Shown here: positions 1 through 56,835 of the stretch, piece by piece
How positions within the stretch are numbered: the stretch's first letter is position 1
Layout: every line of letters starts with the position of its first letter
NCBI GenBank assembly: GCA_937906345.1
Contig: CALCXY010000027.1
Span: 1 to 56,835 of the forward strand
DNA: 56,835 nucleotides
Direction of reading: 5' to 3'
Source: Candidatus Woesearchaeota archaeon
GTDB taxonomy: Archaea; Nanobdellota; Nanobdellia; Woesearchaeales; CALCXY01
The notes under the pieces: model-generated
Databases searched by the model: none
Seen by the model: only the letters and a program-made list of their open reading frames with translations
What the model was told of the DNA's origin: nothing
Made by a program: the position numbers and the translations under genes

Positions 1-118
1 TAATAAAGATATAAAAAATTTAGCAGAATTGTTATAAATCTTAAACCTTAATCCAGGAACTTACTCGTTCCTAAAATCAAAACTCCCGTTAACTTAACAA
101 TGCAGAGTAAGCAAAACA

Positions 119-127
119 TTTATATAC
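119..127 (+). promoter_or_regulatory. TATA box of the cupredoxin-like gene
   Basis: A TTTATATAC box is centred about 26 nt before the ATG at 148. This is the spacing seen ahead of many genes here, so transcription should begin at or next to that ATG. It makes the in-frame ATG at 100 an unlikely start because it lies upstream of the box. Confidence 0.55.
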
Positions 128-147
128 CCTTAAACTGGATTATATAT

Positions 148-945
148 ATGCCAACAATAATGAAAAAACCTCATGCTAAAAGCTTACATTTTGCGTCATT
201 TGGGTTAATTCTTTTTATCATAATTGTTGTACTAACTATTCCTGTTGCTAATAATCAAAAAGAAGCAAAAGAAAAGTTTCCTAAACCTTTAGTTGAAGTA
301 GTGAAAACTGAAGATGTACCACAAGAGGATAATCAAGGTGTAATTACTTCTGAAAAAACAATTGAGACTAAAGATGAAGATTTTATTGATCAACCAGCAC
401 CTCCTAAAAGTTCTAATGAATATAATATTGATATTACCTGGGGTAAATTTACTCCAGAATCTTTAAAACTTAATAAAGGATCAAAAGTTACTTGGACGCA
501 TGCTGATGATTCTAAAAAGTTTTTAATTGCTTGCTATGTAGGGCCTAACAGGGTAATTAAAAGTGAAAACATTTTCCCAGGAGAATCTTTTTCCATGACT
601 TTCACTGAAGAGAATGAATATTTGTGTATTGATGCTATTTATGGTGCAAGAGGATTTATAACAGTGGGTAAGCCTGTAAAAGAACCTGATAAAATAGAAA
701 GTATAGATGAAGTATTAGGAGGGCGCTCTACTGGACGTACTCCAGGAAATTCCATAACTGGAGGAGTAGTTAATATTAATAATCTCCAAGGAGGAAAAGT
801 AAAACCTTGGCTTTTGGACTTTTCCTTAGATCCTCTTAAACGAACATTATTAAGCCCTATTTCACTAAATGCATTAGCAACCTTAGCTATTATGCTTTTT
901 ATTATTTCTACATTAGAATATACTGTTCATCTTGCTAAGGATTAG
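148..945 (+). CDS. membrane-anchored cupredoxin-like protein
   Basis: A protein of about 265 residues with a hydrophobic segment near the N-terminus, a low-complexity Pro/Glu linker, a cupredoxin-like beta domain and a second hydrophobic segment just before the C-terminus. The domain reads like plastocyanin: GSKVTWTHADD, then GESFSMTFTEENEYLCIDAIYG. A Cys follows the final strands, but the usual downstream Cu-binding His/Met is not obvious, so copper binding is unproven. It probably displays the domain outside the membrane. I choose the ATG at 148 (or 160) over 100 because of the TATA box at 119. Its stop overlaps the stop of the convergent gene by two bases. Confidence 0.6.
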   Translation: MPTIMKKPHAKSLHFASFGLILFIIIVVLTIPVANNQKEAKEKFPKPLVEVVKTEDVPQEDNQGVITSEKTIETKDEDFIDQPAPPKSSNEYNIDITWGKFTPESLKLNKGSKVTWTHADDSKKFLIACYVGPNRVIKSENIFPGESFSMTFTEENEYLCIDAIYGARGFITVGKPVKEPDKIESIDEVLGGRSTGRTPGNSITGGVVNINNLQGGKVKPWLLDFSLDPLKRTLLSPISLNALATLAIMLFIISTLEYTVHLAKD

Positions 946-2174
946 AGTATTTTAGTTAATCTTTCTCTAGCTTGAACTCTATATCTTTCCGATCCTTTTG
1001 ACTTTGTAGTTTCTAGATAAAATTCAATAGCTCTTTTTTGGTCTACCCTCTCAAAAAAATTACCTAATAAGAAATTTCCTCTTGATTTGTTCATTTCTCT
1101 TACCTTATGATATCCTTGAATTACTTTGTTTTGCAGAGGAAGATCAGCATCTCTTCCTTTAGATGCATACTCTACTCCTTGTTGATGAAGCTCACTAAAA
1201 GCATCACCATAAGCCTGCCAAGCATCATCTTCATATCCTAACTCAATTAATAAATCCATATATTTATCAGTCTCTTTGATATTCCATTTTTCATCCCCTA
1301 CTTTATATGGTCCTGAAAAATGAAGGTTAAGATACCTGCCTAGAATACTTAATCGAACCAATTCAGTCAGGTTTGCTCTTTTTTCCTTTGGAGATGATGT
1401 TTCAAGTTTATATTCAAGATAATCTATCATTCCCTTAGCCCAAACACTCCTAAGATTAATACAAGTTCCTTCAATATTTCTTTCTTGTACCTCTGGAGGA
1501 TCAGTAAAAATTGCTAAAGCCCCTAAAATAGAATCTCTCATATCTCCTACTACTCCGGGCATTTTAGTTTCTCTTGCTTTTTCATAATCTTCAGCAAGAA
1601 TTATGTTAGCTTTAGCATGAGCTTCATATCTCCCAATATATTCTTTAGCTTTTGATAAAACCCAAAAAAAGTCCTCTCCAGTTACTAATCTTTGATAAAA
1701 TTTATAAGTCTCAGGATTCATCCTTGAAGGTGTAAACTCTCTTTGATGGGTTGTGATAGAACATTGGATGAGATCAGGAATTGAAGTAGTATCCTCATAT
1801 GTAGAACTCATAGTTTTATTATCTGGCTGTTCTGAAAATAACAACAAAGCTCTACTAAACTCACTATATGTATTATTGAGACATTGCCACCTATCAATCT
1901 TTAGCTGCATAGCAGAGTCTATAGGTCCTTTAGATCTTATCTCATATAAGTGTGAAATAGTCTCCAATGCAAACACATAGGCTAATCTTGGTTCTTCCAT
2001 CTCAATAGCTAATCTTTGAAGATGGAGCTTATCTTCTATTGATAGATTAGCTAGGTGTTGCTTAGCTTGGACTCTTAACTCATCAGCACCCTCATCAAAA
2101 TCAAAGCTTTCTCTAGCACTACCATTACTATCTTCAGCTTGGACTCTTTCTAGAACACCTAATAATTGTGACAT
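942..2174 (-). CDS. helical-repeat protein of unknown function
   Basis: 410 residues, soluble and almost wholly alpha-helical, without a signal peptide. The C-terminal 60 residues (GNFFERVDQKRAIEFYLETT and onward) resemble a TPR/Sel1-type helical hairpin; the rest has no motif I recognise. A TATA-like box at about 2194-2204 lies 26 nt before the ATG, which supports this start and a leaderless mRNA. A scaffold or interaction protein is possible, but no function is claimed. Confidence 0.6.
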   Translation of the reverse strand: MSQLLGVLERVQAEDSNGSARESFDFDEGADELRVQAKQHLANLSIEDKLHLQRLAIEMEEPRLAYVFALETISHLYEIRSKGPIDSAMQLKIDRWQCLNNTYSEFSRALLLFSEQPDNKTMSSTYEDTTSIPDLIQCSITTHQREFTPSRMNPETYKFYQRLVTGEDFFWVLSKAKEYIGRYEAHAKANIILAEDYEKARETKMPGVVGDMRDSILGALAIFTDPPEVQERNIEGTCINLRSVWAKGMIDYLEYKLETSSPKEKRANLTELVRLSILGRYLNLHFSGPYKVGDEKWNIKETDKYMDLLIELGYEDDAWQAYGDAFSELHQQGVEYASKGRDADLPLQNKVIQGYHKVREMNKSRGNFLLGNFFERVDQKRAIEFYLETTKSKGSERYRVQARERLTKIL

Positions 2175-2206
2175 ACATATAGAAAGAAAGTATAATATTT
2201 AAACCT

Positions 2207-2518
2207 TTACTTAAACTCAACTTTTTTTGCTCTAGTTCCTTTTTTCTGAACTTGAGTTTTTTTACAATCTTTACATTGATATCGTAAATCAGTTTTCTTA
2301 GAGGATTTAGATCCAGTCATTTTCCATTTTCCTACTGGTGGCTTACTTCCATATCTTCCTAAGTTACCATGACCTTTCCCAAAATGGGTTCTACTTTTAG
2401 AATATCTTCCCATAGGCCGTGCTGAACCAGGAGTTCTAGACTTTGAATTAGATATTTTATGCTCTGTGTGTTTTTTACACTTTGGGCAATATCTATTTGT
2501 AATTTTAGGTAATTTCAT
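2207..2518 (-). CDS. rpl44e: 50S ribosomal protein eL42 (L44e)
   Basis: 103 residues. The N-terminal YCPKCKKHTEH and the C-terminal YQCKDCKK give the two CxxC halves of the eL42 zinc ribbon, with the basic Gly/Ser/Arg-rich middle typical of the family. It is a component of the large ribosomal subunit near the E site. The length is slightly above the usual ~92-95 residues of archaeal members. In many archaea it pairs with eS27, which is not adjacent here. It has its own TATA box (2540-2548) and a leaderless start. Confidence 0.95.
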   Translation of the reverse strand: MKLPKITNRYCPKCKKHTEHKISNSKSRTPGSARPMGRYSKSRTHFGKGHGNLGRYGSKPPVGKWKMTGSKSSKKTDLRYQCKDCKKTQVQKKGTRAKKVEFK

Positions 2519-2539
2519 AGGTAATAGAATTTTTAGTTG

Positions 2540-2548
2540 GTTTATAAA
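2540..2548 (-). promoter_or_regulatory. TATA box for eL42
   Basis: A TTTATAAA box on the minus strand is centred 26 nt before the eL42 ATG at 2518. There is no Shine-Dalgarno sequence in between, so the transcript is predicted to be leaderless. Confidence 0.6.
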
Positions 2549-2610
2549 ACTTTCTACATACCACTTATTTTAGGGAAAGTATTATAAACAATTTTTAATT
2601 CTTTTTTAGG

Positions 2611-3477
2611 ATGTTACGCAAATTAAACAAGATAATTCACAGTCCTTCTCTGATTTTTAGACATGTAAAGCTTAAATTTATTGATCTTTGTATGTTTAAT
2701 ATCCTATATGGATCTAAAAAAACATATAACCTCCACTATCAAGATATTGATGTCCAATACTCTACAGAGGACAACCATTCAAAGCATTATTTTTTCCCTC
2801 GTTACGCAAACGGTGTAATTCATGAGCCTAGTGTTACTAAGGAGATGGTTAAGAATCTCAAAAACTCAAAGGTTTTTGTGGATGTAGGGGCACACCTTGG
2901 TTATTTTACCTGTCTCGCTGGAAAGATCCTGCAAGATGGGGTTGTCGACGCATTCGAAGTAGAGAAAAATGCCTTTGCCCTCCTTAAAAAAAATTTGGAG
3001 ATAAATCAACTAAACAACGTCAATATCCATAATGTAGCTGTTACAGACAAGAAGGGATCAATTAAGATACCTCTGAAGAGCACGCCTAGTCCTTTTTTTT
3101 CAATTGCAAAATCTGGGCAGGAAAGTGATTCTATAGAAGTTGAGACAATATCTCTAGATGAATTCTACTCAAAAAAAGATTACAAACCAGATGTTGTGAA
3201 GATTGATGTTGAAGGGGCAGAGATGCAGGTGCTTCAAGGCATGAAAAACTTATTAGTAACAAGGGATTTAGTGCTTTTTATTGAATTGCATGGTAATGTT
3301 TTGCCAGAATTTGGGAGCAGTTCAAAGGAAGTAATTAATTTCCTGATTGATAAGGGGTATTTACTTTATGAGTTTGAAAATCCTCACGACCCCTATCCTT
3401 TACCACCACGCAAAATAGAAAAAGATACTCAGATTGATTACAATACTGTTCTCTATGTGAATAAGAAAGAACTCTAA
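2611..3477 (+). CDS. FkbM-family SAM-dependent methyltransferase
   Basis: 288 residues. The SAM-binding glycine loop is FVDVGAHLGYFTCLAG (about residues 89-104), the acidic strand-2 end is DAFEVEKNAF, and the FkbM signature VVKIDVEGAEMQVLQGM lies near residue 195. FkbM enzymes O-methylate sugars or small molecules, often glycan residues, so surface glycan modification is plausible next to a glycosyltransferase and an S-layer gene. Codons such as GTC, CTC and GGG are commoner than in neighbours, hinting at transfer. A box at 2580-2588 lies 26 nt before the ATG. The end overlaps the convergent Gins51 gene by 4 nt. Confidence 0.85.
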   Translation: MLRKLNKIIHSPSLIFRHVKLKFIDLCMFNILYGSKKTYNLHYQDIDVQYSTEDNHSKHYFFPRYANGVIHEPSVTKEMVKNLKNSKVFVDVGAHLGYFTCLAGKILQDGVVDAFEVEKNAFALLKKNLEINQLNNVNIHNVAVTDKKGSIKIPLKSTPSPFFSIAKSGQESDSIEVETISLDEFYSKKDYKPDVVKIDVEGAEMQVLQGMKNLLVTRDLVLFIELHGNVLPEFGSSSKEVINFLIDKGYLLYEFENPHDPYPLPPRKIEKDTQIDYNTVLYVNKKEL

Positions 3478-4205
3478 ATATTATCATCAATTATCTCTGC
3501 TCTTTCTTTTTCAATTAAAACATCAGCTATATCTTGAGGTAAATTAGCAACATCTTCTTCTTCGAAAGGCCCAATAATCTCTAAATCTTTTCCAACAAAT
3601 TTTGGAACTGCAGATAAAAATCTAACTAATACTGTATCTCTTTTAGTGGTTTCTACATTTTTTGTTGTTCCTTCAACAGGCACTCCATTTTTTGGAGTAG
3701 TTGTTACTTCTGGATGTTTTCCATCTTTAATATTAAGTAGAATATCTTTTCTATAGGATTCTAATACTTTTGTAACATCTTCAAAGAGTTTTTTCTCTTC
3801 TTTGAGCATAATAGAGGTATCAATAAGAGATTTTCCAACTCGAGCTGTATCTAAAGCCATGTTAATAAGTTTTCTCTCACGCTTATCATATAATTTATCA
3901 AGAAGATTAATGATATTATCCATCTGGATTCTAGTGTTTTCTTTCTCAGTAGAGGAAAATAAGTCTCCGTCAGCAGGTGCATTTAGAATTTTCTTTTTTT
4001 CATTGAGATAATTAATCAAATCAAGGAAGAAACTATCACTCAGTTTTTGCAGTTCTGCTCTATTATTTTCTACTCGAGAAAGATCTTGTATTGTTTGATA
4101 AGTAATATTGATCTCTTTTTTAGCATCCTCTTTAAATTGCACACGAATCTTATCTGTTTCCTTTTCTTCTTCAATATGCACATCTGGCATCTCTGGCTCT
4201 TCCAT
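3474..4205 (-). CDS. gins51: GINS replication complex subunit, Gins51 (Sld5/Psf1-type)
   Basis: 243 residues. An N-terminal helical A domain (about 20-145) contains the family pattern of a RERKLINMALDTAR helix and a later EEKKLFEDVTKVLESYR helix. A Thr/Lys linker leads to a C-terminal beta-rich B domain (about 190-238): VLVRFLSAVPKFVG, then GPFEEEDVANLPQDIADVLI. The A-then-B order and the B-domain wording are characteristic of archaeal Gins51. It would form part of the CMG-type helicase with MCM and a GAN/RecJ-like protein. A TATA box at 4228-4236 supports a leaderless start. A Gins23 partner is not in the window. Confidence 0.8.
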   Translation of the reverse strand: MEEPEMPDVHIEEEKETDKIRVQFKEDAKKEINITYQTIQDLSRVENNRAELQKLSDSFFLDLINYLNEKKKILNAPADGDLFSSTEKENTRIQMDNIINLLDKLYDKRERKLINMALDTARVGKSLIDTSIMLKEEKKLFEDVTKVLESYRKDILLNIKDGKHPEVTTTPKNGVPVEGTTKNVETTKRDTVLVRFLSAVPKFVGKDLEIIGPFEEEDVANLPQDIADVLIEKERAEIIDDNI

Positions 4206-4271
4206 AAAAAACAGATACTATAACAGATTTATAAATATTTAGATAATGTAGTTGCATTTTGGTTGAACACA

Positions 4272-4293
4272 GTTGATCCTGGGCAGGATCAAC
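4272..4293. repeat. perfect inverted repeat
   Basis: GTTGATCCTG and CAGGATCAAC form 10-bp arms separated by two G residues, in the gap between the Gins51 promoter and the end of the glycosyltransferase gene. It could be a protein-binding palindrome or a short hairpin in either transcript. No T-run follows that would make it a clear terminator. Confidence 0.6.
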
Positions 4294-4325
4294 TAGTAAA
4301 TCTCAGAAGAAAAAAGCCAGTTAAT

Positions 4326-5078
4326 CTACTCAATCTCATCCTTATTTATAAAATGTTTGCACTTAACAGATGTGTCCAAAAGAATTTTCCATTTATTATC
4401 TAAGACATCACTACAAAAGGTCATATCATCATACCCTGTTGGATTATAACGAAACTTAAATTTTTCTAAAACTTCTCGATGAATCAACATACATCCTAAC
4501 CCTACTCTATTTACTTCTATTACATCAGGTTCTTTAACCTCTTCAAATGTTAATCTTCTTTTAATTTTTTTAGGATCAAAATCATTTTTCTTTAATTCTG
4601 CATATTGTTCTTTATAGACATCAGGTTTAGCCTTAATTTTATCAATCCATTCTTGAGTTACTGAAACAAATGCCATAGGATCTAACGCTGCTTTGTTATT
4701 AACCTCAACTAGGGTAAAATATACTCCAGATACAACACGTGCATTATTGGCTAAAAGTGTTTTAATAGCATTTGGTGGTGGAATAACATCTTGTTCAAGA
4801 GATAAAAAATATTCAAAGTCTGTTTTCAAAAACTCTTCACGTAAAATATTCCTACTATCAACAACTGTTTTTTTAGGATCCTTATCATGTGGCCCTTTAA
4901 GTGCATTAACCCCTTTTTCCTTAAGTAAATTAATATATTCATCAGAATCTGTGTTATCTACAATCATAAAATACTTCTCAGGATAGTCTAATGCAGCTAT
5001 ACCATTAAGATACCTATTTATGCAATACTTTTTTCCAATCCAAGTTGGACATCCAATAAATACTTTAGGATCTGACAT
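4326..5078 (-). CDS. GT-A fold glycosyltransferase (GT2-like)
   Basis: 250 residues. The N-terminal strand KVFIGCPTWIGKKYCINRYLN and the acidic motif LSLEQDVIPPPNAI (about residues 93-106, the DxD-equivalent for nucleotide-sugar and metal) match Anp1/GT2-like glycosyltransferases. NRVGLGCMLIHREVLEKF is the typical acceptor-side segment of this fold. No membrane anchor is seen. It likely adds a sugar to a lipid carrier, glycan or surface protein. A TATA box near 5101-5110 precedes the ATG by the usual distance. Confidence 0.75.
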   Translation of the reverse strand: MSDPKVFIGCPTWIGKKYCINRYLNGIAALDYPEKYFMIVDNTDSDEYINLLKEKGVNALKGPHDKDPKKTVVDSRNILREEFLKTDFEYFLSLEQDVIPPPNAIKTLLANNARVVSGVYFTLVEVNNKAALDPMAFVSVTQEWIDKIKAKPDVYKEQYAELKKNDFDPKKIKRRLTFEEVKEPDVIEVNRVGLGCMLIHREVLEKFKFRYNPTGYDDMTFCSDVLDNKWKILLDTSVKCKHFINKDEIE

Positions 5079-5173
5079 TAAAATAAGTTATTAAAGCTTT
5101 TTTATAAATCTTTCCACTAGTTTTTTAAAACTAACTTAATATTCACTCTATTATCACTCTATATAACAAAAAA

Positions 5174-6139
5174 ATGAAAAACATTATCAAAATAACAAAG
5201 AAATCAGGAATCCCATTAATAGGAACTATGTATTTTGGCATCATGGATAGATCTACTAATATTTTAGAGATAAGACCAACAACTCTTTGTAACATTAATT
5301 GCACTTTTTGTTCTGTTGCTGCAGGTCCAAAATCTACCTACAATAATGATTTTGTCGTCGAGGAATCTTATTTAGTTGAAGAATTAAAAAAAATTCTGGA
5401 TTTTAAATCTACACCCATGGATATTTGGATAAATCCTCAAGGAGATCCTACTGTATATCCTGATTTAGTTGCTTTAATTGAAGATTGTAGAAACTTAAAG
5501 AATGTAAAAAATATTATTATAATAACAAATGGTATGCTTCTCACAAAAGAAAAGATTGATGCTTACAAAAAAGCAGGATTAACACAAATTAGTTTATCTA
5601 TGAACGCATTTTCATCTAAAAAAGCTAAGGAATTAGCAGATATTCCTAAATATGATATTGAAAAGATCAGAAAAGTTGCAAAATATGCTGCATCTCAATT
5701 AAAATTAGTTTTAACTCCAGTCTATTTGAAGAATACCAATGAGGATGAAATCGATTCAATTATAAAATTTGCTAAAGAAATTAACGCAACTATCACAATT
5801 CAAAATTTTTTACACAATAGAAAGGGAAGAAACCCAGTATCTCAACAATCTTGGAAAAAATTCTTAAATCAAATGAAGGATTGGGAGAAAAAATATAATA
5901 TCGAACTGTTAAAGGTTGGTAAAATTGAAAAAACAAAGTTATTGCCTAAAGTTGCTAAAAAAGGACAAGTTATTGAGGTAGATATTGTGATGGATGGGAA
6001 GTTTATAGACGAGAAAATAGCTGTTTTTCAAGGAAGAAATATAGTGGTATATGGTGCTAAACGATTAGGAAAAGCAAAAATTAAGATTGTAAGAGCATCA
6101 CATAATCTCTATTTTGGTAAATTAATTAAAGGTACTTAA
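5174..6139 (+). CDS. radical SAM protein with C-terminal TRAM-like domain
   Basis: 321 residues. CNINCTFC (about residues 38-45) is the CX3CX2C motif that ligates the 4Fe-4S cluster; WINPQGDPTVYPDL provides the GGEP-equivalent, and IIITNGMLL follows in the barrel. Residues about 258-318 (KKGQVIEVDIVMDG, then IAVFQGRNIVVYGAKRLGKA) look like a TRAM beta-barrel, the RNA-binding module of MiaB and RlmD-type enzymes. The UPF0004 domain of methylthiotransferases is absent. Substrate is unknown; an RNA target is an inference from the tail. The end overlaps the convergent lipoprotein gene by 18 nt. Confidence 0.75.
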   Translation: MKNIIKITKKSGIPLIGTMYFGIMDRSTNILEIRPTTLCNINCTFCSVAAGPKSTYNNDFVVEESYLVEELKKILDFKSTPMDIWINPQGDPTVYPDLVALIEDCRNLKNVKNIIIITNGMLLTKEKIDAYKKAGLTQISLSMNAFSSKKAKELADIPKYDIEKIRKVAKYAASQLKLVLTPVYLKNTNEDEIDSIIKFAKEINATITIQNFLHNRKGRNPVSQQSWKKFLNQMKDWEKKYNIELLKVGKIEKTKLLPKVAKKGQVIEVDIVMDGKFIDEKIAVFQGRNIVVYGAKRLGKAKIKIVRASHNLYFGKLIKGT

Positions 6140-6877
6140 ATCTAATTTCCTAGGAATCTCTAATTCTTCATCATCAACTGTATTAAAGTTTAATCCTACA
6201 AATTCTATTCTTTTCTCAATAGATCCATCATCATTCCTATAAACAATTTCATAAGGAACTCCATAATAATTATCTATTTGTGCTAATCCTTTTCGCCCTT
6301 TATTATCAATAAATTCGACTTCCCAAACAGTAATTTTTTTACCATAGAGATGAGTATTACCTGTTAAATACTTAACTTTCCAAGTATTTGGAATTAATAA
6401 AGGGTTTTTCCCTTCATTGTAACCAGAATAATTTACTTTATAATATACTCCTCTTGCTCGAGAGTCACAAACCCCATTATCTGTACAATAACCATAAGCA
6501 GTTCCCTCATCTAAATCTAATAAAACAATGTTATATATTTTCTTATTTTTACTAATTTTTTTGCCTAGTTTAACTCTCACTTTATTGCCTTTAACTGAGA
6601 AGCTGTCTTTAGTATCACTTAAATCAGAATATGCGAAAGAAGTAACCTTACTAGAGTTAGAGATTAATGCTGAAGCATTATCTAAGGGCTTTTCAGAGCT
6701 ATCTAACGATAGATCTGGAGTAGATATAGTCTTTTCAGTAACTTTAATTGATTCCTTTGAGGGAGTATTAATATCATCAACAAGCCCATCTTTTAACTCT
6801 TGCTGATCAACAAGATTAACTAATTGTACACAACTTGTAAGAAATATAATCAATATGAGAATTATTATCTTTTTCAC
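6122..6877 (-). CDS. predicted lipoprotein of unknown function
   Basis: 251 residues starting MKKIIILILIIFLTSCVQ, a signal peptide ending in a lipobox-like LTSC, so probably a lipid-anchored exported protein. A Ser/Thr/Asp-rich linker (to about residue 85) leads to a beta-rich domain containing CTDNGVCDSRARG, which may form a disulfide. No family is recognised. A TATA-like box at about 6897-6909 is at leaderless spacing. Confidence 0.6.
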   Translation of the reverse strand: MKKIIILILIIFLTSCVQLVNLVDQQELKDGLVDDINTPSKESIKVTEKTISTPDLSLDSSEKPLDNASALISNSSKVTSFAYSDLSDTKDSFSVKGNKVRVKLGKKISKNKKIYNIVLLDLDEGTAYGYCTDNGVCDSRARGVYYKVNYSGYNEGKNPLLIPNTWKVKYLTGNTHLYGKKITVWEVEFIDNKGRKGLAQIDNYYGVPYEIVYRNDDGSIEKRIEFVGLNFNTVDDEELEIPRKLDLSTFN

Positions 6878-6929
6878 AAAATACTATAAGAACAAGTTAT
6901 ATTTATACTTTACTAAAAATGAGAATTAT

Positions 6930-6969
6930 TAATTAATAAAAAGAAAAAAAAGAAAGAAAAAAATTAAAT
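6930..6969 (-). terminator. oligo-T terminator of the S-layer gene
   Basis: Read on the minus strand, the sequence just after the S-layer stop codon holds several consecutive T-runs of 4-8 nt. Archaeal transcription ends at such T-tracts without needing a hairpin, which suits a strongly expressed gene. Confidence 0.6.
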
Positions 6970-6975
6970 TTTTTC

Positions 6976-9594
6976 TTATTCTGCAGCCTCAGCAACTTTT
7001 GGTGCTGGGACACTAACTGTAGCTTCGGTTAAAGTTGTACCTGCAACTTCTACTTCCATTACACCTGCATCTAAGCCACCTAGCTTGGTTCCTTCTGCTA
7101 TTACTCTAGCAGCTCTTCTTGTATCAAGAGCGCTGAAACCTGCTACAAGCATTGCAACGTTTCCGTTTGTATGCTCTAATAGCTTAACCATAGCTTTTCC
7201 TTCGGAAAATCCTTTGGTACATGGTGTTGGGTTGCTTAACAACTCAGCAGCAGCTGTGTTAACACATGGGCCACCTACAACGATAGCGTTTTGTGCTCTT
7301 ACATCTGTTACTTCTGAAGCTAACTTAGCTGTTCCAAGTGCAATTGGTGTTACTTGTGCGCTAGTTGATGCTCCGCCTTCACTAGTTGATTTAGTGAATG
7401 CTGGTGCATTTGCTGTCACATATACCAATGCTTCTACTTGACCGTCTGGAATTGTCAAGATTAACTCGTCCGGACCTTGTGTATCTACGATTTGTTCAAC
7501 CAAGATACCGAAAACAGTCCTTTCTTGTCTATTATCTGACGTTCCAACTTTATGTAGACCACTTTGGAATGCTGGTTGGTATCCATCAAGCTCAGTAATA
7601 GCTGTGCCGCCACCAGCAAAGTCTTTAGCATATCTTCCAATTGTTCCAATATCTAGCTCTGGAGTTGAATCAACAGTTATAGGAACCATTAAAACTTCCT
7701 CTTGTGATGAATCATCAATCTCATCTGAGTCTACGATAATGGACAAATTAAAGATTGTTCCAGTTGTAGCTGCTATAAAATTAGCTGTGTTGTTGTAAGA
7801 CAGGTTTATATAAGCTCCACCTTTTGTTACTAAGAAAGGTTGGTCGCTTGGGTTTACAGTACCTGAACCGTCCATATCTACACTGATATTAGCATCATCC
7901 GAATCGCTTATTGGGAAAACTTTGAACTCTTTTCCGCCAACGATAATTTGTGCGTCTGATGTATCTCCAGTTGCAGTATATGAAACTTCAATGGTTTCTC
8001 CGGTTCCTCTATCTTTGAACTTCAACACATTATTAGTTGAGTCTTGGTCCTTATATTGAAGAACGTGGGTGAATCCAGTTTGTCTCTTACCATTAGCTTT
8101 GTTCTCGTTTACAATGAAGGTGTCTTCGTCTCCAATAGGATACTTAGCTTGGTTTACCGGTCCTGAAAAGTTTTCCTGGAAGATAAGTCTTTTATCACTT
8201 GAATCATCTCCAATTCTGTTATTCCCTGAGGCAATAACGGAAAGTATTGGAAAACTAATAGTGTCTCCATCTTTGTTATCAAAGCTTAGCTTATACTGCT
8301 TATCTCCTGAATTAGTTAATCTAACTTCTGAGGTAGTAGGTGATGTAAGTCCTTGAAACTCGATATCAAAGTTAGCTGTAAAGAATCCTTCTGGATCATC
8401 GAGTTGTGATGTAACTGTTTTTCCTTCAGCAACATACAAATCATCATCCGCTCTAAGGGAGATCTTTATTTTACTAATCTTTGTTTTTGTGTTGTCATCA
8501 GTTCCTGAGATTTCAACTGTAGCATCTGAGATTGTTTCATCTCGAACCTCTAATGAGCCACCACCAGCTTTAGTGATGTTTGTATCTTCTATGATTATTT
8601 CATCTAATCCTAGATAGAACTCAACAAGGTCTTGTGTAACATCTCCAGCTTCGTTTCCTAAAAGGTTTCTAACACCAATTTCAATACCGTCTGATAAGGT
8701 ATCTGTTTGGTCCTCTTTTAGTTTTCTGGTAACTTCTCCGTTAACCTTTAACTTAACTGCTGGTGTGCTAGTTGTATCATCTATAATCAGAGCTGTAACT
8801 TCATAGTCTTTGCCATCCAAAGAATAAGTTTTTGTTTGTCCTTCTTCTAGAGTGTCTGAAACATCTCCACCGAATAAGGTTAACTTAACTTTGTGTTGAC
8901 CTGATCTTGAAGCTTTAGTAATACTATATTTTTTACCCATGATATAAAGATCTTCATCTTCAAAATCATATAGTGTATTACCATTTGTAGCTGCTGTTCC
9001 TGAAGCATCTGTAACATCTGATTCAGCTGGTTCTTGGAATTCTAGCTCATAGATAAAGATGTCATCGTTTGATTTAACGTATAGATAGTCTGCTGGAATA
9101 TCTTCATCGTCATCATCGTCGATTGCAAAATCTACATATGTTCTAGAAGACTCATTGAATTTAATATATTGATTATATTCAAATGAACCTTGAGCGTTGT
9201 CTAATGCACCTGAAGCTAAAACTTTCAAGTCATCTTTTGTTAGAACTTCTGTAACATTATATAATGTTTCTTGTAGTTCTAGATTGTCTGAACCATCTTC
9301 GATTCGTGCTGCATCTCCACTAACTGCTACATTGGTTCCGCTGAGTCCACTTACTGGAACTTCAACTTTAGCTAAGTATTGCAAATTTGTAGCAATATCA
9401 ACTGAACCTGCAACGTCTGAAGCTGCTGCGGTATCTCCGAATACGATTACACCATTAAAGACTCCGTCTTTAATAAATGGGTTCGGATATGACTTTAGGT
9501 CAGATGCTGCTGAAGCACCTAAAAGCGTTGCACCGACCATGGAAAGGCCAGTCCCTAAAGCAACTATTTTTTTAATCGCTTTCCTTAATTTCAT
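6976..9594 (-). CDS. S-layer protein
   Basis: 872 residues. MKLRKAIKKIVALGTGLSMVGATLLGASAA is a Sec signal peptide; SYPNPFIKDGVFNGVIVFGDTAAASD follows, the N-terminal pattern of Methanococcus-type S-layer proteins. The long middle is acidic and Thr/Ser/Asp-rich with beta repeats. The end carries NAIVVGGPCVNTAAAELL and VAMLVAGFSALDTRRAARV, the conserved S-layer C-terminal domain. It should form the cell's surface lattice. A strong Shine-Dalgarno GGAGGTG (9601-9607) lies 6 nt before the ATG, unusual here and consistent with high expression. GC-richer codon choice also fits. Confidence 0.9.
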   Translation of the reverse strand: MKLRKAIKKIVALGTGLSMVGATLLGASAASDLKSYPNPFIKDGVFNGVIVFGDTAAASDVAGSVDIATNLQYLAKVEVPVSGLSGTNVAVSGDAARIEDGSDNLELQETLYNVTEVLTKDDLKVLASGALDNAQGSFEYNQYIKFNESSRTYVDFAIDDDDDEDIPADYLYVKSNDDIFIYELEFQEPAESDVTDASGTAATNGNTLYDFEDEDLYIMGKKYSITKASRSGQHKVKLTLFGGDVSDTLEEGQTKTYSLDGKDYEVTALIIDDTTSTPAVKLKVNGEVTRKLKEDQTDTLSDGIEIGVRNLLGNEAGDVTQDLVEFYLGLDEIIIEDTNITKAGGGSLEVRDETISDATVEISGTDDNTKTKISKIKISLRADDDLYVAEGKTVTSQLDDPEGFFTANFDIEFQGLTSPTTSEVRLTNSGDKQYKLSFDNKDGDTISFPILSVIASGNNRIGDDSSDKRLIFQENFSGPVNQAKYPIGDEDTFIVNENKANGKRQTGFTHVLQYKDQDSTNNVLKFKDRGTGETIEVSYTATGDTSDAQIIVGGKEFKVFPISDSDDANISVDMDGSGTVNPSDQPFLVTKGGAYINLSYNNTANFIAATTGTIFNLSIIVDSDEIDDSSQEEVLMVPITVDSTPELDIGTIGRYAKDFAGGGTAITELDGYQPAFQSGLHKVGTSDNRQERTVFGILVEQIVDTQGPDELILTIPDGQVEALVYVTANAPAFTKSTSEGGASTSAQVTPIALGTAKLASEVTDVRAQNAIVVGGPCVNTAAAELLSNPTPCTKGFSEGKAMVKLLEHTNGNVAMLVAGFSALDTRRAARVIAEGTKLGGLDAGVMEVEVAGTTLTEATVSVPAPKVAEAAE

Positions 9595-9770
9595 CTAAAC
9601 ACCTCCGTGTTTTTGGTTTTTTTTGCATCCAAAACCAATTTTTTGGATCTTAATTCAGTATCTTGTTTGAAAGATTTTTTTTGACACTTCACGAATCTAT
9701 TATGAAGTTGCCATCTTTCGACATAGATGACTGAAGTTGACATACTTTTCCAGCTTCTGGTTTATAAAAC
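9595..9770 (-). promoter_or_regulatory. promoter and structured 5' leader of the S-layer gene
   Basis: A minus-strand TATA box (TTTTATAAA, about 9761-9769) predicts a start near 9739, giving a leader of about 145 nt. Two hairpins in it exclude each other: 9613-9620 can pair with 9631-9638, or 9627-9634 with 9641-9648, sharing bases 9631-9634. They end about 5 nt before the Shine-Dalgarno sequence. TGAAGTTG occurs twice near the predicted 5' end. The layout suggests mRNA stabilisation or translational control; no known riboswitch class is recognised. Confidence 0.5.
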
Positions 9771-10202
9771 TTTCGTAAGGCTTTGCCAACATATATTCCT
9801 TAAATTGCACGAGAGACCTCCTAAAGCCCATATTTAACCGTTTTAGCCATTTATCACTATAAGATGGTATTGTATTGTGTTTATAAAGAAAATTTAGAAA
9901 TTTTGAACAAATTGATATGTTATATAAAATGCATATTTTAGCAAATTTTTGAGTATTTTCACTAAAAAGGATGAGATTAATTTTTCTATTATGAAGTGGA
10001 TTTTGCATTACTATATTATAGGTATATTTACATATAAACATTTCGATAGCAAAATATGATTTTAGGTAGGAAATAGGTATAATGTATCAATTTTGGGCTA
10101 AAATAGCCTTAAAATAGGGGTAAATTGGCTAATTTAGGTGATATCATTAAAAGTGAGAGTTTGATATAATCTTTATTACATCTGGTTATTTTCGGCGCTA
10201 TT
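9771..10202. other. AT-rich intergenic region, no gene supported
   Basis: This stretch between the S-layer promoter and the double-hairpin element contains only a low-complexity minus-strand reading frame (9700-10041) that runs over the S-layer promoter and shows no domain. I see no convincing gene or repeat. Confidence 0.5.
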
Positions 10203-10216
10203 TTTCTCTTCTTTGG

Positions 10217-10424
10217 TTGAACATATGTTTAACATGGATTTTCTCTACTCCCCATACCTGGTAAGGGGAGTAGAGAAAATCAGAAGGATCATGTTCAAAG
10301 AGAAGAAATGCCAAAACATACTTGATTTTTTTTCGGGTACTATATTTAACATTATTTTTATCATTTACATATATTCCCTTCAATTTCTCTCCCCATTACT
10401 TTGTAGGGGGAGAGAAATTGAGAC
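10217..10424 (+). ncRNA. double-hairpin RNA-like element, copy 1
   Basis: About 208 nt. TTGAACAT (10217-10224) pairs with ATGTTCAA (10291-10298) around a 17-bp perfect hairpin (10237-10253 with 10265-10281). A 15-bp hairpin follows (10380-10394 with 10407-10421). A homologous copy lies at 39264-39474 with the same layout. About 30 nt after hairpin 1 are identical in both copies, and both end GAGAC.AACAGAT. Pairing is retained despite changes in the stem. Strand is assigned by the common layout; a non-coding RNA or a mobile palindromic repeat are both possible. It lies just outside the integrated element. Confidence 0.55.
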
Positions 10425-10463
10425 TAACAGATCAACTCCTCAAGCTAAAAAGTAGTAAATGAA

Positions 10464-10496
10464 CAAAATTATAAGAAATAATGTGGGAAGGAGGAT
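10464..10496 (+). repeat. attachment-site repeat A (tRNA-Leu 3' end remnant)
   Basis: ATGTGGGAAGGAGGAT (10481-10496) is identical to the 3' end of tRNA-Leu at 38231-38246 and in the same orientation. It is preceded by AAATTATAAGAAATA, which reappears in repeat B. This is the expected footprint of integration into a tRNA gene. Confidence 0.7.
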
Positions 10497-10603
10497 CCAG
10501 AACGACTTTTTTGCCACGGCAAAAAACATCGACAAAAACAAGACTGCAGAACACAAAACTTTTGGTTTTGGTTCTGCTGCCCGACAAAACACCTAAATCA
10601 TCA

Positions 10604-10630
10604 AAAAATATAAGAAATAATGTGGGAAGA
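10604..10630 (+). repeat. attachment-site repeat B
   Basis: A second copy of the junction sequence: AAAATATAAGAAATAATGTGG and then GAAG. It shares about 25 bp with repeat A but only 10-11 bp of the tRNA end. TGCGATAGG begins 17 nt inside it, comparable with the inverse site at the right end, so B may be the functional left end of the present element. Confidence 0.55.
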
Positions 10631-10772
10631 TGCATATCAGCTTACCTGCGATAGGTGTAACCCCTTTTTTGGGTATTTTGGGACTATTTTACAATCCTCC
10701 TTTTTGTTTTTTTAGTTTTAGGATAAAGAAGTATATATAGTTTTTGGTAATGGGGGTTGGTAGGTAAATTTA

Positions 10773-10910
10773 TTATCTAAGAATAAAGTGTGTGTTGAGT
10801 TTTTGTTCTATTATAGAAGTGAGAGTTGCTCCTTTTTTATGAGCCTCGTATCTTAGCTGATTAAATAGTTCTCTATTTAGCCTAACTGTGACGTGTCTTT
10901 TTGATGCCAT
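10773..10910 (-). CDS. ribbon-helix-helix DNA-binding protein (45 aa)
   Basis: A very short gene. The translation starts MASKRHVTVRLNRELFNQLR and continues with a helix, a GATLTSIIEQKL turn-helix and a short basic end. KRHVTVRLN is the beta strand that contacts DNA, and GATLTSIIEQKL is the helix-2 pattern of CopG/Arc-type regulators. A good candidate to control element excision or transfer genes. The small ORF 10882-11010 overlaps its start. Confidence 0.65.
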   Translation of the reverse strand: MASKRHVTVRLNRELFNQLRYEAHKKGATLTSIIEQKLNTHFILR

Positions 10911-11010
10911 TTTTCTTTGGGGAGATTCCTACTAGCCTGAGAAGTTTTTTTGTCTGGGGTTTGAGTAAATGCCAGTTTTTGAGTAGGTATTTGTCTTGTA
11001 TTATCTCCAT
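10882..11010 (-). CDS. possible small basic protein (42 aa)
   Basis: Reads MEIIQDKYLLKNWHLLKPQT and on to a Lys/Arg-rich end. It overlaps the start of the RHH gene by 29 nt in another frame, an arrangement compatible with translational coupling. No domain is recognised and it may be chance. Confidence 0.3.
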   Translation of the reverse strand: MEIIQDKYLLKNWHLLKPQTKKLLRLVGISPKKNGIKKTRHS

Positions 11011-11148
11011 TTTATTAGAGTAGTAATCAATGAGATTATTTAAGTGCTTTATTTCTATAGAGAATTATAAGAGTAAAGAGACAATGATATTATAGGAGAC
11101 TTTATTGATATAGGAAAAGGTATTACTATAATTAATATAGAGGTGGAT

Positions 11149-11355
11149 TTATGAAGGTGGTTGTTTTTTTCTGATGCAGGTTTGTCTTTTGAAATTCTTT
11201 AGGTTGTTTTTCCAGTTACCAAAATATTCAAGGAGGATATCTGTGGCTAATTGTTTTTGTGAGTGATTGAATACTTTACAGTAAGTGCTTAATGTATCTC
11301 TTGCTTCTTTAGTTATTTCGATAGTGGTTGTGTTATTGTTTTGGTCTTGAGGCAT
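11149..11355 (-). CDS. RHH-like DNA-binding protein
   Basis: About 68 residues from the ATG at 11355 (MPQDQNNNTTTIEITKEARD); an upstream in-frame start at 11388 would add a hydrophobic stretch that does not suit the family. The strand TTIEITKEA, a helix, and SQKQLATDILLEYF fit a ribbon-helix-helix fold. A basic tail follows. A second small regulator in the left arm of the element. Its partner site is unknown. Confidence 0.5.
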   Translation of the reverse strand: MPQDQNNNTTTIEITKEARDTLSTYCKVFNHSQKQLATDILLEYFGNWKNNLKNFKRQTCIRKKQPPS

Positions 11356-11421
11356 TAGGATCACCATTATTATAGCAGCACTTACCAACTCTTCAATGTT
11401 TTCTTTTTGTACTTCTGGTTT

Positions 11422-12354
11422 CTAATGATTTAATTCCACATACGATACTCCTTTGTTTTTCAATTCATTTTTTATTGTTGGAATGGCTGAAAAGTTTTGG
11501 ACGACTATCATTCTGTCTTGTTGTGCTGCGTTGACTGCGCTGATTGCTTGTGTTGCTGTTGATCGTCCTCTATGTGCAAGGTACTCTACTCCTAAAGTAT
11601 CAAGTTGTTTATGGAAGGGGCATTCGAACATGTTTCTCTTTCTATTCACTCTAAAATCTAGCTCTGGTGGTTTTGGAAAAGGGAATAGTTCAACTATTGG
11701 CTGTAAAGCTTGTCTCAGCATGTTATCATATTCATCGCTAAAATCTGTTTTTAAATAAGCTTCTACTCCGTTATGTCCTTGTTTACATGCATCTTTCCAC
11801 ATTTCTCTATCCAATTTATCTACCATTCCCTCTCCTTGATAATAGCATTCACGCAAACATCCTAAAGCACTCAGACCCTCTTCGATCACAGAATTATTAA
11901 CACCTACACAAGTCATAGAAGGGGTGAGAGCGTATTTTAAAAAGGGATAATTCTCAAGAGCTTCATCAATGGTATTAGCTTCTTCCTCATTAAGTCCCTC
12001 TTGGATTGTATTTTTTGTTACTCTTGATTCATTTCTCTGAATTCCAATTAATTTCATATCAAATTTTTTTATCAACTGATCAGTACTTTGAATTAGTCTC
12101 GCTTGAATCTCTTGAAAGGGTCCTGAGCCAAGTAAGAAATAGACATGCCTACTTCCTTGATGCGAATCTTCAACAGTTGCGATATTCCTTTCTACATATT
12201 CTGCCACAGCTGGTATGTCATGCACATTAGGAACTGGCTGAGACATGAAGTTGTAGTTGAACTTTCTTTTCCAGTAAGCAGGGATAAAACTCCACTTTTG
12301 GTTAGGTATTGTGGGTAATCTAATTATTTTACCATCTGTTTGTGTTACTAACAT
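11422..12354 (-). CDS. element protein of unknown function (310 aa)
   Basis: A soluble protein with no signal peptide. It contains a Cys/His group in the middle (SALGCLRECYYQGEG) and RNMFECPFHKQLDTLGVEYL near residue 240, followed by an alpha/beta end (DRMIVVQNFSAIPTIKNELK) that resembles a Rossmann-like half. A Shine-Dalgarno GGGAGG lies about 10 nt before the ATG. The promoter must lie in the AT-rich gap shared with the divergent cargo operon. Not recognised; no function is proposed. Confidence 0.55.
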   Translation of the reverse strand: MLVTQTDGKIIRLPTIPNQKWSFIPAYWKRKFNYNFMSQPVPNVHDIPAVAEYVERNIATVEDSHQGSRHVYFLLGSGPFQEIQARLIQSTDQLIKKFDMKLIGIQRNESRVTKNTIQEGLNEEEANTIDEALENYPFLKYALTPSMTCVGVNNSVIEEGLSALGCLRECYYQGEGMVDKLDREMWKDACKQGHNGVEAYLKTDFSDEYDNMLRQALQPIVELFPFPKPPELDFRVNRKRNMFECPFHKQLDTLGVEYLAHRGRSTATQAISAVNAAQQDRMIVVQNFSAIPTIKNELKNKGVSYVELNH

Positions 12355-12389
12355 TTTCTTGTTCCTCCCCCCAGTTTGTTTATCACCAG

Positions 12390-12640
12390 AGTTCGGAAGA
12401 ATTCCGAATTCTTTATTCCTTTTTGGTAGTAAAATTATATAATTCTAAGGGTTTTTATATAATTATGGCTTATATTATATATAAATTATATAATTTACTA
12501 TTCTAAAGTAACAAAAACAAGTAAGAATATAGACTTTCCCCTTATACAATATATATTGCCTTATAATTATATATATATATCTCTGAATCGGAAGATTTGC
12601 GAAAAATTGAAATAAAGATTTAGAAAATCCGCAGAATCTG
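12390..12640. promoter_or_regulatory. AT-rich divergent control region
   Basis: A gap of nearly 300 bp between divergent genes. TTCGGAA (12392-12398) and TTCCGAA (12402-12408) form a 7-bp palindrome with a 3-bp spacer near the minus-strand gene. Several TTATATAATT-type repeats (about 12435-12505) and a TATATATATATA run (12567-12579) follow. It can hold promoters for both directions, and the melting-prone repeats would also suit a replication start for the primase-encoding element. The latter is speculation. Confidence 0.4.
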
Positions 12641-12648
12641 GATATATT

Positions 12649-12840
12649 ATGTTCACTTCACAAACAAAAACTTTTCTTTCTTTTCTTTTTTTAGTATTTC
12701 TTCTTGTTTTAATTTATCTACTATTTTTTGTACCCTATGTCTCGGTTCTCCTCCTATTTGTTTTAATTAATGTTATCCTATCAATTTATAAATATAACTT
12801 CATTCTTTATATATATAAATATAAATTGGGAGGGAAATAA
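12649..12840 (+). CDS. possible small two-helix membrane protein
   Basis: 63 residues, mostly Leu/Phe/Val, with two membrane segments. Its stop lies one base before the cupin ATG, so it could be the first gene of the cargo operon. Its coding potential rests only on hydrophobicity and position; it could also be AT-rich noise. Confidence 0.35.
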   Translation: MFTSQTKTFLSFLFLVFLLVLIYLLFFVPYVSVLLLFVLINVILSIYKYNFILYIYKYKLGGK

Positions 12841-12841
12841 A

Positions 12842-13264
12842 ATGAGAAAGCATATTGTTGATACTACTCACATCTGGGGAGCTTATAAAGAAATTTTGTT
12901 AGGGGAAAATGTTATGTCTCGAGTTATTCGTTTTGGTGTAAATGGAATGACCTCTTTACATAGACACGCAGTAGATGAAATAGTAATTGTTGAATTGGGA
13001 AAAGTCTTATGTTATTCTGGAAATGATTCTGAAAATCTTGTTACTACAGAATATGGAGCAGGAGAAAGAATAATATTACCTGCAATGATGTGGCATTCTT
13101 GTGGTGCTATTCAGGGAATTTCCAAAGATATGCCCTTTGCTTTGGGAATAGAGTATATATTTGGTGATATTCAAGATGGAAAATATGTTATTGAGAGACA
13201 TCCAACAACTCCTTCAAAACCAACACCCTATAAACAATGGTCAGATTCCCTCCAGACACCATAA
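12842..13264 (+). CDS. cupin, sugar-phosphate isomerase-like
   Basis: 140 residues, single cupin barrel. HRHAVDEIVIVELGKVLCYSG is the HxH...E metal motif 1, and the second motif lies around LPAMMWHSCGA. The opening HIWGAYKEILLGENVMSRVIRF resembles type II mannose-6-phosphate isomerase cupins. A Shine-Dalgarno GGGAGGG is 7 nt before the ATG at 12842. The end overlaps the next gene by 28 nt. It is the first clear enzyme of the cargo operon, probably acting on a phosphorylated sugar or its product. Confidence 0.65.
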   Translation: MRKHIVDTTHIWGAYKEILLGENVMSRVIRFGVNGMTSLHRHAVDEIVIVELGKVLCYSGNDSENLVTTEYGAGERIILPAMMWHSCGAIQGISKDMPFALGIEYIFGDIQDGKYVIERHPTTPSKPTPYKQWSDSLQTP

Positions 13265-14367
13265 TTGCTGGAGCCAAACTAGAAAATGTATGGTTGCAGC
13301 AGAACAGTATAAATGGAACTGCTGAATATCAAGGCAGTAGAGTATTCTATAAAATTGCAGATGATCATCGATTACAGAAAGAAGAACATGGATATCATGT
13401 TCTTGAAAACTATTTACCTCAACCAAAATTCTTAGGCTATCATAAAATTGATGATATAAAAAGTATGGTTCTTTATGAACATGTTCCAGAATTAGAGCAG
13501 TATGAACATTTACTTCTGGGATGGATTAGACAAAAATCAGTAGGTGAATTAATTTGCTCAAAGGCATGGAATCAAGTTTGTAGTCTTCTTCAAAATATGC
13601 ATGCAAAAACTATGATTGCAGATACTCTTGGTATAACTAAAGAAATTTTTCGTCGAAGTAATGTTTTACCAAATGGAAAATTAGACAACCGTTATGGTTC
13701 AGATTGGGAAAGACTTGATTATCTTCTAGATATTAACGAAGTGGCAATCAACGGAAACTCAATGAGCTATAATTGGTCACAATACAAAAAGAATCTACGT
13801 GATTTTGGAACCAATAAAGAAGAAACAGTTATGGCCACAATACATGGTTCAGCAACTGAAATGCATATTTGTATGTTACCTATGTTCTTTGATATTACCA
13901 CAGCTGGAACTTATCCTGTAATGTCTGAATTGTTTATGTTCAATCTTTCGGCCTCTTTTACGGATGAATATGTTGTGCCAAGATTCTTTCCTTTGTTAGT
14001 CCCTCGCTTTCCAGAAGTATTAGAAGATTATAGAGAAGAATATGGGCATGAATGGACAATGCGGGAAAAAAGTATCATTGTAGATTTTACCAATCCTTAT
14101 CCTTCAATACGAGAATCACTTTTGAAATCTTTTAATCAACAAGTGACATTCCTTGATATTGAGCAAGGCCTAGAAATGCTTCCTCAATGGGATTGGAAAA
14201 ATGAATATACTCAATACACAATTTCTCGGCTCTTATCACTTTTTAATCTTCCTACATTACCAGAATCAGACCAAGCTCTTTTACTAACACATATGGCTCA
14301 ATTATACGATTGGATGGCAAACCCAGACCAATATTCCACAATACCCCATATAGGTGGGCAAACATGA
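13237..14367 (+). CDS. aminoglycoside-phosphotransferase-like kinase (APH fold)
   Basis: 376 residues. RVFYKIADDHRLQKEEHGYHVLENYLP gives the N-lobe Lys and the alpha-C Glu region; SMVLYEHVPE is the hinge. The catalytic loop is degenerate, HGSATEMHICM (about residue 204) instead of HGDxxxxN, followed by FDITTAG in place of the metal-binding IDWE. It may phosphorylate a sugar or other small molecule, or be an inactive member. Overlaps the cupin gene and shares an ATGA with the SDR gene, so translation is coupled. Confidence 0.55.
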   Translation: MVRFPPDTIIAGAKLENVWLQQNSINGTAEYQGSRVFYKIADDHRLQKEEHGYHVLENYLPQPKFLGYHKIDDIKSMVLYEHVPELEQYEHLLLGWIRQKSVGELICSKAWNQVCSLLQNMHAKTMIADTLGITKEIFRRSNVLPNGKLDNRYGSDWERLDYLLDINEVAINGNSMSYNWSQYKKNLRDFGTNKEETVMATIHGSATEMHICMLPMFFDITTAGTYPVMSELFMFNLSASFTDEYVVPRFFPLLVPRFPEVLEDYREEYGHEWTMREKSIIVDFTNPYPSIRESLLKSFNQQVTFLDIEQGLEMLPQWDWKNEYTQYTISRLLSLFNLPTLPESDQALLLTHMAQLYDWMANPDQYSTIPHIGGQT

Positions 14368-15041
14368 AAAATTGTATTATTACAGGAGCTAGCAGAGGTG
14401 TAGGTATGGCACTTGCCCAACAACTCTACACCAAAAGATATGGGTTAGGGTTAGTAGCAAGAACATTTGATAACGACTCCTTGCCTGAGAATAACTCAAC
14501 TGTTTACAAGTATAGATATGACATTTCCAAAGTAGATCAAACATTAAAATTCTGTGAAAGAGTAAAACAAGATTTTGAAACGGTAGACATACTTATTAAC
14601 AATGTGGGATTTAATACACATAAAACAAGAATTGAAGATTTTGGATTACAGGAATATAGTGACATTATAGACCTTAACCTTAAAAGTCATTTCTACATAA
14701 CTAATCAATTACTACCTATTATGCAACAACAGCAAAGTGGTCATATCATCAATATTTGTGGTGGAATTGCCTATCAATTAAAAGAAGATTGGGCACCGTA
14801 TGCATCAGCCAAATCAGGAATGATAGCATTTTCTCGTATTCTTTCTAAAGAGTGTATTCCTCATAAAATTAAGGTTACTACAATAATACCTTGTGGAATT
14901 GAGACAACATTTCATGATGGTCCCAGACCTAATTATATGTCTGCTGAGAGTGTTGCATCAATGATAGTTATGGCTGTAGAAGCACCTGATGATTTGGTTG
15001 TTCATGAATTAATCTTAAAGCCTTTGGAGGAAATATGTTAA
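14364..15041 (+). CDS. short-chain dehydrogenase/reductase
   Basis: 225 residues from the ATG that overlaps the previous stop (ATGA). TGASRGVG is the NAD(P)-binding glycine motif, INNVG the NNAG motif, and YASAKSG the catalytic YxxxK with a Ser-equivalent position (GG in NICGGI) poorly conserved. Classical SDR length. It would oxidise or reduce a hydroxyl or keto group of the pathway intermediate. An upstream in-frame start at 14310 would overlap the kinase by 58 nt and is not favoured. Confidence 0.85.
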   Translation: MKNCIITGASRGVGMALAQQLYTKRYGLGLVARTFDNDSLPENNSTVYKYRYDISKVDQTLKFCERVKQDFETVDILINNVGFNTHKTRIEDFGLQEYSDIIDLNLKSHFYITNQLLPIMQQQQSGHIINICGGIAYQLKEDWAPYASAKSGMIAFSRILSKECIPHKIKVTTIIPCGIETTFHDGPRPNYMSAESVASMIVMAVEAPDDLVVHELILKPLEEIC

Positions 15042-16030
15042 TCTCACCAAAAAATACTACTTCATTATTAGAAGAAGATATTATTCTATTACTTAATTCT
15101 ATAGGTGATACTGAAAATCCTGAATTTCTACAGAAAAAAGAAAAACTACCTGATGAAGCATTGGTAGAAAGTTTCAAAGAACTTACTGATTATTCATTAG
15201 AATCTACATCAGCTGCTATTATTGAAACTGCAAATAAAATACAAAATCAAATCAATACGCAGTATGTATTGGTTTCGTTGCCACGTGGTGGCACCCATGC
15301 AGGAATTGGGATAAAGTATGTCCTTAAACAAAATTTCGGGCAAGATGTTTCCCATTATTCAATTTCCATGTTAAAAGGTGTTGGTATTGATGCTTATGCA
15401 TTAGATTATGTTATACAAAAACACCAAAATCCATTTATTGTATTTGTAGATGGGTGGGTAGGAAAAGGTGAGTTAGCTCATGAATTAAGGAGAGCTATTG
15501 CAGATTATGAAAAATCAAAGCAGACATCTCTTCAACATCTATGTGCTGTTATTTCAGATCCTTATGAAACTGCAAATATTTCTGGAACTCATGCTGAACT
15601 TTTTATGCCTGAATCATTAATGGGGGCGACGATTTCAGGATTAGTAAGCCGATCAGGCAATCTACATGATTTAAGTTATCATTTTACAAGAGAATATACA
15701 GAATGGCAAGCACAGGACTTTACGAATTGGTATATTCAAAGGGTTAAAGATGCTATTGATAAAAATCCATTATATGTATTTCATACACCTCTTGATTTTG
15801 AACAGGTAACATCCTATATTCATTCACATCATGGATTAGAATCTAAAGATGCCTATTTTGGAGCAGCAGAGGTTCATCGTTCCATTGTCAGAAAACATCC
15901 GTCTAAAATTATACTTCGTGATAAAAATCATCCTTTGGCTTCACCATTATTAATAAGTGCTGCACAGAAAAACATACCCATTGTTGAAGATGTAAATCTT
16001 CCTCTATTTTCGGTGGCTTCAAAAAAATGA
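15035..16030 (+). CDS. StiP-type phosphoribosyltransferase-like protein
   Basis: 331 residues. VLVSLPRGGTHAGIGIKYVL, then HYSISMLKGVGIDAYALDYV and FIVFVDGWVGKGELAHEL (about 73-155) match the StiP/PRTase_2 family of tellurite-stress clusters; FVDGWVGKGE is the PRPP-loop equivalent. The C-terminal 60 residues (SKIILRDKNHPLASPLLISA) resemble the Pelota-like domain that accompanies such PRTases. In Ter-type clusters this enzyme is predicted to make a nucleoside-like compound with a HAD phosphatase, which is also the next gene here. Shine-Dalgarno GGAGG precedes the ATG inside the SDR end. Confidence 0.7.
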   Translation: MLISPKNTTSLLEEDIILLLNSIGDTENPEFLQKKEKLPDEALVESFKELTDYSLESTSAAIIETANKIQNQINTQYVLVSLPRGGTHAGIGIKYVLKQNFGQDVSHYSISMLKGVGIDAYALDYVIQKHQNPFIVFVDGWVGKGELAHELRRAIADYEKSKQTSLQHLCAVISDPYETANISGTHAELFMPESLMGATISGLVSRSGNLHDLSYHFTREYTEWQAQDFTNWYIQRVKDAIDKNPLYVFHTPLDFEQVTSYIHSHHGLESKDAYFGAAEVHRSIVRKHPSKIILRDKNHPLASPLLISAAQKNIPIVEDVNLPLFSVASKK

Positions 16031-17475
16031 TTGATGTGATATTGGATTTGGACAGTACACTTATCTTTAATGAGAAGCAACTCAGTGATGAAGAACTTTT
16101 ACTTGGACAATGTGTAAGTGAAGGAAAAAGTCCTTCAGAAAGAAATTACCTCCATCTCGATATTATTCCTTTATTAAAAGAATTTGGGTCATCGCATAGA
16201 TTTTCTCTTGCTACTGCGAGGTCACTTACAGATCTTAGAAGAATTGATATTCAAAAAATTCCTATAAATCACCTTTTTCTTCTTGAAAATGGAGGTGTTG
16301 TTCTTGATAAAAATCATGCTCCGATTCCTATTTGGGATTTTCCTCAGGATATCAAATCTCTTACCGATTCCCTTATAGAACAAGGTTATCAACTTGACCA
16401 ACGATATGATTATCAAACTGCAGTGATTATACAATCTGGAACTAAAGATAGTGCTGTCCATACTCAAATTATCGAAAATCTTCATAGGGATTTTTTGGGT
16501 GAGGATTTTTATTGTGTATCTGTTGGTAGACGAATTTTTATCAGTCCTATAGGTATTGGAAAATATTCCTGTATTCAACAATTAATCACTCAAAATTTTA
16601 TTAATCCGTTTTATATGGCTGCAGGTAATGATGAAAATGATAAAGAGATGTTATTACATGCTATTAGAGGATATGTTCCACAAAGTGCTACAATAGCTCC
16701 GAAATTGAAAGATGAACCCTGTATTACTCTTTGTCCTGGCACTTCTTTAGCTGCCAGTAAACAATTGATTGAATCCATTGGTCATGCTACCTTTCCCCTT
16801 TCCCTTGTCCATTATTATAGTACACCCGTAAAACAAGTTATGCTAAGAAATGACTTCCTAGATTATTGTCGAAAAAATCATGAAGTTGGAAAAACTATTT
16901 CACGTTCTTTATCTGCAAAAGATAATCTTATTTTTGTAGCAGGAATTTCAGGTTCAACAAAGACTTTTTTTTCAAATATGATGGGGATGTTGAATGATAA
17001 TTATTCAGTATTACATTTGGATATTTATGCGGATAAGACTTCCACTGTAGGACCAGCCGTTTCAAAAACATTTATTCCACAATATTTTAAGTTTGATGAA
17101 TCAAAAAATCAGCTTAATCAATTGTTACAAGGTACTGTCTTACATGTTCCTATTTATTCTCACGAGCATAGAAATATTGGTAGCGAACATGAAATGGTAC
17201 ATCCGAATGATAACTATGTATGTGAAGGTATACACGCCCATAATCCTGAATTTAATGAATTTGGTGAAAACCATCATGCAATTAAAGTTCTCCTTTATGC
17301 ATCTAAAGAATATTTTAATGCATTTACAAGAACAGGCAAACCAATGTCAAAAGAAGTAGCAGATAGAAGATACCAAAGTTATTTAAAGAATGTTTACTCA
17401 TATAGTAATGATGCTCAGATAATCCTTACTGTTAACCTAGAGCATCGTCTGCATATTCAAAAAATGGAAGTGTAA
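16027..17475 (+). CDS. HAD phosphatase fused to a uridine-kinase-like P-loop domain
   Basis: 482 residues. HAD half (1-235): DLDSTLIF (motif I), ATARS (motif II), LLENGGVV, and AAGNDENDKEML (motif IV). Kinase half (about 290-480): Walker A GISGSTKT, then PIYSHEHRN, equivalent to the YDxxxHxR of uridine kinase/phosphoribulokinase, and VCEGIHAH. The Walker Lys-Thr pair is intact. One protein could thus dephosphorylate and rephosphorylate a sugar or nucleoside. Overlaps the PRTase by 4 nt and is followed after 2 nt by the isomerase gene. Confidence 0.75.
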   Translation: MIDVILDLDSTLIFNEKQLSDEELLLGQCVSEGKSPSERNYLHLDIIPLLKEFGSSHRFSLATARSLTDLRRIDIQKIPINHLFLLENGGVVLDKNHAPIPIWDFPQDIKSLTDSLIEQGYQLDQRYDYQTAVIIQSGTKDSAVHTQIIENLHRDFLGEDFYCVSVGRRIFISPIGIGKYSCIQQLITQNFINPFYMAAGNDENDKEMLLHAIRGYVPQSATIAPKLKDEPCITLCPGTSLAASKQLIESIGHATFPLSLVHYYSTPVKQVMLRNDFLDYCRKNHEVGKTISRSLSAKDNLIFVAGISGSTKTFFSNMMGMLNDNYSVLHLDIYADKTSTVGPAVSKTFIPQYFKFDESKNQLNQLLQGTVLHVPIYSHEHRNIGSEHEMVHPNDNYVCEGIHAHNPEFNEFGENHHAIKVLLYASKEYFNAFTRTGKPMSKEVADRRYQSYLKNVYSYSNDAQIILTVNLEHRLHIQKMEV

Positions 17476-17477
17476 AC

Positions 17478-18203
17478 ATGCCAAAAATTGGAATAACAAC
17501 CAGCACATTAGATAATAAAAAATGGTATAAAGAACTTGCAAATATTAAAGTATTGGAGGTTGGTCTACGTTCTGCCCGATTTTTCTTTGACCCAGAATGG
17601 ATAGATAAAATAAAACCTTTTCTTAAAGGAATTGACCTAAGCATGCATTCAGGCACAATAAAAGTATTTGTGGGTAACGAACAGTTTGTCAAAACTGAAT
17701 TAGAAACCCTAAGAGCAGAAATACTCTGCTGTGAGATGATAGGCGCAAAAGAACTCATTTTCCACCTTAAACATGATAAACTTCTCCCCAACGAAGAAAG
17801 AGAACTTCGCCAGATAATAAATTTTGCTAAACAACATAATGTAGAGATGATTTTTGAGTCTAATGGCATATTAGTAGCTGATGTAGCTCTTGACTTTCTA
17901 AAAAGAATTCCAGATGTTCAATATAATCTTGACCTTGGACATCTCAATCATGGTATCGGGAAAGATATGCTGGGAATGCCTTTAGATCAATTCTTATCCC
18001 AAATAAAAGATAGGACAACTTATGTCCATGCGCATAATAACAATGGACAAAAAGACAACCATCAAAGCTTAGTAAATGGAACATTAGATTGGAAACATGT
18101 TTTGAATATATTAGGTAAAGATAAAATAAAGAAAATAATAATAGAATGTAGAACAAAAGAAGATGTAGGAGAGAGTATTAAAGCTTTAGAACAATACATT
18201 TAA
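17478..18203 (+). CDS. xylose-isomerase-like TIM barrel protein
   Basis: 241 residues. Barrel strands LEVGLRS, DLSMHSG, ELIFHLKH, MIFESNG, YNLDLGHLNHG, YVHAHNNNG and IIIECR carry the Glu, Asp/His and Glu metal ligands typical of AP_endonuc_2 sugar isomerases and epimerases. It is the last gene of the cargo operon, so it likely interconverts the sugar part. Endonuclease IV activity is unlikely because the full set of zinc ligands is not present. Confidence 0.75.
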   Translation: MPKIGITTSTLDNKKWYKELANIKVLEVGLRSARFFFDPEWIDKIKPFLKGIDLSMHSGTIKVFVGNEQFVKTELETLRAEILCCEMIGAKELIFHLKHDKLLPNEERELRQIINFAKQHNVEMIFESNGILVADVALDFLKRIPDVQYNLDLGHLNHGIGKDMLGMPLDQFLSQIKDRTTYVHAHNNNGQKDNHQSLVNGTLDWKHVLNILGKDKIKKIIIECRTKEDVGESIKALEQYI

Positions 18204-18311
18204 ATTTTGTACCTGCAAATTATTCTGTTACCTATGGCGTGTATAACACATTAACAAATAAAAGTTATATTTATCCTAAATTTAGATTTAATAGTCAACC
18301 AGTAGATAAGA

Positions 18312-18983
18312 TTATTTCACAAACAAAAATTTCATATCTTGATTTCTCGGTCCTTCTTCATCAGTAATATCTATTACTGTTCTTCCTTGTCTTTGATACA
18401 CTCCTGAATTAAAGGGTTGTTGATAGAACTGGTTGAGTTCAATGTCATTTGCTTGGATGCCTGATTGTGAGTTAAGAACAGCATTTCTTAATGCTAACAT
18501 TTGTTTGAACCGTATAGGTATTGAGGAGATGAATTTGGTTATTCTATGGTCTTGATTATCTACTTTAATACTGAATTTTTGGTCTATTTGCACATCTACT
18601 CTATCCTCTCGAAGAACAATTTTTGGGTTTGATTGGTCTTTTGTTATGCCTCTGCCTTGAAAAATGGTAAAGTTTTGGAACACTTCATCAATCACTACTT
18701 CAATAAAACCGTGTCCTTGCTCTGGAATGCTGTTAGGATGCATATTAGTAAAACGTAATTCAGCATCATTTAAAGCAATTCTTTTAAGATAACACTCTGT
18801 TGCTACATCATAGGCAGATTCTACATATGTGGAGAAGCTTGGTTTTTCATCCACTCCTACTATGGTTCTTCCTACCTCTATTTTAGATGTTGATGCATGA
18901 AGATAAAAAAAGAATAGCCCTACTAAAACTAGCATGATCCCTATAAGGATAAACCATCCTAAAATATTACCTTGTTTGTTCAT
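18312..18983 (-). CDS. pilin-like membrane-anchored protein
   Basis: 223 residues starting MNKQGNILGWFILIGIMLVL, a short charged head before a hydrophobic helix, as in archaeal type IV pilin-like proteins, although no clear prepilin peptidase site is visible. The rest is an extracellular mixed alpha/beta domain. It overlaps the upstream surface-protein gene by 17 nt, with a GGAGTGG Shine-Dalgarno inside that gene, so they form one operon. Confidence 0.5.
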   Translation of the reverse strand: MNKQGNILGWFILIGIMLVLVGLFFFYLHASTSKIEVGRTIVGVDEKPSFSTYVESAYDVATECYLKRIALNDAELRFTNMHPNSIPEQGHGFIEVVIDEVFQNFTIFQGRGITKDQSNPKIVLREDRVDVQIDQKFSIKVDNQDHRITKFISSIPIRFKQMLALRNAVLNSQSGIQANDIELNQFYQQPFNSGVYQRQGRTVIDITDEEGPRNQDMKFLFVK

Positions 18984-20967
18984 ACTGCCACTCCGTTAAT
19001 GTTTTTTCACTCTCAAACCAATCAGGAATTGTGTGAGTAAGTCCTGGTTTGTTAGCAAAATATACTGGTTCTAGTTTTGTAAAACATAAATGATTGTTAT
19101 CCATATACCTATGCACTCCTTCCATAAACGGATGCTCATATACTCCGTTTGGCTCATAGGATGCAGAAGGAAAAATAGTAAAATCATAACCATTATTATC
19201 AAAGGAATATGCTCCCTCATCTGGTTGAATCAGAGGATGACCTGTTGTTTGCAAACTTCTTAGAATAAATGGCCATCTCTTATCATGCCATCTCAAAAAC
19301 CTCTTAGTAACAGGTTGTGCTGGCAACTCATAGATAAGAAATTCTGGGAAATAAGCATTAAAAATAGGAGATGTTGTTGGTGAAGGATTATCTATTAACG
19401 CATGGACTTGTGTATTGAATGCTCTTAGGTCTAACTCAACATGGTTGTTAGGGTCTTTACTTTCTATAATAGGATAAAACTCATAATCTGCATGGGTAAT
19501 ACTAAAATAAGGAGGATTATCACCTGTGATGGCTATTCGTGTTCTTGGATCACCAAACATGAAATTAAAATTGTACCGTAAATAATCAACTACGCCATTA
19601 AAAATAACCTTATGATTGTTGAATAAAGAAACATATGCAGAACCTTCACTATCTCCATATTGTGCTTCAAATTTAGACAGAGATGCTCTTCTCGTAAACT
19701 TGTCAATAAATAAATCAAACTGTTTACCCTCTTCTGGTCTTATCAGTTTAAAGTTTTGTCCGAAATGTTTATCTCCTCTGACCATCCATTGACTTAACTT
19801 TCCAGAAACTTCTTTCTGATGAATACTCTTTAAATCTAAATACTCAAAACTGTAAAATCCTGGTGAAGAAACAAAATTGTGGTTATAAAAACCTTCAAAC
19901 AAATCCAGTTGAAACTGTATAACCTCTCCTTCGAGTATTTCTTTCCACTCATTAAAACGAAATGTGTAACTACTATTCAAAGCAGTTCCAAAATAAGTGT
20001 TATCTGGCTCAACTTCAAACTGATACTTCATACCTGCAAACCCCTCAGATGTATTGACTGTATAAATCCTTCCCAAGCCGAAATGTCCAACATCAATCCT
20101 TCCCTGTCCTGTAATCCAAAAATCCAATTGAGGACTAGGTCCACGAGGCTGCATAAACTCTTCATTGTCACCACCAAACACTGCTCCACGCTCCCCCCAT
20201 ACACCAATATGCGCATCAACAACATCGGTATCATTATTTACAACTTGAACAGCACTCCCTATAGTGTTCCCACCAAAGAAATCAAAACCGAAAGGTGTAG
20301 GAATAATATCAGGAACAGTATTATCGGCATCCGTCAAACCCGTAGATAACGGATTGTCAAACACATAACTCATAGCTCTAGGATACTCCACACTCCATGA
20401 TAATAAATTCCCCTGCCTATCTACCTTAAAAGAAGCCTCTCCCACTTCAGAAAAGAAAATCTTATACGGTTTAGTGAATAGTAAATTCTTTCCTGTAAAA
20501 ACAGTTACATCTCCTGAATTACCATCATACTTAAAATTTGTAAGCTCACGTCCTTCAAATATTCCTTGATTACCATACTGTCCTACAGAATCAGCCTCCA
20601 ATACACCATCTTTCGATAAGGAAACACCCTCTGCATCTATAACACCTTGACCATCTCTCGTTTCTAAATAATCCACTTGTTCAACATCTAAATTACCACC
20701 TTGATAAGAAAATTGTCCTTCACCTTGTAATTCGGCAACAGGGCCAGAACTTGGTTTAATAGTTGTATCTGGTGGCATATCTCCCTTAATATTTTGTCCT
20801 TGCTCCATGGCAGTTTGAGCAGCTTCACCTGCCTCTTCAGCTGTGACATCAGGAGGTAAATCTGTTGAAGTACCTTGCCCTTGTTCATGATTTTCAGCTA
20901 GACTTGCTTGAAAGGAAATAACAAATATAAAAAAGAATATAACTAACAGTTTCACCTCTCTTTTCAT
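18967..20967 (-). CDS. large secreted surface protein of the element
   Basis: 666 residues with a signal peptide (MKREVKLLVIFFFIFVISFQ...SLAE), a Glu/Gln/Pro-rich stretch, then beta-rich sequence with repeated short Gly/Asp units (QGVIDAEGVSLSKDGVLEADS). No C-terminal anchor is seen; the partner at 18312 has the membrane helix. Candidate adhesin or envelope-modifying factor for mating or host contact; family unknown. A TATA-like box at about 20990 supports this leaderless start. Confidence 0.55.
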   Translation of the reverse strand: MKREVKLLVIFFFIFVISFQASLAENHEQGQGTSTDLPPDVTAEEAGEAAQTAMEQGQNIKGDMPPDTTIKPSSGPVAELQGEGQFSYQGGNLDVEQVDYLETRDGQGVIDAEGVSLSKDGVLEADSVGQYGNQGIFEGRELTNFKYDGNSGDVTVFTGKNLLFTKPYKIFFSEVGEASFKVDRQGNLLSWSVEYPRAMSYVFDNPLSTGLTDADNTVPDIIPTPFGFDFFGGNTIGSAVQVVNNDTDVVDAHIGVWGERGAVFGGDNEEFMQPRGPSPQLDFWITGQGRIDVGHFGLGRIYTVNTSEGFAGMKYQFEVEPDNTYFGTALNSSYTFRFNEWKEILEGEVIQFQLDLFEGFYNHNFVSSPGFYSFEYLDLKSIHQKEVSGKLSQWMVRGDKHFGQNFKLIRPEEGKQFDLFIDKFTRRASLSKFEAQYGDSEGSAYVSLFNNHKVIFNGVVDYLRYNFNFMFGDPRTRIAITGDNPPYFSITHADYEFYPIIESKDPNNHVELDLRAFNTQVHALIDNPSPTTSPIFNAYFPEFLIYELPAQPVTKRFLRWHDKRWPFILRSLQTTGHPLIQPDEGAYSFDNNGYDFTIFPSASYEPNGVYEHPFMEGVHRYMDNNHLCFTKLEPVYFANKPGLTHTIPDWFESEKTLTEWQYEQTR

Positions 20968-21000
20968 AAGTATATCATATAAGAAATATGCTTTTTAAAC

Positions 21001-21495
21001 TTACTGTTTTTTTTGGGCGTATCCTAGCCATGCAACTGTTACTTTACTCTTTGGTTTCTTTTGTACGGCTACTTCAAGAAAAGGAATTGACTCCTGAAAT
21101 CGTTCTCTTTTGCAAAGAAATATACCATAATTATGATTTGTTTCAAAATCATCCCTATCTAGTTCGAGAGCTTTTTTGTATAGTTCTTCAGCTTTTGTAA
21201 AATTTCCCAAATTGTCATACGCAAAAGCCATTCCACCTATCAGATCATCATCATTGGGCACCATCCTATCTGCTCTCTGATATAATTCTAAAGCTTCTTT
21301 ATGCTTACCTTGCTTAGACAATGAAACTGCTAAATCTGCCAACCGAAATGTCTCTTTGAGCTTCTCATCAATACCCTCTTTTTCACTTCCAGAATTATTT
21401 GCCTCTTGAACATCATCGGCTCTTGCACTTCGCATATATCCTGTGCTAGGTGCTATTGCTATGATTCCTGCTAATCCTATTTCTTTCCATGTCAT
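21001..21495 (-). CDS. exported TPR protein
   Basis: 164 residues. A signal-peptide-like start (IGLAGIIAIAPSTGYMRSARA) is followed by three tetratricopeptide units: GKHKEALELYQRADRMVPND, GNFTKAEELYKKALELDRDD and ERFQESIPFLEVAVQKKPKS. It probably mediates protein contacts at or outside the membrane. A TATA box at 21519-21527 gives the usual 26-nt spacing to the ATG. Confidence 0.75.
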   Translation of the reverse strand: MTWKEIGLAGIIAIAPSTGYMRSARADDVQEANNSGSEKEGIDEKLKETFRLADLAVSLSKQGKHKEALELYQRADRMVPNDDDLIGGMAFAYDNLGNFTKAEELYKKALELDRDDFETNHNYGIFLCKRERFQESIPFLEVAVQKKPKSKVTVAWLGYAQKKQ

Positions 21496-21550
21496 ATTAA
21501 GAATATAGTGTCTGTAGTATATATAAAACTATCGTCACTATGCAATGGGT

Positions 21551-22537
21551 TTAAGCTACTTGTTGTAACCCATCTATTTGCTGTCTTTTTTTACTAATAA
21601 GCTCCATAATTTCTCTGTTGGCTTTTTGATTACACATAATAAACCCATTATAATTTCTGACATGGTGAATATCATATTTTAACACATTGCCAAAACAATC
21701 GGTAACACCCATTCCAGCTTCTCTGGCAATAATATCTCCCGCAACCACATCCCAAGCCTTTACACTCAACTTTATAGTCATATCTGCTTTTCCTGCTATC
21801 ACATCTGTCATACCAATAGTTGTATTGTTCTTGTCTTCCATTCTGTGCTTAGGCAGAACAGATAACACTTCGAGAAGACCTGACTTCCATGGCTCATCTT
21901 TATTTCTAATGCCCCAAATGAACAAATTACTTACTCCTTTGTACCTTGGGCCATGCACTGGCTTATAATTAAGATAGGCTCCTTTTCCTGCTTGAGCCAA
22001 GTATAAATCATCATGTACAGGGTCAAAAATCACTCCGAGAACAGGCGTATCTCCTTTCAGCAAAGCTATGCTTACCCCAAAATCCGGTATGCCTTGCCTA
22101 TAGTTATTTGTGCCATCAATAGGGTCAACCACCCACTTAAAACTCGAATGTTTATCATGTACTCCTGTTTCTTCACCGAGAAACTCATGGTACGGAAAAT
22201 AGGCATGAACAGTTTTGAGAATAGCATCTTCTGCCTTTGTATCCGCAATGGTCAACGGGTCATCCTCCCCTTTCCAAGACACCTGCAACTTATCAGAACG
22301 AAAATAGTGCATAGCTATCTTTCCAGCTTTGAGTGCTGCCATGACTGCAACAAACATTTCCAAACTCATACGCTTCAAAAACTGCTCATTAAAATTATGC
22401 CCTTCTAATGCATGAAGACTCTTTACCACTTCTGCTATGAGCTGATTAATTTTTCTTACTGTTCCTACTTGATCCATGTGTTGCAATTGTGCATGAATTT
22501 TTAGGTTCCCAGTTTGTAAAAACTTTCTCACAAGCAT
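21551..22537 (-). CDS. suhB: inositol monophosphatase-family phosphatase
   Basis: About 328 residues. The IMPase metal motifs are present: GEETG, WVVDPIDGTNNYRQGIPDFG (DPxDGT) and AWDVVAGDIIAREAGM (WDxxAG). They place it among Mg-dependent phosphatases of inositol phosphate, fructose-1,6-bisphosphate or 3'-phosphoadenosine phosphate. The family core starts near residue 75, so there is an unusual helical N-terminal extension. The frame is also open to a TTG at 22585; the true start is uncertain. It may act with the sugar-phosphate cargo operon. Confidence 0.75.
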   Translation of the reverse strand: MLVRKFLQTGNLKIHAQLQHMDQVGTVRKINQLIAEVVKSLHALEGHNFNEQFLKRMSLEMFVAVMAALKAGKIAMHYFRSDKLQVSWKGEDDPLTIADTKAEDAILKTVHAYFPYHEFLGEETGVHDKHSSFKWVVDPIDGTNNYRQGIPDFGVSIALLKGDTPVLGVIFDPVHDDLYLAQAGKGAYLNYKPVHGPRYKGVSNLFIWGIRNKDEPWKSGLLEVLSVLPKHRMEDKNNTTIGMTDVIAGKADMTIKLSVKAWDVVAGDIIAREAGMGVTDCFGNVLKYDIHHVRNYNGFIMCNQKANREIMELISKKRQQIDGLQQVA

Positions 22538-22628
22538 TAACAACTTATACACTTCCGTATAATGAGGGTCACCACTCCAGCCCAAAAAGGTGTTTTTCTA
22601 AAGGTTCAGGTATTTGGGGTTGGGGATA

Positions 22629-22844
22629 ATGATGAGAAAAAAAGTAAATAAAGTAATGATAGAATTAGTACGGAGTGGTTTCCGCCTGACCATGGATGAA
22701 GTAATCCAAGTCACAGCCAACCATATCCTAGAAAAATACAACATACAAGAAACATTAAATGACGAAGAAAAGGACGAGTTCATCAGAGAACTCATAAACC
22801 TCTGCTGGGACAACCAACTAAGAAAAGACGGATTTAAAAAATAA
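22629..22844 (+). CDS. small helical protein of unknown function
   Basis: About 71 residues (MMRKKVNKVMIELVRSGFRL...). Its TLNDEEKDEFIRELI segment is echoed by SSEEKDLLKEELFEIAF in the protein at 25578, so the two may be distant relatives. The frame opens at a TTG (22614); the ATG at 22629 or 22632, just after GGGGAT, is preferred. Confidence 0.45.
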   Translation: MMRKKVNKVMIELVRSGFRLTMDEVIQVTANHILEKYNIQETLNDEEKDEFIRELINLCWDNQLRKDGFKK

Positions 22845-22852
22845 CAAAATAT

Positions 22853-22950
22853 ATAAGTGAGGAGCACTTAGTTATACTCAGCCAAGAATTCACAGGGGGT
22901 GAATAGGCTTTTCTAACTAAGCACTTTTCCTCTCACTTACTAAGGAATCA
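22853..22950 (+). ncRNA. predicted multi-stem structured element
   Basis: Nested complementary segments: AAGTGAGGA near 22855 with TCCTCTCACTT near 22930-22940, CTTAGTTA near 22869-22876 with TAACTAAG near 22914-22921, GCC with GGC, and an inner ATTCAC/GTGAAT hairpin. Together they fold the whole interval into one long arm. A TATA-like AAATATATAAG directly precedes it. It may be a small RNA or leader of the following small ORF. Strand is inferred from that order. Confidence 0.4.
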
Positions 22951-22972
22951 AGGTTTTATGGAAAACGCCTCA

Positions 22973-22994
22973 CAAAGTAGGCGTTTTCTTAAAT
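22973..22994 (+). terminator. hairpin with T-run
   Basis: AAAACGCCT and AGGCGTTTT form a 9-bp stem with an 8-nt loop, ending in TTTTC. It closes the structured interval 22853-22950 or could attenuate the ORF at 22998. Confidence 0.5.
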
Positions 22995-22997
22995 ACA

Positions 22998-23108
22998 ATG
23001 AGTAAAAAATATGAAACAATTGGAGTGGATGTTTGGAACGGTGTAAATTTTAAGGTTCTTGCAGAGAAAAAAGAAGGATTAAAATCTAATAATCCTCAGC
23101 TAACATAG
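22998..23108 (+). CDS. possible 36-residue protein
   Basis: Starts MSKKYETIGVDVWNGVNFKV and ends after a Lys/Asn-rich stretch. It overlaps the convergent gene by 23 nt. The sequence is not obviously random, but there is no Shine-Dalgarno and no homologue is recognised. Confidence 0.3.
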   Translation: MSKKYETIGVDVWNGVNFKVLAEKKEGLKSNNPQLT

Positions 23109-23430
23109 CTGTTAGTTTATCATTTTCGTTTCTTACAAACCATATTGGCCAGGCAAAGTCTGCTATGATAAAGAAGTATTTGTCATGGTCGCCTTTGAAG
23201 CGTTTGTTGTAGTAAACTTTTGCTGCTTCTAACATGATAGCATTGAGATAAGCCATAGTATCAGAAAGACCATTTCCTTTTTCATTAATGGCCTCCCAAA
23301 GATTAGTAGTGAGCATAGTGCACTCTGGAAATACTCTGCTAAGATTAGACATTAAAATACCATCTTCTACAGCTTCTTGTTCAGTATATCTTGAAATAAC
23401 AGACCCTAAATAACTTGTTGCTTCACTCAT
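23086..23430 (-). CDS. mobile-element accessory protein (DUF6573-like)
   Basis: 114 residues starting MSEATSYLGSVISRYTEQEA. The opening 'GxVISxYTxxEAxEDGxL' and the later FPECTMLTTNLW resemble a small family (DUF6573) common on plasmids and integrative elements, of unknown function. A Shine-Dalgarno GGAGG is 8 nt before the ATG, directly after a strong hairpin. The family name is from memory and unverified. Confidence 0.6.
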   Translation of the reverse strand: MSEATSYLGSVISRYTEQEAVEDGILMSNLSRVFPECTMLTTNLWEAINEKGNGLSDTMAYLNAIMLEAAKVYYNKRFKGDHDKYFFIIADFAWPIWFVRNENDKLTAMLAEDY

Positions 23431-23444
23431 TGTTTTTACCTCCG

Positions 23445-23474
23445 AGCCAAAAGCTCATTAAGGTGCTTTTGGCT
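23445..23474 (-). promoter_or_regulatory. hairpin before the Shine-Dalgarno of the accessory gene
   Basis: AGCCAAAAGC and GCTTTTGGCT form a 10-bp stem with a loop of about 10 nt, in the gap between the toxin gene and the accessory gene. On the minus strand it ends immediately before CGGAGG. It could be an RNA processing or stabilising element between the two cistrons. Confidence 0.45.
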
Positions 23475-23495
23475 TAGTAAAAAAAAGGGTTGTTT

Positions 23496-23909
23496 TTAGA
23501 AATATTTTTTCAAGAAATCTTCTGGAGTTATAATTAGAATACTCTTATAGGATTCTAGTTTGAGTATGTGCTTGTCCTGTGTTATTATCACTTTAGCTTT
23601 GCCTTTCACTGCTGCTTCTAAGAATTTGTTATCGTCAGGATCATCCATAACTACATCTACTTTTTGTGATGGTTCTACCATATGAGATTTGTCTAATACT
23701 CGTTTCACAATACTCGCAGGATGTAATGCATACTTTTCCTGCTTATCCAGAATCTCATCACGTTGGAGCACATCTGCATATTCTTCAAGAATAGGAAGAG
23801 ACGTAATGTGTTCTAGCTTTCCTTCATCACATTGTTTTAGTATCTTGAACGATGCACCTGTCCAGAATGTAGCTGACACTAACACATTTACATCCAACAC
23901 AATCTTCAT
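23496..23909 (-). CDS. PIN-domain toxin (VapC-like ribonuclease)
   Basis: 137 residues. The four acidic positions of the PIN nuclease are visible: LDVNVLVSA (first Asp), PILEEYADVL (Glu), DDPDDNKFLEAA (Asp pair) and IITQDKHIL (last Asp). PIN toxins cut tRNA or mRNA when the antitoxin decays. The start codon overlaps the antitoxin stop by 4 nt (ATGA). It should stabilise the integrated element. Confidence 0.85.
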   Translation of the reverse strand: MKIVLDVNVLVSATFWTGASFKILKQCDEGKLEHITSLPILEEYADVLQRDEILDKQEKYALHPASIVKRVLDKSHMVEPSQKVDVVMDDPDDNKFLEAAVKGKAKVIITQDKHILKLESYKSILIITPEDFLKKYF

Positions 23910-24160
23910 CGTTTCTCCCTACGCAACTTATGTATGAGATCAGGCACTTGGCTTTCCCGAATCTTTTTCTTTGCTTTCTTTAACGGAGCAGTAAGCTCGG
24001 CAAAGCTTCGATTTTCTACCTTCTTCATAACTAAGGTGTCATCTCCTAAAAAAAACATCAGCTTAGAGCCTTCTTTTAAACCCATCTGATTCCTTATTTT
24101 AGAAGGAATTGCTACTTGTCCTCTCGAACTTACTGTTCCCATATCGATTAACTCTGCCAT
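23906..24160 (-). CDS. AbrB/MazE-type antitoxin
   Basis: 84 residues. GTVSSRGQVAIPSKIRNQMGLKEGSKLMFFLGDD is a swapped-hairpin AbrB domain; the basic C-terminal tail would bind the PIN toxin. Shine-Dalgarno AGGTGAT precedes the ATG. A perfect palindrome just upstream suggests autoregulation. Confidence 0.85.
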   Translation of the reverse strand: MAELIDMGTVSSRGQVAIPSKIRNQMGLKEGSKLMFFLGDDTLVMKKVENRSFAELTAPLKKAKKKIRESQVPDLIHKLRREKR

Positions 24161-24171
24161 TGTATATCACC

Positions 24172-24189
24172 TATCTTATTAATAAGATA
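24172..24189. promoter_or_regulatory. palindromic operator of the toxin-antitoxin operon
   Basis: TATCTTATTAATAAGATA is a perfect 18-bp palindrome 12-29 nt before the antitoxin ATG. AbrB-type antitoxins normally bind such a site with their toxin to repress their own promoter. Confidence 0.6.
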
Positions 24190-24208
24190 AGTAAGACATA
24201 TCTTGTAT

Positions 24209-24454
24209 TTAAACTTTTCGGTTTTGAACACCTAAATCAGAAGCATTCGTAAAGGTTACTCTCCAACCACGCTTTTTCAGAGTTTCCTCAGTTTTTGCCT
24301 TCTCTTTCGCCATCTTAATCTCCTTCAAGCTCTGCCTAAACAACTGTTGGAACATCTCTTTCCGAAAATCTTTATTCATTTGCCTCCGTATATTATTCAA
24401 AAACTTATTTGGATCAGCTCCAAACTCAACCTGCCTTAATGTTACTTTTGTCAT
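24209..24454 (-). CDS. small basic helical protein, unknown
   Basis: 81 residues from the ATG at 24454 (MTKVTLRQVEFGADPNKFLN), which has GGAGG 7 nt upstream; the open frame to 24493 is not favoured. Lys/Arg-rich helices follow. Possibly nucleic-acid binding; no family recognised. Confidence 0.55.
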   Translation of the reverse strand: MTKVTLRQVEFGADPNKFLNNIRRQMNKDFRKEMFQQLFRQSLKEIKMAKEKAKTEETLKKRGWRVTFTNASDLGVQNRKV

Positions 24455-24552
24455 GTGCTCTGCCTCCACGAGGATATTTTTCCCCGCACCCAAGAAAGGG
24501 GAAAAATAGAAAAAGAAAAGAATTAAATAGTAAATTAAATTTAGTTTAGAGG

Positions 24553-25032
24553 ATGAGAAAAAAAAGAAACAGGGGAATTCTTGAAAGAATATTAAAATTC
24601 TTATTAGGGTCTCCTGAAACTAAGAAAAAGTTAATGATGATTGATCCTGAAAGATTACATCAAAAAAATGTAGACAATGCGTATTCAAAAATTTACTCTA
24701 AAATAAAAAAAACTTATGATTATGGAGCGAGTGATGCTAAAGGGTTATGGAAGGCACAAGAAATTCTAGAAAATAAAGGAAAGAAAGTAAAATGTTGGAG
24801 ACTAGTAAAGAGTGCATGGGACTATTCAATGGACGAATACATACCCATATTCTACAAGAAAAAGAAAATAAGAAAAAAACCAAAATCCATAAGATATAGG
24901 GGAACGAGACTTGTAAGATATGGAAAAGGATATATTGACCCTGAAGACCATAGTGGTCCAAATTGGAATCCTGGAAAAATCTATTATCCTAAAAGAAAAC
25001 ATAAGTATAGAAAAAGAAAAAAAATAATTTAA
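24553..25032 (+). CDS. very basic protein, unknown
   Basis: 159 residues with many Lys, Arg and Tyr, especially the C-terminal KIYYPKRKHKYRKRKK. The middle reads ASDAKGLWKAQEILENKGKK. Likely nucleic-acid binding by charge alone. It converges with and overlaps the next gene by 4 nt. Confidence 0.5.
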   Translation: MRKKRNRGILERILKFLLGSPETKKKLMMIDPERLHQKNVDNAYSKIYSKIKKTYDYGASDAKGLWKAQEILENKGKKVKCWRLVKSAWDYSMDEYIPIFYKKKKIRKKPKSIRYRGTRLVRYGKGYIDPEDHSGPNWNPGKIYYPKRKHKYRKRKKII

Positions 25033-25298
25033 GCAGCTTCTTTTTCAGCTGCTGCTTCTGTATTGGTAAAATCACCTAAGCTTTCATTCTCAAAGTAATT
25101 CTTAACTTGTTGCAACACTTCTAAAGCTTTAAACACATCATCCTCACCTAAAGAAACACTTGTGTTCTGCCACTCATCATCCTTCATGTAGGACTTGGAC
25201 AAACTAACCGTTTTAAACTCATCACCAGCTTTGGATTTGTTCTTCCAAACAGTAGCTTTTACTAAACCTACATTAAATTGTTGTTCTACACTTCCCAT
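25029..25298 (-). CDS. small conserved mobile-element protein
   Basis: 89 residues. FNVGLVKATVWKNKSKAGDEFKTVSLSKSYMKDDEWQNTS and SLGEDDVFKALEVLQQV follow the pattern of a small beta-rich family often found beside replication or transfer genes on plasmids, phages and integrative elements. Function unknown. Shine-Dalgarno AGAGGT before the ATG. Confidence 0.6.
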   Translation of the reverse strand: MGSVEQQFNVGLVKATVWKNKSKAGDEFKTVSLSKSYMKDDEWQNTSVSLGEDDVFKALEVLQQVKNYFENESLGDFTNTEAAAEKEAA

Positions 25299-25416
25299 TT
25301 TAGATAACCTCTGAAAAAATCCTTCTTTGAGGATTTCTCAATCTAATCTATATTAATTGAGAAATCAGAAACAAAAAGAAGAGTATTTATAAAGAAGTTG
25401 TTATAACTTAAACTAT

Positions 25417-25581
25417 ATGGAAAGTCCTAACATAATTCTTACAACAGGAGCGACATTAGTTATTGTAATAGCATTCATATTAGTTGCATATTTTGGACTA
25501 GGAACAATAGCAAAAATAATCCTAACAATACTATTCTTCATAGGATTATATTATTTAATTAACCACATACAAAATAACTAA
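25417..25581 (+). CDS. two-helix membrane protein (54 aa)
   Basis: Starts MESPNIILTTGATLVIVIAF; two hydrophobic helices separated by FGLGTIAKI and a polar end. A TTTATAAAG box at about 25386-25394 lies close to 26 nt upstream. Its stop overlaps the convergent gene by 4 nt. Confidence 0.5.
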   Translation: MESPNIILTTGATLVIVIAFILVAYFGLGTIAKIILTILFFIGLYYLINHIQNN

Positions 25582-25832
25582 ACAAGTATTTGAGGATTTT
25601 CTTTTGAGAGATGAACAACCTCTACTACTTCAAACCTAAAAGCAATCTCAAAGAGCTCTTCTTTAAGCAAATCCTTTTCTTCCGAAGAAAAACTATCATC
25701 AAAACCAAAATGAGAAAGAACAGTATCAATCGCTTCAACCACATCCAAAGTGTCGAAACACCACTCTTGGAGCTTGATGTACTCTACAGTTTGATGTAAT
25801 TTATATTTACTTTGTAAATTCATGTTTTCCAC
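25578..25832 (-). CDS. small acidic helical protein
   Basis: 84 residues, no recognised family; SFSSEEKDLLKEELFEIAFRF resembles part of the protein at 22629. Its Shine-Dalgarno GAGGTGG overlaps one arm of a long inverted repeat (25824-25887), so translation may be gated by RNA folding. Confidence 0.5.
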   Translation of the reverse strand: MENMNLQSKYKLHQTVEYIKLQEWCFDTLDVVEAIDTVLSHFGFDDSFSSEEKDLLKEELFEIAFRFEVVEVVHLSKENPQILV

Positions 25833-25887
25833 CTCGAAAAAATTTTTCCTATCTCATAAAAAAAATTTTAAGAAGAGGTGGAAAAAC
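25824..25887 (-). promoter_or_regulatory. hairpin that can sequester a ribosome binding site
   Basis: TTTTCCACCTC (25825-25835) and GAGGTGGAAAA (25875-25885) are perfect 11-bp complements. In the minus-strand mRNA the downstream arm contains the only Shine-Dalgarno sequence of the gene starting at 25832. The A/T-rich spacer could form an inner stem. Folding would hide the ribosome site. Confidence 0.5.
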
Positions 25888-25939
25888 TGAACAAAAATAA
25901 GCAAAAGATATAAAGAACCAAAAAAACAACCCTTTCAAT

Positions 25940-26428
25940 ATGGAAGAAATGATGGATGTCATAAATGAGAAAAATGAAGTTATAGATTCACTATCTAGAC
26001 CTGAGTTAAGAGAAAAAAATTTACTCCACAGAAGCGCTATAATATTCCTATTTAATTCCAAAGGTGAACTATTCGTGCATAAAAGAGCTTCCTGCAAGTA
26101 TAGCTTTCCTTCTCATTGGGATATGACCATAGGAGGAGGAGTTATAAGCGGAGAAGAATATGAAAAAGCTGCTCAAAGAGAATTACTAGAAGAAACTAAC
26201 ATATCAGAAAAAATAAAATTTTTATTTGATTTTAGATTTAAATCTGACACCGATAATTTTATTGGAAAAGTATTTACCTGCGTTTCGGACGACAAAGTCA
26301 GTTTTCCCTCTGATGAAATATCTGAAGGAAAATTCATGAGCATTAAAGCTTTAAAAACATTTATGAAAAAAGAAAAATTTTGTCCAGATTCCATAAAAGT
26401 TTTTGAAAAATACATGAAAAAAAATTAG
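25940..26428 (+). CDS. Nudix hydrolase
   Basis: 162 residues. The Nudix box is complete: GGVISGEEYEKAAQRELLEETNI (GX5EX7REUXEE, about residues 69-91). The opening MDVINEKNEVIDSLSR and HRSAIIFLFNSKGELFVHKRA resemble the IPP-isomerase/YfcD branch, though the isomerase catalytic Cys is not obvious. It probably hydrolyses a nucleoside diphosphate derivative. A TATA box at 25907-25915 gives a leaderless start. Confidence 0.8.
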   Translation: MEEMMDVINEKNEVIDSLSRPELREKNLLHRSAIIFLFNSKGELFVHKRASCKYSFPSHWDMTIGGGVISGEEYEKAAQRELLEETNISEKIKFLFDFRFKSDTDNFIGKVFTCVSDDKVSFPSDEISEGKFMSIKALKTFMKKEKFCPDSIKVFEKYMKKN

Positions 26429-26433
26429 CCGAC

Positions 26434-26458
26434 CCCTCAAAATGAGGGGGAAAGCTTT
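26434..26458 (+). terminator. hairpin terminator after the Nudix gene
   Basis: CCCCTC and GAGGGG form a GC-rich stem with an AAAAT loop, followed by AAAGCTTTTTG. The position directly after the Nudix stop suits transcription termination. Confidence 0.55.
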
Positions 26459-26535
26459 TTGATTGATTTTTCGATGAGCAAAAGCAACAAAAAAGGTTTA
26501 GGCGTGAAGGAATGGAATAAATATAAATTCAATGA

Positions 26536-26820
26536 TTAAAATTCTTTATCAAAACGAATGTATGCAACTAAATATAAAATACTAACAAGGATTTTAGCTC
26601 CATTTCCCTGTGTTACCAACCACCTAGTAATTGGCTCTGTAATAAATGAAAGGATAATAACAAGAATAACAAATGAAACAAATTTCTCCCAATTATTCTT
26701 GAATTGGAATCCACGTATTAATGCAAGGACAATACCACGACCATAAAAAAATAAAAACAAAGTGATGCCTATAAAAAAGAATGTATGCCAAAACTGACCT
26801 GAATCAATTCCTAATACCAT
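26536..26820 (-). CDS. small membrane protein with three helices
   Basis: 94 residues with hydrophobic segments around 12-35, 48-66 and 77-90. No family recognised. A TATA-like box at 26846-26856 gives leaderless spacing, so it is transcribed separately from the primase gene. Confidence 0.5.
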   Translation of the reverse strand: MVLGIDSGQFWHTFFFIGITLFLFFYGRGIVLALIRGFQFKNNWEKFVSFVILVIILSFITEPITRWLVTQGNGAKILVSILYLVAYIRFDKEF

Positions 26821-26840
26821 CCTGAATAGTAACCAATATC

Positions 26841-27986
26841 TTATTTATATAATTTACCATAAACACACCTTTTACTCTTGTTCTTACATAACCCATATTT
26901 TATCAATGTCTCTTTTTTTGGTGGTCTTTTGACTTTGCTTTCGTTTGTTCCTTCTTTAAAATGTTTTTCAACATAAAAAGCTGTGATTCTTGGTTCGTAA
27001 TCGCTCCAAGCGTTGTATTTATTGATTAATTCAAGAATCTCTGCTTTTTCTAACTGCATACTATAAATAAGCCATTTTACAAGGAAATTTCTGGCATACC
27101 ATTGGCTATCTGGATTTCTAAGTATGTTCCAGTAGCATGAGCAATGTTTTTGGAGTTGATAGGCTGAATCATTTTTTTGGATATTGCCTTTGAACTCCAA
27201 AACCCTACTAGGTTTTGTTAATAGCAAAGAGTTAGAGCTTTCCCTAGTGCCTATGCTCTTAGCCTTTTTGGCTTCTCTTAGCAGCTTTTCTGACATATTA
27301 CAACACTCATACTGTAAAGGATATTGAACACTCTCTGAAGAGCTGCAAAACGGATAAGAAACTAACTCAAAAAACTTATCAACACTCACCCACGTATTGA
27401 AATTAAGATAGTTTACTTCGTGTTTAAAATCCTTTTTTACTTTGTTCCAGCTTCCAATCTCGGAAATCTTCCGCTCAGAAGAAAGAATAGAATCTATGTC
27501 CAATCCAAATGTAAGCTCACTCACATGTTTAGTATTAGGAATCCTAACCCTATATAATATATGATGAATAAACAACTCCCAAGTCTCCTTATCACAATCC
27601 TTTAAAAAAAAGTAAACATGAAAACCACTACCACTCGCTTTAATATAAAGCTTATCCTTAGGAAAATATAATAACAAAAACCTTAACAATTTCACAACAA
27701 CCTTTTTCAAACGAAGAAACCTTTGATTAACTAAAACCTTAGTCAACACTTCTTTCTTTCCAGTTTTAAACTCTGCATCAAACCAAAACTCAGAAATATT
27801 CATCTTGTTACTATCTGCATTAACCCTATATCTTCCTTGAATAAAAGAAACAGCAATATCTTTGGCAAAAACTAAATTACTCCCATACATACTTCTATCA
27901 AACCAACCTGTCCTCAGATTCAGAAAAAGAGGTTTCACTAGACAAAACTCCCTTTCCATCTTTACGAACAAGTCTTTTTGCAACAT
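26841..27986 (-). CDS. archaeo-eukaryotic-type DNA primase of the element
   Basis: Up to 381 residues. FWFDAEFKTGK gives the paired acidic residues of the PriS active site, KASGSGFHVYFF the SxH nucleotide-binding motif, and TFGLDIDSIL the third acid. A later Cys-containing helical region (HCSCYWNILRNPD...) and C-terminal GLCKNKSKRC may bind zinc. The element thus likely primes its own replication. The ATG at 27986 overlaps the upstream gene by 89 nt; the Met at 27890 would avoid overlap, so the start is uncertain. It is not the chromosomal primase by length and divergence. Confidence 0.65.
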   Translation of the reverse strand: MLQKDLFVKMEREFCLVKPLFLNLRTGWFDRSMYGSNLVFAKDIAVSFIQGRYRVNADSNKMNISEFWFDAEFKTGKKEVLTKVLVNQRFLRLKKVVVKLLRFLLLYFPKDKLYIKASGSGFHVYFFLKDCDKETWELFIHHILYRVRIPNTKHVSELTFGLDIDSILSSERKISEIGSWNKVKKDFKHEVNYLNFNTWVSVDKFFELVSYPFCSSSESVQYPLQYECCNMSEKLLREAKKAKSIGTRESSNSLLLTKPSRVLEFKGNIQKNDSAYQLQKHCSCYWNILRNPDSQWYARNFLVKWLIYSMQLEKAEILELINKYNAWSDYEPRITAFYVEKHFKEGTNESKVKRPPKKETLIKYGLCKNKSKRCVYGKLYK

Positions 27987-28371
27987 TTTTAACTAATCCA
28001 GGCTTGGCAAAACCACAACTAGGACAATGCTTGTGAACAACCAACATAGCACGATCACAACCTAAACAATTCTCTCTCAAACCTTTCCCACAACTTGTAC
28101 AATGCTTATGAAACAACGGACTAATACTCGAACACTTTTGACAAGAAACATACTTATTCCTCCAAGCAACACCCCAATTGCTCTCCTGAGCGTGCAAACC
28201 AGCTGAGTAAACCATAAAACCATACGCAACCACATTCAACACAGGAACAAACATTACAAACATATACCCCAAGCTTCTGAACAACTTTCTTGAAACAAAA
28301 AAAAATCCTAAAGGACCTAACAAAAACGTAATCACATAAGCTGTCCTTTTGTTCATTTCCATCATAAACAC
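27898..28371 (-). CDS. membrane protein with double zinc ribbon
   Basis: 157 residues. Two membrane helices (TAYVITFLLGPLGFFFV and YMFVMFVPVLNVVAYGF) precede paired zinc-ribbon motifs: CQKCSS, HCTSCGK, CLGCDR and HCPSCGF. A TATA-like box near 28395 supports a leaderless start here. The gap 28372-28575 upstream otherwise holds only that promoter. Possibly a membrane-linked part of the transfer machinery. Confidence 0.6.
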   Translation of the reverse strand: MFMMEMNKRTAYVITFLLGPLGFFFVSRKLFRSLGYMFVMFVPVLNVVAYGFMVYSAGLHAQESNWGVAWRNKYVSCQKCSSISPLFHKHCTSCGKGLRENCLGCDRAMLVVHKHCPSCGFAKPGLVKNVAKRLVRKDGKGVLSSETSFSESEDRLV

Positions 28372-28575
28372 AACCTATGGAAGAAAAATTATTTAAGTGT
28401 TTGGTGCACTTGTCCAGTGCTTCGCAAAACTTACGAAAACCAACTAACAAATTAATATGATGTATTAGTTGCTTTACTTTTCGCCCAAAACCTTCACAAA
28501 AAAAGGGTATCACACCATAAACAGTAAAAACTTCCTTATCCCCCGCATTATGTTCTCTCTTTTGATAAATAAAGC

Positions 28576-31500
28576 TCATTTCTTCCCTCTTTTAGTCTTT
28601 CTACGCTTTTTAGAAGAACCTTTTATCACTTTTTTCTTAACAAGTTTGGGCGAAACCTTCCCGAATTTGGGCGGAAAAAAAACCCGCCTAATAACACTCT
28701 CAACATTCTTCCGAGTGTACACTTTGCCAAACTCTTTGTATTTGTAAGCGTACTCTGCATTTGTCACAACAAAGAACCACCTGTTCCCAAAACTCCTATT
28801 AAGACTTTTCACTTTCTCTTTTAACTTGCTTGGTGCTTTGTCAAGATGAGAACCTGTCTCAACTTCAACAGCCCACTTTTTGCCTTTTGCAACAAAAACA
28901 ATATCAGGCTTCACACTATGAAACAACTCCACCTTATCAGTAAAGGTTTTAACAAATTCTTCTAATGCTTTGACTAAGAAAAAGTGTTTAGGACTCTCAC
29001 TAACTCCCTTAGGCTTTAACAAGTAATCCTTTCTTTGTCCGCCACCAAGACCTACATGTGAACTCACAATATAGCCATGACTTAGTAAAAAACGAATATC
29101 ATCAGAAGATAATTCTGCTCTCTTAAAAAATCCTTTATCTGGATTAAGTTTTACATGAACATCCTTACCCTTCTCTTTCCTTGTTGTTTTCTTTTCTGGC
29201 TTGAGTTTAAGCTCTTCAGGATTCGTTGTTATAATATCATGTTCTTTATCACTTGCAACAATTTTTAATTCTGTATGTTCGTTCTCAATTAATAAGATGC
29301 CTTCTCCTTTACCACATACTAACAGGTTCTCTTTTTCAGAAAAGCTTAGTTGGAATGCTTTAACCAAGTTCTCAATAGCACTAGGCTTCTGTCTCAAAAG
29401 AAGTGTAAAAGAACTATTAGCTAATACAGCATGACCAGCATCACTTCCCACAAGATCAGCAACGTCTTGTGTGATAAGTAACAAGCCAAGATTGAATTTT
29501 CTGCTTGTCTTTACAATCTCAAAAATGTAACTAGCATCTTCTGCCCTGCCTAAAAGACTCCATGCTTCGTCCACAATTAATAATTTCCTTTCCTTATCGC
29601 TTTTCATCTTCATATACACAAAATCAAGTACTAAAAACATAATAACAGGTTTTACCTGCTTGGGCATGTCACCAATGTTAAAGCATACAAAAAAGTTATC
29701 AAAATCAAACTTCGTGTGTTTGTTTAGAAAACTGAATACTCCATCAACATACATACTCAACCGGTTCAACAAACTTTGATATGTGGGTTTTTCAATAACA
29801 CTAGCTCCTCTGCTCATATTCATAAGCTCATATAACAAATCTTGCAGGATAGGTGGTTTGTTCTTCCATGTTTTAGGATCATTAGTAATGCCTTTCCTTG
29901 AGTAGGTGTTTGTGAGTGCTTTGTCTAATACTGCTTTTTGAATATCGCTAATCTCGCCAAGCATAACCCTCATCAAATCAATCAAGGTCATTCTTTTTTC
30001 ATCATAATCATGCCCCATGAGGTCAAGAGGATTGATGATAAGCTCAGAACTTCTAGAAATAGTAATAAGCTGACCATTAAACTTTTTACACAGCTCAGAG
30101 TATTCTCCTTGTGGATCAATTACAATAACACGAGTACCATTTAATAAGTGTCTTGAAATGAATAGTTTTGCAAAATATGATTTACCACTCCCACTCGTAG
30201 CTAAGATTAATCCATTCGGGTTGGTAAGAGAAAAAATGTCTCTTACAATTGGTACGTCATTGGTATTCATACCAAACCATACACCTTGCTCATCAACTTC
30301 TAAAAATTGACTGGTAAAAGGAAAAAACGCTGATAAAGCCTTAGTAGTTATGTTACGCTTAATGCCTAAATCGTTGAAGCCTAAAGGAATACAACTTCTT
30401 AGGCCTTGACTCATTTGAAAACTGGCTCGTCTTGGAATCATCATAAGTCCTGAAAGTTCAGACTCTAACTTTTTGGTTAAAAGATTGAGTTCTTCTAGTG
30501 TTTTAGCCTTGCAATTAATGTAAAAACTCACATTAAACAATTTCTCACTTCCTTTTTGTAAGTTTTCTAAAACATTTCTTGTATCAGTATATTTTATCTC
30601 TAGACTAGGATTAATCGCTCCTTTTGATTCAGCAGAAAACAAATCAGCTCTCTGCTTTTGTAATTCCCTATTCAGATTAACCATAATAGTTTCTATAGCA
30701 AATGGTTCAATATGAAGGCTCACATCAAAATTACCCTTGCACGTAACAATCCTGTCAAGAAATCCTGCTTCTACCACTCTCGGATACCCTGCTGTGGTTA
30801 GCACCCTGCAAAAAAAGTCATCCACTTTGATATAATCTACATGGTTTTCTATATGTTGTGGAGCTATTAAGCAATGCAACACATCCTGCTCACCTGCATC
30901 AAGCAAATACGCAGAGTGTTCCTCATCCTTCAACAAATCTTTAAAAAAAGAAGCTAGGGTTTGGATAAGTTCTTCTTTGTCTAACCTTTTGGTTTCCAAA
31001 TTAAGATTGCTGAGTTTCTCTTGACACACACTTAACTGAATTTCCAAACCAATACTTTCTACTTCGGGAATGATTAAGAAAAAGGTTCGGTTCATCATAG
31101 CATTAGTCCCAATCGTTTCTTCTAGGTGTTTTTTGTAATCTTCAAAATTGTTTAAGTAATCCTCATTTCCTGTTACTTCAGCTGTAGTTTCTACTCTTGA
31201 TTGTAAAGCACCCAAGTATAGATCTAGATTGAGTGTGTCTGTTCCCATCACCACTTGAATCCTGAAATCTAAGCCATCTAAGAAACGTTGAAACCCAGCA
31301 ATAATAGCATTTCTCTCTTGCATATTCTTAATACTAAAATTCAAAGGGGTTACCTGGAGTATTCCTGCCTTTTTTATCTTCTTGCCTTCCTTAACTTCAA
31401 CAACACTCTTCTCAATATTTTGAACAGGTATGAATTGTTTCATCTTCTCTGTTTGTAAACTGGCTTTTCTAAAACTGAAAAAAAACTTCCAATTCAACAG

Positions 31501-31710
31501 AGTATTTTTGAAATTACAAAACATGAAAAGTAATCCTATTAGTGTTGGTATGGTTGTTAAGAAAATTCTGAAAGGTAAACTCAATCCTGTTTTAAAAAAC
31601 AACAACAAAGCAATAGGTAAGAAAATGAGGGCATATCCTAACTGTCCAGCTGTTAGTCCAAACAAAATCTTTTCTTTGTATTCTAGCTCTTGAGGTATTT
31701 CATAAGGCAT
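28576..31710 (-). CDS. virB4: PrgI-VirB4 conjugation ATPase with C-terminal nuclease-like domain
   Basis: 1044 residues. Residues 1-85: two membrane helices in a PrgI-like domain (IPQELEYKEKILFGLTAGQL). Residues ~130-480: VirB4 N-terminal region. ATPase: Walker A ATSGSGKSYF (~505-512), VIVIDPQGEY, Walker B LLIVDEAWSLLG (~713) and LLLITQDV. After ~850: a winged-helix-like segment and a PD-(D/E)XK-like domain, KPDIVFVAKGKKWAVEVETG (~934-953), with Glu where Lys is usual. VirB4 powers type IV secretion; the tail could process or bind DNA. Shine-Dalgarno GGAGG overlaps the end of the VirB6-like gene. Confidence 0.85.
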   Translation of the reverse strand: MPYEIPQELEYKEKILFGLTAGQLGYALIFLPIALLLFFKTGLSLPFRIFLTTIPTLIGLLFMFCNFKNTLLNWKFFFSFRKASLQTEKMKQFIPVQNIEKSVVEVKEGKKIKKAGILQVTPLNFSIKNMQERNAIIAGFQRFLDGLDFRIQVVMGTDTLNLDLYLGALQSRVETTAEVTGNEDYLNNFEDYKKHLEETIGTNAMMNRTFFLIIPEVESIGLEIQLSVCQEKLSNLNLETKRLDKEELIQTLASFFKDLLKDEEHSAYLLDAGEQDVLHCLIAPQHIENHVDYIKVDDFFCRVLTTAGYPRVVEAGFLDRIVTCKGNFDVSLHIEPFAIETIMVNLNRELQKQRADLFSAESKGAINPSLEIKYTDTRNVLENLQKGSEKLFNVSFYINCKAKTLEELNLLTKKLESELSGLMMIPRRASFQMSQGLRSCIPLGFNDLGIKRNITTKALSAFFPFTSQFLEVDEQGVWFGMNTNDVPIVRDIFSLTNPNGLILATSGSGKSYFAKLFISRHLLNGTRVIVIDPQGEYSELCKKFNGQLITISRSSELIINPLDLMGHDYDEKRMTLIDLMRVMLGEISDIQKAVLDKALTNTYSRKGITNDPKTWKNKPPILQDLLYELMNMSRGASVIEKPTYQSLLNRLSMYVDGVFSFLNKHTKFDFDNFFVCFNIGDMPKQVKPVIMFLVLDFVYMKMKSDKERKLLIVDEAWSLLGRAEDASYIFEIVKTSRKFNLGLLLITQDVADLVGSDAGHAVLANSSFTLLLRQKPSAIENLVKAFQLSFSEKENLLVCGKGEGILLIENEHTELKIVASDKEHDIITTNPEELKLKPEKKTTRKEKGKDVHVKLNPDKGFFKRAELSSDDIRFLLSHGYIVSSHVGLGGGQRKDYLLKPKGVSESPKHFFLVKALEEFVKTFTDKVELFHSVKPDIVFVAKGKKWAVEVETGSHLDKAPSKLKEKVKSLNRSFGNRWFFVVTNAEYAYKYKEFGKVYTRKNVESVIRRVFFPPKFGKVSPKLVKKKVIKGSSKKRRKTKRGKK

Positions 31711-31711
31711 T

Positions 31712-32638
31712 CTACTTACCTCCTTTGCCCATGGTAGCTATTGTGGTGATGCCTCTGCCAAGACTAGATTGTACCACAGTAAAAGCAGATTTCACAATTA
31801 CAAACAACACTAATAATATGACTAACATATCTATTAAGAAAAAAGTCATGGTACTCACTAAAATCTTAAAATTGGCAAAAAAAGTCAACTCAACGAGCAG
31901 AGAGCCGAATAGTAAGATGATGCTTTGAAAGAAGGGCAAAAAAATAGCAACCATCAAAATATTAATGATAAGCTTACCATACCCTCTCAGTACAGGAACA
32001 AAATTAAAAAAAAGTCCCAAAGGAAAAAACACGACTCCTGCTGCAACTACTAAATACCGAACACCTAACAATATTGCAGTAAAAAACAATGTTGAGACGT
32101 AAGGGATCAAAGAACCCAACTGGAAACCAAGATTAGGAATGTTATCAATAGTTAATAAAAAGAAATCTTCATTAATCATACCTACTATGCTCTCAGTAAG
32201 ACCTGCTCCAATATCAACGATAATTCCATATAAGAAAAAACTTGCTTGTACAAAAAACACCATAAGCACAACGTTTTTCAGCCACTCTTTGGCTAGTTCT
32301 CTTTTTTCAGGGTTGTTGCTGCCTATAACAAAATAAAACCCAGCAAACAAAATAAACAAACCATAAAATAATGAAATAATATACACAATGATAGTCCAAA
32401 GCCAAGCAAAACTTTCTATATTAACAGGTTCTGTAAGTAAACCCTTTACCATCCACAGAAAGGGCTGTACAGGAGCATTAAACACGCTAAGAGTAAACTT
32501 GTAAAACTTCTCAGGCAAACAAATACCTAAATTGGTTATTGAGCATTTTTCTTCTTCAGAATCCTCTTCTTCTGCTAAGGAAAGAGCTGGCGCTAACAAA
32601 AAGAAAAAAACAACCAAAGCTAAGGTTTTTGAAGGCAT
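31712..32638 (-). CDS. VirB6/TrbL-like polytopic membrane protein
   Basis: 308 residues: signal peptide (MPSKTLALVVFFFLLAPALSLA), an acidic Cys-containing stretch, then about six to seven membrane helices and a Gly/Lys-rich tail. Position directly before VirB4 and topology fit the inner-membrane channel subunit of a type IV secretion system. A TATA-like box at about 32655-32664 gives a leaderless start. Confidence 0.6.
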   Translation of the reverse strand: MPSKTLALVVFFFLLAPALSLAEEEDSEEEKCSITNLGICLPEKFYKFTLSVFNAPVQPFLWMVKGLLTEPVNIESFAWLWTIIVYIISLFYGLFILFAGFYFVIGSNNPEKRELAKEWLKNVVLMVFFVQASFFLYGIIVDIGAGLTESIVGMINEDFFLLTIDNIPNLGFQLGSLIPYVSTLFFTAILLGVRYLVVAAGVVFFPLGLFFNFVPVLRGYGKLIINILMVAIFLPFFQSIILLFGSLLVELTFFANFKILVSTMTFFLIDMLVILLVLFVIVKSAFTVVQSSLGRGITTIATMGKGGK

Positions 32639-32686
32639 GAATAGAAAAGATATTAACTTAAATAGTAAATACTCATTCTTCTTGAT

Positions 32687-33298
32687 ATGGGGAAAAAATA
32701 TATCATTTTCAATGTTATCACAATATTTATAGCGGTTTTTTCTTTTTTAATAGCTGGTCTATCTTTCTTGAATTCAATTGATTTTTTCTCTTCGTTTGAA
32801 TTAGATATTGATACTAGAGGAACATATTTAATTCCTATTAATAATGCAAATCAATTAAATTTTGCTATCCCTATAGAATTCTTAAACAAAGGAAAAATAG
32901 AGGGAATAGTTGAAGATGTTTTCTTAATGGTAAACCATAATAATAAAACAATAAGATATGATGCTCTATTTGAACTTGATTTAGCTAAATTTCATTCATA
33001 TTTCTGTTTGAATGGTGAAACAATGATAGGACCTTTCCTTCCATTTTCTCTAGTAGGAAAGAGTGCAAAAAGAAAAAATTTATTCTTTTTTACTCCTAAT
33101 AAGCTAGATCCTGGAGATTATTATATTAATATTCTTATAAAGACATCAGAAGATAGTATTCCAGTTGTATTTGATTCAATTAATATTTCTCTTCAAGAAA
33201 ATGACCTAATAGATCATATAGAAAATCAAAAAACATTTTTTTATATAAATAATGAAATTAAATTGAGATCTATTCCAACTAAAAAATGTGATAGTTAA
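32687..33298 (+). CDS. membrane-anchored extracellular protein, unknown
   Basis: 203 residues. One N-terminal membrane helix, then a beta-rich domain with IPIEFLNKGKIEGIVEDVFLMV, an immunoglobulin-like wording. It is the only plus-strand gene within the transfer block and shows a more AT-rich style, so it may be a later insertion. No family recognised. Confidence 0.5.
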   Translation: MGKKYIIFNVITIFIAVFSFLIAGLSFLNSIDFFSSFELDIDTRGTYLIPINNANQLNFAIPIEFLNKGKIEGIVEDVFLMVNHNNKTIRYDALFELDLAKFHSYFCLNGETMIGPFLPFSLVGKSAKRKNLFFFTPNKLDPGDYYINILIKTSEDSIPVVFDSINISLQENDLIDHIENQKTFFYINNEIKLRSIPTKKCDS

Positions 33299-33306
33299 TC
33301 TTATAG

Positions 33307-34449
33307 TTAAAAAATCAATGTATAATACTTCCTCACCCCATAATAAACCCCATATAGTATAGAAGAAAAAACTGAAAAATCAAATAATGTATGGAGTCTT
33401 TGTTTTTTTATTATTGGTGTGTTTTTCTTTTCTTTAGAAACTTTAATTTCTTCATAGCTTAGATCACAATCTTTAGTTTTATTATCAAAGAATGAGGCAT
33501 ATTGAATCTTACAACCTTCAGTATTAGCTATAGTAAACTTATAGGAATTGTTCTCTTGTTCTATATGAATATTATTAAAGTCTTGAGATATTTTTGGATT
33601 TGCTCTTAGAGTTAAAATATCATATGGATCTAAACTCACAATAACATCATAAAAATAGTTATCTTGAGAAAAATGGGAATCTTTAAATTGTAAAGTGAAA
33701 CTGTCAAAACCTGAAATGTTCAATACTCCTGAAGTAATATCAAAGTATTTATACAATATCTTAAAATTAATCTTGGGTAATTTGGAATAAAGTTTTGCTG
33801 TTTTCTCATCTTCCAAAATAACTTTATGAACTCTCTTTTCTGTTCTATCAAAAACACATTTATTACAATGACTGCAACACTTTCCTTTAAATTTACAGCA
33901 ACAATACCTTACATCCTTGTAATGTTCAACCTCAGTAACAATTTCAATATCATAGGAAGTCTTAAAATACAAGTCCTCTACTGCCAAAAAACTTTCAACA
34001 GGCTCATTGCCTAACAACACACCATTAAGAAACATACTAGCCTCGCTTTCATTCCCTATCAAAGAATATTCAGTTTTACAATCATTGCCTTCTTTTGTGC
34101 CATAAGGAATTACTATTTTATAACCAAAAGCAGACCTAACCTTACCCTCTCCAGAACTTAACAACATACCATCAAGAAATACAGAGGGGTTTACAGAAAC
34201 AATACTTAACCAAGCATCTCTAATAAACCCCTCAGAAACCAAAGAAGTCGCATTAGGAGCCTCACCAAAAACAACCTTACCATTCCAACCTTCTATAAAC
34301 TCATGGTTTGGAAATGAAGAATCTTGATAAACTAAGTTTTTAGCTAATAAATCCTGATCCTCTAAAGACAAGTTATTACAAACATCCTCTTGGCAAGGGA
34401 GAGCTAATGCTAATGGTAAAACTAGGGTTAATATGATGAAATATTTCAT
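33307..34449 (-). CDS. secreted Cys-cluster surface protein
   Basis: 380 residues: signal peptide (MKYFIILTLVLPLALA), a beta-rich ectodomain, a dense Cys segment YCCCKFKGKCCSHCNKC (near 182-198), and a membrane segment close to the C-terminus. The Cys cluster could bind metal or be disulfide-linked. Likely part of the mating-pore surface or an adhesin. No family recognised. Confidence 0.55.
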   Translation of the reverse strand: MKYFIILTLVLPLALALPCQEDVCNNLSLEDQDLLAKNLVYQDSSFPNHEFIEGWNGKVVFGEAPNATSLVSEGFIRDAWLSIVSVNPSVFLDGMLLSSGEGKVRSAFGYKIVIPYGTKEGNDCKTEYSLIGNESEASMFLNGVLLGNEPVESFLAVEDLYFKTSYDIEIVTEVEHYKDVRYCCCKFKGKCCSHCNKCVFDRTEKRVHKVILEDEKTAKLYSKLPKINFKILYKYFDITSGVLNISGFDSFTLQFKDSHFSQDNYFYDVIVSLDPYDILTLRANPKISQDFNNIHIEQENNSYKFTIANTEGCKIQYASFFDNKTKDCDLSYEEIKVSKEKKNTPIIKKQRLHTLFDFSVFSSILYGVYYGVRKYYTLIF

Positions 34450-34579
34450 GAGAATAAATTATTATGTTCAATCACTACTGGTAAAAAATCTCCATTTATG
34501 TCACAGTTTAAATTAAGTCTTCGACCTTCGTTACGGTTTTAGTATTATAAGGTTAGTTGAGCCTAACCCTACTTTTTGT

Positions 34580-34912
34580 TCATAATATCAAATTTACCAT
34601 GAAAGGAGCTGCCCAAATAATTACTAATCCAATCAATGTATAGGCTGCCATGTATTTGGCGTCATCTCTTTTTTTAAAGTCTGTCCCTGATGTCATAAAA
34701 GTAATGCCTGCGAACAACAAAAAAATAACTCCTATAACACTAGCAGTATACTTTATAAAATTGTAAATCTTAATCACAGGAGTAAGAATTTCATCAAACG
34801 CTTCTTTATCAGAATCACTAATCTCAGTGTCTAACTCTACTGCAAAGACATGCGTTGTGCTTATGACAAGCAACAACAGTAAGACACTGAATAAAGTAAT
34901 GGGTGATCTCAT
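34580..34912 (-). CDS. VirB2/TrbC-like pilin
   Basis: 110 residues. Signal peptide (LFSVLLLLLVISTTHVFA), an acidic spacer and two membrane helices joined by a short polar loop TSGTDFKKRDDAKYMA, the design of VirB2-type conjugative pilins. The gene overlaps the next upstream cistron by 4 nt. It supports assignment of the block as a type IV secretion system. Confidence 0.65.
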   Translation of the reverse strand: MRSPITLFSVLLLLLVISTTHVFAVELDTEISDSDKEAFDEILTPVIKIYNFIKYTASVIGVIFLLFAGITFMTSGTDFKKRDDAKYMAAYTLIGLVIIWAAPFMVNLIL

Positions 34913-35121
34913 TTTTTTATTTTCTTCTTTCCATTGCTTGATTTAACTATGTCAAACATTTTTTCATAGTACTTAATTGACTTGATATCGGTGATGATTG
35001 TTTTGTGGATAACCCATTTGCCATCTTCGCTTTTTCTTATTTGATTTTCGATTTGTGGCATCTTAGCTAATTTCACAATATGACTTTCCCTCATTCCCGT
35101 ATCATTTTTGTATTCTTCCAT
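34909..35121 (-). CDS. small soluble protein of the transfer operon
   Basis: 70 residues, charged, no family recognised. Shine-Dalgarno GAGGGGG lies 8 nt before the ATG, and both ends overlap neighbours (20 nt and 4 nt), so it belongs to the pilin operon. Confidence 0.5.
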   Translation of the reverse strand: MEEYKNDTGMRESHIVKLAKMPQIENQIRKSEDGKWVIHKTIITDIKSIKYYEKMFDIVKSSNGKKKIKK

Positions 35122-36067
35122 TGTATTTCCCCCTCAACGTATATAGTTGAATTTCTAGTTGTCTTACTTGTTGTTTTCTTTGTCTCACTTCTTTTTCTCT
35201 ATTCTCAAATGGAGATAGTGCTGTGTTTCCTATACCCATAGGGATCATAAGTGCTCCTCTTACAGTGCAATTTAAGAAATGAGAAATCCTTTTCCATCCT
35301 CTTGGTTTAGGCTCATCATAGGTATCTACTACTCCAAACGTTAATCCAGACGCTAAATCTTTAGCTGCATATTTTATGCTTCTTTTTAGTCTTGGAGCAT
35401 TATCTTCAACTTGTTCTAGTCTTAATTCTGCTTGTTGGAGTTGTGTTAAGGCAGTTGCATATGCTTTCTCTGCTTTGAGGATTTGAGGATTTTCTTTTGG
35501 CTTTACAGGTTCTGGCTCTGGTTTGTAAACTGGAATTGGTACTGGTACTGGTTTTGGTTCGACAAATTGCACTACTGGTTTAATTTCAGGTTTAGGAAGT
35601 TCAGGAATTTCAAAAGTAACAATTTCTCTATGCTCTTCTTTCATTTTTTCCATTTCATTAAGAAACGCCACATGACTTGCAACTCTATTTTCAATATTCA
35701 AATTATGAAAGTCATACCCTAACTTTGCAGTATATGCTGTAAGTCCTAAAATGGCTGTTATACATCCTGCCAAAGCAAAATCCTTTATTTTATTCCAAGA
35801 AGAATAAGGAGTTACCATATCATCAAGTCTTAAATCTGTTCTGTTCACATTTGACTTTCTTGCAGCGTTTACTAAATCCTCTGCATTCTCTCTTTGTACT
35901 TCTGGTTCTTCAATTGCTCTATTAAGTCTAATGCCAATATCTACATATTCCTTCTTCATATCTCTAAGTTGTTCTACGCTTGGATCGTTGGTTTTGAAAA
36001 ACCTTTGATAGTATATGGCTCGATCTCTAAAAAAATTCACAATGCCTAACGCTTTTTTTGAGTTCAT
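35102..36067 (-). CDS. membrane protein with Pro-rich linker and coiled coil
   Basis: 321 residues: N-terminal helices, a membrane segment (FALAGCITAILGLTAYTA, near residue 92), a Pro/Glu/Val-rich rod (about 155-190) and a long helical segment with heptads. A rod-like architecture recalls VirB10/VirB5-type bridging subunits, but there is no sequence match I can claim. Its ATG overlaps the stop of the Cys-rich microprotein. Confidence 0.5.
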   Translation of the reverse strand: MNSKKALGIVNFFRDRAIYYQRFFKTNDPSVEQLRDMKKEYVDIGIRLNRAIEEPEVQRENAEDLVNAARKSNVNRTDLRLDDMVTPYSSWNKIKDFALAGCITAILGLTAYTAKLGYDFHNLNIENRVASHVAFLNEMEKMKEEHREIVTFEIPELPKPEIKPVVQFVEPKPVPVPIPVYKPEPEPVKPKENPQILKAEKAYATALTQLQQAELRLEQVEDNAPRLKRSIKYAAKDLASGLTFGVVDTYDEPKPRGWKRISHFLNCTVRGALMIPMGIGNTALSPFENREKEVRQRKQQVRQLEIQLYTLRGKYNGRIQK

Positions 36068-36186
36068 CTTAGAGCAGGTCTCCCAAATCGAATTTCATTA
36101 CGGCAATCCTGACAAAGACCACACCAATCAATACACACACCACACTTTTTACAACAGAAAGGCTGGTTTTCATTCTTCACATTCAT
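36064..36186 (-). CDS. Cys-rich zinc-ribbon microprotein (40 aa)
   Basis: Starts MNVKNENQPFCCKKCGVCID and continues WCGLCQDC; the many CxxC pairs suggest one or two zinc sites. The stop overlaps the ATG of the next gene (ATGA), and its start lies inside the preceding microgene, so the two fill the gap between larger genes exactly. Confidence 0.6.
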   Translation of the reverse strand: MNVKNENQPFCCKKCGVCIDWCGLCQDCRNEIRFGRPALR

Positions 36187-36271
36187 CACCAAACTTTTCC
36201 ATAGTCGTACAAGTGTGGCACAATCCAGAATGTTTCAAAGGCTTACTACACCAATCACAAGAGTATACCAT
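36170..36271 (-). CDS. zinc-finger microprotein (33 aa)
   Basis: Starts MVYSCDWCSKPLKHSGLCHT and continues CTT...DECEE; CDWC and CHTC form a single four-Cys zinc knuckle. The ATG shares one base with the upstream stop (TAATG), indicating coupled translation in the transfer operon. Confidence 0.55.
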   Translation of the reverse strand: MVYSCDWCSKPLKHSGLCHTCTTMEKFGDECEE

Positions 36272-36762
36272 TATACCTTACCCTTTTGAGTACCATTACG
36301 ACCCTGCCCAACGTATTGTTGTTTCGCACCCTCTAACATTTGCAAAGCAGTATCAGAAAGTTCAGCTCTATACCCTTCTAAATCTCTATTTTTTGCAGCT
36401 TGAACTTTAGTTGCTAAGCCAACTGCTTGACACGCCTGTCCAACAAGTCCAGACATGCCTCTAATGTATTGTTGCATGTTCTGAGCTTCAATAGCATCTC
36501 CTGTTGCAACAGTCTCATTCACGATTTGACCATTTACTTGACCTAAAGTTACTAAGTTATCTTCTGCAATACTATCCATATACCCACCAACTAACTGATC
36601 TAAAAACGTTTTAACACTCAAAATTTCAGAAAACTTCAAATCAGCCCTACCTTCTCCTTGCTCAACATCCTCATGCCTTCCCAAAGCGTATTCAACAAAT
36701 TGTTTTACTTTTTCTGGATCAGCTTCCAGTAATGGTTTTTGTAATGCAGTTTCTTCACTCAT
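36271..36762 (-). CDS. helical protein of the transfer operon
   Basis: 163 residues, soluble, Gln/Ala-rich helices (ATKVQAAKNRDLEGYRAEL), no family recognised. Shine-Dalgarno-like GGGGGA about 13 nt before the ATG. First gene of the run toward the pilin, immediately downstream of the recombinase gene. Confidence 0.5.
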   Translation of the reverse strand: MSEETALQKPLLEADPEKVKQFVEYALGRHEDVEQGEGRADLKFSEILSVKTFLDQLVGGYMDSIAEDNLVTLGQVNGQIVNETVATGDAIEAQNMQQYIRGMSGLVGQACQAVGLATKVQAAKNRDLEGYRAELSDTALQMLEGAKQQYVGQGRNGTQKGKV

Positions 36763-36866
36763 ATATATCAGTCCCCCAAGATTTTCTTAATAATTTTAGA
36801 ATGAAAAAAGGCAGTTTTGTATTTAAGAGTTGTAACACACTCTACTCAAAGGTAATTATGATATTA

Positions 36867-38165
36867 TTAACATTTTTCTTTTGATTTTACTTCTTGATGA
36901 GCTAGTTGTCTCACGACTTCTCCTAACTTCTGTATCTGAGATCGCAACTCATCAATTTCCTTATCCTTGTGTTGCTCCTGTTCAAAAATTTTCTTCCTAT
37001 CTAGAGGTCTTTTGCATACTTCACACATAGTATTGGTGAATGAATTGAGCTTATCACAGAATAAGCATGTTTTAACTTCTGAAACTAGCTTATTGTTGTT
37101 GTTATCAGATTTTATGATTCCTCTTTGGATCAGTGCGTTCTTAAAGGTGTCATCAGCTTCAGATAAATCATATGTTTTTAACTGTTTGGTGCTAGTCCAT
37201 CTTGCTATGTGTTGAATTTCAACATCACTATATCCAGAGAGTCTCTTGAAAGTTACTCCGTTTCTCTTTAAGCTGTAGCAGGTGATCCTTTTGTTAATTT
37301 TTAGTTTAGCACAAGCAAGTCTTAATCTCTTGTTTAGATTGAAAGGTTTTTGCTGTTCTCCTTTTTTATATCGTTCATTGATAATGAAAAGAAAAGCTTC
37401 TGGATCGTTTTTGAAGGGGTGTTTTTCCAGCCATTTTGCTAAGTAAGGGTATGAATCAATGCATCGTAAAAAGCCTTGCACCCCTTCTTTTCCATGTTCG
37501 TGTAGGTATATTTTAGAGTAGTTATCATACATTTCAACGTCTCCTAAGCGGATATAACAGGCTTCTTGAGGTCTTACTAGGCTTTCATGTGCAAAAGTGA
37601 CGTAGAACTGCATCATAGGATCATAAGAAAAGAATTGTACTATTTTTGAGAACTCCTCTGAGGTGAGTTTATCTTTTCTACGTTTCTCTAGGCTCTTGTC
37701 CATTTTTGAGCGTAAATGCCTAACACAATAAGGTGTGAGAGTGTCATCAACTCTTCCTTTTTCATCAAGTTCAGGAAACAAATTCTTCCATAAATATTTT
37801 AAATCTCTTATAAAGTCTGCTTTGCTCTTAGGACTGGAATAACGAGTATGCATAAAAGCAACAATACTATTTATTTCTTCTCTGTTAGCTTCTTTATCAA
37901 TCTGTTTTAAATCCTTCTGTGTGGAATAAATAATAAGCCTGAAAGTGCCTAACAAACGATTTCTTCTGGAATAGCTTGTATCTCTTGCTTCAAGAATGGG
38001 AAACAATTTCCTTATATATGCTAAATTTGTAGTATTTTTACAATGATATTTACACCTTTTTTCTGCAAAACTCTTTCTTTGCTCTGGTTGTAATAATAAT
38101 CTGTTGAGATTTTCCTTAAATCTTTCATATTTTACCTTATTTCCATAAATATCCTCTTCAGCCAT
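36867..38165 (-). CDS. int: tyrosine recombinase (integrase) with C-terminal zinc ribbon
   Basis: 432 residues from the ATG at 38165; the frame is open through the tRNA, but a TATA box at 38189-38200 fixes this start. The catalytic core shows the first Arg in LVRPQEACYIRL (~197), a divergent second box YSLKRNGV (~300, Tyr for His), HIARWTS (~318) and the nucleophile in KTYDLS (~331). A helical N-terminal DNA-binding part precedes it, and CLFCDKLNSFTNTMCEVC forms a zinc ribbon after ~367. It sits inside the element next to tRNA-Leu, the classic integration arrangement. Confidence 0.85.
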   Translation of the reverse strand: MAEEDIYGNKVKYERFKENLNRLLLQPEQRKSFAEKRCKYHCKNTTNLAYIRKLFPILEARDTSYSRRNRLLGTFRLIIYSTQKDLKQIDKEANREEINSIVAFMHTRYSSPKSKADFIRDLKYLWKNLFPELDEKGRVDDTLTPYCVRHLRSKMDKSLEKRRKDKLTSEEFSKIVQFFSYDPMMQFYVTFAHESLVRPQEACYIRLGDVEMYDNYSKIYLHEHGKEGVQGFLRCIDSYPYLAKWLEKHPFKNDPEAFLFIINERYKKGEQQKPFNLNKRLRLACAKLKINKRITCYSLKRNGVTFKRLSGYSDVEIQHIARWTSTKQLKTYDLSEADDTFKNALIQRGIIKSDNNNNKLVSEVKTCLFCDKLNSFTNTMCEVCKRPLDRKKIFEQEQHKDKEIDELRSQIQKLGEVVRQLAHQEVKSKEKC

Positions 38166-38188
38166 TTTTATTACTGTAGAATAGTCCT

Positions 38189-38225
38189 CCTTTATAAAGG
38201 ATGTGCCACGCCTATCGCAACTAAG
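38189..38225. promoter_or_regulatory. integrase promoter and putative arm-type site
   Basis: CCTTTATAAAGG (38189-38200) is a perfect palindrome containing a TATA box 26-30 nt before the integrase ATG. CGCCTATCGCAACTAAG (38209-38225) is the imperfect inverse of CTTACCTGCGATAGGTG at 10641-10657, so recombinase or a helper may bind both ends. Confidence 0.5.
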
Positions 38226-38230
38226 AACAT

Positions 38231-38246
38231 ATGTGGGAAGGAGGAT
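38231..38246 (+). repeat. right attachment core within tRNA-Leu
   Basis: ATGTGGGAAGGAGGAT covers the acceptor and T-stem 3' end of tRNA-Leu and is identical to 10481-10496. Integration has left the tRNA complete. Confidence 0.7.
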
Positions 38247-38315
38247 TCGAACCCCCGTAGGCACTAAGCCAACAGGTCCTAAGCCTGTCCCGTTTGGCCA
38301 CTCCGGCATCCCCAC
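38232..38315 (-). tRNA. tRNA-Leu(UAG)
   Basis: Folds as a class II tRNA: acceptor GTGGGGA with TTCCCAC plus discriminator A, anticodon arm ACAGG-CTTAGGA-CCTGT with anticodon TAG, a long variable arm, and T arm GGGGG-TTCGAAT-CCTCC. CCA is not encoded. A TTTAAATAC box about 30 nt upstream (38341-38349) is its likely promoter. Confidence 0.93.
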
Positions 38316-38422
38316 GTGGTTAAACTATGGTTGTGATTAGTATTTAAACATTTCCGTTAAATATAGGAAAATAACCTGTTAAGTTGCATAAACAATATAA
38401 ATAAGTAGTAATAAAAAATTCT

Positions 38423-39211
38423 ATGGCAAAAAAAATACCTTCTTATGCTAAATATATCGTTGCATTATTAATTTTAGTAATTATTATTGTTATCATAAAA
38501 AATAGTGGCCCTTGTGCAGGATCTGATAATGAATTTGAGAAAGATCAATGTTTAGCTGAATCTGCAATTAGTTTAAATGAAGTAAAAGATTGCAGTAAAG
38601 TTGATAATAGAGACTTAAGAGAGTATTGTATCTCTTCAATTGCTATTGAATCACAAAACTTAGATGTTTGTGAACTATTAATTAATGAAAGTAGAGGTGC
38701 TTGCAAAACAGAGATAGCAGTCTTGCAAAAAGATATTTCTATTTGTGATACTATTTTTATCGTTGATAATTGGAGAGATGCCTGTTTATCACGTCTATCT
38801 ATACTTCTTAATGATTCTACAAGATGTGTTGATGTTGCAATTGGTTCTTTACGAGAAAAATGTATTTTAGAATTACAACCAACAAGAAATGATTTTGAAT
38901 TATGTAAAAGATTAGTTGATGAAGATCCAAGAAATAGATGCATGAGAGACGTTGCAGTATTTTTAGATGATGTTGAAAAGTGCAGATTTATCCAAAATGG
39001 ATTATTTAGAGACTCCAAATGTTATAAAAAATTCGCACAAAATAAAAATAATCATTCTATTTGCAGCTTAGCACATTACTTACCTATTAGAATTAATTGT
39101 TATGAAAACGTATTAGGCATAGAATTGGTTGATAATAATAAAAAACTCATAAATAGGCACTATGTTGATGAATTTAATTTGAGAATTGATAAGGACTTGT
39201 TTGAGAGTTAA
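38423..39211 (+). CDS. membrane-anchored Cys-repeat ectodomain protein
   Basis: 262 residues. One N-terminal membrane helix (YIVALLILVIIIVIIKN), then a helical ectodomain with about six repeats in which a Cys lies roughly 8-12 residues before an Arg-x-x-Cys (for example REYCIS, RGACKT, RDACLS, REKCIL, RNRCMR). The paired Cys are probably disulfide-linked. It belongs to the chromosome, beyond the tRNA. A TATA box at 38393-38404 supports the start. Confidence 0.6.
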   Translation: MAKKIPSYAKYIVALLILVIIIVIIKNSGPCAGSDNEFEKDQCLAESAISLNEVKDCSKVDNRDLREYCISSIAIESQNLDVCELLINESRGACKTEIAVLQKDISICDTIFIVDNWRDACLSRLSILLNDSTRCVDVAIGSLREKCILELQPTRNDFELCKRLVDEDPRNRCMRDVAVFLDDVEKCRFIQNGLFRDSKCYKKFAQNKNNHSICSLAHYLPIRINCYENVLGIELVDNNKKLINRHYVDEFNLRIDKDLFES

Positions 39212-39263
39212 TATTTCTAATTTCTATAAGGAGGTTACTGGTTTATTTGCTATATACGTTTCT

Positions 39264-39474
39264 TTTGAACATGCTTTAGCTTGGATTTTCTCTCTCCACT
39301 ATACAGGGTAAGGGGAGAGAGAAAATCAGAAGGATCATGTTCAAAGAGAAGAAATGCCTAAATCTATGTAATTTTTTCCAGGCACTTTGTAATAGGCTTT
39401 TATTTTATTCAGAGACATATATCCTCCTTCAATTTCTCTCCCCCTTACCTTGTAGGGGGAGAGAAATTGAGACA
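39264..39474 (+). ncRNA. double-hairpin RNA-like element, copy 2
   Basis: Homologue of 10217-10424. The outer stem TTTGAACATG/CATGTTCAAA encloses a 14-bp hairpin (39284-39297 with 39314-39327), and a 16-bp hairpin follows (39429-39444 with 39455-39470). Relative to copy 1, one A-U pair of hairpin 1 is missing from both arms, and the small TGCC/GGCA stem is Watson-Crick here but has a G-U in copy 1. CTATATACG at 39250-39258 could be a promoter. Confidence 0.55.
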
Positions 39475-39526
39475 AACAGATAAGTTAACACGAGAAAAAT
39501 CAACATTTATTATGATTAAGAACTAT

Positions 39527-39697
39527 TTACTTCCCCTTCTTCTTCCAATTATATTTCCTAGTTTTTGCACTAACACCATAATTGCAAGAAGAGCATTTTT
39601 TATGTCTCATATGATAGGTAGGCTTCCCACATCTTCTACATCGAATATGTGTCTTTTTACCAGATCGTTTACCCATGGATGGTGTTCCTTTTGACAT
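39527..39697 (-). CDS. rpl37e: 50S ribosomal protein eL37
   Basis: 56 residues: [20 protein letters not shown], then [21 protein letters not shown] and a basic end. CxxC...CxxC forms the eL37 zinc ribbon and the length is typical. It lies 9 nt after the LSm gene on the same strand, the conserved archaeal LSm-eL37 pair. Confidence 0.95.
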
Positions 39698-39706
39698 TTA
39701 ATTCAC

Positions 39707-39931
39707 CTAAGCTGGAGAGATAAGAATTATTGCGTCTCCTCTAAGAAAGACAACTCCTAATTTTCTTTTAACATCTCCGTTTTCTCTCTCTTCTGCTTCA
39801 TTTAGAACTACGTTAATATGAATATCAAAAGCTTTCAATTTACCAATAAATTGCTTACCATTTTTTAATTCAACTATTACACTTTTATCTCTTGCAGCGT
39901 TTAATGCATCTAAAGGTCTTGAAGCTTCCAT
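39707..39931 (-). CDS. lsm: archaeal Sm-like RNA-binding protein
   Basis: 74 residues: RPLDALNAARDKSVIVELKN, Sm1 motif with GKQFIGKLKAFDIHINVVLNEAEE, and Sm2 motif VFLRGDAIILISP. It forms a heptameric ring that binds U-rich RNA. Operon with eL37; TATA box near 39978-39987 and GGGGGAT before the ATG. Confidence 0.95.
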   Translation of the reverse strand: MEASRPLDALNAARDKSVIVELKNGKQFIGKLKAFDIHINVVLNEAEERENGDVKRKLGVVFLRGDAIILISPA

Positions 39932-40009
39932 ATCTTATCCCCCGTATGAGTTAATAGAATTGATATATTGTGTACCTTTATAAATTTTGCTATTAAATGT
40001 TAGGATGCT

Positions 40010-40723
40010 CTATATCCAAGGGTTACGAACAGCTGTATCAATATCTTCTAGATGAAGATCCCATACACCTCTCATTTCAATAAAACCAAGATGGGATTCA
40101 TAAACAGGATTAGCATCATCAACGCCAAAAGATGATGCACCGCATGATCTATTAACAATAGTAGCTAGTTCTCCATCTTCTTCTTCTTCATCCTCATCAT
40201 CTAAATCAAATAAAAATTCTCTAAGGACATAATCCCTAAAATCTAATGAGGATGGTTCTCGATGAACAGCAGAAACCCTAGCATAAGCAGTATCAGTAAA
40301 AGACTCTTTTTTGGTCTGAAGCATAATAGCAGGTGCAAATTCATTGAGCTTTCTCAGAATCAAAAAATCCAATACATCAAAAGTAGGAGCAAGATTAGCC
40401 CAATAAAATTCATATGCCTCTTCACTAGTTTCCAATCCATCATCCTCTATACATGCTTCTTCTGTATAATCGTTTTTCCTTGCATCAGTAAAAATAAGCA
40501 CTCCTTCTCGATGGCAATAAGAATTTTCTCTCTCCCCAAGTAAACTCTTTAATCTTTGAGATAAGAGACTAAAAACAATATTGCTTGCAGCCAATTCCAT
40601 TTGAGAGACAACCATTCGATAGGTATCTAGTTCTTGATCTTCTGATTCATATTCTTGCTGCATATAGGTATCTTGATAAAGTGCTGCTTGTAGTTTAGTT
40701 CTTAGAGGATGACAAGGATTCAT
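40010..40723 (-). CDS. acidic protein of unknown function
   Basis: 237 residues with a helical N-terminal half and a strongly acidic stretch DLDDEDEEEEDGE near residue 173. No signal peptide and no recognised family. A TATA box at 40748-40756 lies 26 nt before the ATG. Confidence 0.5.
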   Translation of the reverse strand: MNPCHPLRTKLQAALYQDTYMQQEYESEDQELDTYRMVVSQMELAASNIVFSLLSQRLKSLLGERENSYCHREGVLIFTDARKNDYTEEACIEDDGLETSEEAYEFYWANLAPTFDVLDFLILRKLNEFAPAIMLQTKKESFTDTAYARVSAVHREPSSLDFRDYVLREFLFDLDDEDEEEEDGELATIVNRSCGASSFGVDDANPVYESHLGFIEMRGVWDLHLEDIDTAVRNPWI

Positions 40724-40823
40724 CAGTCATTAAATTTATTGCTTCTTTATAAAATTACGCATTTTGTATTCGATGCTTTAATTTAGGGAATAACTTTAAA
40801 TAAGGTAATTAAAATAGCTCATC

Positions 40824-43800
40824 ATGGCACATTATTTTAATCTAGCTGAGCGATTTATTAAGAGACATCTTGAACAAACAAATCAAACTGATAAAATTCC
40901 AGAGGGCATGGAAGATTATCTACCAGAAGATTTAGTATTACCTTATTTATCAGCTGCTGCATTTGGTATGCCTCATCCTTTTCTAACCTATAAAGATTTA
41001 GATGGTATGGTAGAAGTTGCACTTAACACATTAAAATCAAATGATCCTGATGATTTAGATGATTGGAAAGTAGATATTGCCCCTATTGAAACATTTGATA
41101 GTGAAACATTTGTTTATAAGTATCCTCATGAAACTGTAGAAATTCCAGAAACTACAGAAGGAAAATCAATTAGATATTTTAAATTAGATGATCTAAATTT
41201 AGCTGCTTATACATTAACTCAAAAAGTAGGAGGTTTTCCTAGTAGGATAGATTTAGTAGATACTCCTATACCTCTACTAAGAGAAGAGATAGATTCTACT
41301 TTGTTAGATCTCAAAAAAGTTGGATTAATTGATGGGAAAGAAGAAGAAGATTTAAAAACGGACTTTATAAATTTTTCTAGACAAAAAATGCAGCTTAAAT
41401 TTGGAGGCAGCAGAGCAAACACTCAGATAAAAGTAATTGCAGATAAGGCATATAGTCCTAGAAGTGCCAAGTCATTATTAAGTAAATTAAAAGAATTAAG
41501 ATCTCAAGTAAGAGAAGATAGGGGATGTAGTCCTTTCGGAAGTTTTTTACGAGTGGATGTTCCAATAGGGTTAACAGGATTAATGAACACTTTCTCTACC
41601 ATTCATGAATTTTTTGCAGATCTATTTCAGATAAGACATTTTATTAGATCTGATAGTAAATCTGTAAATATTTATAGGAGGTTTTTTGAAACTGAATTAA
41701 GGGATGCATTTTCAGAATTATTCCCTGATGTTGGAAGAAATATTTATTTTAGAAATCATACCTCTAAAATGAGAGAGGGCATTAGAAGACAACTTTCTCC
41801 TTTCTCAAATTTTTGGAGAAAATTCTTTAATGGAGAATATAGATCAGGAGTTCCTGATAGGCTTGTTGATCATGAGGGAATTAACATTCCTGTGATGAGA
41901 GATTTTAAAGAAATTAATGCTCCTGGTTTAGGAATTGATTTCCGATACCAAGATTTACAAAGAAACGTAAATGCATTTAATAAATTAGAAGATAGAGAAG
42001 AGGAAGATAGAATTACACTTCCTGAAAATTATATGGTTATTAATGGAGATTATTTTATTTTTAATACTCATGGGAACAATTTAGAAGCTTTAAGCACTCA
42101 TGCAGATGAAATTAAATGGGTAGGAGTTGTTGATAAATGGGCTAATACTGTTGCAACAAGATCTGGTCAACTTATGAATAAAGATGACGTTCTTGCTGAT
42201 TTAGGAGTTTCTGATAATGAATTAGAGGGTTTACAATTTAATGATCCTGTTTATGTTGGTTCTGAAAGAGAGGTAAGAGATAAAGCAGGATTCTCTGATT
42301 TTTATCATAGACATTTTAAAAGTGAAAGCATGGTTGAACCAGCTGCTATTGCTCAATGGTTAAATAAGGAGTGGGTTTCTTTATCTCAAATTGCACAACA
42401 TCTTACAGGTGTAAGTTTGGATTATACTTTATTATCCGCATATTGTTTTACAAAAGGTTTAGAACTCTCTGAAAAATTAACATTTGTTGAAATTAAAGGA
42501 GCTAAAAGAGTTAGAACATCAACTCTCACCCTTTCAGATGAAGAAAAAGATACTATTGCCTCTGTTGTATATGATACTATTATTGACGAAGATAGATGGC
42601 GATTTGATAATAGCTTTGGTTCTGAAAGAGAAAAATATATGACTGCTCCAGAGGTCTATGATTTTTTAAATATTGATCATGAACAATTAAGAACAATAAT
42701 TGAACAAGGTAAACTTGGAGCTGCTCAAAACATATCTTTAATAGATAAAGTTTTTACAAGACATAGTAAAAATGCAAAGTTTACTGAGTACGCTAAAGAA
42801 AAATTACCAGGAGTGCATAATGTAAATGGTTGGACTAGGAATAGTATTGAAACTATTAAAGGAAATTTATACTCTACAGAAAAATTACGAGAAGAATTAA
42901 TTCCAGATACTTCTCCATTTTTAGATAATGTGTATGATAATGTTATAGAAGCTGCTTTAAAGAATCCTACACATAATTCTTTCTGGATAGATGATGATCT
43001 CTTTTATTGTAAGAATATGGACACCTTAAAAAATAATCTTCATAACCAAAAAAATCAAGTGAGAGCTGCTTTTGCAATGCATCTTGGGTCAAGAAGTTAT
43101 ATGGATTTACCATTGGGAATTCGAAAACAATTAAGAAAACATGAAAATAGAATATCTGATGCTATTGAATTAGCAGAAAAGTATGAAGAGATTCTTACAA
43201 CAATGGTAAGTAAAGAAGAAGTTCACAGAGAATTATTTGGAGATGATGTTCCACTTGCTACTTTTGATGATTATAGCAAAAGAGTAGACAATGGACATGT
43301 TTTTACTATTGGTGGAAAAGAAATGGTTATGGGTGCCACTGCAAATACCTTAAAACAATATTTTGATGGATTTACTGATTTACCTTTCTATGATATGGAT
43401 GGAGAGTTTCTTTTAAGAAGAGAGGTTATTGATGATTACTTAAATTTGAATGATCAAAAAATTGTATTGGTAGTTGGGAATAGGACTCTAATAACCAAAC
43501 CTACAGAAACTGCATTAGAAAGAGCAATCATTAAGGATAAATTTGATGATTGGAAGCAGTTAAAACAAACATTAGAAAGAGAACTTAATTTACATGAAAA
43601 AAACCCTCATCATAGAGATTTATTTTGGGATCTTATGGAAGATAGAGGATTTGAATTAAAAGATTATAGATCATTAAGTGAAGTTACTCAAGAATTTGAT
43701 GGACAATTAACCTGCCTTAACGAAAATTTAATTTCACCAAATCAAACACAAGCTCAATTAGTTCCAGATACTTCTTTTACTTATGATATGCAGGATATTC

Positions 43801-44399
43801 AAGCAGCAGGAATTCATTATTTAGTGCTTAATTATAATGGTGCCACAATAGATGGGTTTGCTAAAAAAGATATTGACGCATTAGAAACTAACATTCGTGA
43901 AGGAACCGTCACCATACCAAAATCATTTACAGAAGAGCAATTAGCTGCTAAAACTGGAATGCCAAAAGAACAATTAGATTTATATTTTGCTGTTGGTGGA
44001 AGAATTCCTTTGTATACTGATGAATCAATGATTGCTAGTTTTTCAAGAGCCTGTGTTGATGATATTGGTTTTTTAAATTCTCCTGAAAGTATAACAAGAA
44101 ATAAGTTTGGTTATCATCCTCAAGACATAGTTAGGAATTTAGAAGATGTAGGAGGAACTCCTACATTTGACCAATTATTAGGATTCTTAAAAAGTGTTGG
44201 CTATTTGCAATGGGAGGTTTCTTTAAGAGAAGTTATGGTTAAGGCCAAACAGAGAAATTCAGATATATTTGGTAGTATAGTGGAAATAGATAATATTAAA
44301 GATAATGTTAATGGTAACTTTCATTTTAAACCAGAACAAACACAACTTGTTGTTCAAGTAGCTAGGGAAGAATATCAAAATAGGATTGAGGGTAATTAA
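40824..44399 (+). CDS. giant protein with repeated HTH-like segments
   Basis: 1191 residues, soluble, rich in Asp/Glu/Lys/Asn. Several short segments look like helix-turn-helix units, some of excisionase type: AIAQWLNKEWVSLSQIAQHL, TAPEVYDFLNIDHEQLRTII followed by EQGKLGA, and FTEEQLAAKTGMPKEQLDLY. The rest is not recognised and there is no enzymatic motif. TTTAAATAAG at 40795-40804 gives leaderless spacing. It may be a DNA-binding scaffold; low certainty. Confidence 0.6.
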   Translation: MAHYFNLAERFIKRHLEQTNQTDKIPEGMEDYLPEDLVLPYLSAAAFGMPHPFLTYKDLDGMVEVALNTLKSNDPDDLDDWKVDIAPIETFDSETFVYKYPHETVEIPETTEGKSIRYFKLDDLNLAAYTLTQKVGGFPSRIDLVDTPIPLLREEIDSTLLDLKKVGLIDGKEEEDLKTDFINFSRQKMQLKFGGSRANTQIKVIADKAYSPRSAKSLLSKLKELRSQVREDRGCSPFGSFLRVDVPIGLTGLMNTFSTIHEFFADLFQIRHFIRSDSKSVNIYRRFFETELRDAFSELFPDVGRNIYFRNHTSKMREGIRRQLSPFSNFWRKFFNGEYRSGVPDRLVDHEGINIPVMRDFKEINAPGLGIDFRYQDLQRNVNAFNKLEDREEEDRITLPENYMVINGDYFIFNTHGNNLEALSTHADEIKWVGVVDKWANTVATRSGQLMNKDDVLADLGVSDNELEGLQFNDPVYVGSEREVRDKAGFSDFYHRHFKSESMVEPAAIAQWLNKEWVSLSQIAQHLTGVSLDYTLLSAYCFTKGLELSEKLTFVEIKGAKRVRTSTLTLSDEEKDTIASVVYDTIIDEDRWRFDNSFGSEREKYMTAPEVYDFLNIDHEQLRTIIEQGKLGAAQNISLIDKVFTRHSKNAKFTEYAKEKLPGVHNVNGWTRNSIETIKGNLYSTEKLREELIPDTSPFLDNVYDNVIEAALKNPTHNSFWIDDDLFYCKNMDTLKNNLHNQKNQVRAAFAMHLGSRSYMDLPLGIRKQLRKHENRISDAIELAEKYEEILTTMVSKEEVHRELFGDDVPLATFDDYSKRVDNGHVFTIGGKEMVMGATANTLKQYFDGFTDLPFYDMDGEFLLRREVIDDYLNLNDQKIVLVVGNRTLITKPTETALERAIIKDKFDDWKQLKQTLERELNLHEKNPHHRDLFWDLMEDRGFELKDYRSLSEVTQEFDGQLTCLNENLISPNQTQAQLVPDTSFTYDMQDIQAAGIHYLVLNYNGATIDGFAKKDIDALETNIREGTVTIPKSFTEEQLAAKTGMPKEQLDLYFAVGGRIPLYTDESMIASFSRACVDDIGFLNSPESITRNKFGYHPQDIVRNLEDVGGTPTFDQLLGFLKSVGYLQWEVSLREVMVKAKQRNSDIFGSIVEIDNIKDNVNGNFHFKPEQTQLVVQVAREEYQNRIEGN

Positions 44400-44441
44400 A
44401 TAATGCGTGGTATTTAAATAAGATCAATGATTTCTTTCGTT

Positions 44442-44981
44442 ATGATTTTTGATAGATTAGCTAAAAATCTTTGGAAAAAGAAGATTCAATTGAGAAGAGA
44501 TAGATTAGAAGTAAAAAAGCAAGATCTACGTCAAGATCCTCAAACACCTGGAGAAGCTGTTAAAGTTGCTGGAGATATTGCTGAAAGATTTTTAAAGAAA
44601 AAAAGAGATTTTGGAACTAATATATCTCTTTATCATCATCATTCACCTTGTGCAGGAGCTTACGCAACATATACTTACGCTGCTTATCTAAACTTAATGG
44701 AAGGATTAGATGAAAGAGAATGGAAAAATAATGTAGATTTAGCAGTTGGTTTTGCATCTCCTATGAGTTCAAATAAATCTGGAACTTTACATTATTGGTT
44801 AGAATGTATTCATGAGAATGACCAAAGAGTAATAGGAGAATGTTCTCCATTTTTTAAGGCAGATGAAACCAATTATAAACCTCATATCCTTTTAAAATTA
44901 AAAGATGATGAATGTATTATGAGACCTCCTAATTTATTTACTCATATTGGATTAAGTGTTCTGTATTTATGGAATCGATAA
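44442..44981 (+). CDS. protein of unknown function, His/Cys-containing
   Basis: About 179 residues from the ATG at 44442, chosen because GTATTTAAATAAG (44410-44422) lies 26 nt upstream; the frame is open to 44427. A basic helix precedes an alpha/beta part with ISLYHHHSPCAGAYATYTY and HYWLECIHENDQRVIGECSP, whose Cys and His pairs could be catalytic or metal-binding. No family recognised. Confidence 0.5.
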   Translation: MIFDRLAKNLWKKKIQLRRDRLEVKKQDLRQDPQTPGEAVKVAGDIAERFLKKKRDFGTNISLYHHHSPCAGAYATYTYAAYLNLMEGLDEREWKNNVDLAVGFASPMSSNKSGTLHYWLECIHENDQRVIGECSPFFKADETNYKPHILLKLKDDECIMRPPNLFTHIGLSVLYLWNR

Positions 44982-45012
44982 GCTTATAAATAAAACCCTT
45001 ATTCTGGATAAT

Positions 45013-45393
45013 ATGAGTAAATCACAATTAAAAGCATTAACAAAACCAACAGGTGGTAGACTTAAAGCTGCTCGTAAAAAGAAGAAATATGAGCTAGCTG
45101 GTTTGCCTGCACATACTAAAATAGCAGATCATAAAGTAGCTTCTCATAGAAAACGAGGCGGTTCTAATGTTATTAGGTTATTAGCAGAAAATACAGCAAA
45201 TGTATATGATCCTAAAACTAAAAAAATATCTAAAGTTAAAATTAAAAATGTTGTTGCTAATCCTGCAAACAGACACTTTGTAAGAAGAAATATTTTAACA
45301 AAAGGTGCTGAAATTGAAACTGATGCAGGTAAGGCAAGAATTACTTCTAGACCTGGTAAAGATGGCGTAGTAAACGCTATTATTATTAAATGA
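45013..45393 (+). CDS. rps8e: 30S ribosomal protein eS8
   Basis: 126 residues: MSKSQLKALTKPTGGRLKAA, then KIADHKVASHRKRGGSNVIR and ANRHFVRRNILTKGAEIETD, the hallmark of archaeal eS8. TTATAAATAA at 44984-44993 gives a leaderless ATG at 45013, so the longer frame from 44956 is rejected. Its stop overlaps the methyltransferase start (ATGA). Confidence 0.95.
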   Translation: MSKSQLKALTKPTGGRLKAARKKKKYELAGLPAHTKIADHKVASHRKRGGSNVIRLLAENTANVYDPKTKKISKVKIKNVVANPANRHFVRRNILTKGAEIETDAGKARITSRPGKDGVVNAIIIK

Positions 45394-45947
45394 ATAAAAC
45401 TATTTTATCTGTTTTAAAATCAATTGAAGAATATTCTAAAAATCATAGTGATGTTTTCCCTATTTCTTTTGATCAAGGAAATTTTCTAGCTGAATTAATT
45501 ACATCAAATAAAGCATCTATGTGTTTAGAATTAGGAGTATCTCATGGTTATTCTACAATTTTCCAAGCTCATGCCTTAAAAGGAAAAGGAAAACTAATTG
45601 CAATTGAAATGAATTCTGCTAAAATTGAGCTTGCTACAAAAAATTTAAAAAAATGTGAACTTTTAGATGTAGTAGATATTAAATGGGGTTCTGCTCAAAA
45701 AATTATACCCAAATTAAATGAAATGTTTGATATTGTCTTTATGGATCATTTAAAAGATCAATATGTAAATTGTTTTGATTTACTTTTTGATAAAATAAAA
45801 ATTAATGGAATTATTGTAGCTGATAATATGTTATCTCACCAAGAAGAATGTCTACCTTATCAAGACTATGTTAGATCTCATCCAGACTTTGTAAGTTTCT
45901 TAGTTCCTCTTGGTAATGGTTTTGAATTGAGTATTAGAAAACAATAA
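45390..45947 (+). CDS. class I SAM methyltransferase, O-methyltransferase type
   Basis: 185 residues. LELGVSHGYSTIFQAH is the SAM-binding loop, KLIAIEMNSAKIELATKNL the acidic motif II, and FDIVFMDHLKDQY carries the metal-binding Asp of catechol-type O-methyltransferases. ADNMLSH matches the conserved DN. Substrate unknown. Co-transcribed with eS8. Confidence 0.8.
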   Translation: MNKTILSVLKSIEEYSKNHSDVFPISFDQGNFLAELITSNKASMCLELGVSHGYSTIFQAHALKGKGKLIAIEMNSAKIELATKNLKKCELLDVVDIKWGSAQKIIPKLNEMFDIVFMDHLKDQYVNCFDLLFDKIKINGIIVADNMLSHQEECLPYQDYVRSHPDFVSFLVPLGNGFELSIRKQ

Positions 45948-46035
45948 AGTTTACTATCTCATTCTTAAATAGCAAAAATTATATAGTTGACTACCATTCT
46001 TTACTTAGAATAAAGTAGAATACAGCTTATTTACT

Positions 46036-46782
46036 ATGGCAGCTACACTACCTAAAGATGATATTGAAGGGTTTGCTTTATTTGTTTCTATCTTATCCAC
46101 ATTCTCAGATTTACCTATTAGAATAAATAGTTTCAATGAAGCTCATAGTAGGGATAGAAAACCTGCTCGTATTTTTACTTATTCTGCTCATTTTCCATAT
46201 GAAGGTAAGAAAACTTCTGGAACGTATCCTATTGTAGTAGAGAAAGTTTACCGTCCTGAAACCTTTGCTGATTGTGGAGATATAGCATATGAATCAGATT
46301 GGGGTAAAATACAAGCTAAATTAGACGAGGGTTTATTCTCATGTGAAATAGAAGGAGAACCTCGCAGAAGAACAGCTATTGTTTCACCCAATGAAAGATT
46401 CGGATTGTTTAGTGCAGAAAATAGACTGCCTAATCTTGAAAAACAAATACCTCAATCATTAACCTATGATCAAATGCAAAAACTTTTCACTTTTTTTAGA
46501 AGAAATGAGAATCAATTTGATAAGTATGCTCGTGCAGCTTCATGTAATCCTTGTAATAGATTTAATTTTTTATACGAAACTGATGATGCTATTGTAGCTC
46601 TCAATAAAAATACTAATGATCCTATTCCTAGTGAAGTTATGAATAGTGCATTGTTTCACTTTGCAGCCATGCCAATTCCTAAAACATCAATTCCTGCAAA
46701 ATCGGTTGATTTATATAGGGACATGCCTCTTTTTCAATGTAATGCAATACCAAGGCCTAACACTAGACAAGTTTCAAGTTGA
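46036..46782 (+). CDS. protein of unknown function before the helicase
   Basis: 248 residues, soluble, no family recognised. AASCNPCNRFNF contains a CxxC. It overlaps the helicase gene by 41 nt in another frame, so both may be translated from one mRNA. Confidence 0.5.
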   Translation: MAATLPKDDIEGFALFVSILSTFSDLPIRINSFNEAHSRDRKPARIFTYSAHFPYEGKKTSGTYPIVVEKVYRPETFADCGDIAYESDWGKIQAKLDEGLFSCEIEGEPRRRTAIVSPNERFGLFSAENRLPNLEKQIPQSLTYDQMQKLFTFFRRNENQFDKYARAASCNPCNRFNFLYETDDAIVALNKNTNDPIPSEVMNSALFHFAAMPIPKTSIPAKSVDLYRDMPLFQCNAIPRPNTRQVSS

Positions 46783-48661
46783 TTCTATTAATTCTTTAGA
46801 AAATGGGCATAGTGTTGTAGTTTCAGCACCAACTGGTTCTGGAAAAACACTTATAGCTGATTATCTTATTGATAAAAAAATAAAAGAAAATAAAAGAGTT
46901 ATTTATACTGCACCTATTAAAGCATTATCCAATCAAAAATTCAAGGAATTTAAAAAATTGTTTGGAGAAGAAAACATTGGTTTGATGACTGGAGATATTG
47001 TTGTGAATTCTCAAGCTCCTATTGTTATTATGACAACAGAGATTTATAGAAACATGGTATTAGTAGGAGATGAAGCTGTTGATAATGTATATGCTGTTGT
47101 TTTTGATGAAATTCATTACATTAATGATATTGAGCGAGGCTATGTATGGGAAGAATCAATTATTTTTTCAAAACCAAAAGTAAGATTTCTTTGCTTATCT
47201 GCAACTATTCCAAATGCAAAAGAATTTGCATTATGGATTGAATCCATAAAAAAACACAAAGTAGATACTATTCTCCATGATAAACGTGCAGTTCCTTTAA
47301 CGCATAAATTCTATGACATGGATTTAGGAATAACAGATCTTGATAAAATTAAAGATATTAAAGATATTCCTGATTATACTAATGTCATGAAACGTAGATA
47401 TAGGAGAGGACAAAAAAGACCAAAGTTACCTACACCAAGCCCTGTAAAGTTAATCAGAGAACTAGGTTCTCAATTACCTTGTTTATATTTTTCATTTTCT
47501 AGAGATGATTGTGTAAAAAAAGCAAAAGAATTAGCTGATAAAAACTTATTTGGATCAAATCCAGAGATAACCAAATATGTAAGAGAAAAATTAAAAGATG
47601 TTCCTCCTGATATTAATAAAATTCGTGCTACTAAAGTGTTAAGAGAAATCTTACCTAGACAAATAGGATTCCATCACGCAGGTGTTTTACCTATCTTAAA
47701 AGAATTAGTTGAAGAATTATTTGGTAAAGGATTAATTAAAGTGTTATTTACAACTGAAACCTTTGCAGTTGGAATAAACATGCCTGCAAAAACAGTTTGT
47801 TTTGATTCTTTAAAGAAATTTGATGGTATCTCCTTACGTTTTTTGAATAGTAAGGAGTATTTTCAAATGGCAGGTAGAGCTGGAAGAAGAGGTATTGATG
47901 ATCAAGGACTTGTAGTTACAATGATTTTTAGACAAAGTTTTGATTATCTTAAAATAAAAAAAATAACTGATAAAGACATGGATCCAATTCAAAGTCAATT
48001 TAGATTAAGTATTAACACTGTTTTGAATTTAATTAAACTACATAATAAAGAAGAGATTGATATTATTCTTGAGCAAAGTTTTTTAGCATATCAAGAAAGA
48101 AAAAAGAATAGGCATCATATTATGAAATCACGTTTTGAGAATTTAAAACATCGTTTAATAAAATTAGATTATATTAAAGATGATGAATTAACTGAAAAAG
48201 GAGATTTCGGTGCAAAAATTTATTCAGATGAAATCTTAACAACAGAGATTTTTGGAACAAGAATTGTTGAGGATTTATCAGAACATGAAATTTTACTTAT
48301 TTTAGCGTTATTAGCATATGAGCCTAAAGAAAAAGATAAATTCTTTAAAAAAAATAAAAATAATTTAACTAAACAAATTAAAGCAAAATTAAAAGAAGTG
48401 GATGAGTTAAAAAAAGATAGAAGAATCAGATATATTTTTGAAATGGCTGCTATGGTTGAGCCTTGTTATAAAGGAGCTGATTTTTTTCAAGTAGTAGAAA
48501 ATTCTAATTTATTAGAAGGTGATATCATCAGAATATTTTCTCAGATGCTTGATCGTGCAAGACAAGTAAGAAGGGCATCCTTAGATACTGAATTAAATTT
48601 AAAATTAGATTCAATAGCAGATAAAATTAAAGATTTTTTGAGTGATGTTACTTTGTATTAA
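46742..48661 (+). CDS. Ski2-like superfamily 2 RNA/DNA helicase
   Basis: 639 residues from the ATG at 46742, at which the family N-terminus (LTLDKFQVDSINSLENG) begins. Motifs: VVSAPTGSGKT (I), IYTAPIKALSNQKF (Ia), VVFDEIHYI (II, DExH), LCLSATIPNA (III), FHHAGVLP, and QMAGRAGRRGID (VI). The compact length lacks the long arch of eukaryotic Mtr4. It probably unwinds RNA in decay, possibly with an exosome, or acts on stalled forks like Hel308; the sequence favours the Ski2/Mtr4 side. Confidence 0.9.
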   Translation: MQYQGLTLDKFQVDSINSLENGHSVVVSAPTGSGKTLIADYLIDKKIKENKRVIYTAPIKALSNQKFKEFKKLFGEENIGLMTGDIVVNSQAPIVIMTTEIYRNMVLVGDEAVDNVYAVVFDEIHYINDIERGYVWEESIIFSKPKVRFLCLSATIPNAKEFALWIESIKKHKVDTILHDKRAVPLTHKFYDMDLGITDLDKIKDIKDIPDYTNVMKRRYRRGQKRPKLPTPSPVKLIRELGSQLPCLYFSFSRDDCVKKAKELADKNLFGSNPEITKYVREKLKDVPPDINKIRATKVLREILPRQIGFHHAGVLPILKELVEELFGKGLIKVLFTTETFAVGINMPAKTVCFDSLKKFDGISLRFLNSKEYFQMAGRAGRRGIDDQGLVVTMIFRQSFDYLKIKKITDKDMDPIQSQFRLSINTVLNLIKLHNKEEIDIILEQSFLAYQERKKNRHHIMKSRFENLKHRLIKLDYIKDDELTEKGDFGAKIYSDEILTTEIFGTRIVEDLSEHEILLILALLAYEPKEKDKFFKKNKNNLTKQIKAKLKEVDELKKDRRIRYIFEMAAMVEPCYKGADFFQVVENSNLLEGDIIRIFSQMLDRARQVRRASLDTELNLKLDSIADKIKDFLSDVTLY

Positions 48662-48669
48662 TATCCTAC

Positions 48670-49347
48670 CTAATTTTTTGGTTCATATTTTTTAATCATT
48701 TCAGGAGTTAAACTCATAAAAAATTCTACCAAATTACATATTTTTTCATATGCTGTGAATGCTAGAGAAAATTCACGAAAACTTGTTCTCTCAAGACCTT
48801 TTAATATCTCTTGAAAGTAATCATCTGAAAACATATAATCTGTTGATGTAGTTAACATTTTTAATTCCTTTAATATATCTATTTCACCATCAGGCATATA
48901 ACCTATTAGTGAATAATAATGTATAAAAGAATTTACAGCAATATTATGAACTCTATTTTTACCATTAGGTTTTTTAAAACCAAATTCATAAATTTGACGC
49001 ATTCTTGAAAAATTAACATGATTATTGTTTAAAGGAATATTATCAGGATCTAATAAAACCTCAGGTTCATGTGAAATTCTTGTGGTATCTGCACTTAAGA
49101 AACCTTCTAAATCCAATTTGCCTTCATAATTAAGAACCTTCATATAATAAACATCACAATTTACCTTCCCTTCTGTGTAATGGATTACTCTACCAGCTTG
49201 AATATGAATATTCCTTGGTATATTCCCCTTATCTATATTCATATCATCTATATGTGGAGTAGAGGTTACTTTTAAAAAAAATTGAAAATGGGGATCAGTA
49301 AAAGGATTCTGAGAATCATCATCCTGAGTATGTGGATCATTCATCAT
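48670..49347 (-). CDS. tandem-duplicated protein, copy 1
   Basis: 225 residues beginning MMNDPHTQDDDSQNPFTDPH, nearly the same opening as the gene at 49409. The shared plan continues with VNFSRMRQIYEFGFKKP (VNFxRMxxxYExGFxK) and a helical C-terminus with F..F..AFTA. Function unknown. The minus-strand TATA box near 49368-49378 is also duplicated. Confidence 0.55.
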   Translation of the reverse strand: MMNDPHTQDDDSQNPFTDPHFQFFLKVTSTPHIDDMNIDKGNIPRNIHIQAGRVIHYTEGKVNCDVYYMKVLNYEGKLDLEGFLSADTTRISHEPEVLLDPDNIPLNNNHVNFSRMRQIYEFGFKKPNGKNRVHNIAVNSFIHYYSLIGYMPDGEIDILKELKMLTTSTDYMFSDDYFQEILKGLERTSFREFSLAFTAYEKICNLVEFFMSLTPEMIKKYEPKN

Positions 49348-49411
49348 AATTAAGAGAATTTATTCACTACATATAAATATTACTTATTTTATATGATATC
49401 ACTTTGTATTA
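49346..49411 (-). repeat. duplicated promoter segment (pair with 50094-50156)
   Basis: A stretch of about 60 bp with TTCACTACATATAAATATTA and TGATATCACTTTGTATTAA recurs almost unchanged at 50094-50156, each time upstream of one of the paralogues or their neighbour. It contains the TATA box and shows that the duplication unit included the promoter. Confidence 0.7.
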
Positions 49412-50092
49412 ATCGTTTTCCCTTCCTACTCTCTTTTCATCAATTAAATGTTCTAATTGAGTATAATTCTCTACCATGGTGTTTACAAGTTGATCAGCTG
49501 TAAAAGCAATTGCAAATTTATAAAAACTTTCAGTTTGAAGTAATTCTAATTGTGCGTGAACATAGTCATGGGAAACTCTTTCATCATTAGTATGCTTTAA
49601 AAATTCTATTTCATCATCAAGACTTAAAGGTAGGGGTCTTTCCACTCCTAACAATTCATAAAAATGTTTAAATGCATTAGTATTTAATAATAAATGGCCA
49701 GTACCCCAAATACTTTTATTAAACCCTAGTTCATACACTCCATACATTCTGGCAAAATTAATAAGATTATGAGATAATTCTAAAGAATAAAAATCCTTTT
49801 CAACACTTTTAAAATGTTTTATATTAGCACCATTAGTTAATAAAAGATTATCTAAATCATTAGGGTCTGCATAATCTGGAACATGCAATTCTAAAACTTC
49901 AAAAAGTGATTTTCCCCCAGTAAGGAGAATTGATTTACCAAAACTCGCTATAACATCCCCTTCTATGATTTCATCATCGTCAGGATCATCATAATCTGCT
50001 GGAGTATATTCCACTGATGAAAAAAATTGAAAGTGTATATCAGTAAAAGGATTCTGAGGATCATCATCCTGAGTATGTGGATTATTCATCAT
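49409..50092 (-). CDS. tandem-duplicated protein, copy 2
   Basis: 227 residues beginning MMNNPHTQDDDPQNPFTDIH, paralogue of the gene at 48670. The N-terminal 25 residues and the LINFARMYGVYELGFNKS segment are strongly alike while the middle has diverged, suggesting different constraints along the protein. Function unknown. Confidence 0.55.
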   Translation of the reverse strand: MMNNPHTQDDDPQNPFTDIHFQFFSSVEYTPADYDDPDDDEIIEGDVIASFGKSILLTGGKSLFEVLELHVPDYADPNDLDNLLLTNGANIKHFKSVEKDFYSLELSHNLINFARMYGVYELGFNKSIWGTGHLLLNTNAFKHFYELLGVERPLPLSLDDEIEFLKHTNDERVSHDYVHAQLELLQTESFYKFAIAFTADQLVNTMVENYTQLEHLIDEKRVGREND

Positions 50093-50152
50093 AATAAAAG
50101 AATTTATTCACTACATATAAATATTACTTATTTTATGTGATATCACTTTGTA

Positions 50153-50656
50153 TTAAGCTGCTAGATCTCTTTTTATATCTCTAATAATTTGTCTAACATC
50201 CTGAGGTTGAGCTGTTAAGTTTGTATCTAAATTTCTCATCTGCATAGTTGTATGATAATCTGGTTTAAGAACAACATCTGAAACAGGCATAACAATAATA
50301 TCTGGTAATTCATAAAAGTATTGCCTTCCAGTAATATCTACAAATAATTCTCTTTTAGGATCAAAATTCCATGCATGCCAAGACACATTTTCTAAAATTA
50401 TGTCTCTTCTCATTTCTTGATTAATAAATGGGTGAAAATAAGTGATATGTTCACCTGCTATCTCCATTAAACCTTCAACTTCATGAACTGTTCGTGTTCC
50501 TGCAGCACATACCTTATAGGGAAAACCTTCTACTCTTTTTTTTAAAGTTTTATGAATAAATCTAAGATGATCAATATAAGGCAGTCCATTAACTTCTTTC
50601 TCTGAAAGCATTGGAACCACTTTCGGAAGCACTTCACAATATGTATTGTAAAACAT
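50153..50656 (-). CDS. putative transglutaminase/papain-like protein
   Basis: 167 residues. YKVCAAGTRTVHEVEGL, SWHAWNFDPKRELFVDITGRQYF place a Cys, a His (HAWN) and an Asp (VDITG) in the order of a thiol-protease or transglutaminase-like triad, as in small C-H-D families with the HxW...DxTxxQ wording. The activity is inferred only from these positions. A TATA box at about 50683 gives leaderless spacing. Confidence 0.45.
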   Translation of the reverse strand: MFYNTYCEVLPKVVPMLSEKEVNGLPYIDHLRFIHKTLKKRVEGFPYKVCAAGTRTVHEVEGLMEIAGEHITYFHPFINQEMRRDIILENVSWHAWNFDPKRELFVDITGRQYFYELPDIIVMPVSDVVLKPDYHTTMQMRNLDTNLTAQPQDVRQIIRDIKRDLAA

Positions 50657-50726
50657 ATATGTTAGAGTTTTATAACTATATATAAACCTTCACAAAATAT
50701 AAATACAACTATATATTAGATTAATT

Positions 50727-51428
50727 ATGAAACAATGCACTATAATTTATAAAAATCTTCTAAATACTTTTGGTCCTCAAGGTTGGTGGCCTGTTACTCC
50801 TCCTGGGCATGTAGAGCCAGTTTGTGATAAAGGCCCTAGAACAACTAAGCAAAAGCTTGAGGTGTGTTTTGGTGCAATATTAACTCAAAATACTTCCTGG
50901 AAAAATGTTGAGAAAGCTATTATGAATTTAAACAAAGAAAACTTGGTTGATTTAAGGAAAATTAAAAATATTTCTAATGCAAAATTAGCTGCTATTATTA
51001 GACCTTCTGGCTACTTTAATCAAAAAGCAATTAAACTTAAAGCATTTTGTAATTATGTTTTAAAAAAGTATGATGGAAACTTAGATACTTTTTTCTCAAG
51101 AACACCTAAAGGATTAAGAGCAGAATTATTATCAATTCATGGAATTGGTCCTGAGACAGCTGATTCAATTATATTATATGCAGCTGAAAAACCTAGCTTT
51201 GTTATTGATGCTTATACTAAAAGAATCTTCTCTCGTTTTGGACTTTGCAGAAAAGAAATTGATTATCATCAATTAAAAGAAGCTGTTGAAAAGAATGTGA
51301 AGAAAAACACTAAAATGTATAATGAATATCACGCCCTCTTAGTAGAATTAGCCAAAAAACACTGTCTAAGTAAGTATCCTGTTTGTTCTAGTTGTCCTTT
51401 GACAGAGGATTGTGGGAAGGAGTATTAA
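50727..51428 (+). CDS. endonuclease III-related HhH-GPD protein
   Basis: 233 residues. FGPQGWWPV and FGAILTQNTSWKNVEKAI open the fold; HGIGPETADSIILYA is the helix-hairpin-helix with Glu in place of the lyase Lys of Nth; FVIDAYTKRIF holds the catalytic Asp. CLSKYPVCSSCPLTEDC (C-x6-C-x2-C-x5-C) binds the 4Fe-4S cluster. The missing Lys suggests a glycosylase without beta-lyase activity, as in the COG2231 group. Confidence 0.85.
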   Translation: MKQCTIIYKNLLNTFGPQGWWPVTPPGHVEPVCDKGPRTTKQKLEVCFGAILTQNTSWKNVEKAIMNLNKENLVDLRKIKNISNAKLAAIIRPSGYFNQKAIKLKAFCNYVLKKYDGNLDTFFSRTPKGLRAELLSIHGIGPETADSIILYAAEKPSFVIDAYTKRIFSRFGLCRKEIDYHQLKEAVEKNVKKNTKMYNEYHALLVELAKKHCLSKYPVCSSCPLTEDCGKEY

Positions 51429-51466
51429 ACCTAAGGATTTATAAATGTTTTAATAATTCTAGAAAT

Positions 51467-51778
51467 ATGAAAGAAATTTATAAGGGGTTTGCCTTAGCAA
51501 AATTTAGATATGGCTTTGAGCAATTATGGGAACAAAATTCACTTACCGATAATGCAGTAGCTGATCTTCAAAAGCAAGTATTGCAACTACCAAATGTAGA
51601 TGAAACTGTAGTCATTGATACTAGAAATAGACTAATGGAAAGCTATCAAAAAAATAAATTTCTTGAGTATATGACTGGGGAAGAAATATTTTTAAGTCAG
51701 GTTGGTATTGAACCTGAAAAACCTGTAGAAACTTTGAGAATGCCATATGGAGTACATCTTTTTTTGGTACTTAAGTGA
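51467..51778 (+). CDS. N-terminal part of a split HExxH protein
   Basis: 103 residues from the ATG at 51467, which has a TTTATAAAT box 26 nt upstream. It ends shortly after a run of seven T (51759-51765). Removing one T would continue the frame as GVHLFWYLSDLIKAD into the next gene, so this is probably the first third of one protein. Confidence 0.55.
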   Translation: MKEIYKGFALAKFRYGFEQLWEQNSLTDNAVADLQKQVLQLPNVDETVVIDTRNRLMESYQKNKFLEYMTGEEIFLSQVGIEPEKPVETLRMPYGVHLFLVLK

Positions 51779-52406
51779 TTTAATTAAAGCCGATCCAAAA
51801 ACTGTTGAAAACCAGGATTCTGTAGATAATGGAGAATTTATAAATAATATGGATAGAGTTGGATCTGTATTAGTTTTAAGCGATGAGTGTCATATAAGTG
51901 TTGGTTTTAGAACATTTCCTACTTTTGAATTATATAAATTATCAGTAGAGCGGGATGAATCTTGTGTTGGAATAGATATTTCTGATGATGAATATAAAAT
52001 GGGATATGAAACTTCACTCAATTTAGTAAAAATTACAGCTGTTCATGAATTAGAACACCTATATAATTACACAATGGGTATTTCATCTAAATCCTTGGAT
52101 GAATTTACTGCTAGGTGTCCCACAATTGAAATGGAATATGTGAAATTTCTTAGTAGTCTTAAGGAACTTGATGAAGAGGAGATGAAAAAACTTAATTCAA
52201 AATATAATCTTCCTGAAGGTATAAAATTTTGGGAATCTTACTTTGAAATGGTTAAAACATCTCAATGGGCAAATCTCGATCTTCCCGGATATAAAAATAG
52301 TCTGGGTTCAATTTTTAATCAAATTGAAAATTTAGAGTATATCTTGGAAAATTTTAATGAAATTATTGATAAGTCTCAAGAAATAAAAGGTAGATTAGCT
52401 GCTTAA
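51747..52406 (+). CDS. C-terminal part of a split HExxH metallopeptidase-like protein
   Basis: The frame opens at 51747 but natural reading probably enters from the previous ORF by a +1 shift at the T-run. AVHELEHLYNY (HExxH) is a zinc-protease motif; a downstream Glu in DEFTARCPTIEME could be the third ligand. No signal peptide in either part. Either a real frameshift, a sequencing or assembly error at the homopolymer, or recoding. Confidence 0.55.
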   Translation: MEYIFFWYLSDLIKADPKTVENQDSVDNGEFINNMDRVGSVLVLSDECHISVGFRTFPTFELYKLSVERDESCVGIDISDDEYKMGYETSLNLVKITAVHELEHLYNYTMGISSKSLDEFTARCPTIEMEYVKFLSSLKELDEEEMKKLNSKYNLPEGIKFWESYFEMVKTSQWANLDLPGYKNSLGSIFNQIENLEYILENFNEIIDKSQEIKGRLAA

Positions 52407-52498
52407 GGTATATAAGAATTGATTTAATACCTTTTTTTAGTAATTACACAGTGACAAAAAAGCAAACATTTATAAATAGTTCAACATCCCATATTTGT

Positions 52499-52858
52499 AT
52501 GAATTCGTATAATACTCAGGACTCCGGCTCTGCATGGTATAAACATTCAGATAATGATCCACTACCAGCACAGATGGACATACAACAACGAGCAGACCAT
52601 AGTGCAAGACCTCTCCTACCTCAAATAATTTCTTATTTTAAAGATAGGATTGATGGAGCTAAAATTGTTGCTGCAACAGGTATTGCATTGTGTGTCTTAT
52701 CCACCGTTGGTATAGTCGCTCAATATCATTTTTCAGAAGAAAGTTTGAGATCTAGAGAAGAAGCAGTTAAATTAAGGGATAATCGTGACATAGTATTAAG
52801 TAATAGGATATCAAATTCTGTTTCAAATGCATTTAGGGAAGATTTAAAGAACAGATAG
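52499..52858 (+). CDS. single-span membrane protein, unknown
   Basis: About 119 residues from the ATG at 52499, which has a TTTATAAATA box 26 nt upstream; the frame extends to a GTG at 52451 that lies before the box. One membrane helix (IVAATGIALCVLSTVGIVA) and a charged C-terminal helix. No family recognised. Confidence 0.5.
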   Translation: MNSYNTQDSGSAWYKHSDNDPLPAQMDIQQRADHSARPLLPQIISYFKDRIDGAKIVAATGIALCVLSTVGIVAQYHFSEESLRSREEAVKLRDNRDIVLSNRISNSVSNAFREDLKNR

Positions 52859-52916
52859 TAAGATCCTTATCTTTTTTTACCAATAATTATTTAAACCCAA
52901 AATAAACAATAACTCT

Positions 52917-53528
52917 ATGGTTGGGGTAAGTTTACTATTATTAATTCCTGGATTAATTATCTTGTTCTACATTTTTGTATTTAAAAGAGATCCAAAACTT
53001 ACTATTCCTGATGGAGATAATATTATTTCACCTTGCGATGGGAAAGTTGTTGGTATTTACTCATCTCAAGACAAAGCAGTAATTCCAAAAGGAATGCTAG
53101 GATTAATTAATACTCTAACTAAAGATGTTGCAGAAAAAACTACAATCATATCAATTATGATGACTCCTTTAAATGTGCATTTTCAATATGCTCCTATTCA
53201 AGGCATTGTTAAAAATATAAATTATTTTAAAGGAAAGTTTCAGAATGCAGTAAATGAGCAAAGCCTAAAGATTTTTGAAAATGAAAATAATCAAATCCTT
53301 ATTGAAGGATCTTACCAAAACAAACCAATTAAAATCAAAGTTATTCAGATAGCTGGAATTTTAGCCCGTAGAATAAAATGCTTTGTTAAAAAAGAAGAAA
53401 AGATTAATAAAGGTCAAAAGATTGGTTTTATTGATTTGGGGAGTCAAGTTACCTTAATTATTCCAGATACTATCTCCTTAAAAATAAAAGTAGGAGATAA
53501 AGTAAAACCCTGTCAAGCTTTAACATGA
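52917..53528 (+). CDS. asd: archaeal-type phosphatidylserine decarboxylase (archaetidylserine decarboxylase)
   Basis: 203 residues. Membrane helix at the start, then IISPCDGKVVGI, MTPLNVHFQYAPIQG and GFIDLGSQVTLIIP. Gly-Ser in LGSQ is the self-cleavage site that forms the pyruvoyl group. Short archaeal/Psd-B-like form. It would convert (archaetidyl)serine to ethanolamine lipid. The stop overlaps the next gene by 4 nt (ATGA), pairing it with the serine lipid synthase. Confidence 0.8.
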   Translation: MVGVSLLLLIPGLIILFYIFVFKRDPKLTIPDGDNIISPCDGKVVGIYSSQDKAVIPKGMLGLINTLTKDVAEKTTIISIMMTPLNVHFQYAPIQGIVKNINYFKGKFQNAVNEQSLKIFENENNQILIEGSYQNKPIKIKVIQIAGILARRIKCFVKKEEKINKGQKIGFIDLGSQVTLIIPDTISLKIKVGDKVKPCQALT

Positions 53529-54589
53529 AAAAAATAAATCTTAAGCAAAAATTGTATAATGAAGAAATCTTTATTATGTTTTATTTTTTAAGAATTATTT
53601 TAGCAGTTGTTATTGCAATAACATTTTTCACACCTTGGAAAGCATTATCCTTAATTTTATTTTTAGTAACTATCTGCATAGGATTTATTGATTATGCAAG
53701 ATATAGAATAACATTTCTCTATACTCAAGTTGATTCTATTTTAAATTCATTAGCAGATAAATTGTTAGTTGATTTATCAGCAGTTGCTCTTTACTTAACA
53801 GGAGGATTACCTCTTTGGGCAATGTTAGTTTTTGTAATAAAAGATATTCTTCTCATTTGTGGTGGATTTTATACTCTCTACAAAAATGAGTATAGTATAT
53901 TTAAACCTACAAGTATGAGTAAAATAACTCTCTTTTTTCAATCAATAGCAATTATAGCTATTATCTTTGATACCTTAGATCCTGTTTTATTATGGACTGC
54001 AGTGTTATTCACTATTGGTAATGTATTATTTGTATATTTTAGACCTGAAGTTAAAATTGTTAAAAAGAAAACTGAATTGCATAATTTTTCTTATAAAAAA
54101 TTATTAAAACCAGCAGATTATATTACTTTAGCAAATGTTTTGTTAGGATTATTAAGCATAATTTTTGCTATAATTGGGAACTTATTAGCTGCTAATATTA
54201 TTTTGTTAATAGCAGTAGTTGCAGATTTTTTAGATGGAAAAGTTGCTCGATTAAGTAAGTCATCTGGAGAGTTTGGTAAACAATTAGACTCATTAGCTGA
54301 TACTGTTTCGTTTGGAGTAGCACCTACAGTTATTGGATTTACCTTAGTGCAATCACGATTAGCAATTATAGCATTTTCATTGTTTTTAATTTGTGGAGTT
54401 TTAAGATTAGCTAAATTCAATATTATGGAAGCAGAAGGATTCTATATTGGTATGCCTATAACTATTAATGGAATTATTATTCCTTTAGTGTATTTCTTTG
54501 GTTTACCAAGTCAATACTTTCCTTATCTTTATCTTATTTTAGGAATACTTATGGTTGCACCAATACAATTGAAGAAAGGGAATAAGTGA
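53525..54589 (+). CDS. double CDP-alcohol phosphatidyltransferase (PgsA-like plus PssA-like)
   Basis: 354 residues with two membrane enzyme domains. The N-terminal one (1-185) has a weak signature, DYARYRITF...SLADKLLVD, with several key Asp/Gly missing. The C-terminal one (195-350) has the complete DG-x2-AR-x8-G-x3-D-x3-D motif: DFLDGKVARLSKSSGEFGKQ then LDSLADTVSFG. The second should transfer a CDP-activated lipid to serine, feeding the decarboxylase upstream. The first may be inactive or structural. Confidence 0.8.
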   Translation: MKKINLKQKLYNEEIFIMFYFLRIILAVVIAITFFTPWKALSLILFLVTICIGFIDYARYRITFLYTQVDSILNSLADKLLVDLSAVALYLTGGLPLWAMLVFVIKDILLICGGFYTLYKNEYSIFKPTSMSKITLFFQSIAIIAIIFDTLDPVLLWTAVLFTIGNVLFVYFRPEVKIVKKKTELHNFSYKKLLKPADYITLANVLLGLLSIIFAIIGNLLAANIILLIAVVADFLDGKVARLSKSSGEFGKQLDSLADTVSFGVAPTVIGFTLVQSRLAIIAFSLFLICGVLRLAKFNIMEAEGFYIGMPITINGIIIPLVYFFGLPSQYFPYLYLILGILMVAPIQLKKGNK

Positions 54590-54590
54590 T

Positions 54591-55448
54591 TTATTCTGTT
54601 TGTTTTTGATTAATTGGTTTTAATCCTGAAGAGTTTGGTAAGCCTACAAGATTATATCCATCACTTAACATTATAGTTGTTCCATGACAATATCTGGATC
54701 TTTCATTATCTACAAAAGAACTAACAGCATCAGCAATATTTTCTGGATCTAAAAGCCTTTGAGTAGCGGTTCCATTAATTATTTCTTCACCTCTAACAGA
54801 TAATGTTTCTCCGTCTGGTTCAAATATAAACGCTCTATTTTGCATAGCAGGAGCAAATCCAACAGCAACACAATTAACTCTGCCAATTCCTATTCGTCCA
54901 AAAATAAAACCATAACTTTGAGTAAGACTCTGAACACCTGCAAAAGCTGCTGAATAAGCTGGAATTCTGGATAAAGGTTGTTTCCCAGTCATAGAACCAA
55001 CATATACAACAGAACCATTAACATCTTCTCCTTCTTCTGCACGTCCAATAAGATGATTCATAAAAATCTGAGTTATCCACATTTTAGAGTTAAGATTTCC
55101 TTCAATTACACGTTTCATAGCAGCAGGATCTAATTTTTTTAATGAGTCTGTATCAGTATAAGTAGCACCAGAATCATTTCCTCCAGCACCTGCAATGACT
55201 GCATCAACTTATCCAAAATATTCTATTGCTCCATCAAAAACTCTCTGAACTTCATCACAATTAGAAGCATCAGCATGAATTGTCATATACCTATTAGGTT
55301 CAATAGCTAAAGACTCTCCAAGTTTTTCACAAGAATCTCCTCTACTCACAAGAACTAATTTTGCTCTTTCTTCAGCTAATTGAGGAGTGTAACCCTTTGC
55401 TAATTCACCTGTTCCAAAACAAATAATTGTTTTATCTTTTAATGACAT
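54591..55448 (-). pseudogene. short-chain dehydrogenase interrupted by an in-frame stop
   Basis: Reading on from 55448 gives an SDR start (TIICFGTGELAKGYTPQLAE, HADASNCDEVQ) to IEYFG, then TAA at 55209-55211, then in the same frame VDAVIAGAGGNDSG and the rest (NLNSKMW, YVGSMTG, IPAYSAAF). FGKVD is usual at that point, so AAA to TAA explains it. The catalytic Lys of YxxxK is also Phe. Likely a decayed gene; the C-terminal part alone (54591-55118) could still start at an internal Met. Confidence 0.7.
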
Positions 55449-55682
55449 AATTCATTTACTTTAAATTTTATTTAAAAAGATATAGATACTAGAGTATATA
55501 CTTTTCCGAATTCACTTTCTCCTCTATAAAATTAATTTTTTCCAAAAATTCTGAAATAATGATCAATATAAACTAATAATTTTAACTTTTTACGAAACAT
55601 TTAATCTCTCCTCCGACAATCTAAAAAATTCTCCAGTTTTTCCTCACAAACATATATTAAAATCATCACCTATTAAATTCCT
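55449..55682. other. intergenic promoter region
   Basis: Contains divergent TATA-like boxes for the interrupted SDR (55467-55479, minus) and for the next plus-strand gene (55649-55660). Nothing else is recognised. Confidence 0.4.
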
Positions 55683-55997
55683 ATGAAAGAAAGACAAGGT
55701 ATCTTTGGTTTAATACAACCTTTCCTAAATACTAAAAGTATAACTGCATTTATCTTGGGAATAAGTTTAGGCATGAATTATCATAACACATTATCTTCTA
55801 TTAAAGATTACATCTCTGGTAGAAATGTTCCAGTTGAGGAAAAGTTCATTCAAAGCCCCTATAATTTAGAAATTGAAAGAACACTCAATAAACAAGGAAA
55901 AATGGAATTGTTTCTAGAGCTTCCTGATTCTACCAGAGTTCCCCTTTACAAAGACATTGGAGAAAAAGTAGGTGAACTTTATGGGAATGATAGGTAA
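55683..55997 (+). CDS. membrane protein, unknown (gene 1 of terminal cluster)
   Basis: 104 residues with one hydrophobic helix (ITAFILGISLGMNYH) and a polar C-terminal domain. It overlaps the next gene by 17 nt. No family recognised. Confidence 0.5.
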   Translation: MKERQGIFGLIQPFLNTKSITAFILGISLGMNYHNTLSSIKDYISGRNVPVEEKFIQSPYNLEIERTLNKQGKMELFLELPDSTRVPLYKDIGEKVGELYGNDR

Positions 55998-56262
55998 AAC
56001 CCTTGGTTTAGGTGATAAGGTATTTACAAAAGTGCTAAAATATGGCATGATTATTGGAATTGCTTACAGTATGGGATACTCAAAAGGATTAGATTCTCCA
56101 AGAAGACTCACTACACCGTTATCTCAAAAAACTTCCTACTTAGATTATACCGTCAAAGAAATTTTTCAAGTGAGCAAATCAAAAATTGCTTCACAATTAG
56201 AACATTTTTTGTCTGACAACTCAGAGGTGAATAACAATGAAACAAGAAATTCAACAAATTAA
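55981..56262 (+). CDS. membrane protein, unknown (gene 2 of terminal cluster)
   Basis: About 93 residues from the ATG at 55981, which has AGGTGA 7 nt upstream; the frame opens at a GTG (55972). One hydrophobic segment with small residues (YGMIIGIAYSMGYSKG). It overlaps gene 3 by 26 nt. Confidence 0.5.
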   Translation: MGMIGKTLGLGDKVFTKVLKYGMIIGIAYSMGYSKGLDSPRRLTTPLSQKTSYLDYTVKEIFQVSKSKIASQLEHFLSDNSEVNNNETRNSTN

Positions 56263-56449
56263 AGAATTTTGTAGAAATAATACTAAAAAAATAATGTTAG
56301 TTGGTGCGATATATTTAGCATGTATTGATCCAGGTGCTTCTTACTTTATGACTAATTCGCCTGTTAAATGGGCTAAAGACTCCTACTCTGTTGTTGAAAG
56401 ACAAGTCCAAAAAGCAGCAAATGTATGGTATGATGTAAAAAAACCATAA
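56237..56449 (+). CDS. small membrane protein, unknown (gene 3 of terminal cluster)
   Basis: 70 residues. Shine-Dalgarno GAGGTG precedes the ATG. One hydrophobic segment (IMLVGAIYLACID) and a C-terminal helix (DSYSVVERQVQKAAN). No family recognised. Confidence 0.5.
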   Translation: MKQEIQQIKEFCRNNTKKIMLVGAIYLACIDPGASYFMTNSPVKWAKDSYSVVERQVQKAANVWYDVKKP

Positions 56450-56500
56450 TCCTACATTATGAAATTAAGTTTAAACTAGCGAGAGCTATGAGGTGAAAAA

Positions 56501-56835
56501 ATGTTTGGGAATCAGAAAAAAAATAATTTAAATCCAATTGAATGGAAAAGCAGAAGAACAAGACAAGCTATATCTGATCTTGAGCAGAAAAGTTCTATAA
56601 CTCTCAATACAACCTATGGATCAGCAAGAACAGAGGTTGATACAACCTTAATCAAAAGAAGAGAAGATTATCTCAAAGAATATCAAGGATTAAAGGGTTG
56701 TGCATCAAAGCTTACAGTAGATATTGGCTTAACTTTCATTGAAAAAATACAATTTAAGTATTTTAACAAAAAAGACTTTAATCTTGATACAAGAATACAA
56801 ATGGGAGAACACCAAGTTGAAAAACTTGCCCCTCA
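56501..56835 (+). CDS. partial gene running off the window, unknown
   Basis: At least 111 residues (MFGNQKKNNLNPIEWKSRRT...), open to the last base. GAGGTGA lies 6 nt before the ATG. Soluble and charged; no family recognised in the visible part. It belongs to the preceding Shine-Dalgarno-led cluster. Confidence 0.55.
   Translation, partial: MFGNQKKNNLNPIEWKSRRTRQAISDLEQKSSITLNTTYGSARTEVDTTLIKRREDYLKEYQGLKGCASKLTVDIGLTFIEKIQFKYFNKKDFNLDTRIQMGEHQVEKLAP

Follow-up and report, generated by a model that had tools for sequence, protein, structure and literature searches.

The six-gene operon at positions 12842-18203 of the window (the whole stretch of 56,835 nucleotides analysed here, one whole contig of a 1.64 Mb assembly with 123 contigs and 77% completeness) is located inside an integrated, T4SS-bearing element of conjugative type. 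As accessory cargo of this archaeal element, the operon may well produce a small phosphoribosyl-derived metabolite that is nucleoside- or nucleotide-like. More tentatively, it is proposed that a Ter-type nucleoside core became detached from the Ter machinery and was rebuilt with new partners into an undescribed nucleoside-like pathway, to the advantage of the archaeal conjugative element that carries it or of the host. While the StiP/HAD pair itself is known from ter clusters, its combination with these partners, as rare cargo on a T4SS element of an archaeon, is new.

P0001 to P0006 are complete open reading frames, all encoded on the plus strand and with zero internal stops. The tight packing described in the initial annotation was confirmed, as the junctions consist, in gene order, of overlaps of 28, 4, 7 and 4 nt and a gap of 2 nt. 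With genes this close together, a single transcript is very likely. The operon and its upstream region comprise:

12604..12841, plus strand: region 5' of gene 1, AT-rich, with a putative TATA-like stretch and a putative GGGAGGG ribosome-binding site, read from the sequence
12842..13264, plus strand: gene 1 (P0001), small cupin of 140 aa
13237..14367, plus strand: gene 2 (P0002), 376 aa, without family assignment
14364..15041, plus strand: gene 3 (P0003), short-chain dehydrogenase/reductase (SDR)
15035..16030, plus strand: gene 4 (P0004), StiP-type phosphoribosyltransferase (PRTase)-fold protein with a putative PELOTA-like C-terminus
16027..17475, plus strand: gene 5 (P0005), ter-cluster-type HAD phosphatase fused to a uridine-kinase/phosphoribulokinase-like P-loop domain
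17478..18203, plus strand: gene 6 (P0006), xylose-isomerase-like TIM barrel of the sugar-phosphate isomerase/epimerase type

The GGGAGGG upstream of gene 1 reads as a strong Shine-Dalgarno sequence. The GC content of the operon (0.33-0.35) equals that of its surroundings and argues neither for nor against transfer. Pfam supported the predicted SDR, StiP, HAD-kinase fusion and TIM barrel and, with a match below its cut-off, the cupin, while the APH-like kinase that had been assigned to gene 2 was not recovered.

Judged by its sequence, P0004 belongs beyond doubt to the StiP family (PF11202, E = 5e-51, 173.7 bits against a curated Pfam cut-off of 28.7). An alignment of 45 StiP sequences was used for structure modelling of P0004 as well as for motif counts, and the predicted structure reached a pLDDT of 90.9 and a pTM of 0.91. 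The best PDB matches of the model were HGPRT and PyrR-type PRTases (E ~3e-5, probability 1.00), with target-normalised TM-scores against PRTases of 0.4-0.57. The sequence FxDGWxGKG is invariant across the 45 aligned StiPs, and its P0004 version (FVDGWVGKG, residues 137-145) sits between the core strand 134-141 and the helix 146-162. HGPRT harbors the motif EDxxDTGKT; by comparison with this motif and by the secondary structure of the model, the FVDGWVGKG loop would be the counterpart of the PRPP loop. With the PF11202 match, the PRTase-fold model and the invariant motif, the StiP-type PRTase of the initial annotation was borne out. The C-terminus of P0004 scored 22.2 bits against the PELOTA-like family PF15608 (cut-off 25); Glu279, Arg282 and Arg286 of this tail are invariant in the 45-StiP alignment, while its remaining residues differ in P0004. 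The N-terminal HYSEM segment, nearly invariant among the other StiPs, falls into an alignment gap in P0004; this segment is typical of the family but not known to be essential. In databases StiP is named a cysteine protease, which probably misleads, and the protease label was rejected given the PRTase fold and the lack of any invariant cysteine in the 45 StiPs; the single cysteine of P0004 is residue 170.

In P0005, the HAD half covers approximately residues 1-290 (PF08282, E = 1e-8) and is followed by a PRK/Udk-like (phosphoribulokinase/uridine kinase) half at approximately residues 295-482 (PF00485, E = 1.7e-6). The HAD half matches the HAD encoded directly downstream of StiP in Metabacillus (E = 7.6e-11, locus L064), and the motifs DxD, TAR, K and G[DN]xxxD are common to it and other StiP-linked HADs. 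By these sequence features it belongs to the HAD type that accompanies StiP in ter clusters. Since it groups with those HADs and adjoins P0004, the idea that StiP and HAD form a core shared with ter clusters was sustained. A complete P0005 was not found elsewhere in the phylum genomes, in which only a C-terminal fragment (in G025, a genome from another family of the order) and generic kinases were detected.

The cupin P0001 matches PF07883 with E = 1.6e-4, under the curated cut-off, but has an intact HxH...E...H motif, with the metal-binding motifs HRH-AVD-E and P-AMM-W-H present; no relatives were found among 219 phylum genomes. The SDR P0003 (PF00106, E = 2e-38) contains YxxxK, while the position of the catalytic serine, judged by its spacing to YxxxK, would be occupied by glycine. 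The TIM barrel P0006 (PF01261, E = 4e-14) keeps metal-binding residues in common with its relatives, which are widespread in these archaea beside other neighbour genes and reach about 50% identity in the genomes G025, G312 and G373. Its nearest named NCBIfam model is CbiR (E = 1.2e-7). CbiR cleaves the phosphoribosyl bond of cobamides.

For P0002, zero matches were obtained in Pfam (E up to 10), NCBIfam, PHROGs and PDB. The search of 371 phylum genomes yielded only two archaeal proteins weakly related to it, with identities of 24% and 20%. Where these contain the kinase-like pattern QGD....N....FFDF (QGDPTQRNI..FFDFKTSG), P0002 reads HGSATEMHI..FFDITTAG, with HGS....H replacing the catalytic HGD....N of APH (PF01636). 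The P0002 profile, consisting of only three sequences, matched archaeal APHs with a probability of 0.4%, and a single-sequence structure model, with a pLDDT of 35, gave no usable fold. The APH-like kinase label is therefore a motif-level guess, as no family match was obtained, HGD and N are absent from P0002 and the kinase-like motif is seen in the two weak relatives. If P0002 has a kinase fold, catalysis in the usual mode would be unlikely. Deviations at usual catalytic positions further concern the kinase half of P0005, with the P-loop GISGSTKT instead of ..SGKT and threonine at the uridine-kinase glycine position (compare locus L017), and its HAD half, in which motif IV reads GNDEND while relatives have GDSxxD (GD to GN). 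Together with the SDR, these proteins may have a changed chemistry; as the frames of P0001 to P0006 are intact, the departures are not ordinary gene decay.

The location on a mobile element, as annotated initially, was established by a tyrosine integrase, a tRNA-Leu gene, a 16-bp att repeat, VirB4 and pilins:

10472..10496, no strand: attL, 16 bp identical to the tRNA-Leu 3' end plus the first flanking base
28576..31710, minus strand: VirB4/TraC-type ATPase with a PrgI-like N-terminus (PF19044, E = 4e-27), T4SS backbone
31712-32638, minus strand: pilin-like T4SS accessory gene
33307-34449, minus strand: conserved backbone gene, family unassigned
34580-34912, minus strand: VirB2/T4SS pilin
36867..38170, minus strand: tyrosine integrase (PF00589, E = 3e-7), directly adjoining tRNA-Leu
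38222..38315 (tRNA 38232-38315), minus strand: tRNA-Leu, the 3' end of which holds the right attachment core

The last 15 bases of tRNA-Leu and one flanking base are exactly repeated at 10481-10496, for which the chance expectation of such a 16-mer match is estimated at ~0.003. Bounded by tRNA-Leu and this repeat, the element measures 27.75 kb and harbors the operon in its left, variable part; an inositol-monophosphatase-family gene (21551-22585) lies near the operon, and genes for an S-layer protein and an FkbM methyltransferase are located just outside the element. A second backbone copy adjoins tRNA-Glu on contig 101 of the same genome. Its integrase is 54% identical to that of the first element and two backbone proteins are 95% and 87% identical; pilins and VirB4 are present as well, and all these genes are arranged as in the first element. 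Among 145 genomes of the order, more than 20 encode a VirB4 relative with E <1e-100 (identities 44-59%), whereas StiP exceeded the cut-off in 1 of 371 phylum genomes, namely this one. With a common backbone and so rare a StiP gene, the operon is rare cargo. The element resembles tRNA-integrating VirB4-type ICEs in its tyrosine integrase next to a tRNA, its tRNA-3'-end att repeat, VirB4, pilins and the presence of several copies per genome. Neither a relaxase nor a coupling protein was recognised by Pfam among those element genes that were scanned, several of which have no known family. The element is an archaeal version of ICEs, with further backbone genes that lack a Pfam family.

The complete six-gene set was found in no other genome and is known from one assembly only, which is the main weakness of the reading proposed here. 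Conservation of the operon as a whole in relatives was considered and rejected, as P0001 (among 219 genomes) and StiP above its cut-off occur only here, P0002 has weak matches, P0005 is represented by a fragment and P0006 has other neighbours. No virus or plasmid was found to encode homologues of all six genes, and the three viral loci with StiP have the usual ter-type composition. In G025, a counterpart of the kinase half of P0005 (40% identity) adjoins a relative of P0006 (51%) at a contig end. This is the only sign of partial co-inheritance within the new gene set. No match to the VirB4 backbone was detected in G025, so the kinase/TIM-barrel pair can travel without this element. The genome-neighbourhood check suggested initially accordingly recovered this pair in one other archaeon, though not the PRTase with its five partners; with only the pair recurring, the operon comes close to the case of genes that never co-occur elsewhere, which the initial annotation had named as speaking against it.

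In bacteria, Ter PRTases and HAD were proposed to make nucleoside or nucleotide derivatives, predicted to act as a threat signal, and where the PRTase/HAD pair occurs on mobile elements, it has been associated with conflicts between them (PMC7824862; PMC5512222). As rendered in these two articles, the Ter nucleoside module (Anantharaman, Iyer and Aravind 2012) contains StiP/PRTase_1-PELOTA, PRTase_2, HAD, an HpcH/HpaI-type C-C lyase, ATP-grasp and TerD/TerC. An experiment fixing the Ter product was not found in the literature, so that the Ter analogy rests on prediction. The comparison set comprised at least 82 StiP loci, 80 from bacterial genomes and two viral, beyond which StiP loci of another kind may exist. 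Among the loci listed, PRTase_2 is encoded nearby in 76/82, the C-C lyase in 70/82, a ter-type HAD in 58/82 and TerD in 57/82; relatives of P0001, P0002, P0003 and P0006 were found at none of the 82.

The archaeal operon shares with the Ter module a StiP-type PRTase (its PELOTA-like tail being putative), an adjoining ter-type HAD and its occurrence on mobile elements (plasmids and phage ME3 in the case of Ter). It differs in its archaeal host, a StiP that lacks the HYSEM segment, the fusion of the HAD to a kinase, and the cupin, SDR, TIM barrel and P0002 as new partners. TerD and an HpcH/HpaI-type C-C lyase were not found in the 77%-complete assembly, and PRTase_2 yielded no match above the cut-off but one sub-threshold match of 38 positions on another contig; on these grounds, a complete set of Ter genes at another site of the genome was rejected. 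Of the partners annotated as missing, the absence of TerD applies to the whole assembly, while that of TerC-like and ATP-grasp proteins refers to what Pfam recognised in the operon's six proteins. Acinetobacter jumbo phage vB_AbaM_ME3 (L011) likewise has adjoining StiP and HAD genes on a mobile genome, but retains PRTase_2 and TerD-like genes and has none of the archaeal partners. Solitary StiPs of Thiotrichales/Thiomargarita (L026, L100) also have no ter partners within reach, yet no cupin, SDR, kinase or TIM barrel adjoins them; the StiP of L026 is the closest to P0004 among the matches listed (34% over the best segment).

Beside the observed gene layout, PRTase fold with PRPP-loop-like motif, HAD type, fusion, element and rarity, we infer a series of reactions, their order and a product. 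The TIM-barrel isomerase, cupin and SDR would provide the acceptor, which could be an unusual sugar, a polyol or a base-like compound, and an intermediate would be phosphorylated by the kinase half of P0005. The StiP-type PRTase would couple the acceptor to ribose-5-phosphate from PRPP, after which the HAD half of P0005 would strip off a phosphate to yield a nucleoside-like product that P0002 might bind or modify. By analogy to Ter, the benefit would probably be stress protection or inter-element competition. Counted against a nucleoside product are the lack of PRTase_2 and C-C lyase in the assembly, the missing HYSEM segment, the deviating catalytic positions and the single assembly.

The cupin, SDR and xylose-isomerase-like TIM barrel are also typical of unusual-sugar pathways, and the operon might instead supply surface glycans (S-layer or element pilus) with an unusual sugar phosphate or an activated sugar, with StiP using PRPP as a sugar-phosphate source only. 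The surface/secretion genes and T4SS pilins of the element, the nearby inositol-monophosphatase-family gene and the S-layer and FkbM methyltransferase genes next to the element would fit, but the operon contains no nucleotidyltransferase, NDP-sugar enzyme or glycosyltransferase and the Pfam matches of cupin and SDR are generic, which makes this route unlikely. Salvage or remodelling of a phosphoribosyl-linked cofactor (e.g. a vitamin- or cobamide-like nucleotide loop), as opposed to signal synthesis, appears highly unlikely. A salvage cycle would accommodate the PRTase, phosphatase and kinase, and CbiR is the closest named model of P0006, but with 31 bits against a cut-off of 105; moreover, relatives of P0006 are widely distributed among these archaea in the absence of the other operon genes, and no cofactor-specific enzyme is encoded nearby.

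Equally improbable, if by a shade less so, is a conflict module, in which StiP and HAD would make a Ter-like nucleotide signal and degenerate enzyme-like partners, P0002 above all, would bind or sense it. The loss of catalytic residues in P0002, and possibly in three other domains, and the association of mobile PRTase/HAD pairs with inter-element conflict (PMC7824862, PMC5512222) speak for such a module. PADLOC defence models, however, gave no match, and the operon encodes no toxin, nuclease or membrane effector; a DNA/RNA modification partner was not recognised either. The uses suggested initially, namely DNA or RNA modification, defence, signalling or surface decoration, are conjectures. The most economical reading that we infer is a nucleoside- or nucleotide-like product, the acceptor of which is prepared by sugar-type enzymes.

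For the chemistry of the ter StiP/HAD pair, this compact operon of six genes without TerD or a second PRTase offers a small expressible test system. The operon also shows metabolic genes to be among the cargo of integrated T4SS elements in these archaea. The contig itself, which may derive from a DPANN lineage, shows an archaeal signature, with GINS51 and archaeal S-layer and related genes.

A ~220-bp non-coding repeat flanks the integrated element, its two copies lying 29 kb apart and each just beyond one end:

10213-10432, first copy of the repeat
39260-39481, second copy of the repeat

The cores of both copies are 90-95% identical, and two hairpin-like inverted repeats were detected inside the stretch (TCTCTACTCCCC...; AATTTCTCTCCCC...). 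A comparison of the repeat with Rfam gave no match. In addition, a partial second attL sequence was observed at 10604-10635. It lies at a distance of 139 bp from the original copy, agrees with it at 96% across 26 nt, and is perhaps a remnant of an earlier insertion or excision.

Apart from the operon, the following genes were considered:

11422-12354 (-), 310-aa protein, transcribed divergently from the operon, with an upstream region common to both
21551-22585 (-), inositol-monophosphatase-family gene, within the operon-bearing element
23496-24160 (-), PIN-domain protein (PF13470)
25940-26428 (+), NUDIX gene, within the operon-bearing element

The 310-aa protein matched no family and could be a regulator or an additional pathway member. 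The inositol-monophosphatase-family and NUDIX genes are possible helpers for phosphate or nucleotide chemistry. The PIN-domain gene is preceded by a small gene whose sequence resembles an AbrB-type antitoxin, and the two likely form a toxin-antitoxin pair of the element. A distant, kinase-like relative of P0002, the second operon gene, is encoded in the archaeon G104 (L006 1303-2829, -) with a fused NUDIX domain.

The same genome assembly (G000) harbors a second T4SS element:

C101 (L177) 11496-19299, second T4SS element, insertion at tRNA-Glu

Two backbone proteins are 87-95% identical between both elements, whereas their integrases, like their VirB4 proteins, are only 54% identical, a sequence pattern suggesting that modules were exchanged between them. 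Elsewhere in the window, tandem gene duplicates were observed at 49255-49412 and 50000-50156, with stretches 85-97% identical.
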